A stretch of 48,401 bases of DNA from the NCBI GenBank assembly GCA_024641505.1, contig JAHECY010000222.1:1-48401 (forward strand). The letters run 5' to 3'. Shown piece by piece: positions 1 to 48,401 of the stretch; positions within the stretch are counted from its first letter, which is position 1; each line of letters begins with the position of its first letter. The stretch is from Gammaproteobacteria bacterium. Lineage in GTDB: Bacteria; Pseudomonadota; Gammaproteobacteria; SG8-11. The position numbers were made by a program, and so were the translations under genes. Under the pieces are notes generated by a model. That model did no database searches. It was not told where the DNA came from and was given only the letters and a program-made list of their open reading frames with translations.

Positions 1-555
1 GTAGGGGGGTTGCTGATGAATCCTGACGGTACCGAGCAAGGTGGCGGGCGGCGTGCCGTACCAACGCCATGGCGGTCGTTCGTTCATGCCTTCGGTTTAT
101 CGCGCCTGTCCAGTCGCTGGCCACGATTATTCAACGATTATCACAATACGGAACAATTTCTTCCGGATAAACCGATGGAAGTCGAAGCCATTTCAGGCGC
201 ATGCATGCTGGTCAAACGTGACGCCATCAAAGTGGTAGGATCCTGGGATGAACAGTATTTTCTACACTGTGAAGATCTCGACTGGTGTATGCGATTCCGC
301 CAGACGGGTTGGAAGATCGTGTTTGTACCCGATGCCACGGTAGTGCATCACAAAGGCACCTGCAGTCGTAGCCGGCCGATTTTCGTCGAATGGCACAAAC
401 ACCGGGGCATGATGCGGTTCTACCATAAATTTTTTCGCCACCAATACCCTGGCGTTCTGATGTGGCTGGTTAAACTCGCAGTGTGGATGCGTTTTTCCAT
501 ACTTACTTGCTATCACCTGGGTAGAAGTTTAACGAGGCTGGCCGGTGGCAAATGA
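1..555 (+). CDS. Glycosyltransferase family 2, rhamnosyltransferase-like (5' partial)
   Basis: The frame is open from the first base, so the N-terminal nucleotide-binding half lies outside the window and about 184 residues remain. The visible part has the NPDGTEQ and RRxxPTPWRSF segments, then SGACMLVKRDA and the acidic HCEDLDWCMRFR stretch. These are typical of the C-terminal half of GT2 enzymes of the rhamnosyltransferase type, where the ED pair belongs to the active site. The last 40 residues are hydrophobic and basic (WLVKLAVWMRF), which suggests membrane association. By family, it would transfer a nucleotide-activated sugar to a lipid-linked glycan at the cytoplasmic face. It overlaps the next gene by 11 bases, so the two are probably co-translated. 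The sugar specificity cannot be read from the sequence. Confidence 0.85.
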   Translation, partial: VGGLLMNPDGTEQGGGRRAVPTPWRSFVHAFGLSRLSSRWPRLFNDYHNTEQFLPDKPMEVEAISGACMLVKRDAIKVVGSWDEQYFLHCEDLDWCMRFRQTGWKIVFVPDATVVHHKGTCSRSRPIFVEWHKHRGMMRFYHKFFRHQYPGVLMWLVKLAVWMRFSILTCYHLGRSLTRLAGGK

Positions 556-1444
556 AACAATTCTTGTCAGCGGCGCCACTAGCATCATAGGTGAATTCCT
601 GCTGGCACGTTTACAGAAAACCGAAAGTACCATAATCGCCATTTCACGGCAACTCCATCCCTCGTCGAACAATACCGATAGACTATACTGGCACGCTCAT
701 CCAAGGAAGCTGCAGAACGTCGACGTCTCGATCTTGATTCATCTGGCGCCTATCTGGGTATTACCCGATATCCTGACAACACTTGCACCGGGTAGCGTTC
801 ACCGCTTGATAGTCTTCAGCTCTACCAGTCGATATACCAAAGTATCTTCGAGCAGTACTTATGAACAAGCCATCGCTAATAAGCTGATCGCGTCAGAAGC
901 GTGGATGGAGCAATGGTGCCAGGAAAACGCAGTCCATTGGACGATGTTCAGACCAACCATGATTTACGCGCCGGGTAGGGACCATAATGTCACTACGATA
1001 GACGCATTTATTCGCCGGTGGGGATTTTTTCCTTTGGTCGGCCCAGGTGCTGGATTACGCCAACCGGTATATGCCGATGACCTGGCAAAAGCTTGCCTGA
1101 ATGTCCTGCATCGACGGGAGACTTTTAATAAATCCTATAACTTGGGAGGAGGGGAGATTCTGACATTCCGAGAGCTGTTGACCGAAATTGCCGGTGCTCA
1201 TGATAAATCCCTGCGCATCCTACGACTGCCTTTTAGCTTATTCAGCGCGCTTATAAAACCCGCGAGATTACTGCCTGGACTACGACATATCAACGCCGAG
1301 ATGCTCAAGCGAACGGAACAAAATCTGGTTTTCGATACCACGGATGCGGTTAAGGATTTTGGCTATGCCCCTCGACCGTTTCGCCCGCTTCGTGACATTG
1401 GTGAAACGGAAGAAAGCTATCGCTTGTCTTCCCGGTACCGGTAA
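545..1444 (+). CDS. Atypical extended SDR (NAD-dependent epimerase/dehydratase family) next to wbpL
   Basis: A 299-residue protein with a GTG start inside the end of the preceding gene. The N-terminus forms a Rossmann strand-turn, but the glycine motif is G10-ATS-II-G16, with serine where the middle glycine is usual. The active-site region reads STYEQAIANK, so the YxxxK pair is not in register. Downstream, FRPTMIYAPGRD, RQPVYADDLA and NLGGGE are ordinary extended-SDR landmarks. I recognise this as a group of SDR-like proteins often found beside WbpL-type genes in gammaproteobacteria. By context it acts in O-antigen sugar modification, perhaps as a keto-reductase or epimerase. The degraded catalytic motifs also allow a non-catalytic or altered role. 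It is followed after 36 bases by the WbpL-like gene. Confidence 0.8.
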   Translation: MANETILVSGATSIIGEFLLARLQKTESTIIAISRQLHPSSNNTDRLYWHAHPRKLQNVDVSILIHLAPIWVLPDILTTLAPGSVHRLIVFSSTSRYTKVSSSSTYEQAIANKLIASEAWMEQWCQENAVHWTMFRPTMIYAPGRDHNVTTIDAFIRRWGFFPLVGPGAGLRQPVYADDLAKACLNVLHRRETFNKSYNLGGGEILTFRELLTEIAGAHDKSLRILRLPFSLFSALIKPARLLPGLRHINAEMLKRTEQNLVFDTTDAVKDFGYAPRPFRPLRDIGETEESYRLSSRYR

Positions 1445-1480
1445 TGGTTTATTGATTGTGAAACAGGTTAAGAAGCGTAA

Positions 1481-2512
1481 ATGAACTTCGCTACACCTGT
1501 CGGGCAATGGGTATTTCTTGCACTGCTATTTATAGCGTCGTTAAGCTTGGTATGGCTTTTCGGGCGCTATGCGCATGCAGCAGGTCTGTTGGATACACCA
1601 AACGAACGGTCTTCACATGTGGTCGAAACCGCCCGTGGTGGTGGTAGTGTGTTCGTGGTGCTATGGACAATATCCGTGGTGGGTTTGTCCTTCTATAGCG
1701 ATATTGACCTTATCTTTGTGCAATTACTTTTGCCTGGTCCCTTGCTTGTTGCATTTATCGGGTACCTGGATGATCACAAACACATCCCGGTCAAATATCG
1801 AATTGCTGTTCAACTGGTTGCTGCAGGGTTGATTCTATTTGTCACGGGGAGCTATAGCACCATTAACCTTGGATTTTCACATATTGAACTCGGGCTACTA
1901 GCAGGAACACCAGTAGCATTGTTTGCAATAGTATGGTCAATAAACTTGTTTAATTTCATGGATGGCACCGACGGCATCGCCAGTGCTGAAGCAATCTTTG
2001 TGCTGTTATTCGGTGGTGTGTTTTTGTGGCAAGCCGGTGGTAGGTTTTTAGCACTCACCTGTTGGATATTAGTAGCCTGTGTCGCGGGTTTTCTCTGGTG
2101 GAATTGGCCGAAAGCGAAAATATTCATGGGGGATGTCGGTAGCGGTTTTCTGGGATGTGTCATTGCTGTTTACGCGATAGTTGGGGATAAATGGTATGGT
2201 GTACCAGTAATATTATGGATTATGTTATATGGATTGTTTTTTTATGACGCCAGCATAACACTAATACGGCGTACTTTAGGGGGGCAGCATTGGCATCTGG
2301 CTCATCGTGAGCATGCTTACCAACGTTTGCATCACACTGCAAAATGGTCACATGGAAAAATACTTGGGGGTGCAATTGCCATAAATACCATTCTGGCCAT
2401 GACGTCAATATGCTCTTATTTAACAGCGAGTTATCTACTACCCATATTCTACGTCGTCACTATTTTAACTATAACTTATCTTTGGGTTGAGTGGGTATGT
2501 TGGCGAAGTTGA
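1481..2512 (+). CDS. wbpL: WbpL/WecA-type undecaprenyl-phosphate sugar-1-phosphate transferase
   Basis: A 343-residue polytopic membrane protein of the MraY/WecA superfamily (polyprenyl-phosphate glycosyl-1-phosphate transferases, formally called glycosyltransferase family 4). Hallmarks visible are GYLDDHKH (D97, D98), the NLFNFMDGTDGIAS loop with D161, GDVGSGFLG, and the cytoplasmic HREHAYQRL motif typical of WbpL-like members. It would start O-unit synthesis by moving a UDP-N-acetylhexosamine phosphate (in Pseudomonas, FucNAc or QuiNAc) onto undecaprenyl phosphate at the inner membrane. WbpM- and WbpV-like genes downstream fit that substrate. It is the last gene before the AT-rich glycosyltransferase block. 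The symbol is by resemblance, and WecA-like GlcNAc specificity is not excluded. Confidence 0.88.
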   Translation: MNFATPVGQWVFLALLFIASLSLVWLFGRYAHAAGLLDTPNERSSHVVETARGGGSVFVVLWTISVVGLSFYSDIDLIFVQLLLPGPLLVAFIGYLDDHKHIPVKYRIAVQLVAAGLILFVTGSYSTINLGFSHIELGLLAGTPVALFAIVWSINLFNFMDGTDGIASAEAIFVLLFGGVFLWQAGGRFLALTCWILVACVAGFLWWNWPKAKIFMGDVGSGFLGCVIAVYAIVGDKWYGVPVILWIMLYGLFFYDASITLIRRTLGGQHWHLAHREHAYQRLHHTAKWSHGKILGGAIAINTILAMTSICSYLTASYLLPIFYVVTILTITYLWVEWVCWRS

Positions 2513-2620
2513 ATACAGTTAATTCTTGATATACGCTGTAATTGATTGAAATGAATTATTCTTCTTCATTTATTACATGTACTTAATTTCTGTAATATCG
2601 ATAACTATTAGGCTAAAAAG

Positions 2621-2643
2621 ATTACGTACGCGTAATATTTTTT
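2621..2643 (+). terminator. Weak hairpin plus T-run before the AT-rich block
   Basis: ATTACG, loop TACG, CGTAAT (2621-2636), followed by TTTTTT (2638-2643). The arrangement resembles an intrinsic terminator or attenuator between wbpL and the next glycosyltransferase, but the stem is only six AT-rich pairs. The surrounding 152-base gap (2513-2664) is strongly AT-rich and shows no gene. Confidence 0.3.
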
Positions 2644-2664
2644 CATACATTTAATTCATGCTCC

Positions 2665-3729
2665 ATGGTAAGTGTACCCATGACCAGAACTAGACTTTCA
2701 GTATGTATTCCAGCCTACAATAGGTCACAATATCTGTCATCTCTACTGGATTCCATATTTGACCAGACGTATCAGGATTTTGAAATCATTATATGCGAAG
2801 ATGATTCTCCTGAACGCGTTCACATCAGAGCAGTCATTGAGACGTATGCAAAAAAATATCCTTGTGTAATCAAATATATTGAAAATGAAACCAACCTGGG
2901 ATACGACGGCAATTTACGGAAATTATTAAACATTGCGAGTGGTGAGTACTGTTTGTTATTGGGAAATGATGACTTGTTGGCACCCAATGCGCTTGCGGTG
3001 GTCGCTGCCGCCGTGACCCGTCACCCGAATATCGGTGTTTTGCTTAGAAGCTATGCTACCTTTGATGGCACTCCCGACAATATTGTTCAGACATGCAGAT
3101 ATTTTGATAAAGAAAGAATTTTTAGCGCCGGTGAAGAAACAGTGGCAACTTTTTTCAGGCGATCCGTCGTTATTTCCGGTCTCGTCATTCATCGTGATTC
3201 CGCCGAGAAATACGCAACCGAAGAATTTGATGGCAATCTACTGTATCAACTCTATCTTATTGCAAGAATATTGCTTGAAATGGACGGCCTATTCTCGCCG
3301 GAAATTCTCGCATATTATCGTTTAGGTGGTGTACCCGATTTTGGCAATAACATTAACGAGAGAGGAAAATATATTCCGAGGCAAATCACTCCTAACTCCT
3401 CTTTAGAATTCATTAGTGGCATGTTAAAGATTGCCGCCCACGTGGAAGCTAACCAGGAAGTAGCTATTTATCATAAAATATTACATGATATCGGAAACTA
3501 TTCTTACCCCATACTTGCAATTCAAGCACGGTTGCCCCTTTTCCACTTTCTAAAATATTGCTTGAATTTGAGTAAATTGGGACTTTGGCAGAATGGGTTA
3601 TTCTTCATTTATATCGTTTCACTTTTAACGCTTGGTACACGCGGTTCAAATTGGTTGATTCAATTTATCAAAGCGAAATATGGGCATACTCCTGTTCTGG
3701 GGCGTGTATTTACCGGCCGTACATTATGA
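2665..3729 (+). CDS. Glycosyltransferase family 2
   Basis: A GT-A fold enzyme of about 350 residues. The N-terminus LSVCIPAYNRSQYL is the classic GT2 first strand, followed by FEIIICEDDSPE (first acidic motif) and the LLLGNDDLLAP stretch, where the NDD supplies the metal/nucleotide-binding DxD equivalent. The C-terminal third is more hydrophobic (LFFIYIVSLLTLGT). Translation may begin at 2665 or at the second in-frame ATG at 2680, which sits directly before the conserved strand. Neither has a strong ribosome binding site. It is the first gene of the AT-rich part of the cluster and probably adds one sugar of the O-unit. The donor and acceptor sugars cannot be told. Confidence 0.88.
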   Translation: MVSVPMTRTRLSVCIPAYNRSQYLSSLLDSIFDQTYQDFEIIICEDDSPERVHIRAVIETYAKKYPCVIKYIENETNLGYDGNLRKLLNIASGEYCLLLGNDDLLAPNALAVVAAAVTRHPNIGVLLRSYATFDGTPDNIVQTCRYFDKERIFSAGEETVATFFRRSVVISGLVIHRDSAEKYATEEFDGNLLYQLYLIARILLEMDGLFSPEILAYYRLGGVPDFGNNINERGKYIPRQITPNSSLEFISGMLKIAAHVEANQEVAIYHKILHDIGNYSYPILAIQARLPLFHFLKYCLNLSKLGLWQNGLFFIYIVSLLTLGTRGSNWLIQFIKAKYGHTPVLGRVFTGRTL

Positions 3730-3771
3730 CTTTTCTGTCATAATTACCCATAGTAATTGTCAATTTTCAAC

Positions 3772-5244
3772 ATGATTTACTCACCTGCGTCCTCAATTCT
3801 TTTAAAAGTTAAGCACAACATTATTGCAAACTATGCTGGTATGGCGTGGTTGATGGCCCTGCAGATTTTGACCATACCAATTTACCTCAAGCTTCTAGGA
3901 CCGGAGCAATGGGGTATATTAACGGCCTGCATGACCGTCTATGCATTGATGAGCCTTTTAGACGCAGGCATGTCACAGGTGTTTCCTCGGGAAGTGGCAA
4001 TTAGATATCGAGAACATGGAAGCAGTAAGTCATTGGCGGATTTATTTTATGGATTTGAGCGCATTTACTGGATTTTAGGACTGCTCGGATCTGTTGTCAT
4101 TTTCATCTCAGCCGATTTTATTACAAGAAACTGGTTGAATATCGACAGTGAGTTAATTGCAACCGCTAAACATTCCCTGATGTTGCTCGGTCTGCAATTT
4201 TTATTTCAATTCCCCAGCGCTTGTTTTACAAGTTTATTGAATGGAATCCAAGCTCACAAAAGATTGAACAAGCTTCAAGTATTCTTCACAACCACGAGGC
4301 ATATTACTGCAGCGTTATCTCTTTATTTTATAAACCACTCAATAATCGTCTATCAACTATGCTTTTTAATCGTAACTATAATCGAGTTTCTTTATCTGCG
4401 GCGTCTCTCTTGGATAATAGTCGAGTATCGAAGAAGAGATTTATCCTGGAACTCCATTGAGATGCGCAAAGTCATGAGATTCTCCATAAATATGGCTGCC
4501 GCTGTTATGATTGGGATGCTTACAGTACAAATTGATAGAATTATACTAAGCAAATTGATACCGATAGAGCGATTTGGATACTATGTTATAGCCAGTCAAG
4601 TTGCTATGGCATTAATGCAAATTAGTTACCCCATAACCAAAGCACTATATCCTGAAATGTGCAAACTTAAAAATGCGGGGCGTCAGATTGTAACTGAAAA
4701 TAGAAAATTACTCGCCATCCTTTCCTTGGCAATCATCCCAATCGCCTCGGTTTTTATTATGTTTTCACACCAGCTCATGACTTTTTGGTTACACAATATC
4801 GAAGCAAGCTCGGTAGTGAGCCCCATACTTTCCCTTTTAGTCGGATGCATTGTAATAAATGTTTACTATCAAGTCGCTTACATAAACTGGTTAGTCGATG
4901 GCAATGGTAAAATGGTACTACTTGTCAACGTAACCAGCATGATTCTCATATTGGCTACTTTGAAGCCTGTTGTTGCGCAATTTGGTGTTATCGGGGCTCC
5001 TATCAGTTGGTTCATTCTCAATAGTGTTGGGTATCTAATTGGATATTTTTCACTAGTAAAACATAAAAAAATTGGTTTCCCTGATGCACTAAAATGCTCG
5101 TTTGTAATACTGCTTATGCTTTCCTTCGTCCCTTTTGCAATCACACATGACTTTGGATATATATTTAAAATCTGTGCGATATTGGTTATTTTACTTCTAT
5201 CGGGAACCGTAGTGTATGGGAAACCCGTTTTCACAACTAAATAA
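3772..5244 (+). CDS. wzx: Wzx-like polysaccharide flippase (MATE/MOP superfamily)
   Basis: About 490 residues, nearly all in hydrophobic segments separated by short basic loops, as expected for a 12-14 helix Wzx O-unit flippase. The N-terminus has the family-like NYAGMAWLMALQILTIPIYLKLLGPEQWG stretch (helix 1 then an LGPEQWG turn); later segments include AVMIGMLTVQIDRIILSKL and ISYPITKALYPEM, with charges that Wzx uses in its central cavity. A TTG five codons upstream (3757) is possible, but ATG 3772 is preferred. It would move undecaprenyl-PP-linked O-units across the inner membrane. It overlaps or abuts the following DUF268 gene, suggesting one transcript. The family assignment is solid; the substrate is unknown. 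Confidence 0.88.
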   Translation: MIYSPASSILLKVKHNIIANYAGMAWLMALQILTIPIYLKLLGPEQWGILTACMTVYALMSLLDAGMSQVFPREVAIRYREHGSSKSLADLFYGFERIYWILGLLGSVVIFISADFITRNWLNIDSELIATAKHSLMLLGLQFLFQFPSACFTSLLNGIQAHKRLNKLQVFFTTTRHITAALSLYFINHSIIVYQLCFLIVTIIEFLYLRRLSWIIVEYRRRDLSWNSIEMRKVMRFSINMAAAVMIGMLTVQIDRIILSKLIPIERFGYYVIASQVAMALMQISYPITKALYPEMCKLKNAGRQIVTENRKLLAILSLAIIPIASVFIMFSHQLMTFWLHNIEASSVVSPILSLLVGCIVINVYYQVAYINWLVDGNGKMVLLVNVTSMILILATLKPVVAQFGVIGAPISWFILNSVGYLIGYFSLVKHKKIGFPDALKCSFVILLMLSFVPFAITHDFGYIFKICAILVILLLSGTVVYGKPVFTTK

Positions 5245-5254
5245 CTACAAATTT

Positions 5255-6022
5255 ATGAAACGAAATATCGCTTGGTGGTTATCTCAATTTGGTTTTCGTC
5301 CATTGGAAACTATCAACGCATTTCGTGAATTACCCAAAGTACTATTTGACTACCTCAAATTTCGGAGGATGAACAATGAATCAATCCGAGTTAGTTTTAC
5401 CCTACCTTGCTTGCATGACCGTGGCACGAGCAGTGGAGTCGCTTATGGCCATTATTTTCATCAGGATCTTTACGTCGCAAGGAAAATATTTAACCGCAAT
5501 CCAACAACACATGTAGACATCGGATCTCGTCTCGACGGATTCGTTGCGCACGTTGCCACATTTCGAGAGATCGAAATACTTGATATCAGGGATAGCTTTA
5601 ACAATATTCCCGGAATCCGATTCAATAAACTTGACTTGACTAACAGCCGTTCAAAATGTATCGAATATACAGATTCTTTATCGTGTTTACATGCATTAGA
5701 GCATTTTGGACTCGGGCGATACGGTGACCCGGTGGATCCGAATGGCCACCGCAAGGGACTTGCAAATATGATAAATATGCTCCTCCCTGAAGGTATTTTC
5801 TATTTATCGGTACCAATGGGGGAAGATCGAATTGAATTCAACGGTCATCGCATTTTTTCAATACCAACTGTAATGTCAATGTGCGATGATTTGCGGCTTA
5901 TTGAATTTGCCTGGGTCGGAGATGATGGTCATTTGTACGAATCAAATGACATGGACATAGTTAAAACTGAGAACTATTTTGGACAGCGTTATGGCTTGGG
6001 TATATATACATTCCAAAAATAA
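5255..6022 (+). CDS. DUF268 family protein (methyltransferase-like fold)
   Basis: A 255-residue protein from ATG 5255; an upstream in-frame ATG at 5216 would overlap the flippase gene by 29 bases. The HVDIGSRLDGFVAHVA segment, LDIRD, then SCLHALEHFGLGRYGDPVDPNGH are the conserved core of DUF268. These resemble a class I SAM-methyltransferase layout: a glycine loop, an acidic residue after strand 2, and a motif IV-like region (SLSCLHALEHFG). No enzymatic reaction has been firmly assigned to the family as far as I know. It has no signal peptide or membrane helix, so it should be cytoplasmic. Lying between flippase and glycosyltransferase genes, a role in modifying a sugar or lipid-linked intermediate is an inference. 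Confidence 0.8.
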   Translation: MKRNIAWWLSQFGFRPLETINAFRELPKVLFDYLKFRRMNNESIRVSFTLPCLHDRGTSSGVAYGHYFHQDLYVARKIFNRNPTTHVDIGSRLDGFVAHVATFREIEILDIRDSFNNIPGIRFNKLDLTNSRSKCIEYTDSLSCLHALEHFGLGRYGDPVDPNGHRKGLANMINMLLPEGIFYLSVPMGEDRIEFNGHRIFSIPTVMSMCDDLRLIEFAWVGDDGHLYESNDMDIVKTENYFGQRYGLGIYTFQK

Positions 6023-6132
6023 TCACCTTTGTTTTTCCGAATCAAATACGGAAGCCCAATATTCGTCCCAGATTAAGCGAGCCACTTACAACGCCTGCAT
6101 GACATCCATTGATCGCTAATACACATAAAAAA

Positions 6133-7395
6133 ATGTTGACTTTTAAACTGAAGAAATACGTAAGAAAACTTGCAAGCTCAAATCAAATAACTCGTCATCT
6201 TTGGTCCCGTTATCGGGAAGAGACGCTGCTGCATGAATACCGAAAACACCGTGCCTACTATTCCAATATCTGCAATAAAAATGCTTTGTGTTACGATGAA
6301 AATAATCAAATTAACAGTATTAGGAATACAATCAGCAAAAGAGGCTACACATGCAATACTAGGCGCATAGGAGAAATTCACACATTTGCCTTTATTCCGT
6401 CCGTTGGCTGGCATAATAGTTTACTGCCTGACTTACAAGAATTGGGCCCGTTAAGTGTGTTTGACTATACTCAATATGGTTACAGCATTGATAGCCTGTA
6501 TCAGGCTAATAAAAAAGCAATACTCATGAAAAAGGAAATTAACCAATTATTTTATTCCAAAGTAATGGAGGCACATTCGAAACAGCCTATCGACTGGATA
6601 TTTATCTATGCCAACGGATTTGAAATATCGTCTCCGACTTTAAGAAAAATTTCAGAAAACATAGGTGTACCTCTTGTCAATATGTGTTTAGATGACAAGC
6701 AATCGTGGACAGGGCCGTTTATGGGGGATCATTCCGCCGGACAAATCAGCATTTGCAAAGATTTTGACATATCCTGGACTTCCGCTAGGACCGCATGCGA
6801 ATGGTATCTTGGTGAGGGTGCGAATCCAATTTATTTACCTGAGGGTTTTGACATATCCCAATCTCCAGCAACCAAGTTAGAACCTGACATACCGGTAAGT
6901 TTCGTGGGCGGGTCGTATGGATATCGACCATTGGTAATTGATTATCTAAAGAAAAATCTGATACCTATTGAAGTATTTGGTAATGGTTGGCGCGAAGCCG
7001 GCTGGGCACTCAACCCCATAGATATTTATAGTCGCAGCTTAATAAATCTTGGTATGGGAGGAATTGGTTTTTCCGAGAAACTTACCAATGTTAAGGGGCG
7101 TGATTTTGAAATTCCGGCTGTCGGGAGTGGCGTCTATATTACGTCATTCAATTCTGACTTGGCTCAACATTTTGTGATTGGTAAAGAAATTGTTTGCTAC
7201 AGCAACCGTGATGAGCTATTAGAACTTATCCGGCACTATCTCACTCACCCTGATGAAGCGAAAGTCATCGCAAACAAAGGTCAGGAACGGTGCAACAAGG
7301 AACATCGTTGGTTACATCGATACCTACGTATCTGTGAGATTTTGGGTATAACTCAAGAACAGAATGGTTTTACGCTATATGATGGACTTTTATAG
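6133..7395 (+). CDS. CgeB-like glycosyltransferase (GT1/GT4-type C-terminal domain)
   Basis: About 420 residues from ATG 6133 (a TTG at 6109 would add eight). There is no signal peptide. The middle part (FIPSVGWHNSLLPDLQELGPLSVFDY) and the C-terminal GVYITSFNSDLAQHF, GKEIVCYSNRDELLELIRHYL and NKGQERCNKEHRWLHRY segments match the CgeB/Glyco_trans_1_2 type of GT-B enzyme. In these, the aspartate/glutamate of the last segments helps hold the nucleotide sugar. It is an unusual transferase type for an O-antigen cluster but is found in some. The gene is AT-rich like its neighbours. The donor sugar is unknown. A 250-base gap separates it from the next glycosyltransferase gene. Confidence 0.75.
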   Translation: MLTFKLKKYVRKLASSNQITRHLWSRYREETLLHEYRKHRAYYSNICNKNALCYDENNQINSIRNTISKRGYTCNTRRIGEIHTFAFIPSVGWHNSLLPDLQELGPLSVFDYTQYGYSIDSLYQANKKAILMKKEINQLFYSKVMEAHSKQPIDWIFIYANGFEISSPTLRKISENIGVPLVNMCLDDKQSWTGPFMGDHSAGQISICKDFDISWTSARTACEWYLGEGANPIYLPEGFDISQSPATKLEPDIPVSFVGGSYGYRPLVIDYLKKNLIPIEVFGNGWREAGWALNPIDIYSRSLINLGMGGIGFSEKLTNVKGRDFEIPAVGSGVYITSFNSDLAQHFVIGKEIVCYSNRDELLELIRHYLTHPDEAKVIANKGQERCNKEHRWLHRYLRICEILGITQEQNGFTLYDGLL

Positions 7396-7517
7396 CGGCA
7401 GTGAATACACGTACGTGGCGGGTTATCGATAAACATTCGCAAGGCAACCGTGAATTTGCTACTTAGTGATATTATTAAAACGTTGCTATTACCTTGTTGA
7501 ATTAATTTTTGGAATTC

Positions 7518-7546
7518 TTGACCAACTGGTGTTTTCCATTTATTAA
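7518..7546 (+). promoter_or_regulatory. Putative internal sigma-70 promoter
   Basis: TTGACC (7518-7523), a 17-base spacer, then TATTAA (7541-7546), in the 250-base gap before the GT2 gene at 7646. It is a good match to the consensus and spacing. In AT-rich DNA such matches also occur by chance, so the call is tentative. It could give the distal half of the cluster its own transcript. The rest of the gap shows no gene. Confidence 0.35.
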
Positions 7547-7645
7547 CCCATGACATAACCTAGCAACCTGCTCGAAGCAGATCCAATCATTGGATAATTT
7601 GCATTACTATTAATTCGTGGTAGTCAAAGAAAAAGTAGGTGAGTT

Positions 7646-8578
7646 GTGACTGATCTAGTTAGCGTTATTATCCCATCATATAATTGCTCGTCGACAATCA
7701 CACGTGCTATTGACAGCGTTCTAAGTCAGAAAAATGTAATCCTGGAAGTCATAGTAGTCGATGATGGTTCTACTGACGACACCATCGCCAAGCTAGAAAC
7801 ATACTCTAGCAGTATTACCGTAATCACCATTAAAAACTCTGGACCCGCTACGGCTAGAAATACCGGCATTACGGCATCGAATGGTAACTTCATTGCGTTT
7901 CTTGATGCTGACGATGAGTGGTTGCCTTACAAATTGTCAGAACAGTTAAAGATATTTCACGACTCACCAAACGTTGGAATGGTAAGTAGTGCCGCGGAGC
8001 AAATTGACGCGGACGGCAACATAGTTGTTTCTTGCGCAAGGCACCTGCAAGGGACGCTTAAAACATTGCTCTTTTATGAAAACCCCATCATAACAAGCTC
8101 CGTAATTCTTAGGGGAGAAATATTACGGGACTACGGCGCTAATTTTTGCGAAAAACTTAGACTAGCGGAAGATTGGCAGCTATGGATAAGACTTTCCGCA
8201 ATAACGGAAATCGTTGTCTTGCCTAGGATTTTTGTCCGTTATCATATTCACAGTTCAAATCTTACTAAGGAATTTAGCGCCGAGGAAGTATATGAATCAT
8301 ACATTGACATGTATGATTCCTTGCGTGATGATCCAATGTTAATGGACTACGCAATCGCCAATTGGAAGAAATTGCAAAACAACGCAATGTATCTGCTGAG
8401 TTACCACTACTTTGGCATTGGCAACTCATTTATCGCAAGAAATATTATGTTGAAGGCAATATTGTTGATGCCGTCTAATTTATTTCGTAAGTCAACGCTT
8501 TGGATTCTTTTGGGAATGCCGCGATTAAGAAACGCTTTAAAAAAACTACATAATGTCTACATCAGGCATCAACAATGA
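7646..8578 (+). CDS. Glycosyltransferase family 2
   Basis: A 310-residue GT-A enzyme with a GTG start preceded by a purine-rich AAAAGTAGGTGAG ribosome binding region. VSVIIPSYNCSSTITRAIDS is the first Rossmann-like strand, IVVDDGSTDDT the nucleotide-contacting acidic motif, NSGPATARNTGI the next conserved loop and AFLDADDEW the DxD metal site. LRLAEDWQLWIRL carries the ED motif that usually provides the catalytic base. All catalytic landmarks of GT2 are therefore present. The C-terminus is basic. Its stop overlaps the start of the polymerase gene in an ATGA arrangement, so the two are translationally coupled. It probably adds one sugar to the lipid-linked O-unit; specificity is unknown. Confidence 0.9.
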   Translation: MTDLVSVIIPSYNCSSTITRAIDSVLSQKNVILEVIVVDDGSTDDTIAKLETYSSSITVITIKNSGPATARNTGITASNGNFIAFLDADDEWLPYKLSEQLKIFHDSPNVGMVSSAAEQIDADGNIVVSCARHLQGTLKTLLFYENPIITSSVILRGEILRDYGANFCEKLRLAEDWQLWIRLSAITEIVVLPRIFVRYHIHSSNLTKEFSAEEVYESYIDMYDSLRDDPMLMDYAIANWKKLQNNAMYLLSYHYFGIGNSFIARNIMLKAILLMPSNLFRKSTLWILLGMPRLRNALKKLHNVYIRHQQ

Positions 8579-10083
8579 ATTCTACCCATTTAAACACGCA
8601 TAAATATATGCACATCGAAAGCTTCAAATATAATTCGCTCGGTAGCTTTACTCCAAGGGTAGCGAAATTGCGCATTCCTTCAAAAATATTTGTCACCCAT
8701 GCACTGACCATTTCATACGTCACGATCTTAGCCTTAGTTACGCTATATTTCCTTCACGACGGCATTTCTCCAAGGTTCACGGGGATTTTGAGCCTTATTT
8801 CCGTTCTTGTTTTAATTTTTACAATCCATTTATATAAATGGCCGCTAATGTACATATTACGATTAATTATGCTAGGAGTTCCTGGTATTATAACCGGTGC
8901 TATCCTGCTGCTCAATGAACCTCTCAGTGCAAAGATTGCATTTCACGGAACAATTTATCAGACTCATGAAATTGCCGCTATGTTTCTTTTGGTAACGTCT
9001 GCCGCTTTATGTTCGTCGTCGATCGGATGGGGCTGGGCTATAAAGAGAAATATCAGACCTAAACACACAAAGAACGCAAACAACAGAACCAGTTATATAT
9101 TATATCTACTGATTGCTATATTGGGGGGCATAGGCACTACTGCGAGTATGTCTGGATATGTATGGGATTCCGCATATGCATCGGAAACTTCTTCGACCCC
9201 TCTGGCTATTGGTGTATACCCAGCAATAATTGTCATTGGTGTGTTAGGCATGTATGTCTATTTACATTACATAAAAATGAATAAAAAGGCATACGTAGTG
9301 GTTTCAGTTATTGCCACAATTTACACGCTTCTTGGGTGTATGCTGTTAAAAGGAATGAGGCTAGAAGTATTAGCAAGTATTGTCGCAATAATTTTTCTCT
9401 ATCATGAATTACGCCTTAAAAATATTAAACCTCTACGGCTAGCCATTTTTGGAGTGTTGATATTCATTTTTATGACGGTTTGGGGTAGCTACCGATTCCA
9501 GGCGGTTGAAGGTAAGAGTTTTATCGATGTTGCAATCGACAGCCTTAGTGAATTGTCAAACATAGATCAAACGGCTATAACCAACGACAGGATGTTTAAT
9601 CTCGGCACAATCGGAGATATTGCAACAAACTTCTATAGCATATACGGGCTTATCGATGAAGGAAGAATGGGATACCTCTACGGTAAATCGTATATTGAAT
9701 TCATACCGAGAACTTTACCATCCGTAATTTATCCAAACAGGCCGGAAGGTTTAGAATGGATATTCCAAGACTATGGCCTCACCTCAGGCGGAGGAATTTT
9801 CGAGCTGGCTGAAGCTTTTGCTAATTTCGGTATAATTGGAGTGATATTCATACCGGGCTTTCTTACATATTGCTACGCGCGCATATTCATGCATGCAATT
9901 ATCAAACGAACACCCAAGCTTTTTCTGCTTTACAGCATAGTCGTATCGCTGTTTTTCCGAGGTATATGGTACCAAAATTTCGCAGTTTACAAATCCATAA
10001 TTACCTGGATTATGCTGGAAATATTATTTTTTACCGTGATTTCAATATTACATTCTTCCCGATCCAGAAAATCCATAGCATGA
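8575..10083 (+). CDS. wzy: Wzy-like O-antigen polymerase
   Basis: A 502-residue integral membrane protein with about ten to twelve hydrophobic helices and one large hydrophilic loop between roughly residues 305 and 400, likely periplasmic. The loop contains TNDRMFNLG and GYLYGKSYIEFIPRTLPSVIYPNRP. This topology, the position next to wzx and glycosyltransferase genes, and weak sequence conservation are what identify Wzy proteins. The loop's SYIEFIPRTLP-like element is common in oligosaccharide repeat-unit polymerases. It would join undecaprenyl-PP-linked units into the O-chain on the periplasmic side. It overlaps its neighbours at both ends by four bases (ATGA). A ligase role is less likely, since waaL usually lies elsewhere and this one sits inside the cluster. 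Confidence 0.78.
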   Translation: MNSTHLNTHKYMHIESFKYNSLGSFTPRVAKLRIPSKIFVTHALTISYVTILALVTLYFLHDGISPRFTGILSLISVLVLIFTIHLYKWPLMYILRLIMLGVPGIITGAILLLNEPLSAKIAFHGTIYQTHEIAAMFLLVTSAALCSSSIGWGWAIKRNIRPKHTKNANNRTSYILYLLIAILGGIGTTASMSGYVWDSAYASETSSTPLAIGVYPAIIVIGVLGMYVYLHYIKMNKKAYVVVSVIATIYTLLGCMLLKGMRLEVLASIVAIIFLYHELRLKNIKPLRLAIFGVLIFIFMTVWGSYRFQAVEGKSFIDVAIDSLSELSNIDQTAITNDRMFNLGTIGDIATNFYSIYGLIDEGRMGYLYGKSYIEFIPRTLPSVIYPNRPEGLEWIFQDYGLTSGGGIFELAEAFANFGIIGVIFIPGFLTYCYARIFMHAIIKRTPKLFLLYSIVVSLFFRGIWYQNFAVYKSIITWIMLEILFFTVISILHSSRSRKSIA

Positions 10084-11195
10084 AATCAAAAATTCGTATA
10101 TATCATTTTTTGCTAGATTATAGAATCGGTGGCCCTCATATTTACTTAAACAGTCTCAATGAAGCTTTAAAACACCACTTTGAAATAACTGTGATAACGC
10201 CGGGAAGAGGAGAAAATACGGACATAAAGCTAATAAATCTTCGCGGTTTATCGAGATCACTTTATATAATCGAAATATTAGTAAACACAGCTTACATAAT
10301 CTATTTAGCTTTGTGGAAAAAATTGTTCCCTAAGGGCGATGCCATTTACGATATCCATGGAACTGCAAACCTTGCCCCCCTTTTAGCCTGTAGAATATTA
10401 AGATTACCCATGGTTTGGCACTTACATGAATCCGCACCTGATTACCGTGTATTTTACAGCATAGGAAGACTATTTTTGCGTCGAAATACGGATATTGTTG
10501 TTCCAGTATCGATCAAAACAGTTGAAGTATACGGTGTCGATAGATTTACGCTAGCGCCTTCTCCTGTCGACATTGGTTTTTGGGCTCCCTGCTTAGCTGC
10601 CACCAGTGAAAGCCAATATAGAGATGAAATTAGTATTGTATGCGTTGGGAACCTAAATGGATTGAAGGGACAAGACGTTCTATTAAATTCACTACAATCA
10701 GTTACTGGGAATTGGCGACTGTCCTTAATCGGTAGTGAATTGAGCACCTGGAAAAAATATTCGAACAAATTGCATAGGCTTGCGGAAAATATCAGGAAAA
10801 ATAGCGGTTCGCGGCTAGTAGAGTTTACGGGTTGGCTAGAAAAGGATGCAGTTCGAAATTATTTATCTACTTGTGATATTTTTATCCTGCCATCACGAAG
10901 TGAAGCTTGCCCAATCGCGCTGCTAGAAGCAATGGCGATGGAGTGCTTTTGCATAGCGACTGATGTAGGTAGTGTGTCACAAATCATCTGCAATCCACTG
11001 GCAGGGATAGTTATACCCACAGACGATGCAAGCGCGCTATCAGCGGCTATTAACTTCGCAATGTCACTATCCAAAGGAAGCCGTAAAGAATATGGGCGGT
11101 ACGCGAGAAAGGCAGTGGAAAGAGAATATTCATTGGATAAGGTTGCAAGACAACACTTTAGAATTTACGAGCAAGTATTAAGCAGAACAGTATAG
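10080..11195 (+). CDS. Glycosyltransferase family 4 (GT-B)
   Basis: A 371-residue GT-B enzyme. The start is ATG 10080, which overlaps the polymerase stop (ATGA); longer in-frame extensions lie inside the polymerase gene and are unlikely. The N-terminal domain begins KIRIYHFLLDYRIGGPHIYLNSL, a typical acceptor domain with a glycine loop. The donor domain shows ISIVCVGNLNGLKGQDVLL and the EX7E motif as SEACPIALLEAMAM, followed by IATDVGSVSQII and GIVIPTDDASAL. These residues bind the nucleotide sugar in retaining GT4 enzymes. The product is a cytoplasmic or peripheral membrane glycosyltransferase of the O-unit pathway. The linkage and donor cannot be told. Confidence 0.9.
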   Translation: MKSKIRIYHFLLDYRIGGPHIYLNSLNEALKHHFEITVITPGRGENTDIKLINLRGLSRSLYIIEILVNTAYIIYLALWKKLFPKGDAIYDIHGTANLAPLLACRILRLPMVWHLHESAPDYRVFYSIGRLFLRRNTDIVVPVSIKTVEVYGVDRFTLAPSPVDIGFWAPCLAATSESQYRDEISIVCVGNLNGLKGQDVLLNSLQSVTGNWRLSLIGSELSTWKKYSNKLHRLAENIRKNSGSRLVEFTGWLEKDAVRNYLSTCDIFILPSRSEACPIALLEAMAMECFCIATDVGSVSQIICNPLAGIVIPTDDASALSAAINFAMSLSKGSRKEYGRYARKAVEREYSLDKVARQHFRIYEQVLSRTV

Positions 11196-11198
11196 CAT

Positions 11199-12428
11199 AT
11201 GCCTTCCATAGTAATCGTTGAGCAATATTTTTACCCGGAAGGTTGGGGTGGCGCACAGTTGCCCAGAGATATCGCAGTTAAGTTGGCACGAGACAATTAC
11301 AGTGTGAAAGTACTTTGCGGATCTGATCAATACGTGACGGTTACCCCTGATGATGAGATAGAAGACCCCAGGCATGTGGGCGTTTCCATTCTAAAGATAC
11401 CGCGCATCGTCGGTGGCTCAGCGCATGCGTATAAAATAGTTAAACAGATATGGTTTCACATCGTTGCAACAGTTCTTCTTACATTTAATTTGCGGACGGA
11501 TATCTATTTGGCGTTCACTAACCCTCCGTTGATAGTCGTAATTGTCGCCATTGTGGCATCCTTATTTAATAAGCCATTCATAATCGTCGCCCAAGACATC
11601 TATCCAGAGATTCTTAATGCAGGTAAAAAACTTCATAGACGGAGCTTGTTTTATCAAATTCTTGATAAAGTCATTACCAAGGCCTATAGATGTGCTGCTA
11701 GTATTGTTGTCCTTGGCCCAGAAATGAAGATCAAACTCCAAGGGAAGGGAATTTCCCCTGATAGGATTTTTATTATTTCCAACTGGGCGACAGGAAACTT
11801 AAGGATCGTTAAACATGATCATCAACTTAAGAAAGAATGGAGGTTGAAAAATTGTTTTACACTGTTATATTCAGGTAACCTAGGACTTGGACATGAGTTT
11901 GGGACTATCTTTACCGCAATTAAGGAGCTGAAAGAGCAAGGTTATTCAATTCAGGTCGTAATTATCGGAAACGGCCGAAGATTGATAGAAGTTAAACAAT
12001 TAGCTAGTGAATACAAACTGGCGGATTTGTTGGTTACTAAACCATTTCAACGATCGAAGGATCTTCCTTATACCTTGGGGTTGGCGGATATGGCCTTAGT
12101 AACCATACAACCAGGATTTGAAGGACTCATAGTACCAAGCAAACTATTTGGCTATATGGCAAGAGGAATACCAACCCTTTATATTGGAAATAAAAGCGAT
12201 ATAAGCTATTATATCAACACCTCGAAGGGCGGTATTGAGTGTGTTAGCGGTGACACCGATTACTTGAAAGAATGTTTATTGAGGTTGATTGAAGATCCTC
12301 AGGTGCTGAATGCCATGGGAAATAATGCGAAAGAATATTATTTTAAACATCTCGCTAGTTCTCTTGCACTTAACAAATATATATCTTTAATTTCATCGGT
12401 CTTAGACGAGAGTTTATGTAAAAGATGA
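11199..12428 (+). CDS. WbuB-like glycosyltransferase family 4
   Basis: A 409-residue GT-B enzyme starting three bases after the previous stop. The N-terminus VEQYFYPEGWGGAQLPRDIA is the 'Y-P-E-GG/A' opening seen in WbuB/WcaI-type transferases. IIVAQDIYPEI and LLYSGNLGLGHEFGTI follow, then PGFEGLIVPSKLFGYMARGIP in place of the standard EX7E, a variation typical of this subgroup. WbuB of E. coli transfers an N-acetyl-fucosamine residue; whether this protein shares that donor is only a guess, though a WbpM/WbpV-type supply of deoxy-HexNAc in the same cluster is compatible. The C-terminus overlaps the start of the SDR gene (ATGA), so the operon continues. Confidence 0.87.
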   Translation: MPSIVIVEQYFYPEGWGGAQLPRDIAVKLARDNYSVKVLCGSDQYVTVTPDDEIEDPRHVGVSILKIPRIVGGSAHAYKIVKQIWFHIVATVLLTFNLRTDIYLAFTNPPLIVVIVAIVASLFNKPFIIVAQDIYPEILNAGKKLHRRSLFYQILDKVITKAYRCAASIVVLGPEMKIKLQGKGISPDRIFIISNWATGNLRIVKHDHQLKKEWRLKNCFTLLYSGNLGLGHEFGTIFTAIKELKEQGYSIQVVIIGNGRRLIEVKQLASEYKLADLLVTKPFQRSKDLPYTLGLADMALVTIQPGFEGLIVPSKLFGYMARGIPTLYIGNKSDISYYINTSKGGIECVSGDTDYLKECLLRLIEDPQVLNAMGNNAKEYYFKHLASSLALNKYISLISSVLDESLCKR

Positions 12429-13387
12429 GAGTATTAGTAACAGGGGGTTCCGGATTTGTTGGAACACATTTGATAGCAAAACTAATAGAGCGCAATTGGA
12501 ACATACGGTTAGCGGTACGGGTTGACGATGCAAACTTTCGGATCAAAGGTGAGTGTTGCGACTACATAGTCGTTGGAGACATAAATTCAGATACCCAGTG
12601 GGAAGCTAGTTTGCGAGATGTCGATGTTGTCGTCTATTTGGCAGGCTACGCACATATTTCAAATGACGAATTCTCAAAAATACGACAACGATGCATTGAT
12701 GTAAATACCACCGGGCCTGTTAACTTGGCACGTTCAGCTGCTAAAACAGGCGTAAAGCACTTTATTTACCTAAGCAGTATAGGAGTGGTTTGCCAATATT
12801 CCGAGTTTACCATAAACGAAAATACGCCCTGCAACCCTCATAATGTGTATGCTGAGAGCAAATGGCTGGCAGAGAACGAATTGAAGGGAATTGCTACAAC
12901 TTCTTCAATGGGTGTAACAATATTACGGCCACCATTAGTGTACGGTCCGGGCAATCCTGGGAACTTCAGGAGGCTGATTGATGTGGTATCCAAAGGTTAT
13001 CCACTGCCATTAGGTTCAATTACAAATCGCAGAAGCTTTCTCTATGTAAAAAATCTGGTCGACGTCATTTTAAAATGCATTGAAGCACCCGCAGATGATA
13101 GTGTCGTGTATCATGTCAGCGATGACCAATCCGTATCGACACCAGAACTCATTACCATATTGGCCCAAACAATGGGTAAGAAAGCCAAGCTATATAACGT
13201 ACCGGTTTCTATTCTCTCGGGAATTGCTTCAGTAACGCGACACAAAGATGATTTAATTCGTTTAAAACAATCATTAGAGCTGGATAATACGAAATTTAAA
13301 GAAAATATTGACTGGACACCGCCATATACTTTGCAGGAAGGAATAAAAGAAACGATAAACTGGTATTTAGTTCAGCATGGAAAATAA
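12425..13387 (+). CDS. WbpV-like NAD-dependent epimerase/dehydratase (UDP-HexNAc 4-reductase type)
   Basis: A 320-residue extended SDR. VTGGSGFVG gives the cofactor loop G7xxG10xxG13. YLSSIGVV supplies the serine and YAESKWLAE the Y142xxxK146 pair, so the active site is complete. LRPPLVYGPGNPGNF and RRSFLYVKNLVD are substrate-domain motifs. It resembles WbpV/WreQ-type enzymes that reduce the 4-keto group of the WbpM product to give UDP-QuiNAc or UDP-FucNAc. That is consistent with the WbpM-like gene 370 bases downstream and the WbpL-like initiator upstream. A 4-epimerase function is the main alternative. It is the last gene of the AT-rich block. Confidence 0.83.
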   Translation: MRVLVTGGSGFVGTHLIAKLIERNWNIRLAVRVDDANFRIKGECCDYIVVGDINSDTQWEASLRDVDVVVYLAGYAHISNDEFSKIRQRCIDVNTTGPVNLARSAAKTGVKHFIYLSSIGVVCQYSEFTINENTPCNPHNVYAESKWLAENELKGIATTSSMGVTILRPPLVYGPGNPGNFRRLIDVVSKGYPLPLGSITNRRSFLYVKNLVDVILKCIEAPADDSVVYHVSDDQSVSTPELITILAQTMGKKAKLYNVPVSILSGIASVTRHKDDLIRLKQSLELDNTKFKENIDWTPPYTLQEGIKETINWYLVQHGK

Positions 13388-13757
13388 TGTTTACTGTGAT
13401 CTTCTATTTTCCGCGAAATACTCCTTGAAGAATAAGTCGAAGGTAAAACTACCAATGCTATGTACACGACAACGACTCTTCATCAGAATTGCATAAATAT
13501 TGCCAGCAATTCCGCTGATCATACCGATACAACCTCATAAAACCATATTAAAAAAGCGTAATAATCTCGGCATATTACCTAATCTATGGGTCTTATCGGA
13601 CCTCACCAATCGTTCTAAACATATATCCAATTAATGCCTTAAATTACAATATTTCCTTTGCCCTATTTTAATTCACCAAAATTAGTGTTTGTGATTTTTC
13701 GAATGTAACGTAAAATCTAATGCAAATTTTTATATAAGCGGAACACTTCCCCCATTA
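13388..13757. other. AT-rich intergenic region at the edge of the polysaccharide block
   Basis: 370 bases without a credible coding sequence, markedly AT-rich, with stops in all frames. It marks the transition from the AT-rich glycosyltransferase block to the higher-GC wbpM-galU-cysM segment. The right end holds a plausible promoter (separate entry). I see no insertion sequence ends or direct repeats flanking it. Confidence 0.6.
13689..13716 (+). promoter_or_regulatory. Putative sigma-70 promoter of the wbpM-like gene
   Basis: TTGTGA (13689-13694), 16 bases, TAAAAT (13711-13716), ending 41 bases before the ATG of the dehydratase gene. The match to consensus is moderate. Its position after a 370-base gap makes an independent promoter for wbpM and vanZ reasonable. 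Confidence 0.4.
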
Positions 13758-15644
13758 ATGGATTTTTCATTCAAAAGAGTCAGCGTAATCCTCCACGACC
13801 TGGTGATGGTCGTTGTGGCATTCGGGCTGGCGTATGCCGGTCGTTTTAATTTTACGCTGGACGAAAATCAACTTGGGTTCCTGATGGGGGTTGCCCCGTC
13901 CGTTGTTGTTGCTCAGGGACTGATACTGTGGTGGTCGCATCTGTACCGCGGGGTCTGGCATTTTGCCAGCATTCCCGATCTCTGGAATATCTTTCGTGCC
14001 GCCTTGGTCGGCGCGCTTGCAGTAACGCTTGCGCTGTTTCTCCATAACCGCCTCGAAGGCATCCCCCGGTCAACGCTCATGCTGTATCCGATATTCCTCA
14101 TCGTGCTGCTGGGCGGGCCACGTTTAACGGTGCGATTCTGGAAAGATCATAAGCTGAAGTTTTTCGCTACCACCGAACGCAAGCGGGTGTTGATATTGGG
14201 CGCGGGCCGGGCGGGAGAAATGCTGGCCCGGGACATGGTTCGTGACGAAGAGTATCGTCCGGTGGGTTTCCTGGATGACAATGTCAGTCTGAAAGGCGCC
14301 AAGGTGCACGGTGTGAGTGTCCTGGGGACTATCGATGAGCTCAATGAGTTCGTGGCAAAATTGGCCATTGATGTGATCATTATCGCCATGCCCTCCGCCA
14401 CCAACAGTCAGATGCAAAAAATGGTGTCGTTGTGTGAGAAGGCGGGTGCGGCATTTCGCACCTTGCCGCGTCTGCAGGACATGATGAATGGCCGGGACGC
14501 GATCCACTCCTTGCGCGAGGTTTCGATCGATGATTTGCTTGGCCGCGACAGCGTCACCCTCGACTGGCACTTGATCAGCCAGGGCCTGCATCAGAAAGTG
14601 GTTCTGGTGTCCGGTGGCGGTGGTTCCATCGGCTCCGAGCTCTCCCGACAGATCGCGCGCATGGGTCCGAAACACCTGATTATCTTCGATCACAGCGAAT
14701 ATAATCTTTACCAAATCGAACTGGAACTGCGTGATAAGTTCCCCGCCCTGAAATCGCATGCGCGTCTGGGTAGTATCGATGATATTGTCGCTGTGGAAAG
14801 GTTGATGGCAGACTGGAAACCGCAGGTCATCTTTCATGCCGCCGCCTACAAGCATGTTCCCATGCTGGAAGCACAATCTCGAGAAGCGGTACAAAACAAT
14901 ATCCTCGGTACGCAAATCATGGCATTGGCGGCGCATGACGCCGGAGTGGAAAAATTCGTGCTGATCTCCACCGACAAGGCGGTGAATCCGGCGAACATCA
15001 TGGGCGCCACCAAACGGGTGGCGGAGATCTACTGCCAGAATCTTAATGCGCGCTCGAAGACGGATTTCGTAACGGTACGTTTCGGCAATGTGCTGGATTC
15101 CGCAGGTAGCGTGGTGCCGTTGTTCAAGGATCAGATCCGTAAAGGTGGTCCGGTCACCGTCACCCATCCGGAGATCACCCGGTATTTCATGACCATCCCC
15201 GAAGCAAGCCAATTGATCATGCAGGCCGGTGTCATGGGGCAGGGAGGCGAGATATTCGTCTTAGACATGGGGGATCCGATCAAGATCTCCTACCTGGCGG
15301 AGCAGATGATCCGGCTTTCCGGCAAAGAACCCGGTAAGGACATCGATATTGTGTTCACCGGTTTGCGTCCCGGTGAGAAGTTATACGAGGAGTTGTTTCA
15401 CGAACAGGAATCCCTGGGCAAAACCTCTCATCAGAAAATCTTTCTGTCCCATTCCCGGCGAATGGACTGGAAAAAACTGGAAGGTAAAATGAAAGAATTT
15501 GAAGCCGCGGTCGACGGCTTTGATGAAGCCAGGCTCAAATCATTGATCATCGACTTGGTCCCCGAATACTGTGAACACTGTGTGCCCAAGGATGAAAAAC
15601 GCGGTGTCGTGATACCCCTCGCCGCAGCCGCCAGTGTTGAGTGA
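13758..15644 (+). CDS. wbpM: WbpM/FlaA1-type membrane UDP-GlcNAc 4,6-dehydratase
   Basis: A 628-residue protein, close to the large WbpM/CapD class. Four N-terminal helices (about residues 9-125) anchor it in the inner membrane. A first Rossmann domain starts at LILGAGRAGEMLARD and the catalytic Rossmann domain at VSGGGGSIGSELSRQ. The active site has S404 in LISTDKAVNP and M415xxxK419 in MGATK. Methionine at the usual tyrosine position is the SMK triad known for WbpM. The family removes water from UDP-GlcNAc to give the 4-keto-6-deoxy intermediate used for UDP-QuiNAc or UDP-FucNAc, fitting the WbpV- and WbpL-like genes upstream. Its stop overlaps the GTG of the next gene. Confidence 0.93.
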   Translation: MDFSFKRVSVILHDLVMVVVAFGLAYAGRFNFTLDENQLGFLMGVAPSVVVAQGLILWWSHLYRGVWHFASIPDLWNIFRAALVGALAVTLALFLHNRLEGIPRSTLMLYPIFLIVLLGGPRLTVRFWKDHKLKFFATTERKRVLILGAGRAGEMLARDMVRDEEYRPVGFLDDNVSLKGAKVHGVSVLGTIDELNEFVAKLAIDVIIIAMPSATNSQMQKMVSLCEKAGAAFRTLPRLQDMMNGRDAIHSLREVSIDDLLGRDSVTLDWHLISQGLHQKVVLVSGGGGSIGSELSRQIARMGPKHLIIFDHSEYNLYQIELELRDKFPALKSHARLGSIDDIVAVERLMADWKPQVIFHAAAYKHVPMLEAQSREAVQNNILGTQIMALAAHDAGVEKFVLISTDKAVNPANIMGATKRVAEIYCQNLNARSKTDFVTVRFGNVLDSAGSVVPLFKDQIRKGGPVTVTHPEITRYFMTIPEASQLIMQAGVMGQGGEIFVLDMGDPIKISYLAEQMIRLSGKEPGKDIDIVFTGLRPGEKLYEELFHEQESLGKTSHQKIFLSHSRRMDWKKLEGKMKEFEAAVDGFDEARLKSLIIDLVPEYCEHCVPKDEKRGVVIPLAAAASVE

Positions 15645-16039
15645 CATTGTTGCTCACGACTGTGTTGAAGCATCGTAATCTCTGGCTGACCCTGGGTTGG
15701 CTGCAAGTGGCTACTATTGTGTATCTGTCCCTGACCCCGCACCCGCCTTCCGGGCCGGACATCCCCGATTTTGATAAGATCGCCCATTCAATATCTTATG
15801 CCACCATGATGTATTGGTTCTGCCAACTTTATATGCCGACGAAAACACGCATCGTTATTGGCATGGGTTTCATCGCCATGGGAGTCGGCATTGAATTTAT
15901 CCAAGGCTGGTCAGGGTTTCGCATGTTTGAGTACTGGGACATGGCGGCGAATTCCCTGGGAGTGGTCATTGGGGCTGGGTTGGCAGTGGCAATACGAGTA
16001 AATTTGTTGGTTTTTCTGGAAGCGCGATTTCGACGTTAA
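15641..16039 (+). CDS. VanZ-like membrane protein
   Basis: A small 132-residue protein with four predicted helices. The segment STIVYLSLTPHPP-like near residues 23-35 (here TIVYLSLTPHPPSG), the DKIAHSISYATMMYW stretch and GVGIEFIQGWSGFRMFEYWDMAANSLG are the conserved VanZ-domain elements (the HxxxY, E-x-x-Q and D-x-x-A-N-x-x-G positions). The GTG start overlaps the wbpM stop (GTGA), giving tight coupling. VanZ-like proteins are commonly attached to polysaccharide clusters, but their biochemical function is not established outside teicoplanin resistance. A role in envelope glycan export or protection is only inferred from context. Confidence 0.8.
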   Translation: MTLLLTTVLKHRNLWLTLGWLQVATIVYLSLTPHPPSGPDIPDFDKIAHSISYATMMYWFCQLYMPTKTRIVIGMGFIAMGVGIEFIQGWSGFRMFEYWDMAANSLGVVIGAGLAVAIRVNLLVFLEARFRR

Positions 16040-16179
16040 CGGATTAAAGGAATGGAAATATGTTAAGTGCTTTGATAGGATGGACCTCCAGCGAATCCCA
16101 TTTCACAAGTTTCCGAGGCGACCTATAAAACCTCACCCAATGTTCTTACCATAATTAAAAAGTGCATTAATCAAAGACT

Positions 16180-17067
16180 ATGGATCGAGTCATCAAAAAA
16201 GCAGTTTTTCCCGTTGCGGGTCTGGGCACCCGTTTTTTACCCGCCACCAAATCCAATCCTAAAGAAATGCTACCGGTGGTGGACAAACCTCTGATCCAGT
16301 ATGCCGCGGAAGAGGCGGTGGAAGCGGGGATCAAAGAACTGATTTTTGTTACCGGTCGTACCAAGCGCGCCATCCCCGACCACTTCGACAAGGCCTATGA
16401 GCTGGAAGCGGAGTTGGAAGCCAAGGGCAAGACCAAACTTCTGGAGCTGGTACGCAATGTCATCCCCGATGATGTTGTGTGTATCTATATCCGCCAGGCG
16501 GAAGCCCTGGGTTTGGGACACGCGGTACTGTGCGCCAAGCCGGTGGTGGGCAATGAACCCTTTGCCATCATTCTGGCGGACGATTTGATCGATGGCCAGC
16601 CCAAGAATTGCCTGGCGCAAATGATGGATGTATTCCGCAAGCACGGCAGCAGTGTGCTGGGGGTGGAACGGGTGCCGGAAGAGCACACCAATCAGTACGG
16701 CATCGTCGCCACCCAGCCCATCGAAGGTCGCATCAGTGCGGTGAAGCAGATCGTGGAAAAACCAAAACCCGCTGAAGCGCCTTCAAACCTGGGAGTGGTG
16801 GGACGCTATATTCTGACGCCGCGCATTTTCCCGTTGCTGGAAACCATTGGTCGTGGTGCCGGTGGGGAAATTCAGCTTACCGACGCCATTGCCAAGTTGC
16901 TGGATGAGCAACAAGTACTGGCGTATGAATTCCAGGGGAAACGCTACGACTGCGGCAGTAAACTGGGCTATTTGCAGGCCACGGTGGAATATGCCCTGAA
17001 ACACCCGGATCTGGCCGAGGATTTTCGGCATTACCTGCAGTCTTATTGCCTCCCCGAGATCGGCTGA
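16180..17067 (+). CDS. galU: UTP-glucose-1-phosphate uridylyltransferase
   Basis: A 295-residue cytoplasmic nucleotidyltransferase that makes UDP-glucose from UTP and glucose-1-phosphate, the precursor for surface polysaccharides. [20 protein letters not shown] is the nucleotide-binding signature with the catalytic arginine and lysine, [11 protein letters not shown] follows, then LADDLID (metal-binding aspartate), VEKPKP and [10 protein letters not shown]. The length agrees with bacterial GalU. ATG 16180 precedes the conserved core by about ten residues. The 140-base gap upstream has no strong promoter that I can point to. A perfect 11-bp hairpin lies just after the stop. Confidence 0.96.
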
Positions 17068-17078
17068 CATCCCGATAT

Positions 17079-17107
17079 ACCACCACAACATCAAGCGTTG
17101 TGGTGGT
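17079..17107 (+). terminator. Hairpin after galU (probable terminator)
   Basis: A perfect 11-bp inverted repeat, ACCACCACAAC (17079-17089) and GTTGTGGTGGT (17097-17107), with a 7-base loop, 11 bases after the galU stop. The T-run that follows is poor (TCTCAATTT), so it may act as a leaky terminator or as a 3' stabilising hairpin between galU and cysM. Confidence 0.6.
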
Positions 17108-17204
17108 TCTCAATTTCCCCGTCACATCGGACTCGCTTTGCCCACACTGATAACTTATTATTCGGTGATCAAATTATTCACCATGTAAATTACCAAAGAA
17201 AATC

Positions 17205-18095
17205 ATGACTATTCCGACCATCGAAGCATTTGTCGGCAACACGCCTCTGGTGCGTTTGCAACGCATGAACCCGAATGCCGCCAACACTATCGCGGTAAAA
17301 CTGGAAGGCAATAATCCCGCCGGCTCGGTGAAGGATCGGCCAGCCCTCTCCATGATCAATCGGGCAGCCGCCCGGGGCGACATCAAACCCGGTGACACGC
17401 TGATCGAGGCGACCAGCGGTAACACTGGAATTGCCCTGGCCATGGCAGCGGCGATCAAGGGCTACAAGATGGTTTTGGTCATGCCGGAAACCATGAGTGC
17501 CGAGCGCCGTGGTTCCATGAAAGCCTATGGTGCTGAGATCATTCTGGTGACCAAGGAAGAGGGCATGGAAGGTGCCCGGGATTTGGCGGATAAAATGGCG
17601 GCGGAGGGCAGGGGCAAAGTCCTCAATCAATTTAGTAATCCCGACAATCCACTTGCCCATTACGAAGGTACCGGCCCAGAGATCTGGCGCGATACTGATC
17701 AAAAAATAACCCATTTCGTCAGCGCCATGGGCACGACCGGGACCATTATGGGAACCTCGCGTTTTCTCAAGGAACGGAATCCAGCGATCCAGATTGTGGG
17801 CGTACAACCCGCTGAGGGATCCTCGATCCCTGGTATTCGCAGGTGGCCGGAAGCCTACCTGCCGAAGATCTATGAACCGCCACGGGTCGATCGCATTATC
17901 GATGTTACCCAAGCGGAAGCTGAGGAAACCACGAGAGCGCTTGCTGCGCGCGAAGGCATCTTTGCCGGGGTTTCTTCAGGGGGTGCAGTGGCAGCGGCTC
18001 TTAGACTGTCTCAGGACGTGCAAGATGCGGTTATTGTCGCCATTATCTGCGACCGCGGTGATCGTTATCTGTCGACCGGTGTTTTTCCTGCCTAA
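17205..18095 (+). CDS. cysM: Cysteine synthase B (O-acetylserine sulfhydrylase)
   Basis: A 296-residue PLP enzyme that forms cysteine from O-acetylserine and sulfide (CysM also accepts thiosulfate). FVGNTPLVRLQRM opens the fold. The PLP lysine is K43 in NPAGSVKDRPA, the substrate loop is EATSGNTGIAL, the phosphate-binding loop is SAMGTTGTIMG, and the C-terminal GVSSGGAVAAAL holds the serine that contacts the PLP ring nitrogen. MSAERRGSMKAYGAEIILV is typical of CysM rather than CysK. The length fits CysM. The next gene follows after 24 bases, and the group cysM to rlmD recalls the cysM-rlmD neighbourhood of many gammaproteobacteria. Confidence 0.95.
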   Translation: MTIPTIEAFVGNTPLVRLQRMNPNAANTIAVKLEGNNPAGSVKDRPALSMINRAAARGDIKPGDTLIEATSGNTGIALAMAAAIKGYKMVLVMPETMSAERRGSMKAYGAEIILVTKEEGMEGARDLADKMAAEGRGKVLNQFSNPDNPLAHYEGTGPEIWRDTDQKITHFVSAMGTTGTIMGTSRFLKERNPAIQIVGVQPAEGSSIPGIRRWPEAYLPKIYEPPRVDRIIDVTQAEAEETTRALAAREGIFAGVSSGGAVAAALRLSQDVQDAVIVAIICDRGDRYLSTGVFPA

Positions 18096-18119
18096 TAATT
18101 AACCAATGATTTCATCCAT

Positions 18120-18896
18120 ATGAATATCTTAGTTTTTGATATTGAGACCATCCCCGATACCGAGGGCGCACGGCGCCTCTACGGCCTGGAAGACTTAGAC
18201 GACAAGAGCGTGGCCAGCATCATGTTCCACAAACGCCGTCAGGAAACCGGGGATTCTGAATTTCTACGTCTGCACCTGCACCGGATAGCCGCCATTTCCG
18301 TGGTGCTGCGTTCCCGGGATAGCCTCAAAGTGTGGTCTCTGGGACCCCAGGAAGCAGGAGAGAAAGAGATCATTGAACGTTTTTTTGAGGGCCTGGACCG
18401 CTACACGCCGACCCTGGTCACCTGGAATGGGACCAATTTCGATTTGCCGGTTCTGAACTACCGGGCTCTGGTGCATGGCGTCAGCGCCCCCCGCTATTGG
18501 GAAACTGGCGAGGAGGACCCGAGCTTCCGTTGGAACAATTACCTGAGTCGTTACCATTGGCGTCATACGGATTTAATGGATGTTCTGGCCGGATATTCTC
18601 CCCGAGCCAATGCCCCCCTGGACGAAATTGCCACGTTACTGGGTTTCCCCGGTAAAATGGGCATGAGCGGCGCCAAGGTCTGGGATGCCTGGCTGGCGGG
18701 CGATATCGCCGGGATACGCAATTACTGTGAAACCGATGCGCTGAATACCTATCTGGTGTACTTACGGTTTCAGTTAATCCGCGGGCGTCTGAATGCGCAG
18801 GAATATGCGCGGGAATGTGAGCTGGTGCGGGAGAATCTACGGCAGGAAAACACAGCGCACCTGGAAGAATTTTTGAAGGCGTGGCAAATGACATAG
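18120..18896 (+). CDS. PolB-type 3'-5' exonuclease domain protein
   Basis: A 258-residue stand-alone DnaQ-like exonuclease of the DNA-polymerase-B type. ExoI is VFDIETIPD with D7 and E9, ExoII is TWNGTNFDLPVLNYR, and ExoIII is YCETDALNTYLVYLRF (YxxxD). All four metal-binding acidic residues are therefore present. In the PolB-like predicted exonuclease family this is usually the whole protein, with no polymerase domain. It would remove 3' terminal nucleotides from single-stranded DNA or RNA; the physiological role is not established. It follows cysM closely and is probably co-transcribed. Confidence 0.88.
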   Translation: MNILVFDIETIPDTEGARRLYGLEDLDDKSVASIMFHKRRQETGDSEFLRLHLHRIAAISVVLRSRDSLKVWSLGPQEAGEKEIIERFFEGLDRYTPTLVTWNGTNFDLPVLNYRALVHGVSAPRYWETGEEDPSFRWNNYLSRYHWRHTDLMDVLAGYSPRANAPLDEIATLLGFPGKMGMSGAKVWDAWLAGDIAGIRNYCETDALNTYLVYLRFQLIRGRLNAQEYARECELVRENLRQENTAHLEEFLKAWQMT

Positions 18897-18966
18897 ATTG
18901 TTGAACGACACAGAAACGGAATTTCTGTGATTATCTCCTTAACGATTCAGACAAGGGAGTGGATGA

Positions 18967-19204
18967 ATGAAACTTCAGATTCTGGGGCGCATCAATAATA
19001 TCGAAACCTTTGCCAGAGGCAAAAAAATTCGTGAATTGGTCAGATTACAAGAGATATATGGCAATGGTAAATGGCGAAAAAGGAAAGGAATCGCGAGGAT
19101 AAAGCTTCCTGACGGGAATGTGAGAGAGACTAGCTGAAATACATTGGTATGAAGCAAATGGTATCGGTAAATTTGAATTCAAGATAAAAAAATATCTCGA
19201 TTAA
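18967..19204 (+). pseudogene. Small conserved hypothetical gene with a frameshift
   Basis: From ATG 18967, after an AAGGGAG ribosome binding site, the frame reads MKLQILGRINNIETFARGKK and continues to a stop at 19135-19137. The +1-shifted frame then continues AEIHWYEANGIGKFEFKIKKYLD to a stop at 19202-19204. I recognise AE(I/L)HWYEAxGIG as the C-terminus of a small family whose N-terminus looks like this one, so the two parts belong together. Removing one base near 19129 (GAGACTA to GAGCTA) would restore a protein of about 78 residues. Either the gene is broken or the assembly has one extra base. Its function is unknown. It sits 10 bases upstream of another small conserved gene, with which it seems to form a pair. 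Confidence 0.7.
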
Positions 19205-19214
19205 GGATTTTTAC

Positions 19215-19433
19215 ATGGACCATAGATTTGTAATATGCATCAGAAACGACGATTATCCGGCGGCACTTGAAAAGCGCAAAATATACGAACTGGCGCCTGA
19301 TGAGGGTGACGCCCGCCATGACCAGATAAGGGTAATAGACGATTCGGGCGAAGCCTATTTGTATCCGGCGGATTATTTTATTGAAGTATCTCATTCCAAA
19401 GAGGCGGAAGAAGCGATAATTCAAGCTGCTTGA
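19215..19433 (+). CDS. Small conserved hypothetical protein (partner of the preceding gene)
   Basis: A 72-residue soluble protein with an AAGGA ribosome binding site seven bases before its ATG. The sequence opens FVICIRNDDYPAALEKRKIY and has RVIDDSGEAYLYPADYF in the middle; together these suggest a small beta-barrel (SH3-like) domain. I recognise the family as one that recurs in gammaproteobacteria and other phyla, but no function is known to me. The gap to the upstream frameshifted small gene is only 10 bases, so they are likely one transcript. The short two-gene layout resembles toxin-antitoxin modules, but nothing in either protein supports that. Confidence 0.75.
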   Translation: MDHRFVICIRNDDYPAALEKRKIYELAPDEGDARHDQIRVIDDSGEAYLYPADYFIEVSHSKEAEEAIIQAA

Positions 19434-19548
19434 GAAGCGCTATACCTTTTCTGTTATGTTGGGTGCACAATCTCTAATTGATACGCCCCACATGGAGTCA
19501 GCAGAAATTCGATTCACTACAACCACTCCCCCAGGTCAGGCGGATTTC

Positions 19549-19645
19549 GTAGGGTGCGTATTACGCACCGGCTGTTCTAACTAGAACTCGAACGATGCCC
19601 AGCTTCGTTGGATAAAATACAAACGGTGCGTAATACGCACCCTAC
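19549..19645. repeat. BIME: inverted pair of GTAG-type REP palindromes
   Basis: The plus-oriented REP is GTAG (19549-19552) followed by GGTGCGTA-T-TACGCACC (19553-19569). The minus-oriented one is GGTGCGTA-A-TACGCACC (19625-19641) followed by CTAC (19642-19645). About 55 bases lie between, including AACTCGAACGATGC, which recurs in the pair at 21032. The 5' GTAG tetranucleotide next to a hairpin is the hallmark of REPs moved by RAYT (TnpA-REP) transposases. No RAYT gene is in this window. The rest of the gap between 19434 and 19683 shows no gene. Confidence 0.85.
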
Positions 19646-19683
19646 ATGGCCTCTTGGCGAGATTATTTTTTAACAGGTTAAGA

Positions 19684-21009
19684 ATGTCGAAACGAAAAAA
19701 AACACTGCGCACGGACACACCCATCGTCACCATCGAGTCCCTGACCCATGAGGGCAAGGGTGTCGCCCGCGTGGATGGCAAAGTGGTATTTGTGGATGCG
19801 GTGCTGCCCGAGGAAAAAGTGCGCATCCGGTATGTGCATGCTTCGCGCAAGCATGATAATGCCGTGCCCGAGGAAATCATCACGCCGTCATTACAACGGG
19901 TTACACCCCAATGCGAACATTTCGGATTATGCGGTGGCTGCAGCATGCAGCATGTGCTCCCGGGTGAGCAGATTCTGCTGAAGCAGCAAATATTGCTGGA
20001 TAATCTCAAGCATATCGGCAATGTCATCCCCGATCACATACTGCCGCCGCTCACCGGACCGGTATGGGGCTACCGACGCAAAGCGCGACTGGGCGTGCGT
20101 GACGTCATCAAGAAGGACAAGGTGCTGGTGGGCTTCCGGGAAAAATACGGTCGTTACCTGGCGGACCTGCAGCAGTGTCATGTGCTGGTACCGGCAGTAG
20201 GCATGCAGCTCGACGCCCTGGGGCACCTGATCGAGTCCCTGAGCATTCGCGCGCAGGTTCCTCAAATCGAAGTGGCGTTCGGCGACGAGTCCGGCGCGTT
20301 GATTTTTCGGGTATTGGCACCGCCCAGTGACGCGGACCAACAGCATCTGATCACCTTTGGCAAGGAAAACAATCTTCAGATCTATATTCAACCCGGCGGC
20401 CATGACACTATCACCACGCTGTGGCCGGATACTGAAATACCATTGCACTATGGTTTGCCCGATCATGGCGTGAGCTTTCATTTTTCTCCGACCCAGTTCA
20501 CGCAGGTGAACGGCGACATCAATCGTGTCATGGTCAATCACGCGCTGGCATTGCTGGCGCCGTCGGTGGATGACAATGTGTTGGAATTATTTTGCGGTCT
20601 GGGTAATTTCACATTGCCGATCGCCAAGCATGCGCGGCATGTCACCGGCATCGAGGGTGAACTCGGCCTGGTGCAGTTGGCGCAGCGCAATGCGGCGGAC
20701 AACGGTATTGCCAATGTCAGTTATCATATGGCCAATTTATTTGAGGATTTTCGCGAATTTTCCTGGTCTCGACAAAGCTACACCAAGTTGTTTCTCGATC
20801 CGCCGCGTACCGGCGCCCGGGAAGTGGTGGAGTGGCTACCCTGGGATGTACAGAAAATCGTTTACGTCTCCTGTAATCCCGCCACCCTGGCGCGGGACGC
20901 GGCGATACTGGTACGCGACAAGGGATATAAATTGACCAGGGCAGGGGTCATGGACATGTTTCCGCACACCTCCCATGTGGAGAGTATCGCGGAGTTTGTG
21001 AAAAAATAG
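19684..21009 (+). CDS. rlmD: 23S rRNA m5U1939 methyltransferase
   Basis: A 441-residue SAM-dependent RNA methyltransferase that makes 5-methyluridine at U1939 of 23S rRNA. The N-terminal TRAM domain (about 10-70) is followed by a [4Fe-4S] site: C77 and CGLCGGC-like C83, C86 in CEHFGLCGGC, and C165 in LQQCHVL. The methyltransferase domain has ELFCGLGNFTLPIA (SAM loop), FLDPPRTGA and the catalytic C397 in YVSCNPATLARD. All key residues are present and the length matches E. coli RlmD (433). ATG 19684 is chosen over an upstream ATG at 19654, which lies just after a REP element and adds ten non-conserved residues. REP pairs flank both ends of the gene. Confidence 0.95.
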   Translation: MSKRKKTLRTDTPIVTIESLTHEGKGVARVDGKVVFVDAVLPEEKVRIRYVHASRKHDNAVPEEIITPSLQRVTPQCEHFGLCGGCSMQHVLPGEQILLKQQILLDNLKHIGNVIPDHILPPLTGPVWGYRRKARLGVRDVIKKDKVLVGFREKYGRYLADLQQCHVLVPAVGMQLDALGHLIESLSIRAQVPQIEVAFGDESGALIFRVLAPPSDADQQHLITFGKENNLQIYIQPGGHDTITTLWPDTEIPLHYGLPDHGVSFHFSPTQFTQVNGDINRVMVNHALALLAPSVDDNVLELFCGLGNFTLPIAKHARHVTGIEGELGLVQLAQRNAADNGIANVSYHMANLFEDFREFSWSRQSYTKLFLDPPRTGAREVVEWLPWDVQKIVYVSCNPATLARDAAILVRDKGYKLTRAGVMDMFPHTSHVESIAEFVKK

Positions 21010-21031
21010 TGAACTGTGCATCGTGTTTTGC

Positions 21032-21124
21032 GTAGGGTGCGTAATACGCACCGTTTTTTTATAACTCGAGCGAAGCATGGCTAAGTTTGATAAAAAAACC
21101 AACGGTGCGTAATACGCACCCTAC
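21032..21124. repeat. BIME: inverted REP pair between convergent genes
   Basis: GTAG (21032-21035) plus GGTGCGTA-A-TACGCACC (21036-21052), and the opposite copy GGTGCGTA-A-TACGCACC (21104-21120) plus CTAC (21121-21124). The interior has ACTCGAGCGAAGC and runs of T and A (TTTTTTT at the left, AAAAAAA at the right) that extend the symmetry. It fills the gap between convergent rlmD and the lipoprotein gene, where it could also serve as a bidirectional terminator. Confidence 0.85.
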
Positions 21125-21138
21125 ATTCGGCGCTCCGT

Positions 21139-21810
21139 TTAATTCTCCCGGCGATCCCCCAGCAAAGTTTCGATCCGGTTCAGATCGTTAACCACGCGCC
21201 AGGTGCCGCCACCGGACTCCACACGGGTTTTCCATGCTTCAAGCCGATCAAGGTATTCGCGGGGATCGACATTGTCGGTGCGTAACTTGGTGACATTGAT
21301 CGCTGACACTTTGATGCCGTTGAAGTTGATCGGAAAATCACGCACTTGGCCTTTTTGGATTTCTTCCTTGAGATCGGAGAAAACCAGAATATATTTGCTG
21401 CCTGCACCGGTTTCGTTCAGAAATTCGATGCCCTGGATCATACCCCCGGTAATATCGGTGTAGGCGCTGCTGCTCACCCGACCCACAAAGCGGTTGATTG
21501 CGGTCTGGAATGCACGTTTCTGTGAGTTAGCCTGCGATGGTTTGCTGTCAAAGGTGACCTTGGCAACAATATCCTTTTCACTGAAGCTGCCGCTGTCGAT
21601 TTTGGCAACAGCCAGAGAATCACCGGTGGCCAGGGTGCCCAGAAGATAATTGATGATCTTCTGCGCCTTTTCGATTTCCTGGGTATACGTGCCGGAGGTA
21701 TCGATCAACATATAGACTGCTGTATTGCGCGGTACGGGTTTGCCGCATCCCGCCAACACGAGTGACAACACCGCAAACATTCCCAAGACGGCTTTGACTC
21801 CCATCTTCAT
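21139..21810 (-). CDS. VWA-like lipoprotein
   Basis: A 223-residue protein with a lipoprotein signal peptide: a basic start, a hydrophobic stretch and the lipobox LVLAGC with C22. Position +2 is glycine, so Lol-dependent sorting to the outer membrane is likely. The mature part begins as a von Willebrand A-like fold: AVYMLIDTSGTY (D37-T-S39-G-T41, MIDAS-like), then ITGGMIQGIEFL and KYILVFSDLKEE, which correspond to later VWA strands. The MIDAS is close to DxSxS but ends in threonine. Function is unknown; the fold suggests metal-dependent protein binding in the periplasm. It follows the coiled-coil membrane protein gene by 22 bases and is probably its partner. A G9 tract lies just before the start codon (see separate entry). 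Confidence 0.82.
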   Translation of the reverse strand: MKMGVKAVLGMFAVLSLVLAGCGKPVPRNTAVYMLIDTSGTYTQEIEKAQKIINYLLGTLATGDSLAVAKIDSGSFSEKDIVAKVTFDSKPSQANSQKRAFQTAINRFVGRVSSSAYTDITGGMIQGIEFLNETGAGSKYILVFSDLKEEIQKGQVRDFPINFNGIKVSAINVTKLRTDNVDPREYLDRLEAWKTRVESGGGTWRVVNDLNRIETLLGDRREN

Positions 21811-21814
21811 ACTT

Positions 21815-21823
21815 CCCCCCCCC
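21815..21823 (-). promoter_or_regulatory. G9 homopolymer in the ribosome binding region of the VWA lipoprotein gene
   Basis: Nine C on the plus strand (21815-21823), that is nine G on the coding strand, followed by AAGT and the ATG. The tract itself serves as the Shine-Dalgarno region. Tracts of this kind slip during replication and can alter spacing, so translation could be phase-variable. That is an inference. Confidence 0.5.
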
Positions 21824-21832
21824 GTATGACTA

Positions 21833-23362
21833 TCAAGACATGGTCGAATCGATACCCGGCAACGATTTGGGCTTTTTCGCGGCGATCACTACCTTCGCCG
21901 GCTTGGCATCTTTGATTTCGATCTCGTGGCCATTGCGGTCACCGCGTTCACTTCGGTCACTGCGGCCGCTATGACCACTGTGCAACAACTGTTCGACCCG
22001 CAACGGTACGATCACGATAAGATCGTAGATGTTGATCACGAAACTACCGGCATTCAGCGAAATATTACCGAAGAATCTGCAGAAAAATGCCAGGAAGCGC
22101 AGGAACGCTGCGGCCACCACTCCCAATACCGTACGCGAGGAGTGAATAAAGGATTCCAGAGGAATCGCCACGAAGGTCAGCGCGAACGGCAACACGAAAC
22201 CCATGACCATTTGGCCGATCGACGGGATCCAGCGATATTCCGCCTGTACCACTTGTACGCCGGCCAGAGCCTGGGTCAACGCTTCACGATCCGTGGCCAT
22301 GATGTCACGCATATAAGCCAGTGCCGATTCGATGCTGGCAAACGCAAACAGAAACGAAAACAAAATCCATGCGATGCGGGTACGCAGCTTGTCATCCATG
22401 GAACCGATCACTGGAAACAAGCGGGTAACACCAATGGCCTCCATCAAAAACAGGCCCATGGCGATTTCCACGGAGATGATGACCATCGCCGCCACATCGG
22501 AAACCTGCCAATTAGTGGCGCCTACATAGGTACCCGCGCCGACCATTTCCGACATCGGCAGCGCGATCAGTTGAAAGTTGATGAAACCGCCCAGGGCCGC
22601 GATCACCAATACCAGGCCAGCAATGAAAAACTGAGTCAATGACGACGATGACAACAACTTCGCCGATTGGTCGGTTTGTTTGAGAATCTCCGCATACTGG
22701 TCCATTTGATTATCAATAATCTTTGACCGTTCATCCAAGTTGTTGATTCGTTTCTCAACGGTCTCCAGGGAATGGGTCATCTTGCGCCAATAGGGCAGCA
22801 TATGCTTAAGCAGACCATGACGCCGTTTACTGGCATCGCGGTATTCTGACAAGGCCTTGTCATTGGCGCGCTTTAAAGTACAGTGGATATCGTCAAGAAT
22901 CTTGGCTACCGTGGGATCACCATTCCCCGGAATTTTGGCCACGTGCTCGATCGCTTCCAGCCAGTTGGGCGGACTTGGAGGTACTTCCGCTGTCTGCTGA
23001 TAATCTTCATCGATTTTGGTAATTTGTTCTTTCAGCTTGCGTTGCATCGACGGATATCCGCTGAGATCCCGATTTACGGTGACTGCGACGCGCTGAAACT
23101 CCCGCTCGATGTGACGCTCCGTCGACACCCTGCCGTGCTGTAACAGTACCTGCCGATTTCGCTCCTTGAGGTGTTTTTCCGTTGACTGTATGGTGCGGGC
23201 AGCGATGCGTGCAGCTTTGTGTATAACTTTGGTGAAGGCGCGAATTGCTTGATGCGCTTTGTCACGTGCCACATACATTACACCGATGACAAGTACCATC
23301 CACCAAATGACGGAAATGGCGACCTGATCAGACCAGAGCGTTAACAAGTTCGCTCCCGACAT
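21833..23362 (-). CDS. Coiled-coil polytopic membrane protein of unknown function
   Basis: About 509 residues from ATG 23362, which has a GGAGG site; an upstream TTG would add four residues. One helix near the N-terminus (AISVIWWMVLVIGVMYVA) is followed by a highly charged region of about 200 residues rich in K, E, R and Q, probably coiled coil (LETVEKRINNLDERSKIIDNQ). Five or so hydrophobic helices follow between about residues 240 and 460. The C-terminus is hydrophilic with SGHSGRSDRSERGDRNGH low complexity. I do not recognise a named family. It lies 22 bases upstream of the VWA lipoprotein gene and the two probably form an inner-membrane/periplasm complex. The divergent neighbour encodes a DUF2914 protein. 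Confidence 0.75.
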   Translation of the reverse strand: MSGANLLTLWSDQVAISVIWWMVLVIGVMYVARDKAHQAIRAFTKVIHKAARIAARTIQSTEKHLKERNRQVLLQHGRVSTERHIEREFQRVAVTVNRDLSGYPSMQRKLKEQITKIDEDYQQTAEVPPSPPNWLEAIEHVAKIPGNGDPTVAKILDDIHCTLKRANDKALSEYRDASKRRHGLLKHMLPYWRKMTHSLETVEKRINNLDERSKIIDNQMDQYAEILKQTDQSAKLLSSSSLTQFFIAGLVLVIAALGGFINFQLIALPMSEMVGAGTYVGATNWQVSDVAAMVIISVEIAMGLFLMEAIGVTRLFPVIGSMDDKLRTRIAWILFSFLFAFASIESALAYMRDIMATDREALTQALAGVQVVQAEYRWIPSIGQMVMGFVLPFALTFVAIPLESFIHSSRTVLGVVAAAFLRFLAFFCRFFGNISLNAGSFVINIYDLIVIVPLRVEQLLHSGHSGRSDRSERGDRNGHEIEIKDAKPAKVVIAAKKPKSLPGIDSTMS

Positions 23363-23710
23363 GGGAACCTCCAAGCAGAAAAGTTTTGTGGGTATACCCG
23401 GAAAGTAATCAACCTTTACATATTTACCAGAATCAATCCTGGTAACAGACTATATTGGTCGCCATTGGTTTTTCTTGAGCGTAGGGACGGGTCACTCGCG
23501 CTTCACACTAATATAGCACACCGTCCTGGTCTGTGAGTGCGTTCACATAATCCCACGATGATTATTGATATTAATAGAATCCTGAACTAGGTTTTAAAGT
23601 TATAGCGTAATTGACCACGCATTACCCCTAGTAATAATACTCATTTGATTCAGATTAACATATCGATCGCCGCTAGTTTTGGTACGGCGTCATTGCAAGG
23701 AGACCTGGAC
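23363..23710. other. Divergent intergenic region with an inverted repeat
   Basis: 348 bases between divergent genes, without a credible coding sequence. It contains the inverted repeat TTACCAG (23424-23430) / CTGGTAA (23439-23445), which could be an operator for the minus-strand pair, and a candidate plus-strand promoter (next entry). Confidence 0.5.
23611..23640 (+). promoter_or_regulatory. Putative promoter of the DUF2914 gene
   Basis: TTGACC (23611-23616), an 18-base spacer and TAATAC (23635-23640), about 70 bases before the ATG at 23711. A reasonable sigma-70 match. Confidence 0.4.
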
Positions 23711-24181
23711 ATGAAAATTATTTACGCACCGCTCATTTTGGTTGCCTTTAGTGGTCTGGCATTGGCGGAAAATACCGAAGTCCCTGTCAACACCGACACA
23801 ACTGCCACCGCGCATGACATGCCCGCACCTGCGGAGGGTTTCTCACGCGGCGTGGTCGAGCGCGCGGTCTTTACCACCGACATCGTAGAACGAGAACCGG
23901 CGGACGAAATCGCGACACTGGATCCAACTCACAATCAGGTTTATTTCTTCACAGAGTTGCGGGACATGTCCGGGCACACCGCAGTGCACCGCTGGGAATA
24001 CGATGGTGAAGTCATCGCCGAAGTAGACTTCAATGTTCGTGCACCACGTTGGCGTGTCTGGTCCAGCAAAAAACTGGATCCGTCAAAAACCGGTACCTGG
24101 ACCGTGTCGGTCATCAACACAACAGGGGATGTGCTGAAGTCCACCACGTTTACTTATGGTGATCTGGCATCGGCACAATAA
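23711..24181 (+). CDS. Exported DUF2914 domain protein
   Basis: A 156-residue protein with an AAGGAGA ribosome binding site eight bases before ATG 23711. A Sec signal peptide (MKIIYAPLILVAFSGLALA) is cleaved near residue 19, followed by a short acidic linker and one DUF2914 domain: VERAVFTTDIVEREP, VYFFTELRDMSGHTAVHRWEY, APRWRVWSSKKLDP and GTWTVSV. DUF2914 is a periplasmic beta-sandwich module found in several contexts, with no reaction assigned. The protein probably binds another envelope component. It is divergent from the coiled-coil membrane protein gene and has no close downstream partner. Confidence 0.85.
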   Translation: MKIIYAPLILVAFSGLALAENTEVPVNTDTTATAHDMPAPAEGFSRGVVERAVFTTDIVEREPADEIATLDPTHNQVYFFTELRDMSGHTAVHRWEYDGEVIAEVDFNVRAPRWRVWSSKKLDPSKTGTWTVSVINTTGDVLKSTTFTYGDLASAQ

Positions 24182-24381
24182 TTGCCATTGATCGGATGGT
24201 GCAGCGACCGTGAGCGGTAATTTTCACTACTGATCAGGCAGATATCCAGTAAACGCCGTCTAATATGACTGAACAACTATGGAATAGTGAATTAATGGTG
24301 CGTCTGCGGCCTTCTCTGCTATGATTTTGGCATAAACCGTAATACTCTTTCACAATCACCCTGCGTAGGAGGAGACAGGCC

Positions 24382-24678
24382 ATGCCACACGAGTATCAAC
24401 CGGCAGTCGGAGAATGGTTTAAGGATATAAGCGGTCGAACATTTGAAATCGTCGCCGTCGATGAAGCAACCGTCGGGATACAGTATTTCGACGGCGACTT
24501 GGCGGAAGTGGATATGGATGTTTGGTTCGAAATGGACCTCCAATCCATTCCTGAACCGGAAGACTGGTCGGGCCCCTACGACAATCTGGGCAAGGACGAC
24601 TTCGCGGATTCCGGCGCTGGTTTGCATCCGGAAGACTGGAACGGCCCATTTGACGAAATCGAAAGGGACGAATACTGA
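24382..24678 (+). CDS. Small acidic conserved protein with an internal duplication (possibly DUF6763)
   Basis: A 98-residue, strongly acidic soluble protein with a good AGGAGGAG site before ATG. The first half (PAVGEWFKDISGRTFEIVAV, then IQYFDGDLAEVDMDVWFEMDL) looks like a small beta-barrel. The second half holds two copies of PEDWxGPxD, at residues 59-67 and 83-91, each followed by an acidic patch. I recall related gammaproteobacterial proteins with one copy; the DUF number is from memory. Function is unknown. The 200 bases upstream (24182-24381) show no gene, and the 191 bases downstream (24679-24869) separate it from the convergent protease gene. Confidence 0.75.
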   Translation: MPHEYQPAVGEWFKDISGRTFEIVAVDEATVGIQYFDGDLAEVDMDVWFEMDLQSIPEPEDWSGPYDNLGKDDFADSGAGLHPEDWNGPFDEIERDEY

Positions 24679-24869
24679 ACCGGCACAGGTTCAAGACGGC
24701 GTATCAGATGTCATATGACGCAGTAGGTGTATGACGCACCGAATTTCCAAGTTCACCAACGCAGGTCCGTTTCCTGGCGTCTCCGTTCCGCGTTTCCTGC
24801 TCCATGCTCTGACACTTGTTACACCAGTTACAGCGCGCAAGAAATATCAGCTTGTAGCTGCCTGACAGC

Positions 24870-27356
24870 CTAACATTCAGTTCGCTGGTTCACACCGGCA
24901 GACGTGTCCTTAACAGCTTGCCCTTCCTGTTGCTCGTGTTGTTCGTGTTCCTCTTCCTTGAGCTTCTCCGCATATGTATGCTTGGTATGTGCGAAATCCT
25001 TGAGTCGCTCGTCAATCGCGTAGTTTACCGTACCTTCGGGAAATTCACCGTCTTCACCGCGAATGCCGGCCGGCATGCCGGTTAATATTTCCAGTGCATC
25101 ATTGATGGTGGTCATGGTGTAAACGGCGAATTTCCCTTCATTGACGGCCGCACGCACTTCAGCATTCAACATCAGGTGGCTCGCGTTGGCTTGCGGAATA
25201 ATAACTGCTTGACCACCACCATCAAGCCCCTTGGCGCGACAGACCTCGAAATAGCCTTCAATCTTCTCATTTACACCACCGATCGCCTGTGCCTGTCCCA
25301 ACTGGTTTACTGATCCGGTGAGCGCAATGGATTGCCGCAAAGGAATGCCCGCCAGCGCTGATAATATGGTACACAGTTCCGCCACCGAGGCACTGTCTCC
25401 GTCCACATGCGCATAAGATTGTTCGAAGGCGATGGTTGCGGCCAGAGATAGCGGCACGTTATGACTGTAATAGGATGATAGGTAAGAAGACAGGATCAGA
25501 ACGCCTTTTGAGTGAATCGGCCCACTCAATTCTACTTCTCGTTCGATGTCCACCACGTCCCCATCCCCCATGCGCACAGTGGCGGTAATACGTGCAGGCT
25601 GACCGAAGGCGTGACTGCCCATCTGAATCACTGTCAGACCATTGACCTGGCCCACGGCCTGGTCGGTGGTATTGATAAGAATGGTTCCTCGTGCGATTTC
25701 TTCCAGAAGACGTTCATGGTAGCGGGATAAACGGTGCCGTTGCAGATCCACGGCTTTCTGCACGTCCTGGGCCTGGATCACCTGTTGGCCGCGCTCCCTC
25801 GACCAATAATCCGCTTCTTTGAGCAGATCATTGATACTGCGAATATGCGTTGAAATCTTTTCAGAATCCTCCACCATGCGGGCGCTTTCTTCGATGACTC
25901 GCGCCACGCCGCCTTGATCAAGCGGGGACAACTTGTCTTTACGCGCCAGGGTCGCCACCAGGCGGGCATAAAGCTGAGTATTGTCATCGGTCCATGGCAT
26001 GTGCTCTTCGAAATCGGCGGCCACCTTGAACAATTCACTGAATTCCGGATCCAGCTCGCATAACAGGTAATAAAGTATGCGTTCACCAACCAGAATGACT
26101 TTTACCTCCAACGGTATCGGCTCGGGCTCCAGTGATACCGTGCTGACCAGGCTGTACACCTGTCCCAGGGACATGATGCTGATACTATGGGATTGCAGCG
26201 CGCGTTTCAGTCCTTCCCAGGCAAACGGCTGGGTGAGAATCTTGCGCGCATCCACCAGCAGATAGCCGCCATTGGCGCGGTGCAGAGCACCCGGCTTTAT
26301 CAAAGTAAAATCGGTAATCAACGTGCCCAGGTGTGACGAATGCTCAATGCGTCCCACCAGATTCTGGTAGGTTGGGAAATCTTCATAGATCAGTGGTATG
26401 CCGTTTGGCGCATCATGACTGACCAGAACATTTACTTCGTAACGGCTGAAAGAGGGCCGGTTTGATTCCAAACCAAAAATATTGGGCGTAGCCTCTTCCT
26501 GGCGTCGAAAATCATTGACATTTTCAATGACATCTTGTTGCGCCGCATCCAGGTATTCCAAAACATCGGGTAACTCGCTGTAGGCCTTCTGTAATTCACT
26601 GATACTGTGTCCCACCGCGAATATAGTCACTTCCCGATTGAGTGTTTTGATCTTTTCCCGGCCCGCTTTTTTCAGCTCCGCCAGTTTATGCAGCATGTTT
26701 TCAAGTTTATCCTGCAAGGTACTGACGGTTTTTTCGATCGTTTCCTGTTGCTGCTTGGGCAGCGCTTGAAATTCTGCGGGACCAATCACCTTGCCATCCT
26801 GCAACGGCGCGAAGGTAAAACCGGATGGCGTGCGAAATAATTTCACGCTGTCATCCAGACACTCTTTTTGTAAGTCAAAAAAGTGATTTTCTTCCGCTTC
26901 TTTGATTTCATTTTCGATTTCTTGCACTTTCTCCCGATACGCCTCACTTTCGAACGCGGCGGGTATGCTCAGGCGCAGGGTTTCGATCAACTGCGCCATG
27001 TCCTGGCGCAGCTTGTTACCCACACCGGGCGGCAATACCAGTGCGTTGGGGCGGTATGGTCGGGCGAAGTCGTTAACATAGCAAAGATCCGGCGGCATCG
27101 GTCGGTTCTTTACACGTTGTTCCAGCACTTGCTGTAGCACCGTATGCTTGCCCATGCCGGGCGGCCCCATTACGAACAGGTTATACCCTTCACGATTGAT
27201 GCCGGTGCCGAAACTTACCGCATCCAGTGCGCGATCCTGGCCGATAATCTGTTCCAGATCCGCAATTTCATCGGTGGTGTTAAACGTAAATTGAAGGGGA
27301 TCGCACACGCGATACAACCGGTCAATACTCAACGGTGTATGAGAGGAATTTGCCAT
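24870..27356 (-). CDS. Lon-related AAA+ serine protease (LonB/YcbZ type)
   Basis: An 828-residue protein. The N-terminal AAA part has Walker A GPPGMGKHT (64-72), a long helical insertion (about 130-270; for example KEAEENHFFDLQ), and GGYLLVDARKIL and VKVILVG in the Walker B/sensor region. The C-terminal Lon protease domain has the serine in VDGDSASVAELC (S655) and the lysine in GGVNEKIEG (K698); the 43-residue spacing equals that of E. coli Lon S679/K722. The family (COG1067) is ATP-dependent and lacks the Lon N-domain. It would degrade unfolded or specific proteins in the cytoplasm. The C-terminus ends with a Glu/Gln/His-rich tail. It lies 24 bases downstream of ettA on the same strand. Confidence 0.93.
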   Translation of the reverse strand: MANSSHTPLSIDRLYRVCDPLQFTFNTTDEIADLEQIIGQDRALDAVSFGTGINREGYNLFVMGPPGMGKHTVLQQVLEQRVKNRPMPPDLCYVNDFARPYRPNALVLPPGVGNKLRQDMAQLIETLRLSIPAAFESEAYREKVQEIENEIKEAEENHFFDLQKECLDDSVKLFRTPSGFTFAPLQDGKVIGPAEFQALPKQQQETIEKTVSTLQDKLENMLHKLAELKKAGREKIKTLNREVTIFAVGHSISELQKAYSELPDVLEYLDAAQQDVIENVNDFRRQEEATPNIFGLESNRPSFSRYEVNVLVSHDAPNGIPLIYEDFPTYQNLVGRIEHSSHLGTLITDFTLIKPGALHRANGGYLLVDARKILTQPFAWEGLKRALQSHSISIMSLGQVYSLVSTVSLEPEPIPLEVKVILVGERILYYLLCELDPEFSELFKVAADFEEHMPWTDDNTQLYARLVATLARKDKLSPLDQGGVARVIEESARMVEDSEKISTHIRSINDLLKEADYWSRERGQQVIQAQDVQKAVDLQRHRLSRYHERLLEEIARGTILINTTDQAVGQVNGLTVIQMGSHAFGQPARITATVRMGDGDVVDIEREVELSGPIHSKGVLILSSYLSSYYSHNVPLSLAATIAFEQSYAHVDGDSASVAELCTILSALAGIPLRQSIALTGSVNQLGQAQAIGGVNEKIEGYFEVCRAKGLDGGGQAVIIPQANASHLMLNAEVRAAVNEGKFAVYTMTTINDALEILTGMPAGIRGEDGEFPEGTVNYAIDERLKDFAHTKHTYAEKLKEEEHEQHEQQEGQAVKDTSAGVNQRTEC

Positions 27357-27380
27357 CAGTTAACTGCTTGCTACCTTGTT

Positions 27381-29051
27381 TTATGCGAGCCGCTTGAATT
27401 TAATGCGGTGTGGTTGATCCGCTTCCGCGCCTAAACGCCGGCGTTTGTCCGCTTCGTAGTCGGCGAAGTTGCCTTCAAACCATACCACTTGGCTGTCACC
27501 TTCAAACGCCAGTATGTGGGTAGCGATCCGGTCCAGGAACCAGCGATCATGCGATATCACCACAGCGCACCCGGGAAACGCCAGCAACGCTTCCTCCAGT
27601 GCACGTAGAGTTTCCACGTCCAGATCATTGGTCGGTTCGTCGAGAAACAATACGTTACCCCCGGCGCGCAAAACTTTCGCCAGATGTAGTCGATTACGTT
27701 CGCCTCCGGAGAGATCTTTGATGTATTTTTGCTGATCGGCGCCTTTGAAATTGAAGCGCCCGACATAGGCGCGGGACGGCATTTCAAACTTGCCTACAGT
27801 AATGATATCAAGTCCCTCCGAAATTTCCTCCCACACGGTTTTGCTGCCATCCAGAGCATCGCGGGATTGATCCACGTAGGCGAGTTCCACGGTTTCGCCC
27901 CGGCGGATGGCGCCACTGTCGGGTTGCTCCTGGCCCAAGAGCATGCGGAACAGCGTGGTCTTACCGGCGCCGTTGGGACCGATAACACCAACGATACCGC
28001 CGCGCGGCAGGCTGAAACTCAAGTGATCGATCAACAGCCGGTCACCAAAGCCTTTGCAGATATCCGTGGCCTCGAACACCAGATCCCCCAGGCGTGGACC
28101 AGGCGGTATATAAATCTCGTGGGTTTCATTGCGCTTTTGAGTTTCCTGGGATGATAATTCATCAAACCGGGCGATACGCGCTTTACTCTTGGCATGTCGT
28201 CCCTTGGGATTGGTGCGAATCCATTCCAGTTCTTCTTTCATCGCCTTCTGGCGCGCGCTTTCGGATTTCTCTTCCTGGGCTAAACGCTTTTCTTTTTGCT
28301 CCAGCCAGGACGAATAGTTGCCTTCCCATGGAATGCCATGACCACGATCAAGCTCCAGAATCCAGCCGGCGACGTTGTCCAGGAAATACCGATCGTGGGT
28401 CACCGCTACGACGGTGCCGGCATAGTCGTGCAGGAAGTGTTCGATCCAGGCGATCGATTCGGCATCCAGGTGATTGGTGGGTTCGTCGAGTAACAACATG
28501 TCGGGTTTTGACAATAATAACCGGCACAGCGCCACGCGCCGCCGCTCACCACCGGAGAGTTTGCTGACATCCGCGTCCCAGGGGGGGAGGCGCAGGGCAT
28601 CAGCGGCAATTTCCAGCATTCGGTCAACTTCCCAGCCGCCTGCAGCGTCGATGGCGTCCTGCAGATTGGCCTGTTGCTCCAATAGGGAATTCATTTCGTC
28701 ATCTGACATTGGTTCCGCAAACTTCATGCTGATATCGTTGAATTGATCCAGCAAGGATTTAATTTCCTTGATGCCTTCTTCGACATTGCCTTTGACGTCC
28801 TTGGCCGCATCGAGCTGTGGTTCTTGTGACAAGAATCCCACCCGGATGCCGGTCTGCGGTCGCGCTTCTCCTTGGATTTCAGGATCCACGCCTGCCATGA
28901 TGCGCAGCAACGAGGATTTGCCCGAACCGTTCAACCCCAGTACGCCGATCTTGGCGCCGGGGAAGAAGGACAGGGAAATGTCTTTTAAAATAACCCGATT
29001 GGGCGGCACTACCTTGCTCACCCGGTTCATGGTGTAAATGTATTGCGCCAT
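27381..29051 (-). CDS. ettA: Energy-dependent translational throttle protein EttA (ABC-F)
   Basis: A 556-residue ABC-F ATPase, the same length as E. coli EttA (555). There are two ABC domains: Walker [10 protein letters not shown] (39-47) and GPNGAGKTT, signatures [15 protein letters not shown] and [15 protein letters not shown], and Walker [12 protein letters not shown] and [11 protein letters not shown]. The N-terminal [17 protein letters not shown] is diagnostic for EttA, as are the arm insertion in the first domain and the linker ([18 protein letters not shown]). It binds the ribosomal E site and gates the first elongation cycle according to ATP level. The protease gene follows directly, so the two may be co-transcribed. 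Confidence 0.96.
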
Positions 29052-29145
29052 AACTTCCTGATTTTATGCGATGTGAGGGAATGTGCAGTATAATGAAAAC
29101 CGCACCAGTAATAAATTGGTGAGATGACCAGATACTGAGGGGGTC

Positions 29146-29265
29146 ATGAGTCTTCAGCCGGTATCCCTGCATACAGGCTGGTTACCAAAGGATTGCAACA
29201 ACTTGTTTTACATAATAAACCGGCATCATTTCTGGAAGAATGCCCTGGTGGAGGAACATGAGTAG
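29146..29265 (+). CDS. Possible 39-residue leader ORF overlapping prmB start
   Basis: ATG 29146 is preceded by TGAGGGGG and opens a 39-codon frame (MSLQPVSLHTGWLPKDCNN...) whose TAG (29263-29265) lies just inside prmB, overlapping its ATG at 29258. A TATAAT at 29089-29094 could drive it. The layout would allow translational coupling to prmB. There is no similarity to a known family, so it may be fortuitous. Confidence 0.25.
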   Translation: MSLQPVSLHTGWLPKDCNNLFYIINRHHFWKNALVEEHE

Positions 29266-30181
29266 CGAAGCCTTTATCCAACAAGACCTGTTCACGATTC
29301 TGGATTTCGTGCGTTGGGCGGCCAGTCGTTTCAGTACTGCGGAACTGGAATTCGGCCATGGCACCGATAACGCCATTGACGAGGCCAATCACCTGGTGGT
29401 ACGCGCATTGAATTTACCCCATCAGATTCCAGAACAGTTCTACCATGCGCGCCTGACCGGCAGCGAAAAACGCAGCCTCGTCGAATTGGTGGACAAACGG
29501 ATTCATGAGCGTATTCCCCTGCCTTACTTGTTGCATGAAGCCTGGTTTGGAGGCATGCAGTTCTACGTGGATCACCGGGTACTGATTCCACGTTCTCCGA
29601 TTGCCGAACTGATCGAGAACGAATTTCGACCCTGGTCGCCCGGTGAAAATATCGAAAACATCCTCGATTTATGCACTGGTAGTGGTTGCATTGCCATCGC
29701 CTGCGCCACCGCCTTTCCCGACGCCCAAGTGGATGCGGCGGATATCTCCACCGATGCGCTGGATGTCGCGCAAATCAATATCGACAGATACCAATTGGCG
29801 GATCAAGTAAGTCTTTACGCGTCAGATCTGTTCGACAATATACCCCAAGACAAGCAGTACGATATTATCGTCAGCAATCCACCCTATGTGGATGCTTCGG
29901 AGATGTCCCTGTTAGCACCCGAGTTCCAGCATGAACCGCAACTGGGTCTGGCGGCGGGTGAGGATGGCCTGGATATCGTACGCCGCATCTTTAAAGAGGC
30001 CGGGCGGCGTTTGACCGACCATGGCATCCTTGTGATAGAAGTCGGCGCCAGCCAGTACGCACTCGTGGACAGTTTCCCCGCGGTACCTTTCACGTGGGTG
30101 GATTTTCAACGCGGCGGGGAGGGGGTATTGATTCTGAACGCCAGCCAATTGCAGGAATATCAGGCCCATTTTTCCCCTTGA
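29258..30181 (+). CDS. prmB: Ribosomal protein L3 N5-glutamine methyltransferase
   Basis: A 307-residue class I methyltransferase that methylates glutamine 150 of ribosomal protein L3. ATG 29258 has a GGAGG site; an in-frame ATG at 29240 would put that site inside the gene. FVRWAASRF and RIPLPYLLHEAWFGGMQFYV are PrmB-type N-terminal features. ILDLCTGSGCIAIA is the SAM loop, and the substrate-binding motif is N207-P-P-Y210 in IIVSNPPYVDA. The length equals E. coli PrmB (310). PrmC, the release-factor enzyme, differs in the N-terminal domain and is less likely. Divergent from ettA across 206 bases. Confidence 0.94.
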   Translation: MSSEAFIQQDLFTILDFVRWAASRFSTAELEFGHGTDNAIDEANHLVVRALNLPHQIPEQFYHARLTGSEKRSLVELVDKRIHERIPLPYLLHEAWFGGMQFYVDHRVLIPRSPIAELIENEFRPWSPGENIENILDLCTGSGCIAIACATAFPDAQVDAADISTDALDVAQINIDRYQLADQVSLYASDLFDNIPQDKQYDIIVSNPPYVDASEMSLLAPEFQHEPQLGLAAGEDGLDIVRRIFKEAGRRLTDHGILVIEVGASQYALVDSFPAVPFTWVDFQRGGEGVLILNASQLQEYQAHFSP

Positions 30182-30332
30182 GAAAACCGCATATATTAAT
30201 ATAATACAAAGAGTTACCGCGCCATCTTGAGCGATGGGTTTGTTTTCACCGGGCGCGGCGTATAATGCCCTGAATACTCAGGCTTTGTCACCCGCCGGGA
30301 CGCACGGCTGGACTGATCAGCAGCGGCGTCCA

Positions 30333-30353
30333 GGTGCGTAATACGCACCCTAC
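30333..30353 (-). repeat. Single REP palindrome, minus orientation
   Basis: GGTGCGTA-A-TACGCACC (30333-30349) followed by CTAC (30350-30353). It faces the tandem array 28 bases to the right, forming an inverted pair with its first unit. Confidence 0.8.
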
Positions 30354-30380
30354 TCGTATCTGCTGCATTTTGCACGACCG

Positions 30381-30537
30381 GTAGGGTGCGTATTACGCAC
30401 CGTGGTGTTACCCGCGGCAGAAGCAGTACGGCAATGCCTGCGCGCTGCGTAGGGTGCGTATTACGCACCGTGGTGTTACCCGCGGCAGAAGCAGTACGGC
30501 AATGCCCGCGCAATGCGTAGGGTGCGTATTACGCACC
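30381..30537 (+). repeat. 68-bp tandem repeat array built on REP palindromes
   Basis: Three plus-oriented REPs, each GTAG plus GGTGCGTA-T-TACGCACC, start at 30381, 30449 and 30517, exactly 68 bases apart. Units one and two are nearly identical over all 68 bases, with three differences near the end. The third diverges soon after the palindrome. Each spacer includes GTGGTGTTACCCGCGGCAG. Recent tandem duplication explains the first two. With the minus copy at 30333, the array fills most of the 427-base gap between prmB and hemN. Confidence 0.88.
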
Positions 30538-30608
30538 TTGGTGTTTCCAGCAGACAAAGCCCTTAAACAGGCATAACGCGCCATATTTTCATCTTAGGAT
30601 ATCGCAGT

Positions 30609-32009
30609 ATGGATCAATCACTCATTTTTGATTTCGAATTGATAAAAAAATACGACAAGTCCGGTCCCCGCTATACCTCGTATCCCACCGCCGTACAGTT
30701 TCATGAGGGATTTGCCGAACCGGAGTACCGTCGCTGGGCAGTCTGGACCAATGAGCAAAGTCAAGCCGCGACGTCGCCTACACCTTTGTCCCTGTATTTT
30801 CATATCCCCTTTTGCGATACCGTGTGCTTCTATTGCGGCTGCAACAAGGTGGCGACCAAAGATCGTACCAAAGCCATGCCCTATTTGCGGCGCGTCTTCA
30901 AAGAGATTGCCATGCAAGCGGCCTTGTTCGACAATGACAGGCCGGTGGACCAATTGCATTGGGGTGGCGGCACGCCCACATTCATCAGCCGCGAAGAAAT
31001 GCGTGAACTCATGGCGGTTACGCGCCGTCATTTCAAGTTACATGACGACGACAGTGGCGAATATTCCATTGAAATCGATCCTCGGGAAGCGGATACCGGC
31101 ACTATTACGTTATTGCGCGAACTGGGTTTTAATCGCATCAGCATGGGCGTACAGGATTTTGACCCAGCGGTGCAAACAGCGGTAAATCGAATCCAATCTA
31201 AAGCCGAGACCTTGCGCGTATTGCAGGAGGCGCGTGAACAGGGTTTCAAATCCATTAGCCTGGATCTTATTTACGGCTTGCCATTTCAATCAGCGACCAG
31301 TTTCAATCGCACACTGGACACAGTAATCGAGTTCGACCCGGACCGGTTGTCGGTTTTTAATTATGCGCACTTGCCGGAGATGTTTAAACCGCAACGACGC
31401 ATCAATGAAGCAGAGCTGCCTTCCGCCAGCCAAAAGCTCGACATTCTGAGCCAGACCGCGGAGCGCCTGGCACAAGCCGGTTATGTCTACATCGGCATGG
31501 ATCACTTCGCCAAACCCGATGATGAAATGGCCGTGGCCCAGCGCAATGGCACCCTGTACCGCAACTTCCAGGGCTATTCCACCCACGCGGATTGCGACCT
31601 GATAGCCATGGGGATCACCTCGATCAGCAAGGTAGGGCACAGTTATGCGCAAAACGTTAAAACTCTGGACGAGTATTACTCATTGCTGGATGCCGATAAA
31701 TTGCCCGTCTATCGGGGCGTGGAACTCGACCAGGATGATCTGTTGCGTCGCGCCATTATCATGGAGGTGATGTGTCATTTCATGCTGGATTTTTCCCAGA
31801 TCGAAAAGCGCTACAATTTGCTGTTCGCCGACTATTTTTCCCAGGAGATCGGTGAGTTGCGACACATGCAGAAGGATGGTTTGCTGACCCTTAGCGAGAC
31901 TCGCCTCGAAGTGTTACCCGTAGGCAGATTGCTGATCCGAAATATCGCCATGGTGTTCGACAAATACCTGCGGCAATCCACCAAGCAACGGTTCTCGAAA
32001 GTCATCTAA
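30609..32009 (+). CDS. hemN: Oxygen-independent coproporphyrinogen III oxidase
   Basis: A 466-residue radical SAM enzyme that decarboxylates coproporphyrinogen III to protoporphyrinogen IX without oxygen, so heme can be made under anoxia. The [4Fe-4S] motif is in FHIPFCDTVCFYCGCNK with C69, C73 and C76. HWGGGTPTF is the second SAM-binding element. SMGVQDFDPAVQ, GLPFQSATSF and GMDHFAKPDDE complete the HemN pattern. The N-terminal YDKSGPRYTSYPTAVQF is the true HemN 'trip wire' region, absent from HemW, so HemN is firmly indicated. Heme supply is notable here because the MCP downstream carries a heme c motif, but no operon link is seen. Confidence 0.96.
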   Translation: MDQSLIFDFELIKKYDKSGPRYTSYPTAVQFHEGFAEPEYRRWAVWTNEQSQAATSPTPLSLYFHIPFCDTVCFYCGCNKVATKDRTKAMPYLRRVFKEIAMQAALFDNDRPVDQLHWGGGTPTFISREEMRELMAVTRRHFKLHDDDSGEYSIEIDPREADTGTITLLRELGFNRISMGVQDFDPAVQTAVNRIQSKAETLRVLQEAREQGFKSISLDLIYGLPFQSATSFNRTLDTVIEFDPDRLSVFNYAHLPEMFKPQRRINEAELPSASQKLDILSQTAERLAQAGYVYIGMDHFAKPDDEMAVAQRNGTLYRNFQGYSTHADCDLIAMGITSISKVGHSYAQNVKTLDEYYSLLDADKLPVYRGVELDQDDLLRRAIIMEVMCHFMLDFSQIEKRYNLLFADYFSQEIGELRHMQKDGLLTLSETRLEVLPVGRLLIRNIAMVFDKYLRQSTKQRFSKVI

Positions 32010-32080
32010 GCGCTTTGTTACAGGCTCGGTCGGCGCCTGTCATGCGTGTTTTTTGCGTGATGTGTGTTATAACGCACCAC

Positions 32081-32232
32081 GCGATGTTGGCGGTTACCAA
32101 TAGCGATGTTGGAGACTGCTGCCAGCCAGCGTGTGTGCGTGCGATGGCGGAGCATGTTTCCGTAGGGTGCGTATTACGCACCGTGCAATGTTGGAGATTG
32201 CTACCGGCACCGCACGATGTTGGAGTTTGCCA
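32081..32232 (+). repeat. Four short repeats with core (G/A)ATGTTGG
   Basis: Cores at 32083-32090, 32105-32112, 32187-32194 (AATGTTGG) and 32216-32223. Three share a longer form, GATGTTGGAG followed by ATTGC or ACTGC and a CC-rich end. Copies one and two are 22 bases apart, three and four 29 bases apart, and a REP lies between them. The pattern looks like decayed duplications around REP insertions. Confidence 0.6.
32162..32182 (+). repeat. REP palindrome
   Basis: GTAG (32162-32165) plus GGTGCGTA-T-TACGCACC (32166-32182), an intact copy of the same family. Confidence 0.85.
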
Positions 32233-32298
32233 CCAAGCCGTGCCATGAAACACCGGCTCCAGATCTTGGGCGAGGTCGCTGACATCGAGAGCAAAAGA

Positions 32299-32319
32299 GG
32301 TGCGTAATACGCATCCGAC
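32299..32319 (-). repeat. Decayed REP palindrome, minus orientation
   Basis: GGTGCGTA-A-TACGCATC followed by CGAC, that is one mismatch in the stem and CGAC instead of CTAC. With the copy at 32162 it forms a distant inverted pair. Confidence 0.6.
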
Positions 32320-32338
32320 GACGGGTGGAAATCAGAGA

Positions 32339-33583
32339 TTAATTGGAATAGACCGCCGACAGATACACGGTGAACGTCGACATGGTCATATCCTGCTTAC
32401 TGGCTGAACCCGCCACTACTTGCGCCTCACCGGTACCCGCTGAATAGTTCAGGCCCAAGGTCACGGAAGTATTGCGCGTAAATCGTGTACCGCTGAGACT
32501 CATGCCCAGCAGATCGGTGTGTTCCAGTTGCCCGCCGGAAGATGTATTCGCATAGTTTGAATAAATGCCGAAACGGGATGCCCAATCCTTGGTGATGTAA
32601 TATTCCGTACCCAGGGCGAAATTGGTGATCGCCGATCGCGCATCGGTTTCCGTGTAATATGACATGTCTCCGGACAACAACAGCTTGTTGTTGGCGAAAT
32701 AGGCGAGGCCGCCGCGAATGTTAGTAGGGTAGTCGCGTGCTTTAGTCGTTGTGCCTACGCTGGGAAAATCCAGACGCAGGCTCAGCGACGGGTCACTGGG
32801 TCTGTCATCCGAAGTTAATTGCGTACGCGCGTAGGATTCGAGAATCATGGTCTTGCGCACACTCATGCCGAGCGATAGTTTTTCAATTGGCGCCCACATG
32901 AAACCCAGGATCGGTTCATAACCGGTTTCGTTGATCTCGAAATACTGGTTGGCCCATTGCGTCGAGTTGTTGGCGTAATAGATCTGCTGATTGAGTATCA
33001 ATTCCTGGCGGCGATAGTAACCGTACAATGTAACGCCCATGGAAAAGTTGTCGCTAAGGCGTAGGGCGTAACTTGGGCCGATCTTATAGGTATTGTCCTG
33101 GTTATTGAAATTGATGTAATACCGATCGATATCGATGCTGCCACCAGAAGTACTGACCGTAATATTCTGGAACAGCTGATCCTGATCTTCCTGAATAGAA
33201 TCTGTGACCGCATAGGAAAAGCCCACGACCCCTTTGCCCAGGGGTTGCAGGAATCCAAAGTAGTTCGGTACCAGTGCTGACGATTGACGCTTCCAACTAC
33301 CACCGGAACCCAGCACGTCCCTATATTCGGTAAATGTTCTGTGATATGCATTCATGCTTCCGGATACGCCTCCCGCCTCAGCGTAGGCGGTACCTGCAGG
33401 ATTATAATAGATACCGCTGGGATCATCGGCGATTCCAGAATAAGCTCCGCCCATACCTGATGCGCGATCACCCAGCAGCATATTTTCGTAATGATACTGG
33501 TCGCCATAAGCAACCGGCACCAGGGCAAACAGGCACAAGGGTAATCCAAAGTGCAGCCATGAACGATATTTAAGGTTTGACAT
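32339..33583 (-). CDS. FadL/OmpP1-like outer membrane protein
   Basis: A 414-residue exported beta-barrel. The signal peptide ends near residue 27 (VPVAYG, then DQYHY). The segment GDRASGMGGAYSGIADDPSGIYYNPAG is the N-terminal signature of the FadL/OMPP1 transporter family (the GGA..A..D.SA..YNPAG type). The rest alternates hydrophobic and polar residues with many aromatics, as in barrel strands. FadL relatives carry hydrophobic compounds across the outer membrane, but this relation is at family level only. The C-terminal residue is N rather than the usual aromatic. It overlaps the M48 protease gene by 14 bases and is the last gene of the four-gene operon. Confidence 0.78.
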   Translation of the reverse strand: MSNLKYRSWLHFGLPLCLFALVPVAYGDQYHYENMLLGDRASGMGGAYSGIADDPSGIYYNPAGTAYAEAGGVSGSMNAYHRTFTEYRDVLGSGGSWKRQSSALVPNYFGFLQPLGKGVVGFSYAVTDSIQEDQDQLFQNITVSTSGGSIDIDRYYINFNNQDNTYKIGPSYALRLSDNFSMGVTLYGYYRRQELILNQQIYYANNSTQWANQYFEINETGYEPILGFMWAPIEKLSLGMSVRKTMILESYARTQLTSDDRPSDPSLSLRLDFPSVGTTTKARDYPTNIRGGLAYFANNKLLLSGDMSYYTETDARSAITNFALGTEYYITKDWASRFGIYSNYANTSSGGQLEHTDLLGMSLSGTRFTRNTSVTLGLNYSAGTGEAQVVAGSASKQDMTMSTFTVYLSAVYSN

Positions 33584-34424
33584 TTTGCTGAAATCTCTTT
33601 TTCATGCGGGGGAATGCCACTGTTGTTAGATCGTTTTTCCGCAAATAATTGCTTAGTGCATCCATGCGTTCCCGCGTTGGTGGATGCGTTACATAAGTCT
33701 GGTCTTTGACGCTCTTGAGATGGGCGTCCACGCGTAACATATAACTGATAAGTGCCGCGGGATTATAGCCCGTCTGCGCCAACAACGTTGTACCCACGGT
33801 ATCCGCCGCGATTTCGTCCTGCATCTTGAAGCCTCTCTGGAACAGCATCTCCACCGCCTTGTCCACGGTTTGAAAGAAAGCCACTTGCAGAGAACTGCCG
33901 CCGCCACCGAGAATTTTCGCAACTCCACTGGTGGCGGACAGATCAGCGGCCTTGATGTTAAGCTCTTTTACGATATGTCGTTCAGTAATGTGTGCTATTT
34001 CATGCGCCAGCACCGCCGCCAATTCCGATTCATCATGCATGAGCTCGATGGCACCACGCGTGACGAACACATATCCGCCAGGGGCTGAAAAAGCATTGAC
34101 CGCATCGCTTTCCAACACGGCAAAATGAAACTGTAATTCAGAACGCGCTGAATTGCGCGCCAGCGCCTGCCCCGTCAACGCCACATACTTGTTAAGTTTG
34201 CGATCAGGAGACAACTTGAGGCGCCCGAGAATGCGCGCCGCTATAGAGCGACCGAACTCAATTTCCACTTTGATATCATCGGAAGTGACATTGCTCACAT
34301 CCGTTATCTGGTGCGCGCGCCGCCGAAAGTCTGAATTTCCAGTCAACGTAACGACAAACAGGAAACCCAAAACGATCGAAACGAGTATCCTGTAGCCATT
34401 CGAAAAGCGGGAAATTCCATCCAT
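33570..34424 (-). CDS. M48 family metalloprotease (periplasmic, signal-anchored)
   Basis: A 284-residue protein. A hydrophobic segment (about 12-28, ILVSIVLGFLFVVTLTG) near the N-terminus acts as a signal or anchor. The zinc-binding motif is HEIAH with H141, E142 and H145, inside AAVLAHEIAHITERH; the third ligand is the glutamate of the later QDEIAADTVG-like helix (here MQDEIAADTVG). The fold resembles BepA/LoiP-type periplasmic M48 peptidases that control outer membrane protein quality. It lies between an SH3 gene (5 bases upstream) and the FadL-like barrel gene (14-base overlap). A role in processing or quality control of the barrel is an attractive inference. Confidence 0.9.
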   Translation of the reverse strand: MDGISRFSNGYRILVSIVLGFLFVVTLTGNSDFRRRAHQITDVSNVTSDDIKVEIEFGRSIAARILGRLKLSPDRKLNKYVALTGQALARNSARSELQFHFAVLESDAVNAFSAPGGYVFVTRGAIELMHDESELAAVLAHEIAHITERHIVKELNIKAADLSATSGVAKILGGGGSSLQVAFFQTVDKAVEMLFQRGFKMQDEIAADTVGTTLLAQTGYNPAALISYMLRVDAHLKSVKDQTYVTHPPTRERMDALSNYLRKNDLTTVAFPRMKKRFQQNVKP

Positions 34425-34429
34425 TGAAA

Positions 34430-34903
34430 CTATTCTTTTATCTGCTCGGAAAACTTTTCTACTTCGCTCTCATCAACACCTTGTTGTTCCATCTTGTTCA
34501 AGGCGTCATAGTTGGCTTGCTCGCTGTCACTGACCCGTGCCCTACCGTCTTCCCGTAATCCACGCGCGGCGGCGGCAGTCGAAGCGGATGAAGCGCGCCG
34601 GCGCACACTTTCTTTCTGCGCTTCGGTTTCCTCGCCTTTAATTACGGTAATGCGATCAAGCGGCGGATTTTCACTGACCAGCAGTTTGGAAATCCAACCG
34701 CTCTTGTCACCCGCCTTAACCTTGATCCAGTCCAGCTTCCGTTCCAGCACATTGACCTTGTCGCCCTTATTCAGTACCAGCACCACAGGATTCTTGAAAC
34801 CTGGCTCCGCATGCAATTTACCTTTTGTGCTTTTCACGTAAAGTTCCTCAGCTGCCACGGCACAGGAGAAACACAACAGCAATATAAACATTGTAATTTT
34901 CAT
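34430..34903 (-). CDS. Exported SH3-domain protein
   Basis: A 157-residue protein with a short Sec signal peptide (about 1-18, ILLLCFSCAVAA). Residues 19-80 form a bacterial SH3-like domain: EELYVKSTKGKLHAEPGF, VVLVLNKGDKVNVLER and DWIKVKAGDKSGWISKLLV. The remainder is charged, with an AS-rich stretch (ASSASTAAAARGL) and a C-terminal helical segment. Such SH3 domains bind cell wall peptides or other proteins in the periplasm. The gene lies in the same operon between the cyclase and the protease, so a supporting role in envelope quality control is possible. The ATG start is supported by the signal peptide. Confidence 0.83.
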   Translation of the reverse strand: MKITMFILLLCFSCAVAAEELYVKSTKGKLHAEPGFKNPVVLVLNKGDKVNVLERKLDWIKVKAGDKSGWISKLLVSENPPLDRITVIKGEETEAQKESVRRRASSASTAAAARGLREDGRARVSDSEQANYDALNKMEQQGVDESEVEKFSEQIKE

Positions 34904-34981
34904 GGTACACCTATGGTGTTATTTATCGTTCGCGTCATCACGGTTAATCGGCTGGGGTACCCTGGACTTTAATGGGTGTGA

Positions 34982-37165
34982 TCATTTGGTTTTCATGGTG
35001 AAAACACCGTCCCAACTGCTGTCGGGTTGATGGTTCTGATAGGTCTGACAACGTTCAATCATAAGGGACTGAATCTTGTCACTGGGTAATTGTTGATAAC
35101 AGCCGATGGCGGCATCCCATTGTCGATGTAAATAGTGATCAAAGCCCTGTTCGGTCACTGACACCACGAGCATGGCACGAGCCAGCTCTTCATCGTCCAC
35201 CAGATCACCGATCAGCAGTGGTGCGTAGATGCGTATAGGATGATGTTTGCCTTTGACTCGCACCAGATCCACGATCCGGCAGGGTATTTCATCGCGGATG
35301 TATTCATAGGTATACTCGGTAAACAGAATGGGGCACCCGTACTGTTTGGTCAAACCCTCCAGGCGCGAAGCCAGGTTCACATTATCGCCGATTACCGTAT
35401 ACTGCAGTTTTTTATCGGACCCGATATTCCCCAACACCACTTCGCCGCTGTTCAAGCCGATACCGATTTCCAACGGTTGGTAGCCCACGGCTTCCAATGT
35501 GGCATTGACTTCGGGCAGTATTGTCATCATGCGAATTGCCGCGTTCACCGCGTCACGGGCATGTGCTTTGGTACGAATCGGTGCCCCCCAAAAGGCCATA
35601 ATGGCATCGCCAATAAACTTATCGACCGTGCCATTGTGCGCATAGATGGCATCCGTCATTTTGGAAAAATAAATATTGAGCATTTCCACGACACGCTCGC
35701 CGCTCATGGTTTCTGATATCGTGGTAAAACTTCGAATATCCGAGAACAATATTGTGAGGTTTTCGCGGGTACCCACTTCCGCCTGCAGAAAATCGCCGTA
35801 TTTGTCCACCACTTCCGCCAATATCACCGGCGACACATATTGGGAAAGCACTTTGCGAACTTTACGTTTGTCCTTGCCTTCGGTGAAGGTCAGGTACATG
35901 TAAGCGCTACTCCAGGCGAGCACGATGCCCAGGGAGGGTGTCACCATTTCCAGCACCAGATTGCTGCCAAACAACCCATAGGCACTCAAATTATAGGTAA
36001 TGAATACCGCCGCCGGAATGATAATGCGCAGACTCAAAGCCGTGGTGAGAATGGTGCTGAAACAGGTGATTAGTACAAATAAAACACTAAACAAGTAGGT
36101 GGCGCCGGAGCCGATTTCCTGCAGAAAATCACCGTCGATGAGATTGCCGGCGGCCGAGGCGTGAATAAATACGCCAGCCGCGGACGGTGACATTGGGGTC
36201 GCTTTCAAATCGTAGATGGCCGCGGCATTGGCACCAATGTAGATAATCTTATTTTCCAGATCACGGAATAACTCCATTACACTTTCCGCATCACCCGCAT
36301 CGAAACGTCGTTTCGCGGACATTAGCCAACTGTAGGAGTAGGTGTTGAACTTTCCGTAGGGATTAACCAGATAGGTGCCTTGCTCCGAAACCGGTACATG
36401 TTTACCACCGACAAGCAATTCCCCGGATTCGAAGTCAATACTGTCAACCCCCTGCGCGCGCAGCGCGCCCGCCAGTGACAGAGCAGGGTAGAAAGCCCCC
36501 TGGAAGCGGTGTACCAGGTGAACCCGACGATAAATACCATCCACATCCGATGCGGCGTAGACAACGCCAATGCCCGGGGATGCTGCGTAAAGTGGTGTGA
36601 TCGGTAACATGATTTTGTCATGTTCATGATGTTTCGGCAGTCCCGACACAGCCGCCGACGTCATTACATTGTGGGCGTCTCGATTCAGGGCAAATCGGTT
36701 GACGAAATCCTCTGGAACCTGAACGCTGTTATCAACATCAGGAAAAACGTCTTTATCAAAATGCACCGCATGAAAAACAAAATCCGTGGCACTCGTTTCA
36801 TCCACCAGGGCTTGATCCTGATCATTCAGCTTGCCATCCCGGTCAGGATACTGCTTCTCGGTGAACAACACATCGAAAAGCAAAGCCTTGGGATTCGCAT
36901 TGGCCAAGAATTGTATTAGATCCGCATGCACCGAGCGCGGCCATGGCCAGCGGCCGGCAATATCATTCATGTATTGCAGGGAAGGTTCATCTATCATCAC
37001 AATCACGATATTGTTCGGCGCAGGCTTCTGCGCATTGAAGCTGCGCATGCGCCAATCCAAGGTGAGCCATTCCAGTCTTTGCAGCGCTCCGGCAAAATGC
37101 AGGGCGCCAGTGGCGGCCACCACCAGAACTGACAGCAACAGACTGACCATCAGGTTTTGTTTCAC
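34982..37165 (-). CDS. CHASE2-domain class III adenylate/guanylate cyclase
   Basis: About 727 residues from a GTG at 37165 preceded by GGAG at six bases; a TTG at 37198 would add eleven. After one N-terminal helix comes a periplasmic CHASE2 sensor (about 30-330): RLEWLTLDWRMRSF, DEPSLQYMNDIAGRWPW, then GAGVFIHASAAGNL. Three helices follow (about 335-420), and then the cyclase domain: LFSDIRSFTTISE (first metal aspartate), VDKFIGDAIMAFWGAPI (second), and VIGDNVNLASRLEGL. The key acidic residues are intact, so it should make cAMP (or cGMP) in the cytoplasm in answer to an unknown periplasmic signal. It is the first gene of the minus-strand operon and lies divergent from the Wsp-like operon. Confidence 0.92.
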   Translation of the reverse strand: MKQNLMVSLLLSVLVVAATGALHFAGALQRLEWLTLDWRMRSFNAQKPAPNNIVIVMIDEPSLQYMNDIAGRWPWPRSVHADLIQFLANANPKALLFDVLFTEKQYPDRDGKLNDQDQALVDETSATDFVFHAVHFDKDVFPDVDNSVQVPEDFVNRFALNRDAHNVMTSAAVSGLPKHHEHDKIMLPITPLYAASPGIGVVYAASDVDGIYRRVHLVHRFQGAFYPALSLAGALRAQGVDSIDFESGELLVGGKHVPVSEQGTYLVNPYGKFNTYSYSWLMSAKRRFDAGDAESVMELFRDLENKIIYIGANAAAIYDLKATPMSPSAAGVFIHASAAGNLIDGDFLQEIGSGATYLFSVLFVLITCFSTILTTALSLRIIIPAAVFITYNLSAYGLFGSNLVLEMVTPSLGIVLAWSSAYMYLTFTEGKDKRKVRKVLSQYVSPVILAEVVDKYGDFLQAEVGTRENLTILFSDIRSFTTISETMSGERVVEMLNIYFSKMTDAIYAHNGTVDKFIGDAIMAFWGAPIRTKAHARDAVNAAIRMMTILPEVNATLEAVGYQPLEIGIGLNSGEVVLGNIGSDKKLQYTVIGDNVNLASRLEGLTKQYGCPILFTEYTYEYIRDEIPCRIVDLVRVKGKHHPIRIYAPLLIGDLVDDEELARAMLVVSVTEQGFDHYLHRQWDAAIGCYQQLPSDKIQSLMIERCQTYQNHQPDSSWDGVFTMKTK

Positions 37166-37546
37166 TGTGGACTCCAAGCGCGAAGTAGATATGTGCAAGA
37201 AATATCGAGTGCGCAGGGAGGAACTTTAAATTACAGTAGACAGCCGCGTCTGGAGATTTGGAAATCGGTAGTTCGCGACAGTCGCGCACGTCCTTAAATT
37301 GTGGCTGGAGAACAGATACACTGGCTGTAAATCGCGCAGGCGGAACGCACACTTATTATTAAAAATAGTCCGCAACTTATTGTTTTATTTAACCATTTAC
37401 ATGTGACGCCGGTGCCGGGTCAAGCTGCGACTGCGGGTCGCCCACACTTATTCTATTATAATCATGCAGTTATACTTGAAATCTTATAATATGGTCTAGA
37501 CCAAACATATTCGTCTGGAAAGGTTTGTTTACGAGGATCGCTATCG
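37166..37546. other. Divergent intergenic region between cyclase and Wsp-like operons
   Basis: 381 bases with no credible gene. The right part is AT-rich and holds a TATAAT (37485-37490) and a perfect 12-bp palindrome (37492-37503), listed separately. Promoters for both operons should lie here. A clear -35 element is not visible. Confidence 0.55.
37485..37503 (+). promoter_or_regulatory. Candidate -10 box with adjacent 12-bp palindrome (operator?)
   Basis: TATAAT at 37485-37490 is followed one base later by TGGTCTAGACCA (37492-37503), a perfect 12-bp palindrome that would straddle the transcription start, 44 bases before the MCP ATG. No good -35 is seen, which suggests activator dependence. 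The site could bind a repressor or activator dimer. Confidence 0.4.
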
Positions 37547-39532
37547 ATGGAGTCTCCACAATCCAGCATGTTTAAATGGACGCTGCGCACCAAGGTCAAC
37601 TTGGTGGTGGGCATTAATCTTCTGCTGGTGCTTCTATTCGTCACCACCTATACCGTGCAACGGGAAACCAACCGTCTGCTGGAGCTGACGGAAACACAGA
37701 CCAAAGACTTGACCACCTTCTACTTCGACAGTCTCAACACCATGATGCTGACCGGCACCATGGACAAACGTAATATTCTCCGTAACAAGACTCTCGCCCG
37801 GCCCGAAGTAATCGAAGCGCGCGTCATTCGGGGCCAGCCTGTCATTCAACAATTCGGTCCGGGGTGGCCGGAAGAAGTCCCCCTTGACGATATGGATTCC
37901 CGAGCGCTTAAAGGCGAAAGCATTTCCCTGATCGAAACCCGGGGCGGCAAGCGGGTGTGGACCGCCATCACCCCTTTCAGGGCAACGGAAGAAACGCGTG
38001 GTGTGAACTGCCTCAATTGCCACAAGGTACCTTCTGGCAGTATCAATGGCGCCATCCGCATCAGCCTGAGTCTCGATAATGTAGACGCGGCCGTAAAAAA
38101 GGAAATGTGGACCACGATTTGGGCGAACTTTGGCATGTTCGCCGTCGGCCTGTTAATTGTTAACTTGTTGCTGCAGTATTGGTTTATCACTCCCTTGACG
38201 GGCTTGCTGGAAGTCATACGCAAACGCGGTGAGGGAGACATTCATATCCGCGCCCACGTCAAGAATCGGGATGAAATCGGAGACCTGGCCGCGGTCTTTA
38301 ATACCATGGCCGACAATGTCAATTTCACCACTGAACGCGAGCACAATGCCAATGAAGAACTTGCCCGCAAGGTACAAATTCTTCTGGATGTCATCAGCAA
38401 GGTAACGGAGGGGCATTACGATGTGCAGGTTGGATTTCACAGCTCCGATGCGATCGGTGAGCTGGCGGAAAATCTGCAGATTATGATTTCCTATATTAAA
38501 AATTCCATCGAGGAAAAAAAGGACGCGATGGAAATGTTACGCAAGAAAGTATCGCGCATTCTGCACGTCGTGGAACAGGCTACCAATGGCGACTTGACCG
38601 GCGAGATCAAGCTGACGGGTTCCGATGCAATTGGTCTACTGGCGGAAGGTGTTCAGGACATGATCACCAGCCTCAACACTTTGGTATCACAGGTGCAAAA
38701 ATCCGGTATTCAAGTGGCATCGTCAGCCACTGAAATCGCAGCTACCGCCAAACAGCAGGAGGCCACTATTTCCGAACAGGCGGCGACCACCAGCGAAATT
38801 GCCGTCACCGCCACGGAAATTTCCGCAACCGCCAAAGAACTGGAAAAAACCATGGATCAGGTGGCAGGCGTCGCTGAATCCACCACGGGTATTGCCGAGG
38901 AGGGCCAGGCAAGTCTCGCCAGAATGCAGACGACCATGAAACAGGTCGTCGACGCCGCCAGTGCCATTGCCAATAAACTTGAAGTTCTCAATGAAAAAGC
39001 CGCTAATATCGGTACTGTCGTCGACACTATCAATCGGGTGGCGGATCAAACGAACTTGTTGTCGCTCAATGCGGCTATCGAAGCCGAAAAAGCCGGTGAA
39101 TATGGCTATGGTTTTTCCGTGGTTGCCAAGGAAATACGTCGACTGGCGGACCAAACGGCAGTGGCGACACTGGACATCGAACAAATAGTCCGTGAAATGC
39201 AGAGCGCAGTATCCGCTGGCGTTATGAGCATGGAGAAATTTTCCGAACAGGTGCGTCATAGCGTGGAGAATGTAAATCAGGCAAGCGGGCAGCTTGGCAA
39301 GATCATCAATGGCGTACAGACCTTGACACCGCGGTTCGAAAGCGTTCACCAGAGCATGCATTTCCAGACCCAAGGCGCCCTGCAAATCAATAATGCGATG
39401 AATTCACTCAATGAATCCGCACACCAAACCGTCGAATCCCTGCAACAGTCCAATGCGGCTATCGACCATCTGAATGACGCAGCGCATAATTTGCAGCATG
39501 CGGTATCCATATTCAAAGTACGCAGGGATTGA
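37547..39532 (+). CDS. WspA-like methyl-accepting protein with a periplasmic heme c motif
   Basis: A 661-residue transducer with an ACGAGGA ribosome site. Helix 1 is about 16-36, the periplasmic sensor about 37-187, and helix 2 about 190-213. The sensor ends with GVNCLNCHK: C155-x-x-C158-H159, a c-type heme attachment site. The region looks like a DUF3365/Tll0287-type heme sensor. A HAMP domain follows (214-267), then two further HAMP-like modules (about 275-330 and 335-390), then a long methylation/signalling coiled coil. The tip (about 498-537), QTNLLSLNAAIEAEKAGEYG and AKEIRRLADQTAVATLDIEQ, matches WspA-class receptors. It heads a six-gene operon; by homology it controls CheA-REC and thus c-di-GMP synthesis. 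Confidence 0.92.
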   Translation: MESPQSSMFKWTLRTKVNLVVGINLLLVLLFVTTYTVQRETNRLLELTETQTKDLTTFYFDSLNTMMLTGTMDKRNILRNKTLARPEVIEARVIRGQPVIQQFGPGWPEEVPLDDMDSRALKGESISLIETRGGKRVWTAITPFRATEETRGVNCLNCHKVPSGSINGAIRISLSLDNVDAAVKKEMWTTIWANFGMFAVGLLIVNLLLQYWFITPLTGLLEVIRKRGEGDIHIRAHVKNRDEIGDLAAVFNTMADNVNFTTEREHNANEELARKVQILLDVISKVTEGHYDVQVGFHSSDAIGELAENLQIMISYIKNSIEEKKDAMEMLRKKVSRILHVVEQATNGDLTGEIKLTGSDAIGLLAEGVQDMITSLNTLVSQVQKSGIQVASSATEIAATAKQQEATISEQAATTSEIAVTATEISATAKELEKTMDQVAGVAESTTGIAEEGQASLARMQTTMKQVVDAASAIANKLEVLNEKAANIGTVVDTINRVADQTNLLSLNAAIEAEKAGEYGYGFSVVAKEIRRLADQTAVATLDIEQIVREMQSAVSAGVMSMEKFSEQVRHSVENVNQASGQLGKIINGVQTLTPRFESVHQSMHFQTQGALQINNAMNSLNESAHQTVESLQQSNAAIDHLNDAAHNLQHAVSIFKVRRD

Positions 39533-39573
39533 AGCCATAACATGAATCGCCTGGTGTCTATAGAGAGTAAACC

Positions 39574-40875
39574 GTGATGCAGAAAGATGCATGGCAGAAG
39601 ATTCAACAAACGCTGCAAAACGCCATCGGTTTGAATGTCAATGCGGTCGGGAAATCAAATCTCGATCGTGCGGTACATTTTCGCATGAAGCTGCTCAAAT
39701 TGCCCTCGATTGACGCATATGATAAATTTCTGCATACCTCCGCCGCGGAATTGACGGAACTGGTCGAGGAGGTCGTGGTACCGGAAACCTGGTTCTTCCG
39801 CAACCATGAATCATTTAGCGCCCTGTCGAGCATACTGCGCCCGCAATGGTTTGATTTTACCGCCCAGCATCCATTACGCATACTCAGCGTTCCGTGTTCC
39901 ACAGGCGAGGAACCCTACTCAATCGCCATGACACTTCACGATCTAGGGTTGCATCCCAGCGGTTATCATATTGACGCTGTCGATATCAGCGAACGTGCAT
40001 TAGCAAAGGCACGTGAAGGTTGCTATAACAAACACTCCTTTCGTCATAACGAAGGCGGCTTTCGTGAGCGATTTTTTACTGAGAGCGGTGACAACTACCT
40101 TATCAACGCCAAATTACGCCAATCCATAGATTTTCTGCAGGACAATCTGCTGGCGGCTAATTTCGGCTTGTTACGCGGTCATTATCATATTATTTTTTGC
40201 CGAAATCTGCTTATTTACTTCGATCGTGAAACTCAAACCAGGTCAGTGAATAAACTTTGCAACTTATTGCTATCGGATGGCACCCTGTTTCTCGGACATG
40301 CTGAAACCGGCGATTATGTTGGTACCACGCTGAAACGCCTGAAATATGCGCGGGCATTCGCTTATCAACCACGTACCGCCACGCAACCCGCACGGCAGCC
40401 TGCCACCCCAGCGGAAGCTGGCGTTATAAACAAGATGCCACCTTTGCCAATGCCAGCTGATCTTCAGCCAGCGTCGGTGATACCGCCAAATGATTCTGCA
40501 CCATCAATAACGCCGACCCCAGTTGCGGATCTACACATACCTGAGCAGGATTCGCCCGAACTTTCCCAAATCGCCCAGTGCGCTAACGAGGGCAATCTTA
40601 TCCAGGCGGAATTCATGTGCAATGATTACCTGTATCAACATGATACTCATGCACAGGCGTATTATCTGCTGGCTTTGATCTATCAAGCACAGGGGCGTCT
40701 TGAACTGGTCGAGGGTCTATATAGAAAAACGGTTTACCTTGATCCGGATCACTATGAAGCCCTGATTCATCTGGCGGAACACGCGGAGCGTCACAATGAC
40801 AAACATGTGGCCTCACAGTTGCGGGCGCGCTCCAGCCGGGTGCTGGCACGCCGCCGCAAGCAACGTCAAGGATAG
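39574..40875 (+). CDS. CheR-type chemoreceptor methyltransferase with TPR (WspC-like)
   Basis: A 433-residue protein. The CheR all-alpha N-terminal domain is followed by the SAM-binding domain: VPETWFFRNHESF, SVPCSTGEEPYSIAM (from V106), DAVDISERALAKAREGCY and IIFCRNLLIYFDRETQ. A proline-rich linker (about 265-320) leads to a C-terminal TPR region (about 342-425: ALIYQAQGRLELVEGLYRK, YLDPDHYEALIHLAEHA). CheR plus C-terminal TPRs is the WspC layout. It should methylate glutamates of the MCP coiled coil and counter the CheB-type esterase. It is followed by the CheW-type gene after 3 bases. No pentapeptide is seen at the MCP C-terminus, which is usual for WspA. Confidence 0.93.
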   Translation: MMQKDAWQKIQQTLQNAIGLNVNAVGKSNLDRAVHFRMKLLKLPSIDAYDKFLHTSAAELTELVEEVVVPETWFFRNHESFSALSSILRPQWFDFTAQHPLRILSVPCSTGEEPYSIAMTLHDLGLHPSGYHIDAVDISERALAKAREGCYNKHSFRHNEGGFRERFFTESGDNYLINAKLRQSIDFLQDNLLAANFGLLRGHYHIIFCRNLLIYFDRETQTRSVNKLCNLLLSDGTLFLGHAETGDYVGTTLKRLKYARAFAYQPRTATQPARQPATPAEAGVINKMPPLPMPADLQPASVIPPNDSAPSITPTPVADLHIPEQDSPELSQIAQCANEGNLIQAEFMCNDYLYQHDTHAQAYYLLALIYQAQGRLELVEGLYRKTVYLDPDHYEALIHLAEHAERHNDKHVASQLRARSSRVLARRRKQRQG

Positions 40876-40878
40876 TCG

Positions 40879-41562
40879 ATGCCGGATCAGAAGATAGTCA
40901 GTTGCTGGAACAGTATCGGTGTGTGGGGACGGGTACAGCCGCGCTGTGCATTATTGAAAGACATCATTCATTGCCGGAATTGTGAAAAATTCGTGGAAGC
41001 GGGCAGGGAGGTACTGAGTAAGCTACCAGCCCACAACCTCCACACCGATTGGACGACACAAATTGCCGAAGCCAAGGAGCGCCGAAACACCGAGCAAAAT
41101 TCGTTGCTAGTGTTCCGCATCGGCGCTTCATGGTTTGGGCTCAGTTGCGCAGTTCTTGACGAAGTCTGCGCACAACGCAGGATTCGCAGCATACCGAATG
41201 TGGATTCGCTCGTAGTCAAAGGACTGGTTAACATTTCCGGCAAGGTACAATTATGTTTTTCTCTCGGCCAATTATTCAAGATCGAAAAGTACACCGGTAC
41301 CCGGGAGCGGCGTAAAAGCCTCTACGACTCACTTATCGTCGCGGTTTGGAATGGCAGGAAATACGTATTTCCGGTCAACGAAATTCTTGGCATCTACAGC
41401 TATGGCAACCATGCGCTTACCCCGCTCGAGTCGCCCAAGGAAAACCCCGAAGCACGGTTTTTTTCCGGAAAACTTTTGATCGACACCTATACCATACATT
41501 TTCTTGACGCGGGCAGCGTATTCAGCGAATTTGACAGGGACATGAGTCACCATGCCGGATAG
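40879..41562 (+). CDS. CheW-type adaptor with N-terminal four-cysteine motif (WspD-like)
   Basis: A 227-residue adaptor. The first 40 residues contain C9-W-N-S-I-G-V, C23 and H31-C32-R-N-C35; the CWN.IG and HCRNC elements are typical of WspD-type CheW proteins, and the four cysteines could bind a metal or Fe-S centre. Residues 74-220 form a CheW domain (LLVFRIGASWFGLSCAVLDEV, IPNVDSLVVKGLVNISGKVQL, and later FLDAGSVF). It should couple the MCP to the CheA-type kinase. The operon has only this one CheW, while classic Wsp operons have two (WspB and WspD). Its end overlaps the kinase start by 11 bases. Confidence 0.9.
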   Translation: MPDQKIVSCWNSIGVWGRVQPRCALLKDIIHCRNCEKFVEAGREVLSKLPAHNLHTDWTTQIAEAKERRNTEQNSLLVFRIGASWFGLSCAVLDEVCAQRRIRSIPNVDSLVVKGLVNISGKVQLCFSLGQLFKIEKYTGTRERRKSLYDSLIVAVWNGRKYVFPVNEILGIYSYGNHALTPLESPKENPEARFFSGKLLIDTYTIHFLDAGSVFSEFDRDMSHHAG

Positions 41563-43831
41563 CCGCCGTTCCACAATAGACGCCACCATGCTGGATCTAT
41601 TCCATGCCGAGCTGGAACAGCAGTCTTCGGCCCTGGTGTCCGGCATGCTGGAGCTGGAACACAGCAGCACTGACGCATCAATTATCAATAACATGATGCG
41701 GGCCGCACATTCATTGAAAGGTGCCGCGCGGTTACTAAAAGTCGAAAGCGTGGAAAAAATCGCACATATCATGGAAGACATATTTATATCCGCCCAAACC
41801 AACAAATTACAACTCTCAGCCGCGCATATCGATGTACTGTTGGCCGCGGTGGACACGATTAAACATATCGGCGCGGGTGGCGCGGATACCTTGCTCAACT
41901 GGCATACCCGACATGAAGAAAGCTATAAATCGGTACTTGGGGATTTGACAGCGATCGGCTCGCATCCCGAGAAATCTCGACGCCACCGGGGAACCACTTC
42001 CGAAAAGAAAAAGTCAACCCTTGCCGCCGGCAATCATGCTGCTGAAGTCGACGGTGTCCCGCAGCCGCCCGTTAACGACAGACCGGATATCGTACGAATT
42101 TCCAATACCAAAATCGAAGCCATGGTAGGAAAATCCAGTGAACTTCTGGTGCAGCATCGATGGCTGAACAGTTTCGTGACGGAAATGATTCAGCTGAAAA
42201 AACGGTTCGGCGAAGTGAATAATCTCATCGAGACATTACGTGAAAATATCGGCGCCGGAGTAACCACTGAGCAGCAAATAGCCGGTGATCTAAAGTCGCT
42301 CAGTAAACGACTGCGTGACAACAATCAGCGTCTCAACCAAAGCATCAGCAGTGTTTACGAATTTTATCACCGCACTGATTCCTTGATCGAAGATATCAAT
42401 CGTGACATTCTCACCACCCGGATGCGGCCTTTCGCCGAACGACTGACGCAGTTTCCGCGCATGGTCAGAGACATCAGTCGTGGCTTGGATAAAACCGTAA
42501 CCTTGAGCATCGACGGCGGCAATACCGAGGTCGACCGCGATGTACTGGACAAGATAGAAGCACCGCTCACGCACCTGGTACGCAACGCCATCGCGCATGG
42601 CGTGGAACAGCCGGAGCAACGAAAGAAACTTGGGAAAAAACCCGATGCGACGATCACCATATCCGCCAGCTATCGCGCGGGCATGCTGCACATCAGTATT
42701 GCGGACGACGGCGCCGGCATCGACCTGCCGGCGATTAAACGTAAGATTCTTGAAAAAAAACTGGTACCGCGGCAAGTCGTAGATAGTTTGACGGACGAAG
42801 AGTTGATGGCATTCATGTTTCTGCCAGAATTTTCCACAAAAGAGCAAGTCACCGAGATTTCCGGTCGAGGCTTCGGTCTCGACGTCGTAAAGGAAACGGT
42901 AACGGCATTGAAGGGTACGGTCCGGGTCGACAGTGTTCCCGGACGCGGTACCTGTTTTGAACTACAGATGCCGGTAACCGTTTCAGTAGTTACCGCGTTA
43001 ATCGTGGAGATCGTCGCTGAACCGTATGCATTTCCCCTGGCACGCGTAGAAAGAGTTATGAAATTGCAGCAAAGTGACATTTTCTACAGTGATGGCAAAC
43101 AATATTTTACGTTTGACGAGACGCGCTTAAATCTTGTCTCCGCCGGGCAACTGCTGGGGTACACCGAATCCAGCAGCCATGCGGACACGTTGTCGGTGGT
43201 GGTCATTAAGGACTATCTCAACCACTATGCTTTAGTTGTTGATAAAGTGATGGGTCAGAAGGAACTGGTGATGCAACCGCTGGACAGCCGGCTTGGCAAA
43301 ATACCCGAGCTTTCCGCCTGCGCGATCCTGGAAAATGGCATACCCGTATTGATTCTTGATGTCGACGATTTAACCCGATCTCTCGATTTCATGATCAAAG
43401 GCGGGAAGGTAAAACACGTACCGCTTGATCTGACACCTGCCACCATCATCAAACGCATACTGGTGGTCGACGATTCCATAACGGTACGGGAGATTGAACG
43501 CAACTTGCTCGAGACTCACGGCTATCATGTCGAAACTGCGGTCGACGGCATTGATGGCTGGAATGCCATTCGCAGCAATGAATATAATTTACTTATAACT
43601 GATATTGATATGCCCCGCATGGATGGCTTCGAATTGGTCAGTCTGATCAAATCTGATAGCAGATTGAAGCGCTTACCCGTTATGATCGTGTCTTATAAGG
43701 ATCGGATCGAAGACCGGCGCAAAGGCCTGAATCTCGGTGCCGATTACTATCTGACAAAAGGCAGCTTTCATGACGAAACCCTCATTGAGGCGGTTAAGGA
43801 TTTGATTGGAGAGAGTGACGCGACACTATGA
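41552..43831 (+). CDS. CheA-type hybrid histidine kinase with receiver (WspE-like)
   Basis: A 759-residue kinase. The HPt domain (about 8-110) has the phosphorylated H53 in MRAAHSLKGAARLL. After a variable linker come the dimerisation region and the HATPase domain (LTHLVRNAIAHGVEQPEQR, the N box; ISIADDGAGIDL; SGRGFGLDVVKETV), a CheW-like domain (about 480-615), and a C-terminal receiver with ILVVDDSITVREIE and D684 in ITDIDMPRMDG. This HPt-kinase-CheW-REC order is that of WspE, with REC at the C-terminus and D684 as the acceptor that serves as a phosphate sink or relay. Kinase and receiver residues are intact. It overlaps both neighbours. Confidence 0.95.
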   Translation: MPDSRRSTIDATMLDLFHAELEQQSSALVSGMLELEHSSTDASIINNMMRAAHSLKGAARLLKVESVEKIAHIMEDIFISAQTNKLQLSAAHIDVLLAAVDTIKHIGAGGADTLLNWHTRHEESYKSVLGDLTAIGSHPEKSRRHRGTTSEKKKSTLAAGNHAAEVDGVPQPPVNDRPDIVRISNTKIEAMVGKSSELLVQHRWLNSFVTEMIQLKKRFGEVNNLIETLRENIGAGVTTEQQIAGDLKSLSKRLRDNNQRLNQSISSVYEFYHRTDSLIEDINRDILTTRMRPFAERLTQFPRMVRDISRGLDKTVTLSIDGGNTEVDRDVLDKIEAPLTHLVRNAIAHGVEQPEQRKKLGKKPDATITISASYRAGMLHISIADDGAGIDLPAIKRKILEKKLVPRQVVDSLTDEELMAFMFLPEFSTKEQVTEISGRGFGLDVVKETVTALKGTVRVDSVPGRGTCFELQMPVTVSVVTALIVEIVAEPYAFPLARVERVMKLQQSDIFYSDGKQYFTFDETRLNLVSAGQLLGYTESSSHADTLSVVVIKDYLNHYALVVDKVMGQKELVMQPLDSRLGKIPELSACAILENGIPVLILDVDDLTRSLDFMIKGGKVKHVPLDLTPATIIKRILVVDDSITVREIERNLLETHGYHVETAVDGIDGWNAIRSNEYNLLITDIDMPRMDGFELVSLIKSDSRLKRLPVMIVSYKDRIEDRRKGLNLGADYYLTKGSFHDETLIEAVKDLIGESDATL

Positions 43832-44859
43832 AAATCGGTATCGTCAATGACCTTCCCTTGGTACTTGAAGCCTTGCGGCAGACCATAACCCGCAACAACG
43901 ATCATCAGGTCCTGTGGGTGGCCCGGGACGGGGCTCAAGCGGTACGTATGTGCCGTGATCAAACGCCTGATTTGATCCTCATGGATTTACTGATGCCGGT
44001 CATGGACGGTGTCCAGGCTACACGGGAAATCATGGCCTACACACCCTGTCCCATATTAGTCGTCACTTCTTCGATTGAGGTCAACGCATCCCTGGTATTT
44101 GAAGCCATGGGGGCGGGCGCCCTGGATGCCATCAACACACCGATGGTCGACGGCCCTTTATTTGGCAACGGGCGCGAAGATCTGCTCCGAAAAATCTCCT
44201 TGATTGGCCATCTCACCCGTAAAACCACATTGGCGACAGGGCCGACAACCATCATTCCCGGCCCCCCCCGGCCGCATGATCAAACCCTGATCGCCGTTGG
44301 TGCATCATCGGGAGGTCCACACGCCTTAGCCGAGATGCTTGGCGGTTTGCCAGGTGATTTTCCCGCACCCTTGGTTATCGTGCAGCATGTGGACCGGAAG
44401 TTCGTGAGCGAACTGGCAAAATGGCTAAGTACCATGACGCCCTTACCCATCAGCCTTGCGCAACACGGCATGCCGCCACGTCCTGGCAATGTCTATATTG
44501 CATGTTCCAATGATCATTTGGCTATGAATGCTAACAACACTTTCACCTATACCAAAGAACCAAGGGATTTGGTATACCGCCCATCCGTCGACGTATTTTT
44601 CAATAGCATTGTCCAGCACTGGCAAGGCCACGCAATAGGCATACTTTTGACCGGCATGGGCAATGATGGTGCGCAGGGCTTACTGCGCATGAAGCAGCAT
44701 GGCTGGTATACCATTACGCAGGACAGGCAATCCAGCGCTGTTTTCGGTATGCCCAAAGCGGCGGCGGAACTCAATGCTGCTTCGGAAATATTGCCGTTGT
44801 CAGTACTGGGACGGCGTTTGACCCAGCTACTACAAAAAAACAGGGTGGCTGTCCGATGA
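43828..44859 (+). CDS. CheB-type methylesterase with receiver (WspF-like)
   Basis: A 343-residue protein. The receiver has D53 in LILMDLLMPVMDG and is followed by a linker and the CheB esterase domain: GASSGGPHALAEM (catalytic serine), VIVQHVDRKF (histidine) and LLTGMGNDGAQGLLRM (aspartate). It removes methyl groups from the MCP and, in Pseudomonas, loss of WspF locks the pathway on and raises c-di-GMP. The linker contains a C8 run (44262-44269), a possible slippage site. Overlaps both neighbouring genes by four bases. Confidence 0.95.
   Translation: MKIGIVNDLPLVLEALRQTITRNNDHQVLWVARDGAQAVRMCRDQTPDLILMDLLMPVMDGVQATREIMAYTPCPILVVTSSIEVNASLVFEAMGAGALDAINTPMVDGPLFGNGREDLLRKISLIGHLTRKTTLATGPTTIIPGPPRPHDQTLIAVGASSGGPHALAEMLGGLPGDFPAPLVIVQHVDRKFVSELAKWLSTMTPLPISLAQHGMPPRPGNVYIACSNDHLAMNANNTFTYTKEPRDLVYRPSVDVFFNSIVQHWQGHAIGILLTGMGNDGAQGLLRMKQHGWYTITQDRQSSAVFGMPKAAAELNAASEILPLSVLGRRLTQLLQKNRVAVR
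44262..44269 (+). repeat. C8 homopolymer in the cheB linker
   Basis: Eight C within GG-C8-GG, coding for the proline-rich linker between receiver and esterase domains. A one-base slip would cut off the esterase domain. Confidence 0.6.
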
Positions 44860-45929
44860 CCCGCGACAAGACCGATCAACATACTGTGATGTCGGATATA
44901 TATGTCGTGTTGCTGGTGGACGATCAACCCATCATAGGGGAAGCCATCCGGCGTATGTTGGTTCATGAATCCGACATCCAGTTTCACTATTGCCAGAGCT
45001 CCGATCAGGCACTAAGCATGGCACAGGATGTCCAGCCCACGGTGATTCTCCAGGATCTTGTGATGCCGAGCATCGACGGTATGACTTTGTTAAGCCACTA
45101 TCGTAATAATCCGCTGATCTGCGATGTCCCGGTTATCGTGTTGTCGACCAAGGATGATCCATCGGACAAAAGCAACGCATTTGCCGCCGGTGCCAGCGAC
45201 TATCTGGTTAAAATTCCAGACCAGATCGAACTCATTGCGCGCATCAAGGCGCATTCCCGCAGCTACCTGAGTCAAAAGCAACGTGACGAACTGCTTGAAG
45301 AACTGAAAATTGTTCATGCTGAACTGGAGCAAAGCCATCGGGAACTGCAAAAACTTTCATGCATGGACGGATTGACCGGCATCGCCAATCGTCGCCATTT
45401 CGATACCTACTTTTCCCAGGAATGGTTGCGCGCCTTGCGTGAAAAGATCCCGACCTCGCTGATTCTTGCGGACATTGATTTCTTCAAGTACTACAATGAC
45501 AACTATGGGCACCAGGCTGGTGATGAATGTCTGCGGATTATCGCTCAGGCACTTGCGGATGTTCTGCAACGTCCCGGGGATCTTGCCGCGCGCTATGGCG
45601 GTGAGGAGTTCGTGGTGATACTGCCTTATACGGATGAAAAAGGCGCTATCAAGATTGCGTCACAATTGCATGACGCGGTAACTAAACTGGCGATCTCGCA
45701 TGAATTTTCCCCGGTATGCGGGTACGTCACCATCAGTCTCGGTATCGCCACCATGAAGCCCGACAATAAATCTTCACCTTCCGATCTTGTGCAAATTGCT
45801 GATGCCGCGCTGTACAAAGCCAAAGAACAGGGACGCGACCGCTTTGTTGCAGCAGACCCCAACATGCGACCGTTACCGCCAAAACCCAAAGCCAAAGCTA
45901 AAACCAAAGCCAGCAATAGAGAAAAATAG
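44856..45929 (+). CDS. Receiver-GGDEF diguanylate cyclase (WspR-like)
   Basis: A 357-residue response regulator. ATG 44856 overlaps the cheB stop; ATG 44889 is an alternative that starts nearer the receiver. The receiver has D67 in VILQDLVMPSIDG. A helical linker (ELEQSHRELQKLS) leads to the GGDEF domain: LTGIANRRHFD, IDFFKYYNDNYGHQAGD, then R239-PG-D242 (inhibitory I-site RxxD) and G248-G-E-E-F. Both the active and the product-inhibition sites are intact, as in WspR. The phosphorylated form would synthesise c-di-GMP and favour biofilm formation. The C-terminus has a low-complexity PKPKAKAKTKA tail. It is the last gene of the operon. Confidence 0.96.
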   Translation: MTRDKTDQHTVMSDIYVVLLVDDQPIIGEAIRRMLVHESDIQFHYCQSSDQALSMAQDVQPTVILQDLVMPSIDGMTLLSHYRNNPLICDVPVIVLSTKDDPSDKSNAFAAGASDYLVKIPDQIELIARIKAHSRSYLSQKQRDELLEELKIVHAELEQSHRELQKLSCMDGLTGIANRRHFDTYFSQEWLRALREKIPTSLILADIDFFKYYNDNYGHQAGDECLRIIAQALADVLQRPGDLAARYGGEEFVVILPYTDEKGAIKIASQLHDAVTKLAISHEFSPVCGYVTISLGIATMKPDNKSSPSDLVQIADAALYKAKEQGRDRFVAADPNMRPLPPKPKAKAKTKASNREK

Positions 45930-46292
45930 CAGGGTTCATATTTCGCACCGGTAGACGTCCTAGGTGCCGAGTTCGGTGAAATTCAAACCAAAATCATTAG
46001 TGGTACGGTTGCCTCAACATGCCAAATTTCAACCGCCGTGCGATAAACATCCCTGAATAGATCAGTGTCTGCGCCACCAGAACTGCGTATCGCCGCAGAT
46101 CCTTATGAATCGTGGAAAGTTGTACCAGCGATATCCGTTAACTTTCACGCTGCACGTCAAAGTGTGCAGATATTTGCGCGCATATTTATTGCAGGATTTA
46201 TACGCCTTAGGCGCATTGCTTCTTCCAGGCAATAGCGCTATGCTGAGCGCAATGCAGTACTCCCTTAATGGACTATAGGAGTAACATTCACT
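45930..46292. other. Intergenic region between the Wsp-like operon and the lipoprotein gene
   Basis: 363 bases with no credible gene. Short inverted repeats are present (for example CTGCG...CGCAG near 46085-46102 and GCCT-T-AGGC near 46203-46213), but no clear terminator or promoter. The composition resembles the host. Confidence 0.5.
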
Positions 46293-47900
46293 TTGAGAAC
46301 CACTTCGCGCCTGGCGCCGTACATTTTTCTATCGCTACTTCTAAGCTCTTGTGGCGATGCCATACAAGAAGTCAGTCAAAACCGGGATGTGGATTACAAA
46401 CCCGGTACGACGCCTGATAACATCTCCACTCGGGAAGACACACCTGTCAATTTCCCAAACCCCGTGCTCAACGACGATTCAACTGATACCATGATATTGA
46501 CATTGAAGGATTTCACCATTCCGGAGCATGGCACGCTCACTCGGGAAGGGGACGGATCCTTTACCTATCTCCCCGCAGCCAACTATTTTGGCACGGACAT
46601 TTTTTATTACATTGCCACCGACGGCGTCCATGCCAGTGACCAGACTCTGGTCACCATCGACATCACGCCTGAAAGCGACGCACCGGTCATTACTTCCGAC
46701 CCGGAAACCGCGGCCACCCAGGATCAGGAATACGTCTACCAGATCATCGTTACCGACCCCGATCCTGAAGAACATTTTACCTACTCATTGAATACCGGTG
46801 ATCGCATACCTCAGGGGTTGCAAATCGATGACAATGGCAGAATGAATTGGACTCCCGGTGCCACGGATATCGGCGCCTACCAAATATCGGTAAAGGTGGT
46901 CGACAGCAATCAGTTAGCCGGCATCCAAAACTACACATTAACGGTTTTTGACACCAAAGGCCCGCCGATTGTGGCACGAAACACGACTTTGGATGCCACA
47001 GAAGGGGCGGAAACGCCTGTAACTCGAAGCACATTGGAGTCTGCAGGTATCGACTTGGCATCCGCTAATCACAGTTATCAGCTGCGCAACCCACCCGGAC
47101 ATGGCAGGCTGCTTATTGGCACCGCGGATGGCGATGTGTCAGCCGAAATTGGCAGCACTTTTTCGCAGACGGATATTGATTACAAGGTGGTTCGTTATCA
47201 GAACAATGGAGACAATGCAGAAAGCGACGCCTTCTATATTGATATCATGGACGATAGCAGCGTCGCCATCACAATTCGTGTTTCCATTGTAATCACCCTT
47301 GTGAACGACACACCAATCGTGGTCAATAATGACAAACTTAATGTGTTAGAGGCCGGAGAAGCAATTGTTACCACCGATACCTTGCAAGTTTCAGACGAAG
47401 AAAGTGGGCCATACGAAATCAGGTTGCGCGTAAATTCCTTGCCCGCCCATGGCTTGTTACGGCTAATTAATCCCGATAAGAAACTTATCACCCTAGCGGT
47501 GGGGAACTTGGTTACGCAGGGTGATATCGACAACGGTGATGTGTCCTATAAGCATGATGGCAGCGAGACCACTGACGACAGCTTTCAACTGCAAGCCACA
47601 GACCTACAAGGTGCTTCAACACAGCCATTCGATGCACTGATCTCAATTACACCGGTCAATGATGTTCCAGTGGCCGGTTCCGATAACCTTATCACACCTC
47701 GCAACACGGCAATCACCTATGATGTACTAGCCAATGATAGCGACGCGGAAAATAATCAACTGGCTATAGTCTCACACACCCAGGGTATCAAAGGCATCGT
47801 GACCGTCAATACTGACAATACCATCACTTATACACCAGATAAAACGCCAGTGGTGTGGATAGTTTCACCTACACCGTGGACGACGGGCAGGGTGGAGTGA
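46293..47900 (+). CDS. Lipoprotein with tandem cadherin/Ig-like repeats (5' fragment of a frameshifted gene)
   Basis: A TTG start, eleven bases after an ATAGGAG site, opens a lipoprotein signal ending in LLSSCGD with C20. Residue +2 is glycine, so the outer membrane is likely. The rest, to about residue 515, is a string of beta-sandwich modules of the cadherin/VCBS/Ig type: EDTPVNFPNPVLNDDS, GSFTYLPAANYFGTDIFYYIATDG, then LLVNDTP-like joints (TLVNDTPIVVNND, ITPVNDVPVAGSDN). The last module runs into a different frame: after about 47850 the sense SGVDSFTYTVDDGQGGVSKPG continues in the frame starting at 47858, so the stop at 47898-47900 is not the natural end. Function is probably adhesion or surface binding. 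Confidence 0.75.
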   Translation: MRTTSRLAPYIFLSLLLSSCGDAIQEVSQNRDVDYKPGTTPDNISTREDTPVNFPNPVLNDDSTDTMILTLKDFTIPEHGTLTREGDGSFTYLPAANYFGTDIFYYIATDGVHASDQTLVTIDITPESDAPVITSDPETAATQDQEYVYQIIVTDPDPEEHFTYSLNTGDRIPQGLQIDDNGRMNWTPGATDIGAYQISVKVVDSNQLAGIQNYTLTVFDTKGPPIVARNTTLDATEGAETPVTRSTLESAGIDLASANHSYQLRNPPGHGRLLIGTADGDVSAEIGSTFSQTDIDYKVVRYQNNGDNAESDAFYIDIMDDSSVAITIRVSIVITLVNDTPIVVNNDKLNVLEAGEAIVTTDTLQVSDEESGPYEIRLRVNSLPAHGLLRLINPDKKLITLAVGNLVTQGDIDNGDVSYKHDGSETTDDSFQLQATDLQGASTQPFDALISITPVNDVPVAGSDNLITPRNTAITYDVLANDSDAENNQLAIVSHTQGIKGIVTVNTDNTITYTPDKTPVVWIVSPTPWTTGRVE

Positions 47901-47931
47901 GTAAACCGGGGACCGTGACGGTTAGTTATGA

Positions 47932-48401
47932 GAGGGGGTGGGGGAGGCGGAGGAAGTAGTATCGAAAGGGGATGATTTTAAGCTTGGAGGTTTTCTGAGA
48001 GATCAGGGTGGCAACTATATTATAGCCTGGTCCGAACTCGACCCAAACAGGACAGACAACTATAGATACATCTGGCTTGTTAAATACGATGGTAACAATA
48101 ATACACTGCAAAGGCTGTCACTGGACTCACAACCAGCATACCCAGGAATCAAAGCAGGAACGTTTGACGCCAATTTGGCGGGTGGTGTGTTGTATAGTAT
48201 AAATGATACGATTCTTGTTCGTTGGGGCCAGTTCAGCCAAATTACAGCACAAATCAACCGATGGAGTGGATGGTATGCAAGCATAGCGAAGGACTTCTCG
48301 TTCAATACTCCCGAATTGCTACCTGATGGCTATTGGAATTTGGAAGATCGTGGGATAGGTTATAGCTATTTCGATGGAAATGCTTTGAAGTGGCTTTCTA
48401 T
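47932..48401 (+). CDS. Downstream part of the same lipoprotein gene, in another frame (3' partial)
   Basis: From 47932 a third frame is open to the end of the window, about 156 codons: GDDFKLGGFLRDQGGNYIIAW, WLVKYDGNNNTL and LVRWGQFSQIT. It looks like a beta-propeller or lectin-like domain with many aromatic residues. A glycine-rich hinge (GGGGGGGSS) lies just before it in yet another frame (47934-47960). The intended protein therefore most likely joins the repeat region, hinge and this domain; two single-base changes near 47931 and 47966 would be needed. No own start with a ribosome site is evident, although a GTG occurs at 47938. The C-terminus is beyond the window. Confidence 0.55.

Follow-up and report, generated by a model that had tools for sequence, protein, structure and literature searches.

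A gammaproteobacterial Wsp-type chemosensory operon with a predicted periplasmic heme-c sensor in its receptor

What signal would enter a Wsp system whose receptor appears to carry a covalently attached heme c in its periplasmic domain, in place of the four-helix sensor of WspA? This question is raised by an operon found in a 48,401-nucleotide window, the whole stretch of DNA that was analysed, from a member of the Gammaproteobacteria (GenBank assembly GCA_024641505.1, contig JAHECY010000222.1). Wsp is the textbook path that leads from surface contact via c-di-GMP to the biofilm. The actual stimulus of WspA was termed a mystery in a review from 2022 (PMC8846402).

The operon comprises six co-directional genes on the forward strand (37547-45929), whose open reading frames and Pfam domains follow the Wsp order. 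It starts with a WspA-type methyl-accepting receptor of 661 residues (37547-39532), defined by Pfam, profile and fold comparisons, a tree of its tip and hydropathy, which is followed by a WspC-like CheR methyltransferase with C-terminal TPR (39574-40875; Pfam) and a WspD-like CheW with the N-terminal cysteine motif CW...C..L....HC.NC (40879-41562; Pfam, motif comparison). The downstream part encodes a WspE-like CheA consisting of an Hpt domain with H53, HATPase and CheW domains and a C-terminal REC domain with D684 (41552-43831; Pfam, residues, tree), a WspF-like CheB combining a REC domain (D53) with a methylesterase (43828-44859; Pfam, residues) and a WspR diguanylate cyclase (44856-45929; Pfam, match to 3BRE, residues), in which a REC domain with D67 precedes an I-site RxxD (239-242) and a GGEEF motif (248-252). 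Three of the five gene junctions overlap, and the remaining gaps measure 41 bp between receptor and cheR and 3 bp between cheR and cheW. The six-gene layout that had been proposed from the sequence was thus reproduced in full, with every named residue located at its position, including R239 and D242 of the I-site and C155-x-x-C158-H159 of the receptor.

The relationship to Wsp is reflected in each of the compared components. The CheA falls inside the Wsp (WspE) kinase clade, apart from the other CheAs of the genome, with a support of 100/99, and the receptor tip, which is up to 73% identical to that of other heme receptors, joins canonical WspA as opposed to ordinary MCPs (100/100). The cyclase aligns with WspR of P. 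aeruginosa (3BRE) over 345 co-linear residues with an E-value of 3.9e-106. Both the membership in the Wsp family and the c-di-GMP output assigned to the operon in the original prediction are supported. An N-terminal motif of WspD (CW-x(6-14)-C-x2-L-x(4-6)-x-C-x2-C), located here at 40879-40990, is found in all 77 sequences compared (49 from heme, 7 from canonical and 21 from other Wsp systems) and constitutes a possible metal or Fe-S site. With wspABCDEFR of Pseudomonas and betaproteobacteria the operon shares the order of the six genes present, the CheR-TPR, the CheA-REC, the CheB, WspR, the WspA-like tip and the cysteine motif of WspD, whereas it differs in a heme-c sCache domain instead of a four-helix bundle, in three HAMP units and in the absence of wspB. 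The syntenic order is A, C, D, E, F, R, and B, which is missing here, occurs in at least 45 relatives as well as in a congener. Judged from sequence, we regard the operon as a genuine Wsp-type chemosensory system with a predicted heme-c sensor receptor.

The sensor (residues 37-187; 37655-38107, forward strand) is located between two transmembrane helices predicted by hydropathy (approximately residues 17-36 and 190-215), which places its CXXCH motif in the periplasm. This heme-c attachment motif, CLNCH (residues 155-159; 38009-38023, forward strand), contains the predicted proximal ligand H159, and since C155, C158 and H159 are kept in all 63 aligned sensors of the family, its presence is not a matter of chance. 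The same alignment shows M67, M72, R95 and D114 as further invariant residues. In the alignment to 3B47, Met67 (codon 37745-37747, forward strand) is positioned opposite Met60, which is residue 26 of the GSU0582 chain after addition of an offset of 34 derived from His143 and which serves as exchangeable distal heme ligand in the sensors of Geobacter (PMC8396549).

A Pfam scan of the receptor itself detected no heme-sensor family at the cut-off, PF11845 included, and a PDB search with the single sequence gave a weak match to 3B42. The family profile matched 3B47 (GSU0582, a heme-c MCP sensor of Geobacter) over the whole domain with an E-value of 0.0028, and the best E-value among family members was 3e-5 for PF21563 (Mcp40H-20_sensor) and 1.2e-3 for PF11845 (Tll0287), with 12 of 31 relatives scoring below an E-value of 1 for the latter and an orthologue reaching 21.4 bits at a cut-off of 24.1. 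Comparison of the sensor family with 30 DUF3365 domains by hhalign returned 95% at an E-value of 3.5e-8 with the CXXCH motifs aligned. An AlphaFold (AF2) model of residues 28-197 with a pLDDT of 93.4 shows a single-Cache fold, whose top match in the PDB is 3B42 (GSU0935, E-value 8e-6), followed by WalK Cache domains, and genes for heme-c maturation were found in the genome. Collectively, these sequence and model comparisons identify the sensor as a putative heme-c sCache domain closest to the GSU0582/GSU0935 branch, which contains its nearest solved relatives. The assignment to DUF3365/Tll0287, which the original prediction had offered for a domain search, is approximate: it is not borne out by Pfam at the cut-off but by profile-profile homology, and the GSU0582/GSU0935 branch is nearer. 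The replacement of the four-helix WspA sensor by a predicted periplasmic heme-c sensor itself stood, as the motif is conserved in all 63 homologues compared and as profile and fold comparisons led to heme-c sensors instead of a non-heme family.

With GSU0582 and GSU0935 (3B47 and 3B42) the sensor shares the Cache/PAS-like fold, the CXXCH motif, the position of the distal methionine and the fusion to an MCP, but the Geobacter proteins reside outside any Wsp operon, and the protein described here scores below the Pfam cut-off of their family. In the case of sCache_heme (PF11845) the match is sub-threshold, with one signalling member of that family binding NO. To our knowledge, no protein of exactly this sensor family has been purified, and we know of no c-di-GMP operon that includes DcrA of Desulfovibrio, to which the receptor can be likened by description. 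DcrA is a periplasmic heme-c MCP with a role in oxygen or redox sensing according to Fu 1994, as cited in PMC3460858.

Between the second transmembrane helix and the tip, the receptor contains three tandem HAMP units (approximately residues 208-262, 270-330 and 333-385; 38168-38701, forward strand). The first is recognized by Pfam at residues 212-258, and the two HAMP-like repeats that follow (approximately 270-385), which the first reading had overlooked, show sub-threshold E-values of 0.0027 and 0.00043 when Pfam is applied to pieces of the sequence. In hhalign, with alignments of 63 receptors, the three units reach 97.5, 97.3 and 99.5%.

Receptors of this kind are widespread. Of the 274 genomes sampled from the class, 41 contain the sensor and 47 a WspE-like kinase (E<=1e-120), and 24 of these 47 encode the heme receptor, as assigned by cross-comparing the sensor and kinase searches and the loci. 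In a collection of named genomes, 280 stretches matched, of which 80 were kept for locus analysis. In 45 of the 80 loci the heme receptor is followed by WspB, CheR, CheA, CheB and the cyclase, 10 are truncated contigs that encode WspA-type receptors, and ordinary chemoreceptors with the same heme sensor are found in 12, as in Stutzerimonas. Another five (L146, L170, L172, L177 and L181) hold a reduced set of heme receptor, CheA and cyclase, with WspD in most, that lacks CheR, CheB and WspB and apparently operates without methylation-based adaptation. Among the titles are Ectothiorhodospiraceae, Chromatiales, Sedimenticola and Gallionella, plus a few with the labels Deltaproteobacteria or Desulfuromonadales, which as labels of metagenome-assembled genomes call for caution. 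In some loci, L048 and L051 among them, the Wsp CheA contains two or three Hpt domains in a row, and in L253:3-3584 two tandem WspA-type receptors precede a single Wsp operon.

These results extend the distribution of Wsp known within Gammaproteobacteria, for which Pseudomonas had been named as sole carrier (PMC8552884), a picture already broadened by the Wsp reported for Lysobacter (PMC9758175) and for Zetaproteobacteria (PMC5513912). A heme-bearing WspA is not described in the literature searched, which extended to few subscription papers, and Wsp goes unmentioned in the main text of the sCache_heme preprint. Related arrangements are found in EsnABCD of Geobacter, which shares a Class 40H MCP, CheW, CheA and a diguanylate cyclase and is needed on electrodes (PMC5585712), but where EsnA carries a cytoplasmic GAF domain instead of a periplasmic sensor and the genes are scattered, and in chemosensory cluster 2 of Halomonas, which shares the 40H receptor, CheA-REC, CheR-TPR and a cyclase (PMC5907407) but differs in its gene order, an extra CheY and an Hpt-REC-REC-GGDEF protein.

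We consider it likely that the operon encodes a Wsp system whose WspA senses via a covalent periplasmic heme c, with redox- or NO-dependent ligand switching driving CheA, WspR and the synthesis of c-di-GMP. In the proposed mechanism, the heme iron would be held by His159 and Met67, the latter of which would be displaced upon oxidation or NO binding. The ensuing change would reach the receptor tip via the second transmembrane helix and the three HAMP units and would there alter the autophosphorylation of CheA and consequently the phosphorylation of WspR and c-di-GMP synthesis, while CheR-TPR and CheB would reset the receptor. With wspB being gone, the coupling between receptor and kinase would fall solely to WspD in this species. 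Such control via His159 and Met67 is favoured from analogy to relatives that have been characterised, together with the cNorB and the cbb3 oxidase encoded in the genome. In GSU0582 and GSU0935, which bind NO and CO, spin state and methionine ligation switch with the oxidation state, and Met60 is lost on oxidation (PMC8396549). For a sCache_heme protein with a signalling role, tight binding of NO but no stable complex with O2 has been reported (PMC12889525). From the inputs named in the original prediction, redox state and NO thus emerge as likely, whereas direct binding of oxygen, in light of this relative, is less so, and oxygen would act mainly through oxidation of the heme. By analogy, c-di-GMP production in heme-WspA systems is probably under redox or NO control. 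The same genome also encodes a paralogous heme-c sensor with the motif CLACH (L008:685-2145, contig C136), fused to an HD-GYP-type domain recognised by eye, and the cue may thus govern the breakdown of c-di-GMP as well as its synthesis. A weighty reservation comes from P. aeruginosa, where chimeric WspA proteins equipped with other ligand-binding domains retain their response to surfaces (PMC8846402). Surface sensing may therefore persist here, and the heme domain may tune rather than drive the response.

The sensor could also respond to redox or oxygen only, as in DcrA or in the redox model for Geobacter, with NO being physiologically irrelevant, which we regard as a plausible though tentative reading. 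It agrees with the midpoint potentials of GSU0582 and GSU0935 (-156 and -251 mV) and their redox-linked methionine switching (PMC8396549), and with the fact that NirS was not found in the genome, which removes denitrification as an obvious source of NO. The presence of cNorB points in the other direction, as does the tight binding of NO by both the Geobacter sensors and the tested signalling sCache_heme protein. Unlikely, in our view, is a system that has remained a surface-contact sensor like the Wsp of Pseudomonas, where the stimulus would act on transmembrane or cytoplasmic parts and the heme domain would serve as an additional modulator or as a structural cofactor. The surface response of the WspA chimeras (PMC8846402) speaks for this reading, as does the high variety of sensor types in gammaproteobacterial WspA proteins: the non-heme Wsp receptors of other genomes of the class, labelled by reading their sequences, include Cache-like forms (L236-L238, L245), long helical forms (L240, L246, L249, L253, L254) and one whose periplasmic domain is nearly absent (L256). 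However, the conservation of the sensor, with its seven invariant residues, is far above that of a dispensable domain, and the occurrence of this sensor family in fusions with HD-GYP and in ordinary chemoreceptors speaks for a cue that is diffusible or redox in nature.

The loss of wspB may affect how well this copy signals. In most relatives a WspB-like CheW of 138-184 residues is located between receptor and cheR, and a congener (G003, locus L235) encodes a WspB of 146 residues at this junction. Here, the stop codon of the receptor is followed by a spacer of 41 bp (39533-39573, forward strand) and cheR, with the end of the receptor and the start of CheR both intact, and WspD is the sole CheW of the operon. 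The notion of one CheW standing in for two as a hallmark of the system had to be abandoned, as WspB is retained in the congener and in 45 of the 80 homologous loci, which rules out an alternative design. Relocation of the gene is equally ruled out, as the search for a wspB ortholog elsewhere in the assembly returned a best E-value of 0.025. Its presence in congener and relatives indicates that the loss is either recent or an assembly fault, and if lineage-specific, it makes the operon a Wsp variant rather than a complete canonical Wsp operon. According to a published survey, WspB and WspD are present in every wsp operon, and in P. aeruginosa the loss of WspB lowers WspR phosphorylation (PMC8552884), so this copy could signal poorly. 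That it is decaying or non-signalling, or that the loss is an assembly error, nevertheless appears quite improbable to us, in light of six remaining genes that are open with intact key residues, the undamaged sequences on both sides of the spacer and the five relatives whose reduced operons also lack WspB.

A natural and widespread WspA whose cofactor is defined and can be read by spectroscopy would offer a receptor with a stimulus open to control and measurement, and it would tie respiration or NO to c-di-GMP via a whole chemosensory array. The CheA tree, where heme lineages are basal and heme monophyly is rejected (AU p 0.003), makes a heme root the cheapest solution with 2 versus 4 changes, thus suggesting heme as the ancestral Wsp sensor, which is contradicted by the receptor-tip tree, where heme receptors form one clade (100/96). 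The conflict is likely due to long branches in the CheA tree, and we do not claim heme ancestry since the basal heme kinases are long branches beside distant outgroups. A reading in which periplasmic heme sensing of redox or NO was the starting point of Wsp, or is at least common within it, with the surface-sensing four-helix WspA as one of several replacements, appears rather doubtful.

The operon is flanked by a divergent, adjoining gene for a CHASE2-adenylate/guanylate cyclase (34982-37198, reverse strand) and, 3' of the diguanylate cyclase, by a gene for a lipoprotein-like cadherin/Ig-repeat protein (46293-47900, forward strand), a possible adhesin target of c-di-GMP. Further upstream, a block at approximately 2000-13400 with a GC content of 0.39-0.41, compared to about 0.52, contains glycosyltransferase, flippase-like and epimerase genes and is probably an acquired polysaccharide locus.

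Follow-up and report, generated by a model that had tools for sequence, protein, structure and literature searches.

The receptor gene at positions 37547–39532 of the window (the whole 48,401-nucleotide stretch that was analysed) appears to head a heme-sensing Wsp-type system for biofilm or surface behaviour, and not to encode a flagellar chemotaxis receptor, a reading to which we give a probability of roughly 0.8. It is backed here by the CXXCH motif of the receptor, the invariance of that motif, the predicted fold of the sensor, an aligned methionine, the presence of CcmF in the genome and the composition of the operon.

Receptor and predicted heme attachment site

The codons TGC CTC AAT TGC CAC at 38009–38023 are in frame with the open reading frame 37547–39532 (+) and encode C155-L-N-C158-H159 of a 661-aa protein, which bears out the CLNCH motif that a preliminary description had placed here. 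The protein is organized as follows:

37547..39532 (+): predicted heme-c WspA-type receptor, 661 aa, consisting of TM1, heme-Cache sensor, TM2, three HAMP stretches and MCP signalling domain (open reading frame; Pfam HAMP 9.5e-21 over three stretches, MCPsignal 2e-33)
37580..37660 (+): TM1, residues 12–38 (Kyte-Doolittle scan)
37637..38122 (+): periplasmic heme-Cache sensor as modelled, residues 31–192 (AlphaFold2 pLDDT 96.4, pTM 0.89; Foldseek match to GSU0935, 3b42, E 1.2e-5; hhalign match to GSU0582/GSU0935, E 4e-10)
37745..37747 (+): Met67, invariant, predicted sixth (distal) heme ligand (identical in 129/129; aligned with chain position 26 of 3b42)
38009..38023 (+): predicted heme c attachment site CXXCH, C155-L-N-C158-H159 (C, C and H identical in 129/129)
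38114..38197 (+): TM2, about residues 190–217 (Kyte-Doolittle scan)
38180..38320 (+): HAMP domain, best stretch, residues 212–258 (Pfam PF00672)
38870..39412 (+): MCP signalling domain, residues 442–622, a candidate for the WspA type (40H class) (Pfam PF00015; 54% identity over residues 335–658 to the Azoarcus receptor that takes the WspA position)

The hydropathy scan places the motif about 30–35 residues ahead of the second membrane helix, in line with the distance of about 30 residues given earlier, and from the hydrophobic stretches at residues 12–38 and 187/190–217 it follows that the CXXCH most likely faces the periplasm. The periplasmic part itself has no Pfam match at E up to 1. No other CXXCH occurs among the 35 open reading frames of the window that were taken as genes; composition leads one to expect 0.0015 such motifs by chance per 661-aa protein and 0.033 over the 14,214 residues of all 35 frames. 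Conservation is stronger evidence against a chance occurrence than these odds, and the invariance of C155, C158 and H159 reported below rules chance out. In all likelihood the CXXCH truly serves to attach heme in an outward-facing sensor, and a covalent heme on the receptor is predicted from its sequence.

Conservation among relatives

Relatives were gathered by whole-genome searches, a pattern scan of named contigs and fetches of individual regions. A scripted count covered 129 unique full-length domains; nine further matches, excluded as partial, frame-broken, remote or HAMP-only, are outside it. In the alignment to the model, C155, C158, H159 and M67 are identical in all 129 domains and, after dereplication at 80% identity, in 93/93 sequences, a set in which the only other invariant sites are P143 and G168 and the median column stands at 46%.

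One of the two patterns used for the contig scan contained the conserved Met, a potential sampling bias, and the count was therefore repeated without the loci of that scan and complemented by a motif-free profile search. In the reduced subset all four residues are again identical (67/67), at a median pairwise identity of 0.33 and a minimum of 0.16. The motif-free profile (A4; 35 rows) covers the first 108 residues of the domain, ends ahead of the CXXCH and was run over 369 genomes, where it returned 71 rows below E 1e-17, 70 of them with CXXCH. When these strong rows were assigned by hand to loci by place, 40 were already among the known loci, 30 were read again and one corresponded to L166 (G068:C154), the row without the motif. 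At this locus an in-frame deletion has fused the heme domain's N-terminal half with the end of an HD-GYP protein, at the cost of the CXXCH, TM2, the HD motif region and most of the catalytic domain. It is the sole strong relative whose lack of the motif is not explained by a contig end or frame break, and represents either a pseudogene or an assembly error. Twenty of the 26 weaker rows were fetched, and 18 of them carry CXXCH after the aligned Met; the other two (L299, L300) resemble an unrelated GGDEF protein and an ABC ATPase, and among the six further weak rows G025:C45 is L019, which carries CLACH. The alignment of orthologues proposed in the preliminary description as a check on C155, C158 and H159 thus revealed no variation in either the full or the reduced set, and freely varying cysteines, looked for also with the motif-free search, were not found: every intact strong relative has CXXCH.

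Fold and predicted heme ligands

The resemblance to heme sensors that had been noted around the motif is supported by both fold and family profile, which match the crystallised heme-c chemoreceptor sensors GSU0935 and GSU0582; neither the conserved Met67 nor the downstream Wsp-type operon featured in the preliminary description. The AlphaFold2 model of the sensor domain, built on 76 alignment rows, has a Cache fold; in model numbering, the CXXCH occupies positions 125–129 between strands 105–116 and 135–145, with a short helix near 125. Foldseek placed GSU0935 at ranks 1–2, followed by WalK Cache domains, with Tll0287 ninth; the rmsd of the superposition on GSU0935 is large (13.9 Å), presumably owing to the helix-swapped crystal dimer. 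VIA-align ranked WalK first (Z 13.1) and Tll0287 13th (Z 9.3), and GSU0935 was not among the best 50 matches listed. Run against 177,635 PDB sequences, the family profile had its two best matches in 3b47 (GSU0582, 7.5e-6) and 3b42 (GSU0935, 0.014), in both of which M67 falls on a Met, and hhalign paired the window family with GSU0582/GSU0935 at 96.7%.

Position 26 of the 3b42 chain, with which M67 aligns, is Met60 if the CXXCH His at position 110 is His144, and Met60 is named as the distal ligand of GSU0935 in PMC8396549. The alignment of an invariant M67 with this residue leads to the predicted ligand pair His159/Met67, and a c-type heme ligated in this way is the best reading of alignment and model. 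Since Geobacter sensor domains swap N-terminal helices within the dimer, according to PMC3460858 and PMC8396549, Met67 may come from the partner chain.

With GSU0582 and GSU0935 (Geobacter chemoreceptors; PDB 3b47 and 3b42; PF21563) the window receptor shares the TM-sensor-TM-HAMP-MCP layout, the Cache/PAS-like fold, a single CXXCH shortly ahead of the last strand and, by alignment, distal ligation by a Met from the N-terminal helix. In contrast to these proteins, its sensor is longer, only about 20% identical and equipped with a conserved stretch of its own (RVIRG...GPG), and the receptor has no PF21563 match and heads a Wsp-type operon. Proteins of the sCache_heme/Tll0287-like type (PF11845) are, according to PMC12889525, built alike: a short helix between the third and last strand of their Cache fold bears the CXXCH, and they too are fused to HAMP and signalling modules; the terms Wsp, HD-GYP and methionine are absent from the text of that paper. 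Ligation in Tll0287 is by Cys/His, whereas Met/His is predicted for the window receptor. A periplasmic c-type heme on a chemoreceptor is also shared by DcrA of Desulfovibrio vulgaris, as described in PMC8396549.

The window protein matches neither PF11845 nor PF21563 (Mcp40H-20_sensor) at E up to 1, and a PF11845 search of its own genome gave no match in the window. Among 76 relatives, 29 match PF11845 (best 2.1e-4) and 18 match PF21563 (best 8.4e-7) at E up to 1; PF21563 matches GSU0582 at 3.4e-47 and GSU0935 at 3.4e-49. The sensor, homologous to known ones yet matched by neither Pfam model, is therefore regarded as a separate subfamily outside PF11845 and PF21563. Kinship to a Tll0287-like protein of the same genome, assessed by profile comparison, was unconvincing (16%, E 0.0016, only around the CXXCH and with one sequence on that side). 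Two PF11845-type heme-Cache proteins are encoded elsewhere in this genome: one with TM-sensor-HAMP layout that adjoins a serine/threonine kinase-like gene (contig C189, L302:1411-2283), and one that reads like a sensor histidine kinase (contig C111, L303:616-2100, minus strand).

Two signals can be considered for such a heme. In a redox-potential sensor, the reduced, Met-ligated heme would be one receptor state, and the oxidised heme would release Met67 and flip the receptor. This reading, which in our judgement stands an even chance, draws on the invariant Met aligned to Met60 and on the behaviour reported in PMC8396549 for GSU0935/GSU0582, where Met60 is bound in the reduced form, released in the oxidised form and displaced by NO or CO; it leans, however, on a Geobacter mechanism that is itself a model in that source. 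Alternatively, the heme may be a sensor dedicated to nitric oxide, a role proposed for signalling-type sCache_heme proteins, and the Wsp-type output would then be a response of biofilm formation or dispersal to NO. This more tentative proposal is consistent with the slow NO off-rate of a TM-HAMP sCache_heme protein of Pseudomonas azotoformans (PMC12889525) and with the binding of NO by GSU0582/GSU0935 in both redox forms (PMC8396549). However, the P. azotoformans protein belongs to the DUF3365/PF11845 type and is said in PMC12889525 to be without the axial Cys, the invariant Met67 aligns with the redox-switched ligand of GSU0935, and no cytochrome cd1 nitrite reductase, the only NO enzyme searched for, was found in the genome, so that no supply of NO from denitrification is apparent.

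A Wsp-type operon

The other half of our main reading, namely that the putative heme sensor serves a Wsp-type system, comes from the genes following the receptor:

39574..40875 (+): CheR methyltransferase with C-terminal TPR, WspC position (Pfam CheR 4.2e-42, TPR; 37% identical to the CheR of the Azoarcus wsp-order operon)
40879..41562 (+): CheW with Cys-rich N-terminus, WspD position (Pfam CheW 8e-10; 32% identical over 218 aa to the second Azoarcus CheW)
41552..43831 (+): CheA with Hpt (AHSLKG at residue 52), ATPase, CheW and C-terminal REC, WspE position (Pfam; motif; 41% identical to Azoarcus)
43828..44859 (+): CheB methylesterase with REC, WspF position (Pfam; NCBIfam NF009206, 454 bits against a cut-off of 342; 53% identical to Azoarcus)
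44856..45929 (+): REC-GGDEF diguanylate cyclase, WspR-like, GGEEF at 248 and RPGD at 239 (PDB 3bre, E 3.9e-106, residues 4–348)

The best PDB match of the REC-GGDEF protein, 3bre, is a chain that we take to be P. aeruginosa WspR, and the WspR entries 3i5b and 3i5c come next in the list. Wsp (WspABCDEFR), an alternative-function chemosensory class, has the same order of CheR-TPR, CheW, CheA-REC, CheB and REC-GGDEF after the receptor, as well as GGEEF and RxxD in its cyclase. An operon on an Azoarcus plasmid, to whose genes we assigned wsp letters by gene order, runs receptor, CheW, CheR, CheW, CheA-REC, CheB, cyclase. Identities to it are 54% for residues 335–658 of the receptor and then 37, 32, 41, 53 and 48% for CheR, CheW, CheA, CheB and cyclase, with the window CheW pairing with the second of the two Azoarcus CheW proteins. 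The Azoarcus receptor in WspA position contains no CXXCH. The sensor of Pseudomonas WspA is 4HB_MCP_1 (PMC8846402), in place of which the window receptor has its predicted heme-Cache sensor. The window system further differs from Wsp in the three HAMP stretches of its receptor and in lacking wspB, the CheW gene between receptor and CheR: the operon gave no WspB match, and only 41 nt separate the receptor stop from the CheR start. No wspB was seen at L179, L194 and L196 either; a general loss of wspB from heme Wsp systems is nevertheless ruled out, as most heme relatives keep it.

The Cys-rich N-terminus of the CheW at 40879–41562, with its CWN...G...C...HCRNC pattern, is common to the second Azoarcus CheW and could bind metal. 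Divergently upstream of the receptor lies a CHASE2 adenylate/guanylate cyclase gene (34982–37198, minus strand), which is the neighbour in the same-genus genome G001 as well, and a HemN-type radical SAM gene of the heme biosynthesis family is found about 5.5 kb upstream (30609–32009). Several glycosyltransferase and polysaccharide-biosynthesis genes at 545–17067 are a possible target of c-di-GMP control, and directly after the REC-GGDEF gene an adhesin-like protein of cadherin-like and tandem-95 repeats is encoded at 46293–47900.

Putative heme and non-heme receptors of the WspA type

A search for the WspA-type signalling domain (E up to 1e-60) in the 369 genomes of the class sample returned 68 rows from 60 genomes. 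By place, 32 rows in 32 genomes are heme receptors and 36 are not, and the heme kind makes up about half of WspA-type receptors in this sample. Long regions were read for 29 of the 32 heme rows; contig ends truncate two of these 29 (L197, L198). In all 27 uncut loci the operon headed by the heme receptor ends with REC-GGDEF, with CheR present in 25 and CheB in 24. On the named contigs, CheA lies downstream on the same strand for 29/30 long-type receptors having at least 4,500 nt of downstream sequence. The non-heme kind was represented by 20 regions with 23 strong receptors, none of which contains CXXCH; most of the regions reaching far enough have the same operon. A tree of 55 WspA-type signalling domains (29 heme and 26 non-heme, the non-heme set including three plasmid sequences) contains one branch (95/98) that parts heme from non-heme sensors, with 1 change vs 18.6 under shuffled labels; the tree is unrooted and includes several long-branch rows. 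In one genome two heme MCPs stand in tandem (L016/L017, G038:C1:1686337-1688743); the 229-aa frame of the second ends shortly after the CXXCH, MCP sequence resumes 185 nt on, and the gene looks frame-broken.

The genome has flagellin and other MCP genes, and the receptor could conceivably feed an ordinary flagellar chemotaxis pathway, the GGDEF gene being a mere neighbour. This is very unlikely, as the operon has a CheA with its own REC, a CheR-TPR, a CheB and a REC-GGDEF protein matching WspR over its whole length, as no stand-alone CheY occurs among the operon proteins scanned with Pfam, and as REC-GGDEF recurs at the end of the operon in 27/27 uncut relatives. A Wsp-type system under a putative heme sensor is the reading that we retain.

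Other outputs of the sensor

The same sensor occurs on HD-GYP-type proteins (L008 of the own genome; L145, L148, L150, L154, L155), on the GGDEF proteins L143 and L159, on the GGDEF-EAL protein L167 and on shorter MCPs without a Wsp-type operon, among them those of the Stutzerimonas matches. All of these outputs other than the shorter MCPs act on c-di-GMP. The protein from the own genome (contig C136, L008:688-2145, minus strand) is a second one with the heme-Cache sensor, here fused to an HD-GYP-type domain; within one cell, the sensor is thus found both on a pathway that makes c-di-GMP and on an enzyme that likely degrades it.

Heme maturation genes

A search of the same genome for cytochrome c maturation genes, also suggested in the preliminary description, detected CcmF_C (E 6.6e-132). 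In the class sample of 369 genomes, 55 were counted by hand as domain-bearing (domain row below 1e-18). CcmF_C is present in 49 of these, and full-length ResB, which is part of a different heme maturation system, in four of the other six. The remaining two, G037 (86% complete) and G085, have neither a CcmF_C nor a full ResB match; both match PF01578, a family found in 342/369 genomes and dropped as a maturation marker for being too common. Control genomes for ResB were hand-picked from those poor in PF01578, which does not make a fair control, and no statistic was drawn from them. The frequency of CcmF_C is higher in domain-bearing than in other genomes (49/55 vs 231/314, Fisher p 0.016), but with 280/369 genomes carrying it overall, its co-occurrence with the heme domain is consistent, weak evidence. 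That the CXXCH is a zinc or disulfide site or a relic is extremely improbable, even with the heme being read from sequence and two domain-bearing genomes lacking a confirmed maturation gene, given a His as invariant as both Cys and accompanied by an invariant Met, a fold and profile that match solved heme-c sensors, and ResB in place of CcmF_C in 4/6 genomes.

Proposed mechanism

For the heme-sensing Wsp-type system we infer heme attachment and ligation, a redox or NO signal, the sign of the response and phosphotransfer to the GGDEF protein, in a mechanism that would run as follows. One covalent c-type heme would be held in the periplasmic Cache domain by C155 and C158; H159 would be its proximal ligand, and the distal one would be M67, contributed by the N-terminal helices. 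Oxidation of the heme, or replacement of Met67 by NO or CO, would alter the packing of the N-terminal helices and of TM1/TM2, and the signal would reach the CheA-REC kinase by way of HAMP and the MCP hairpin. Phosphorylation of the REC-GGDEF protein by this kinase would then change c-di-GMP, and CheR and CheB would adapt the receptor.

Implications

The Wsp system is known chiefly from surface sensing. Both Wsp and chemoreceptors with heme-c Cache sensors have been described before, each separately; no heme-bearing Wsp receptor was found in the literature searched, a search that mostly left subscription journals outside, and the available part of PMC5513912, which treats wsp clusters in Zetaproteobacteria, mentions CXXCH for cytochromes only. 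It is likely that a distinct Wsp lineage exists in Gammaproteobacteria and some related groups, in which a Met/His heme-c Cache domain replaces the usual WspA sensor, and this would place Wsp under the control of periplasmic redox state or NO. Heme-c Cache sensors would thereby extend to a subfamily whose window member is missed by Pfam and which is tied to c-di-GMP outputs, namely Wsp operons, HD-GYP, GGDEF and GGDEF-EAL. Many WspA-type receptors would have a chemically defined cofactor, and could be tested by setting the heme potential or NO and reading c-di-GMP. The bacterium studied here probably adjusts its life on surfaces or in biofilms to redox state or nitric oxide.
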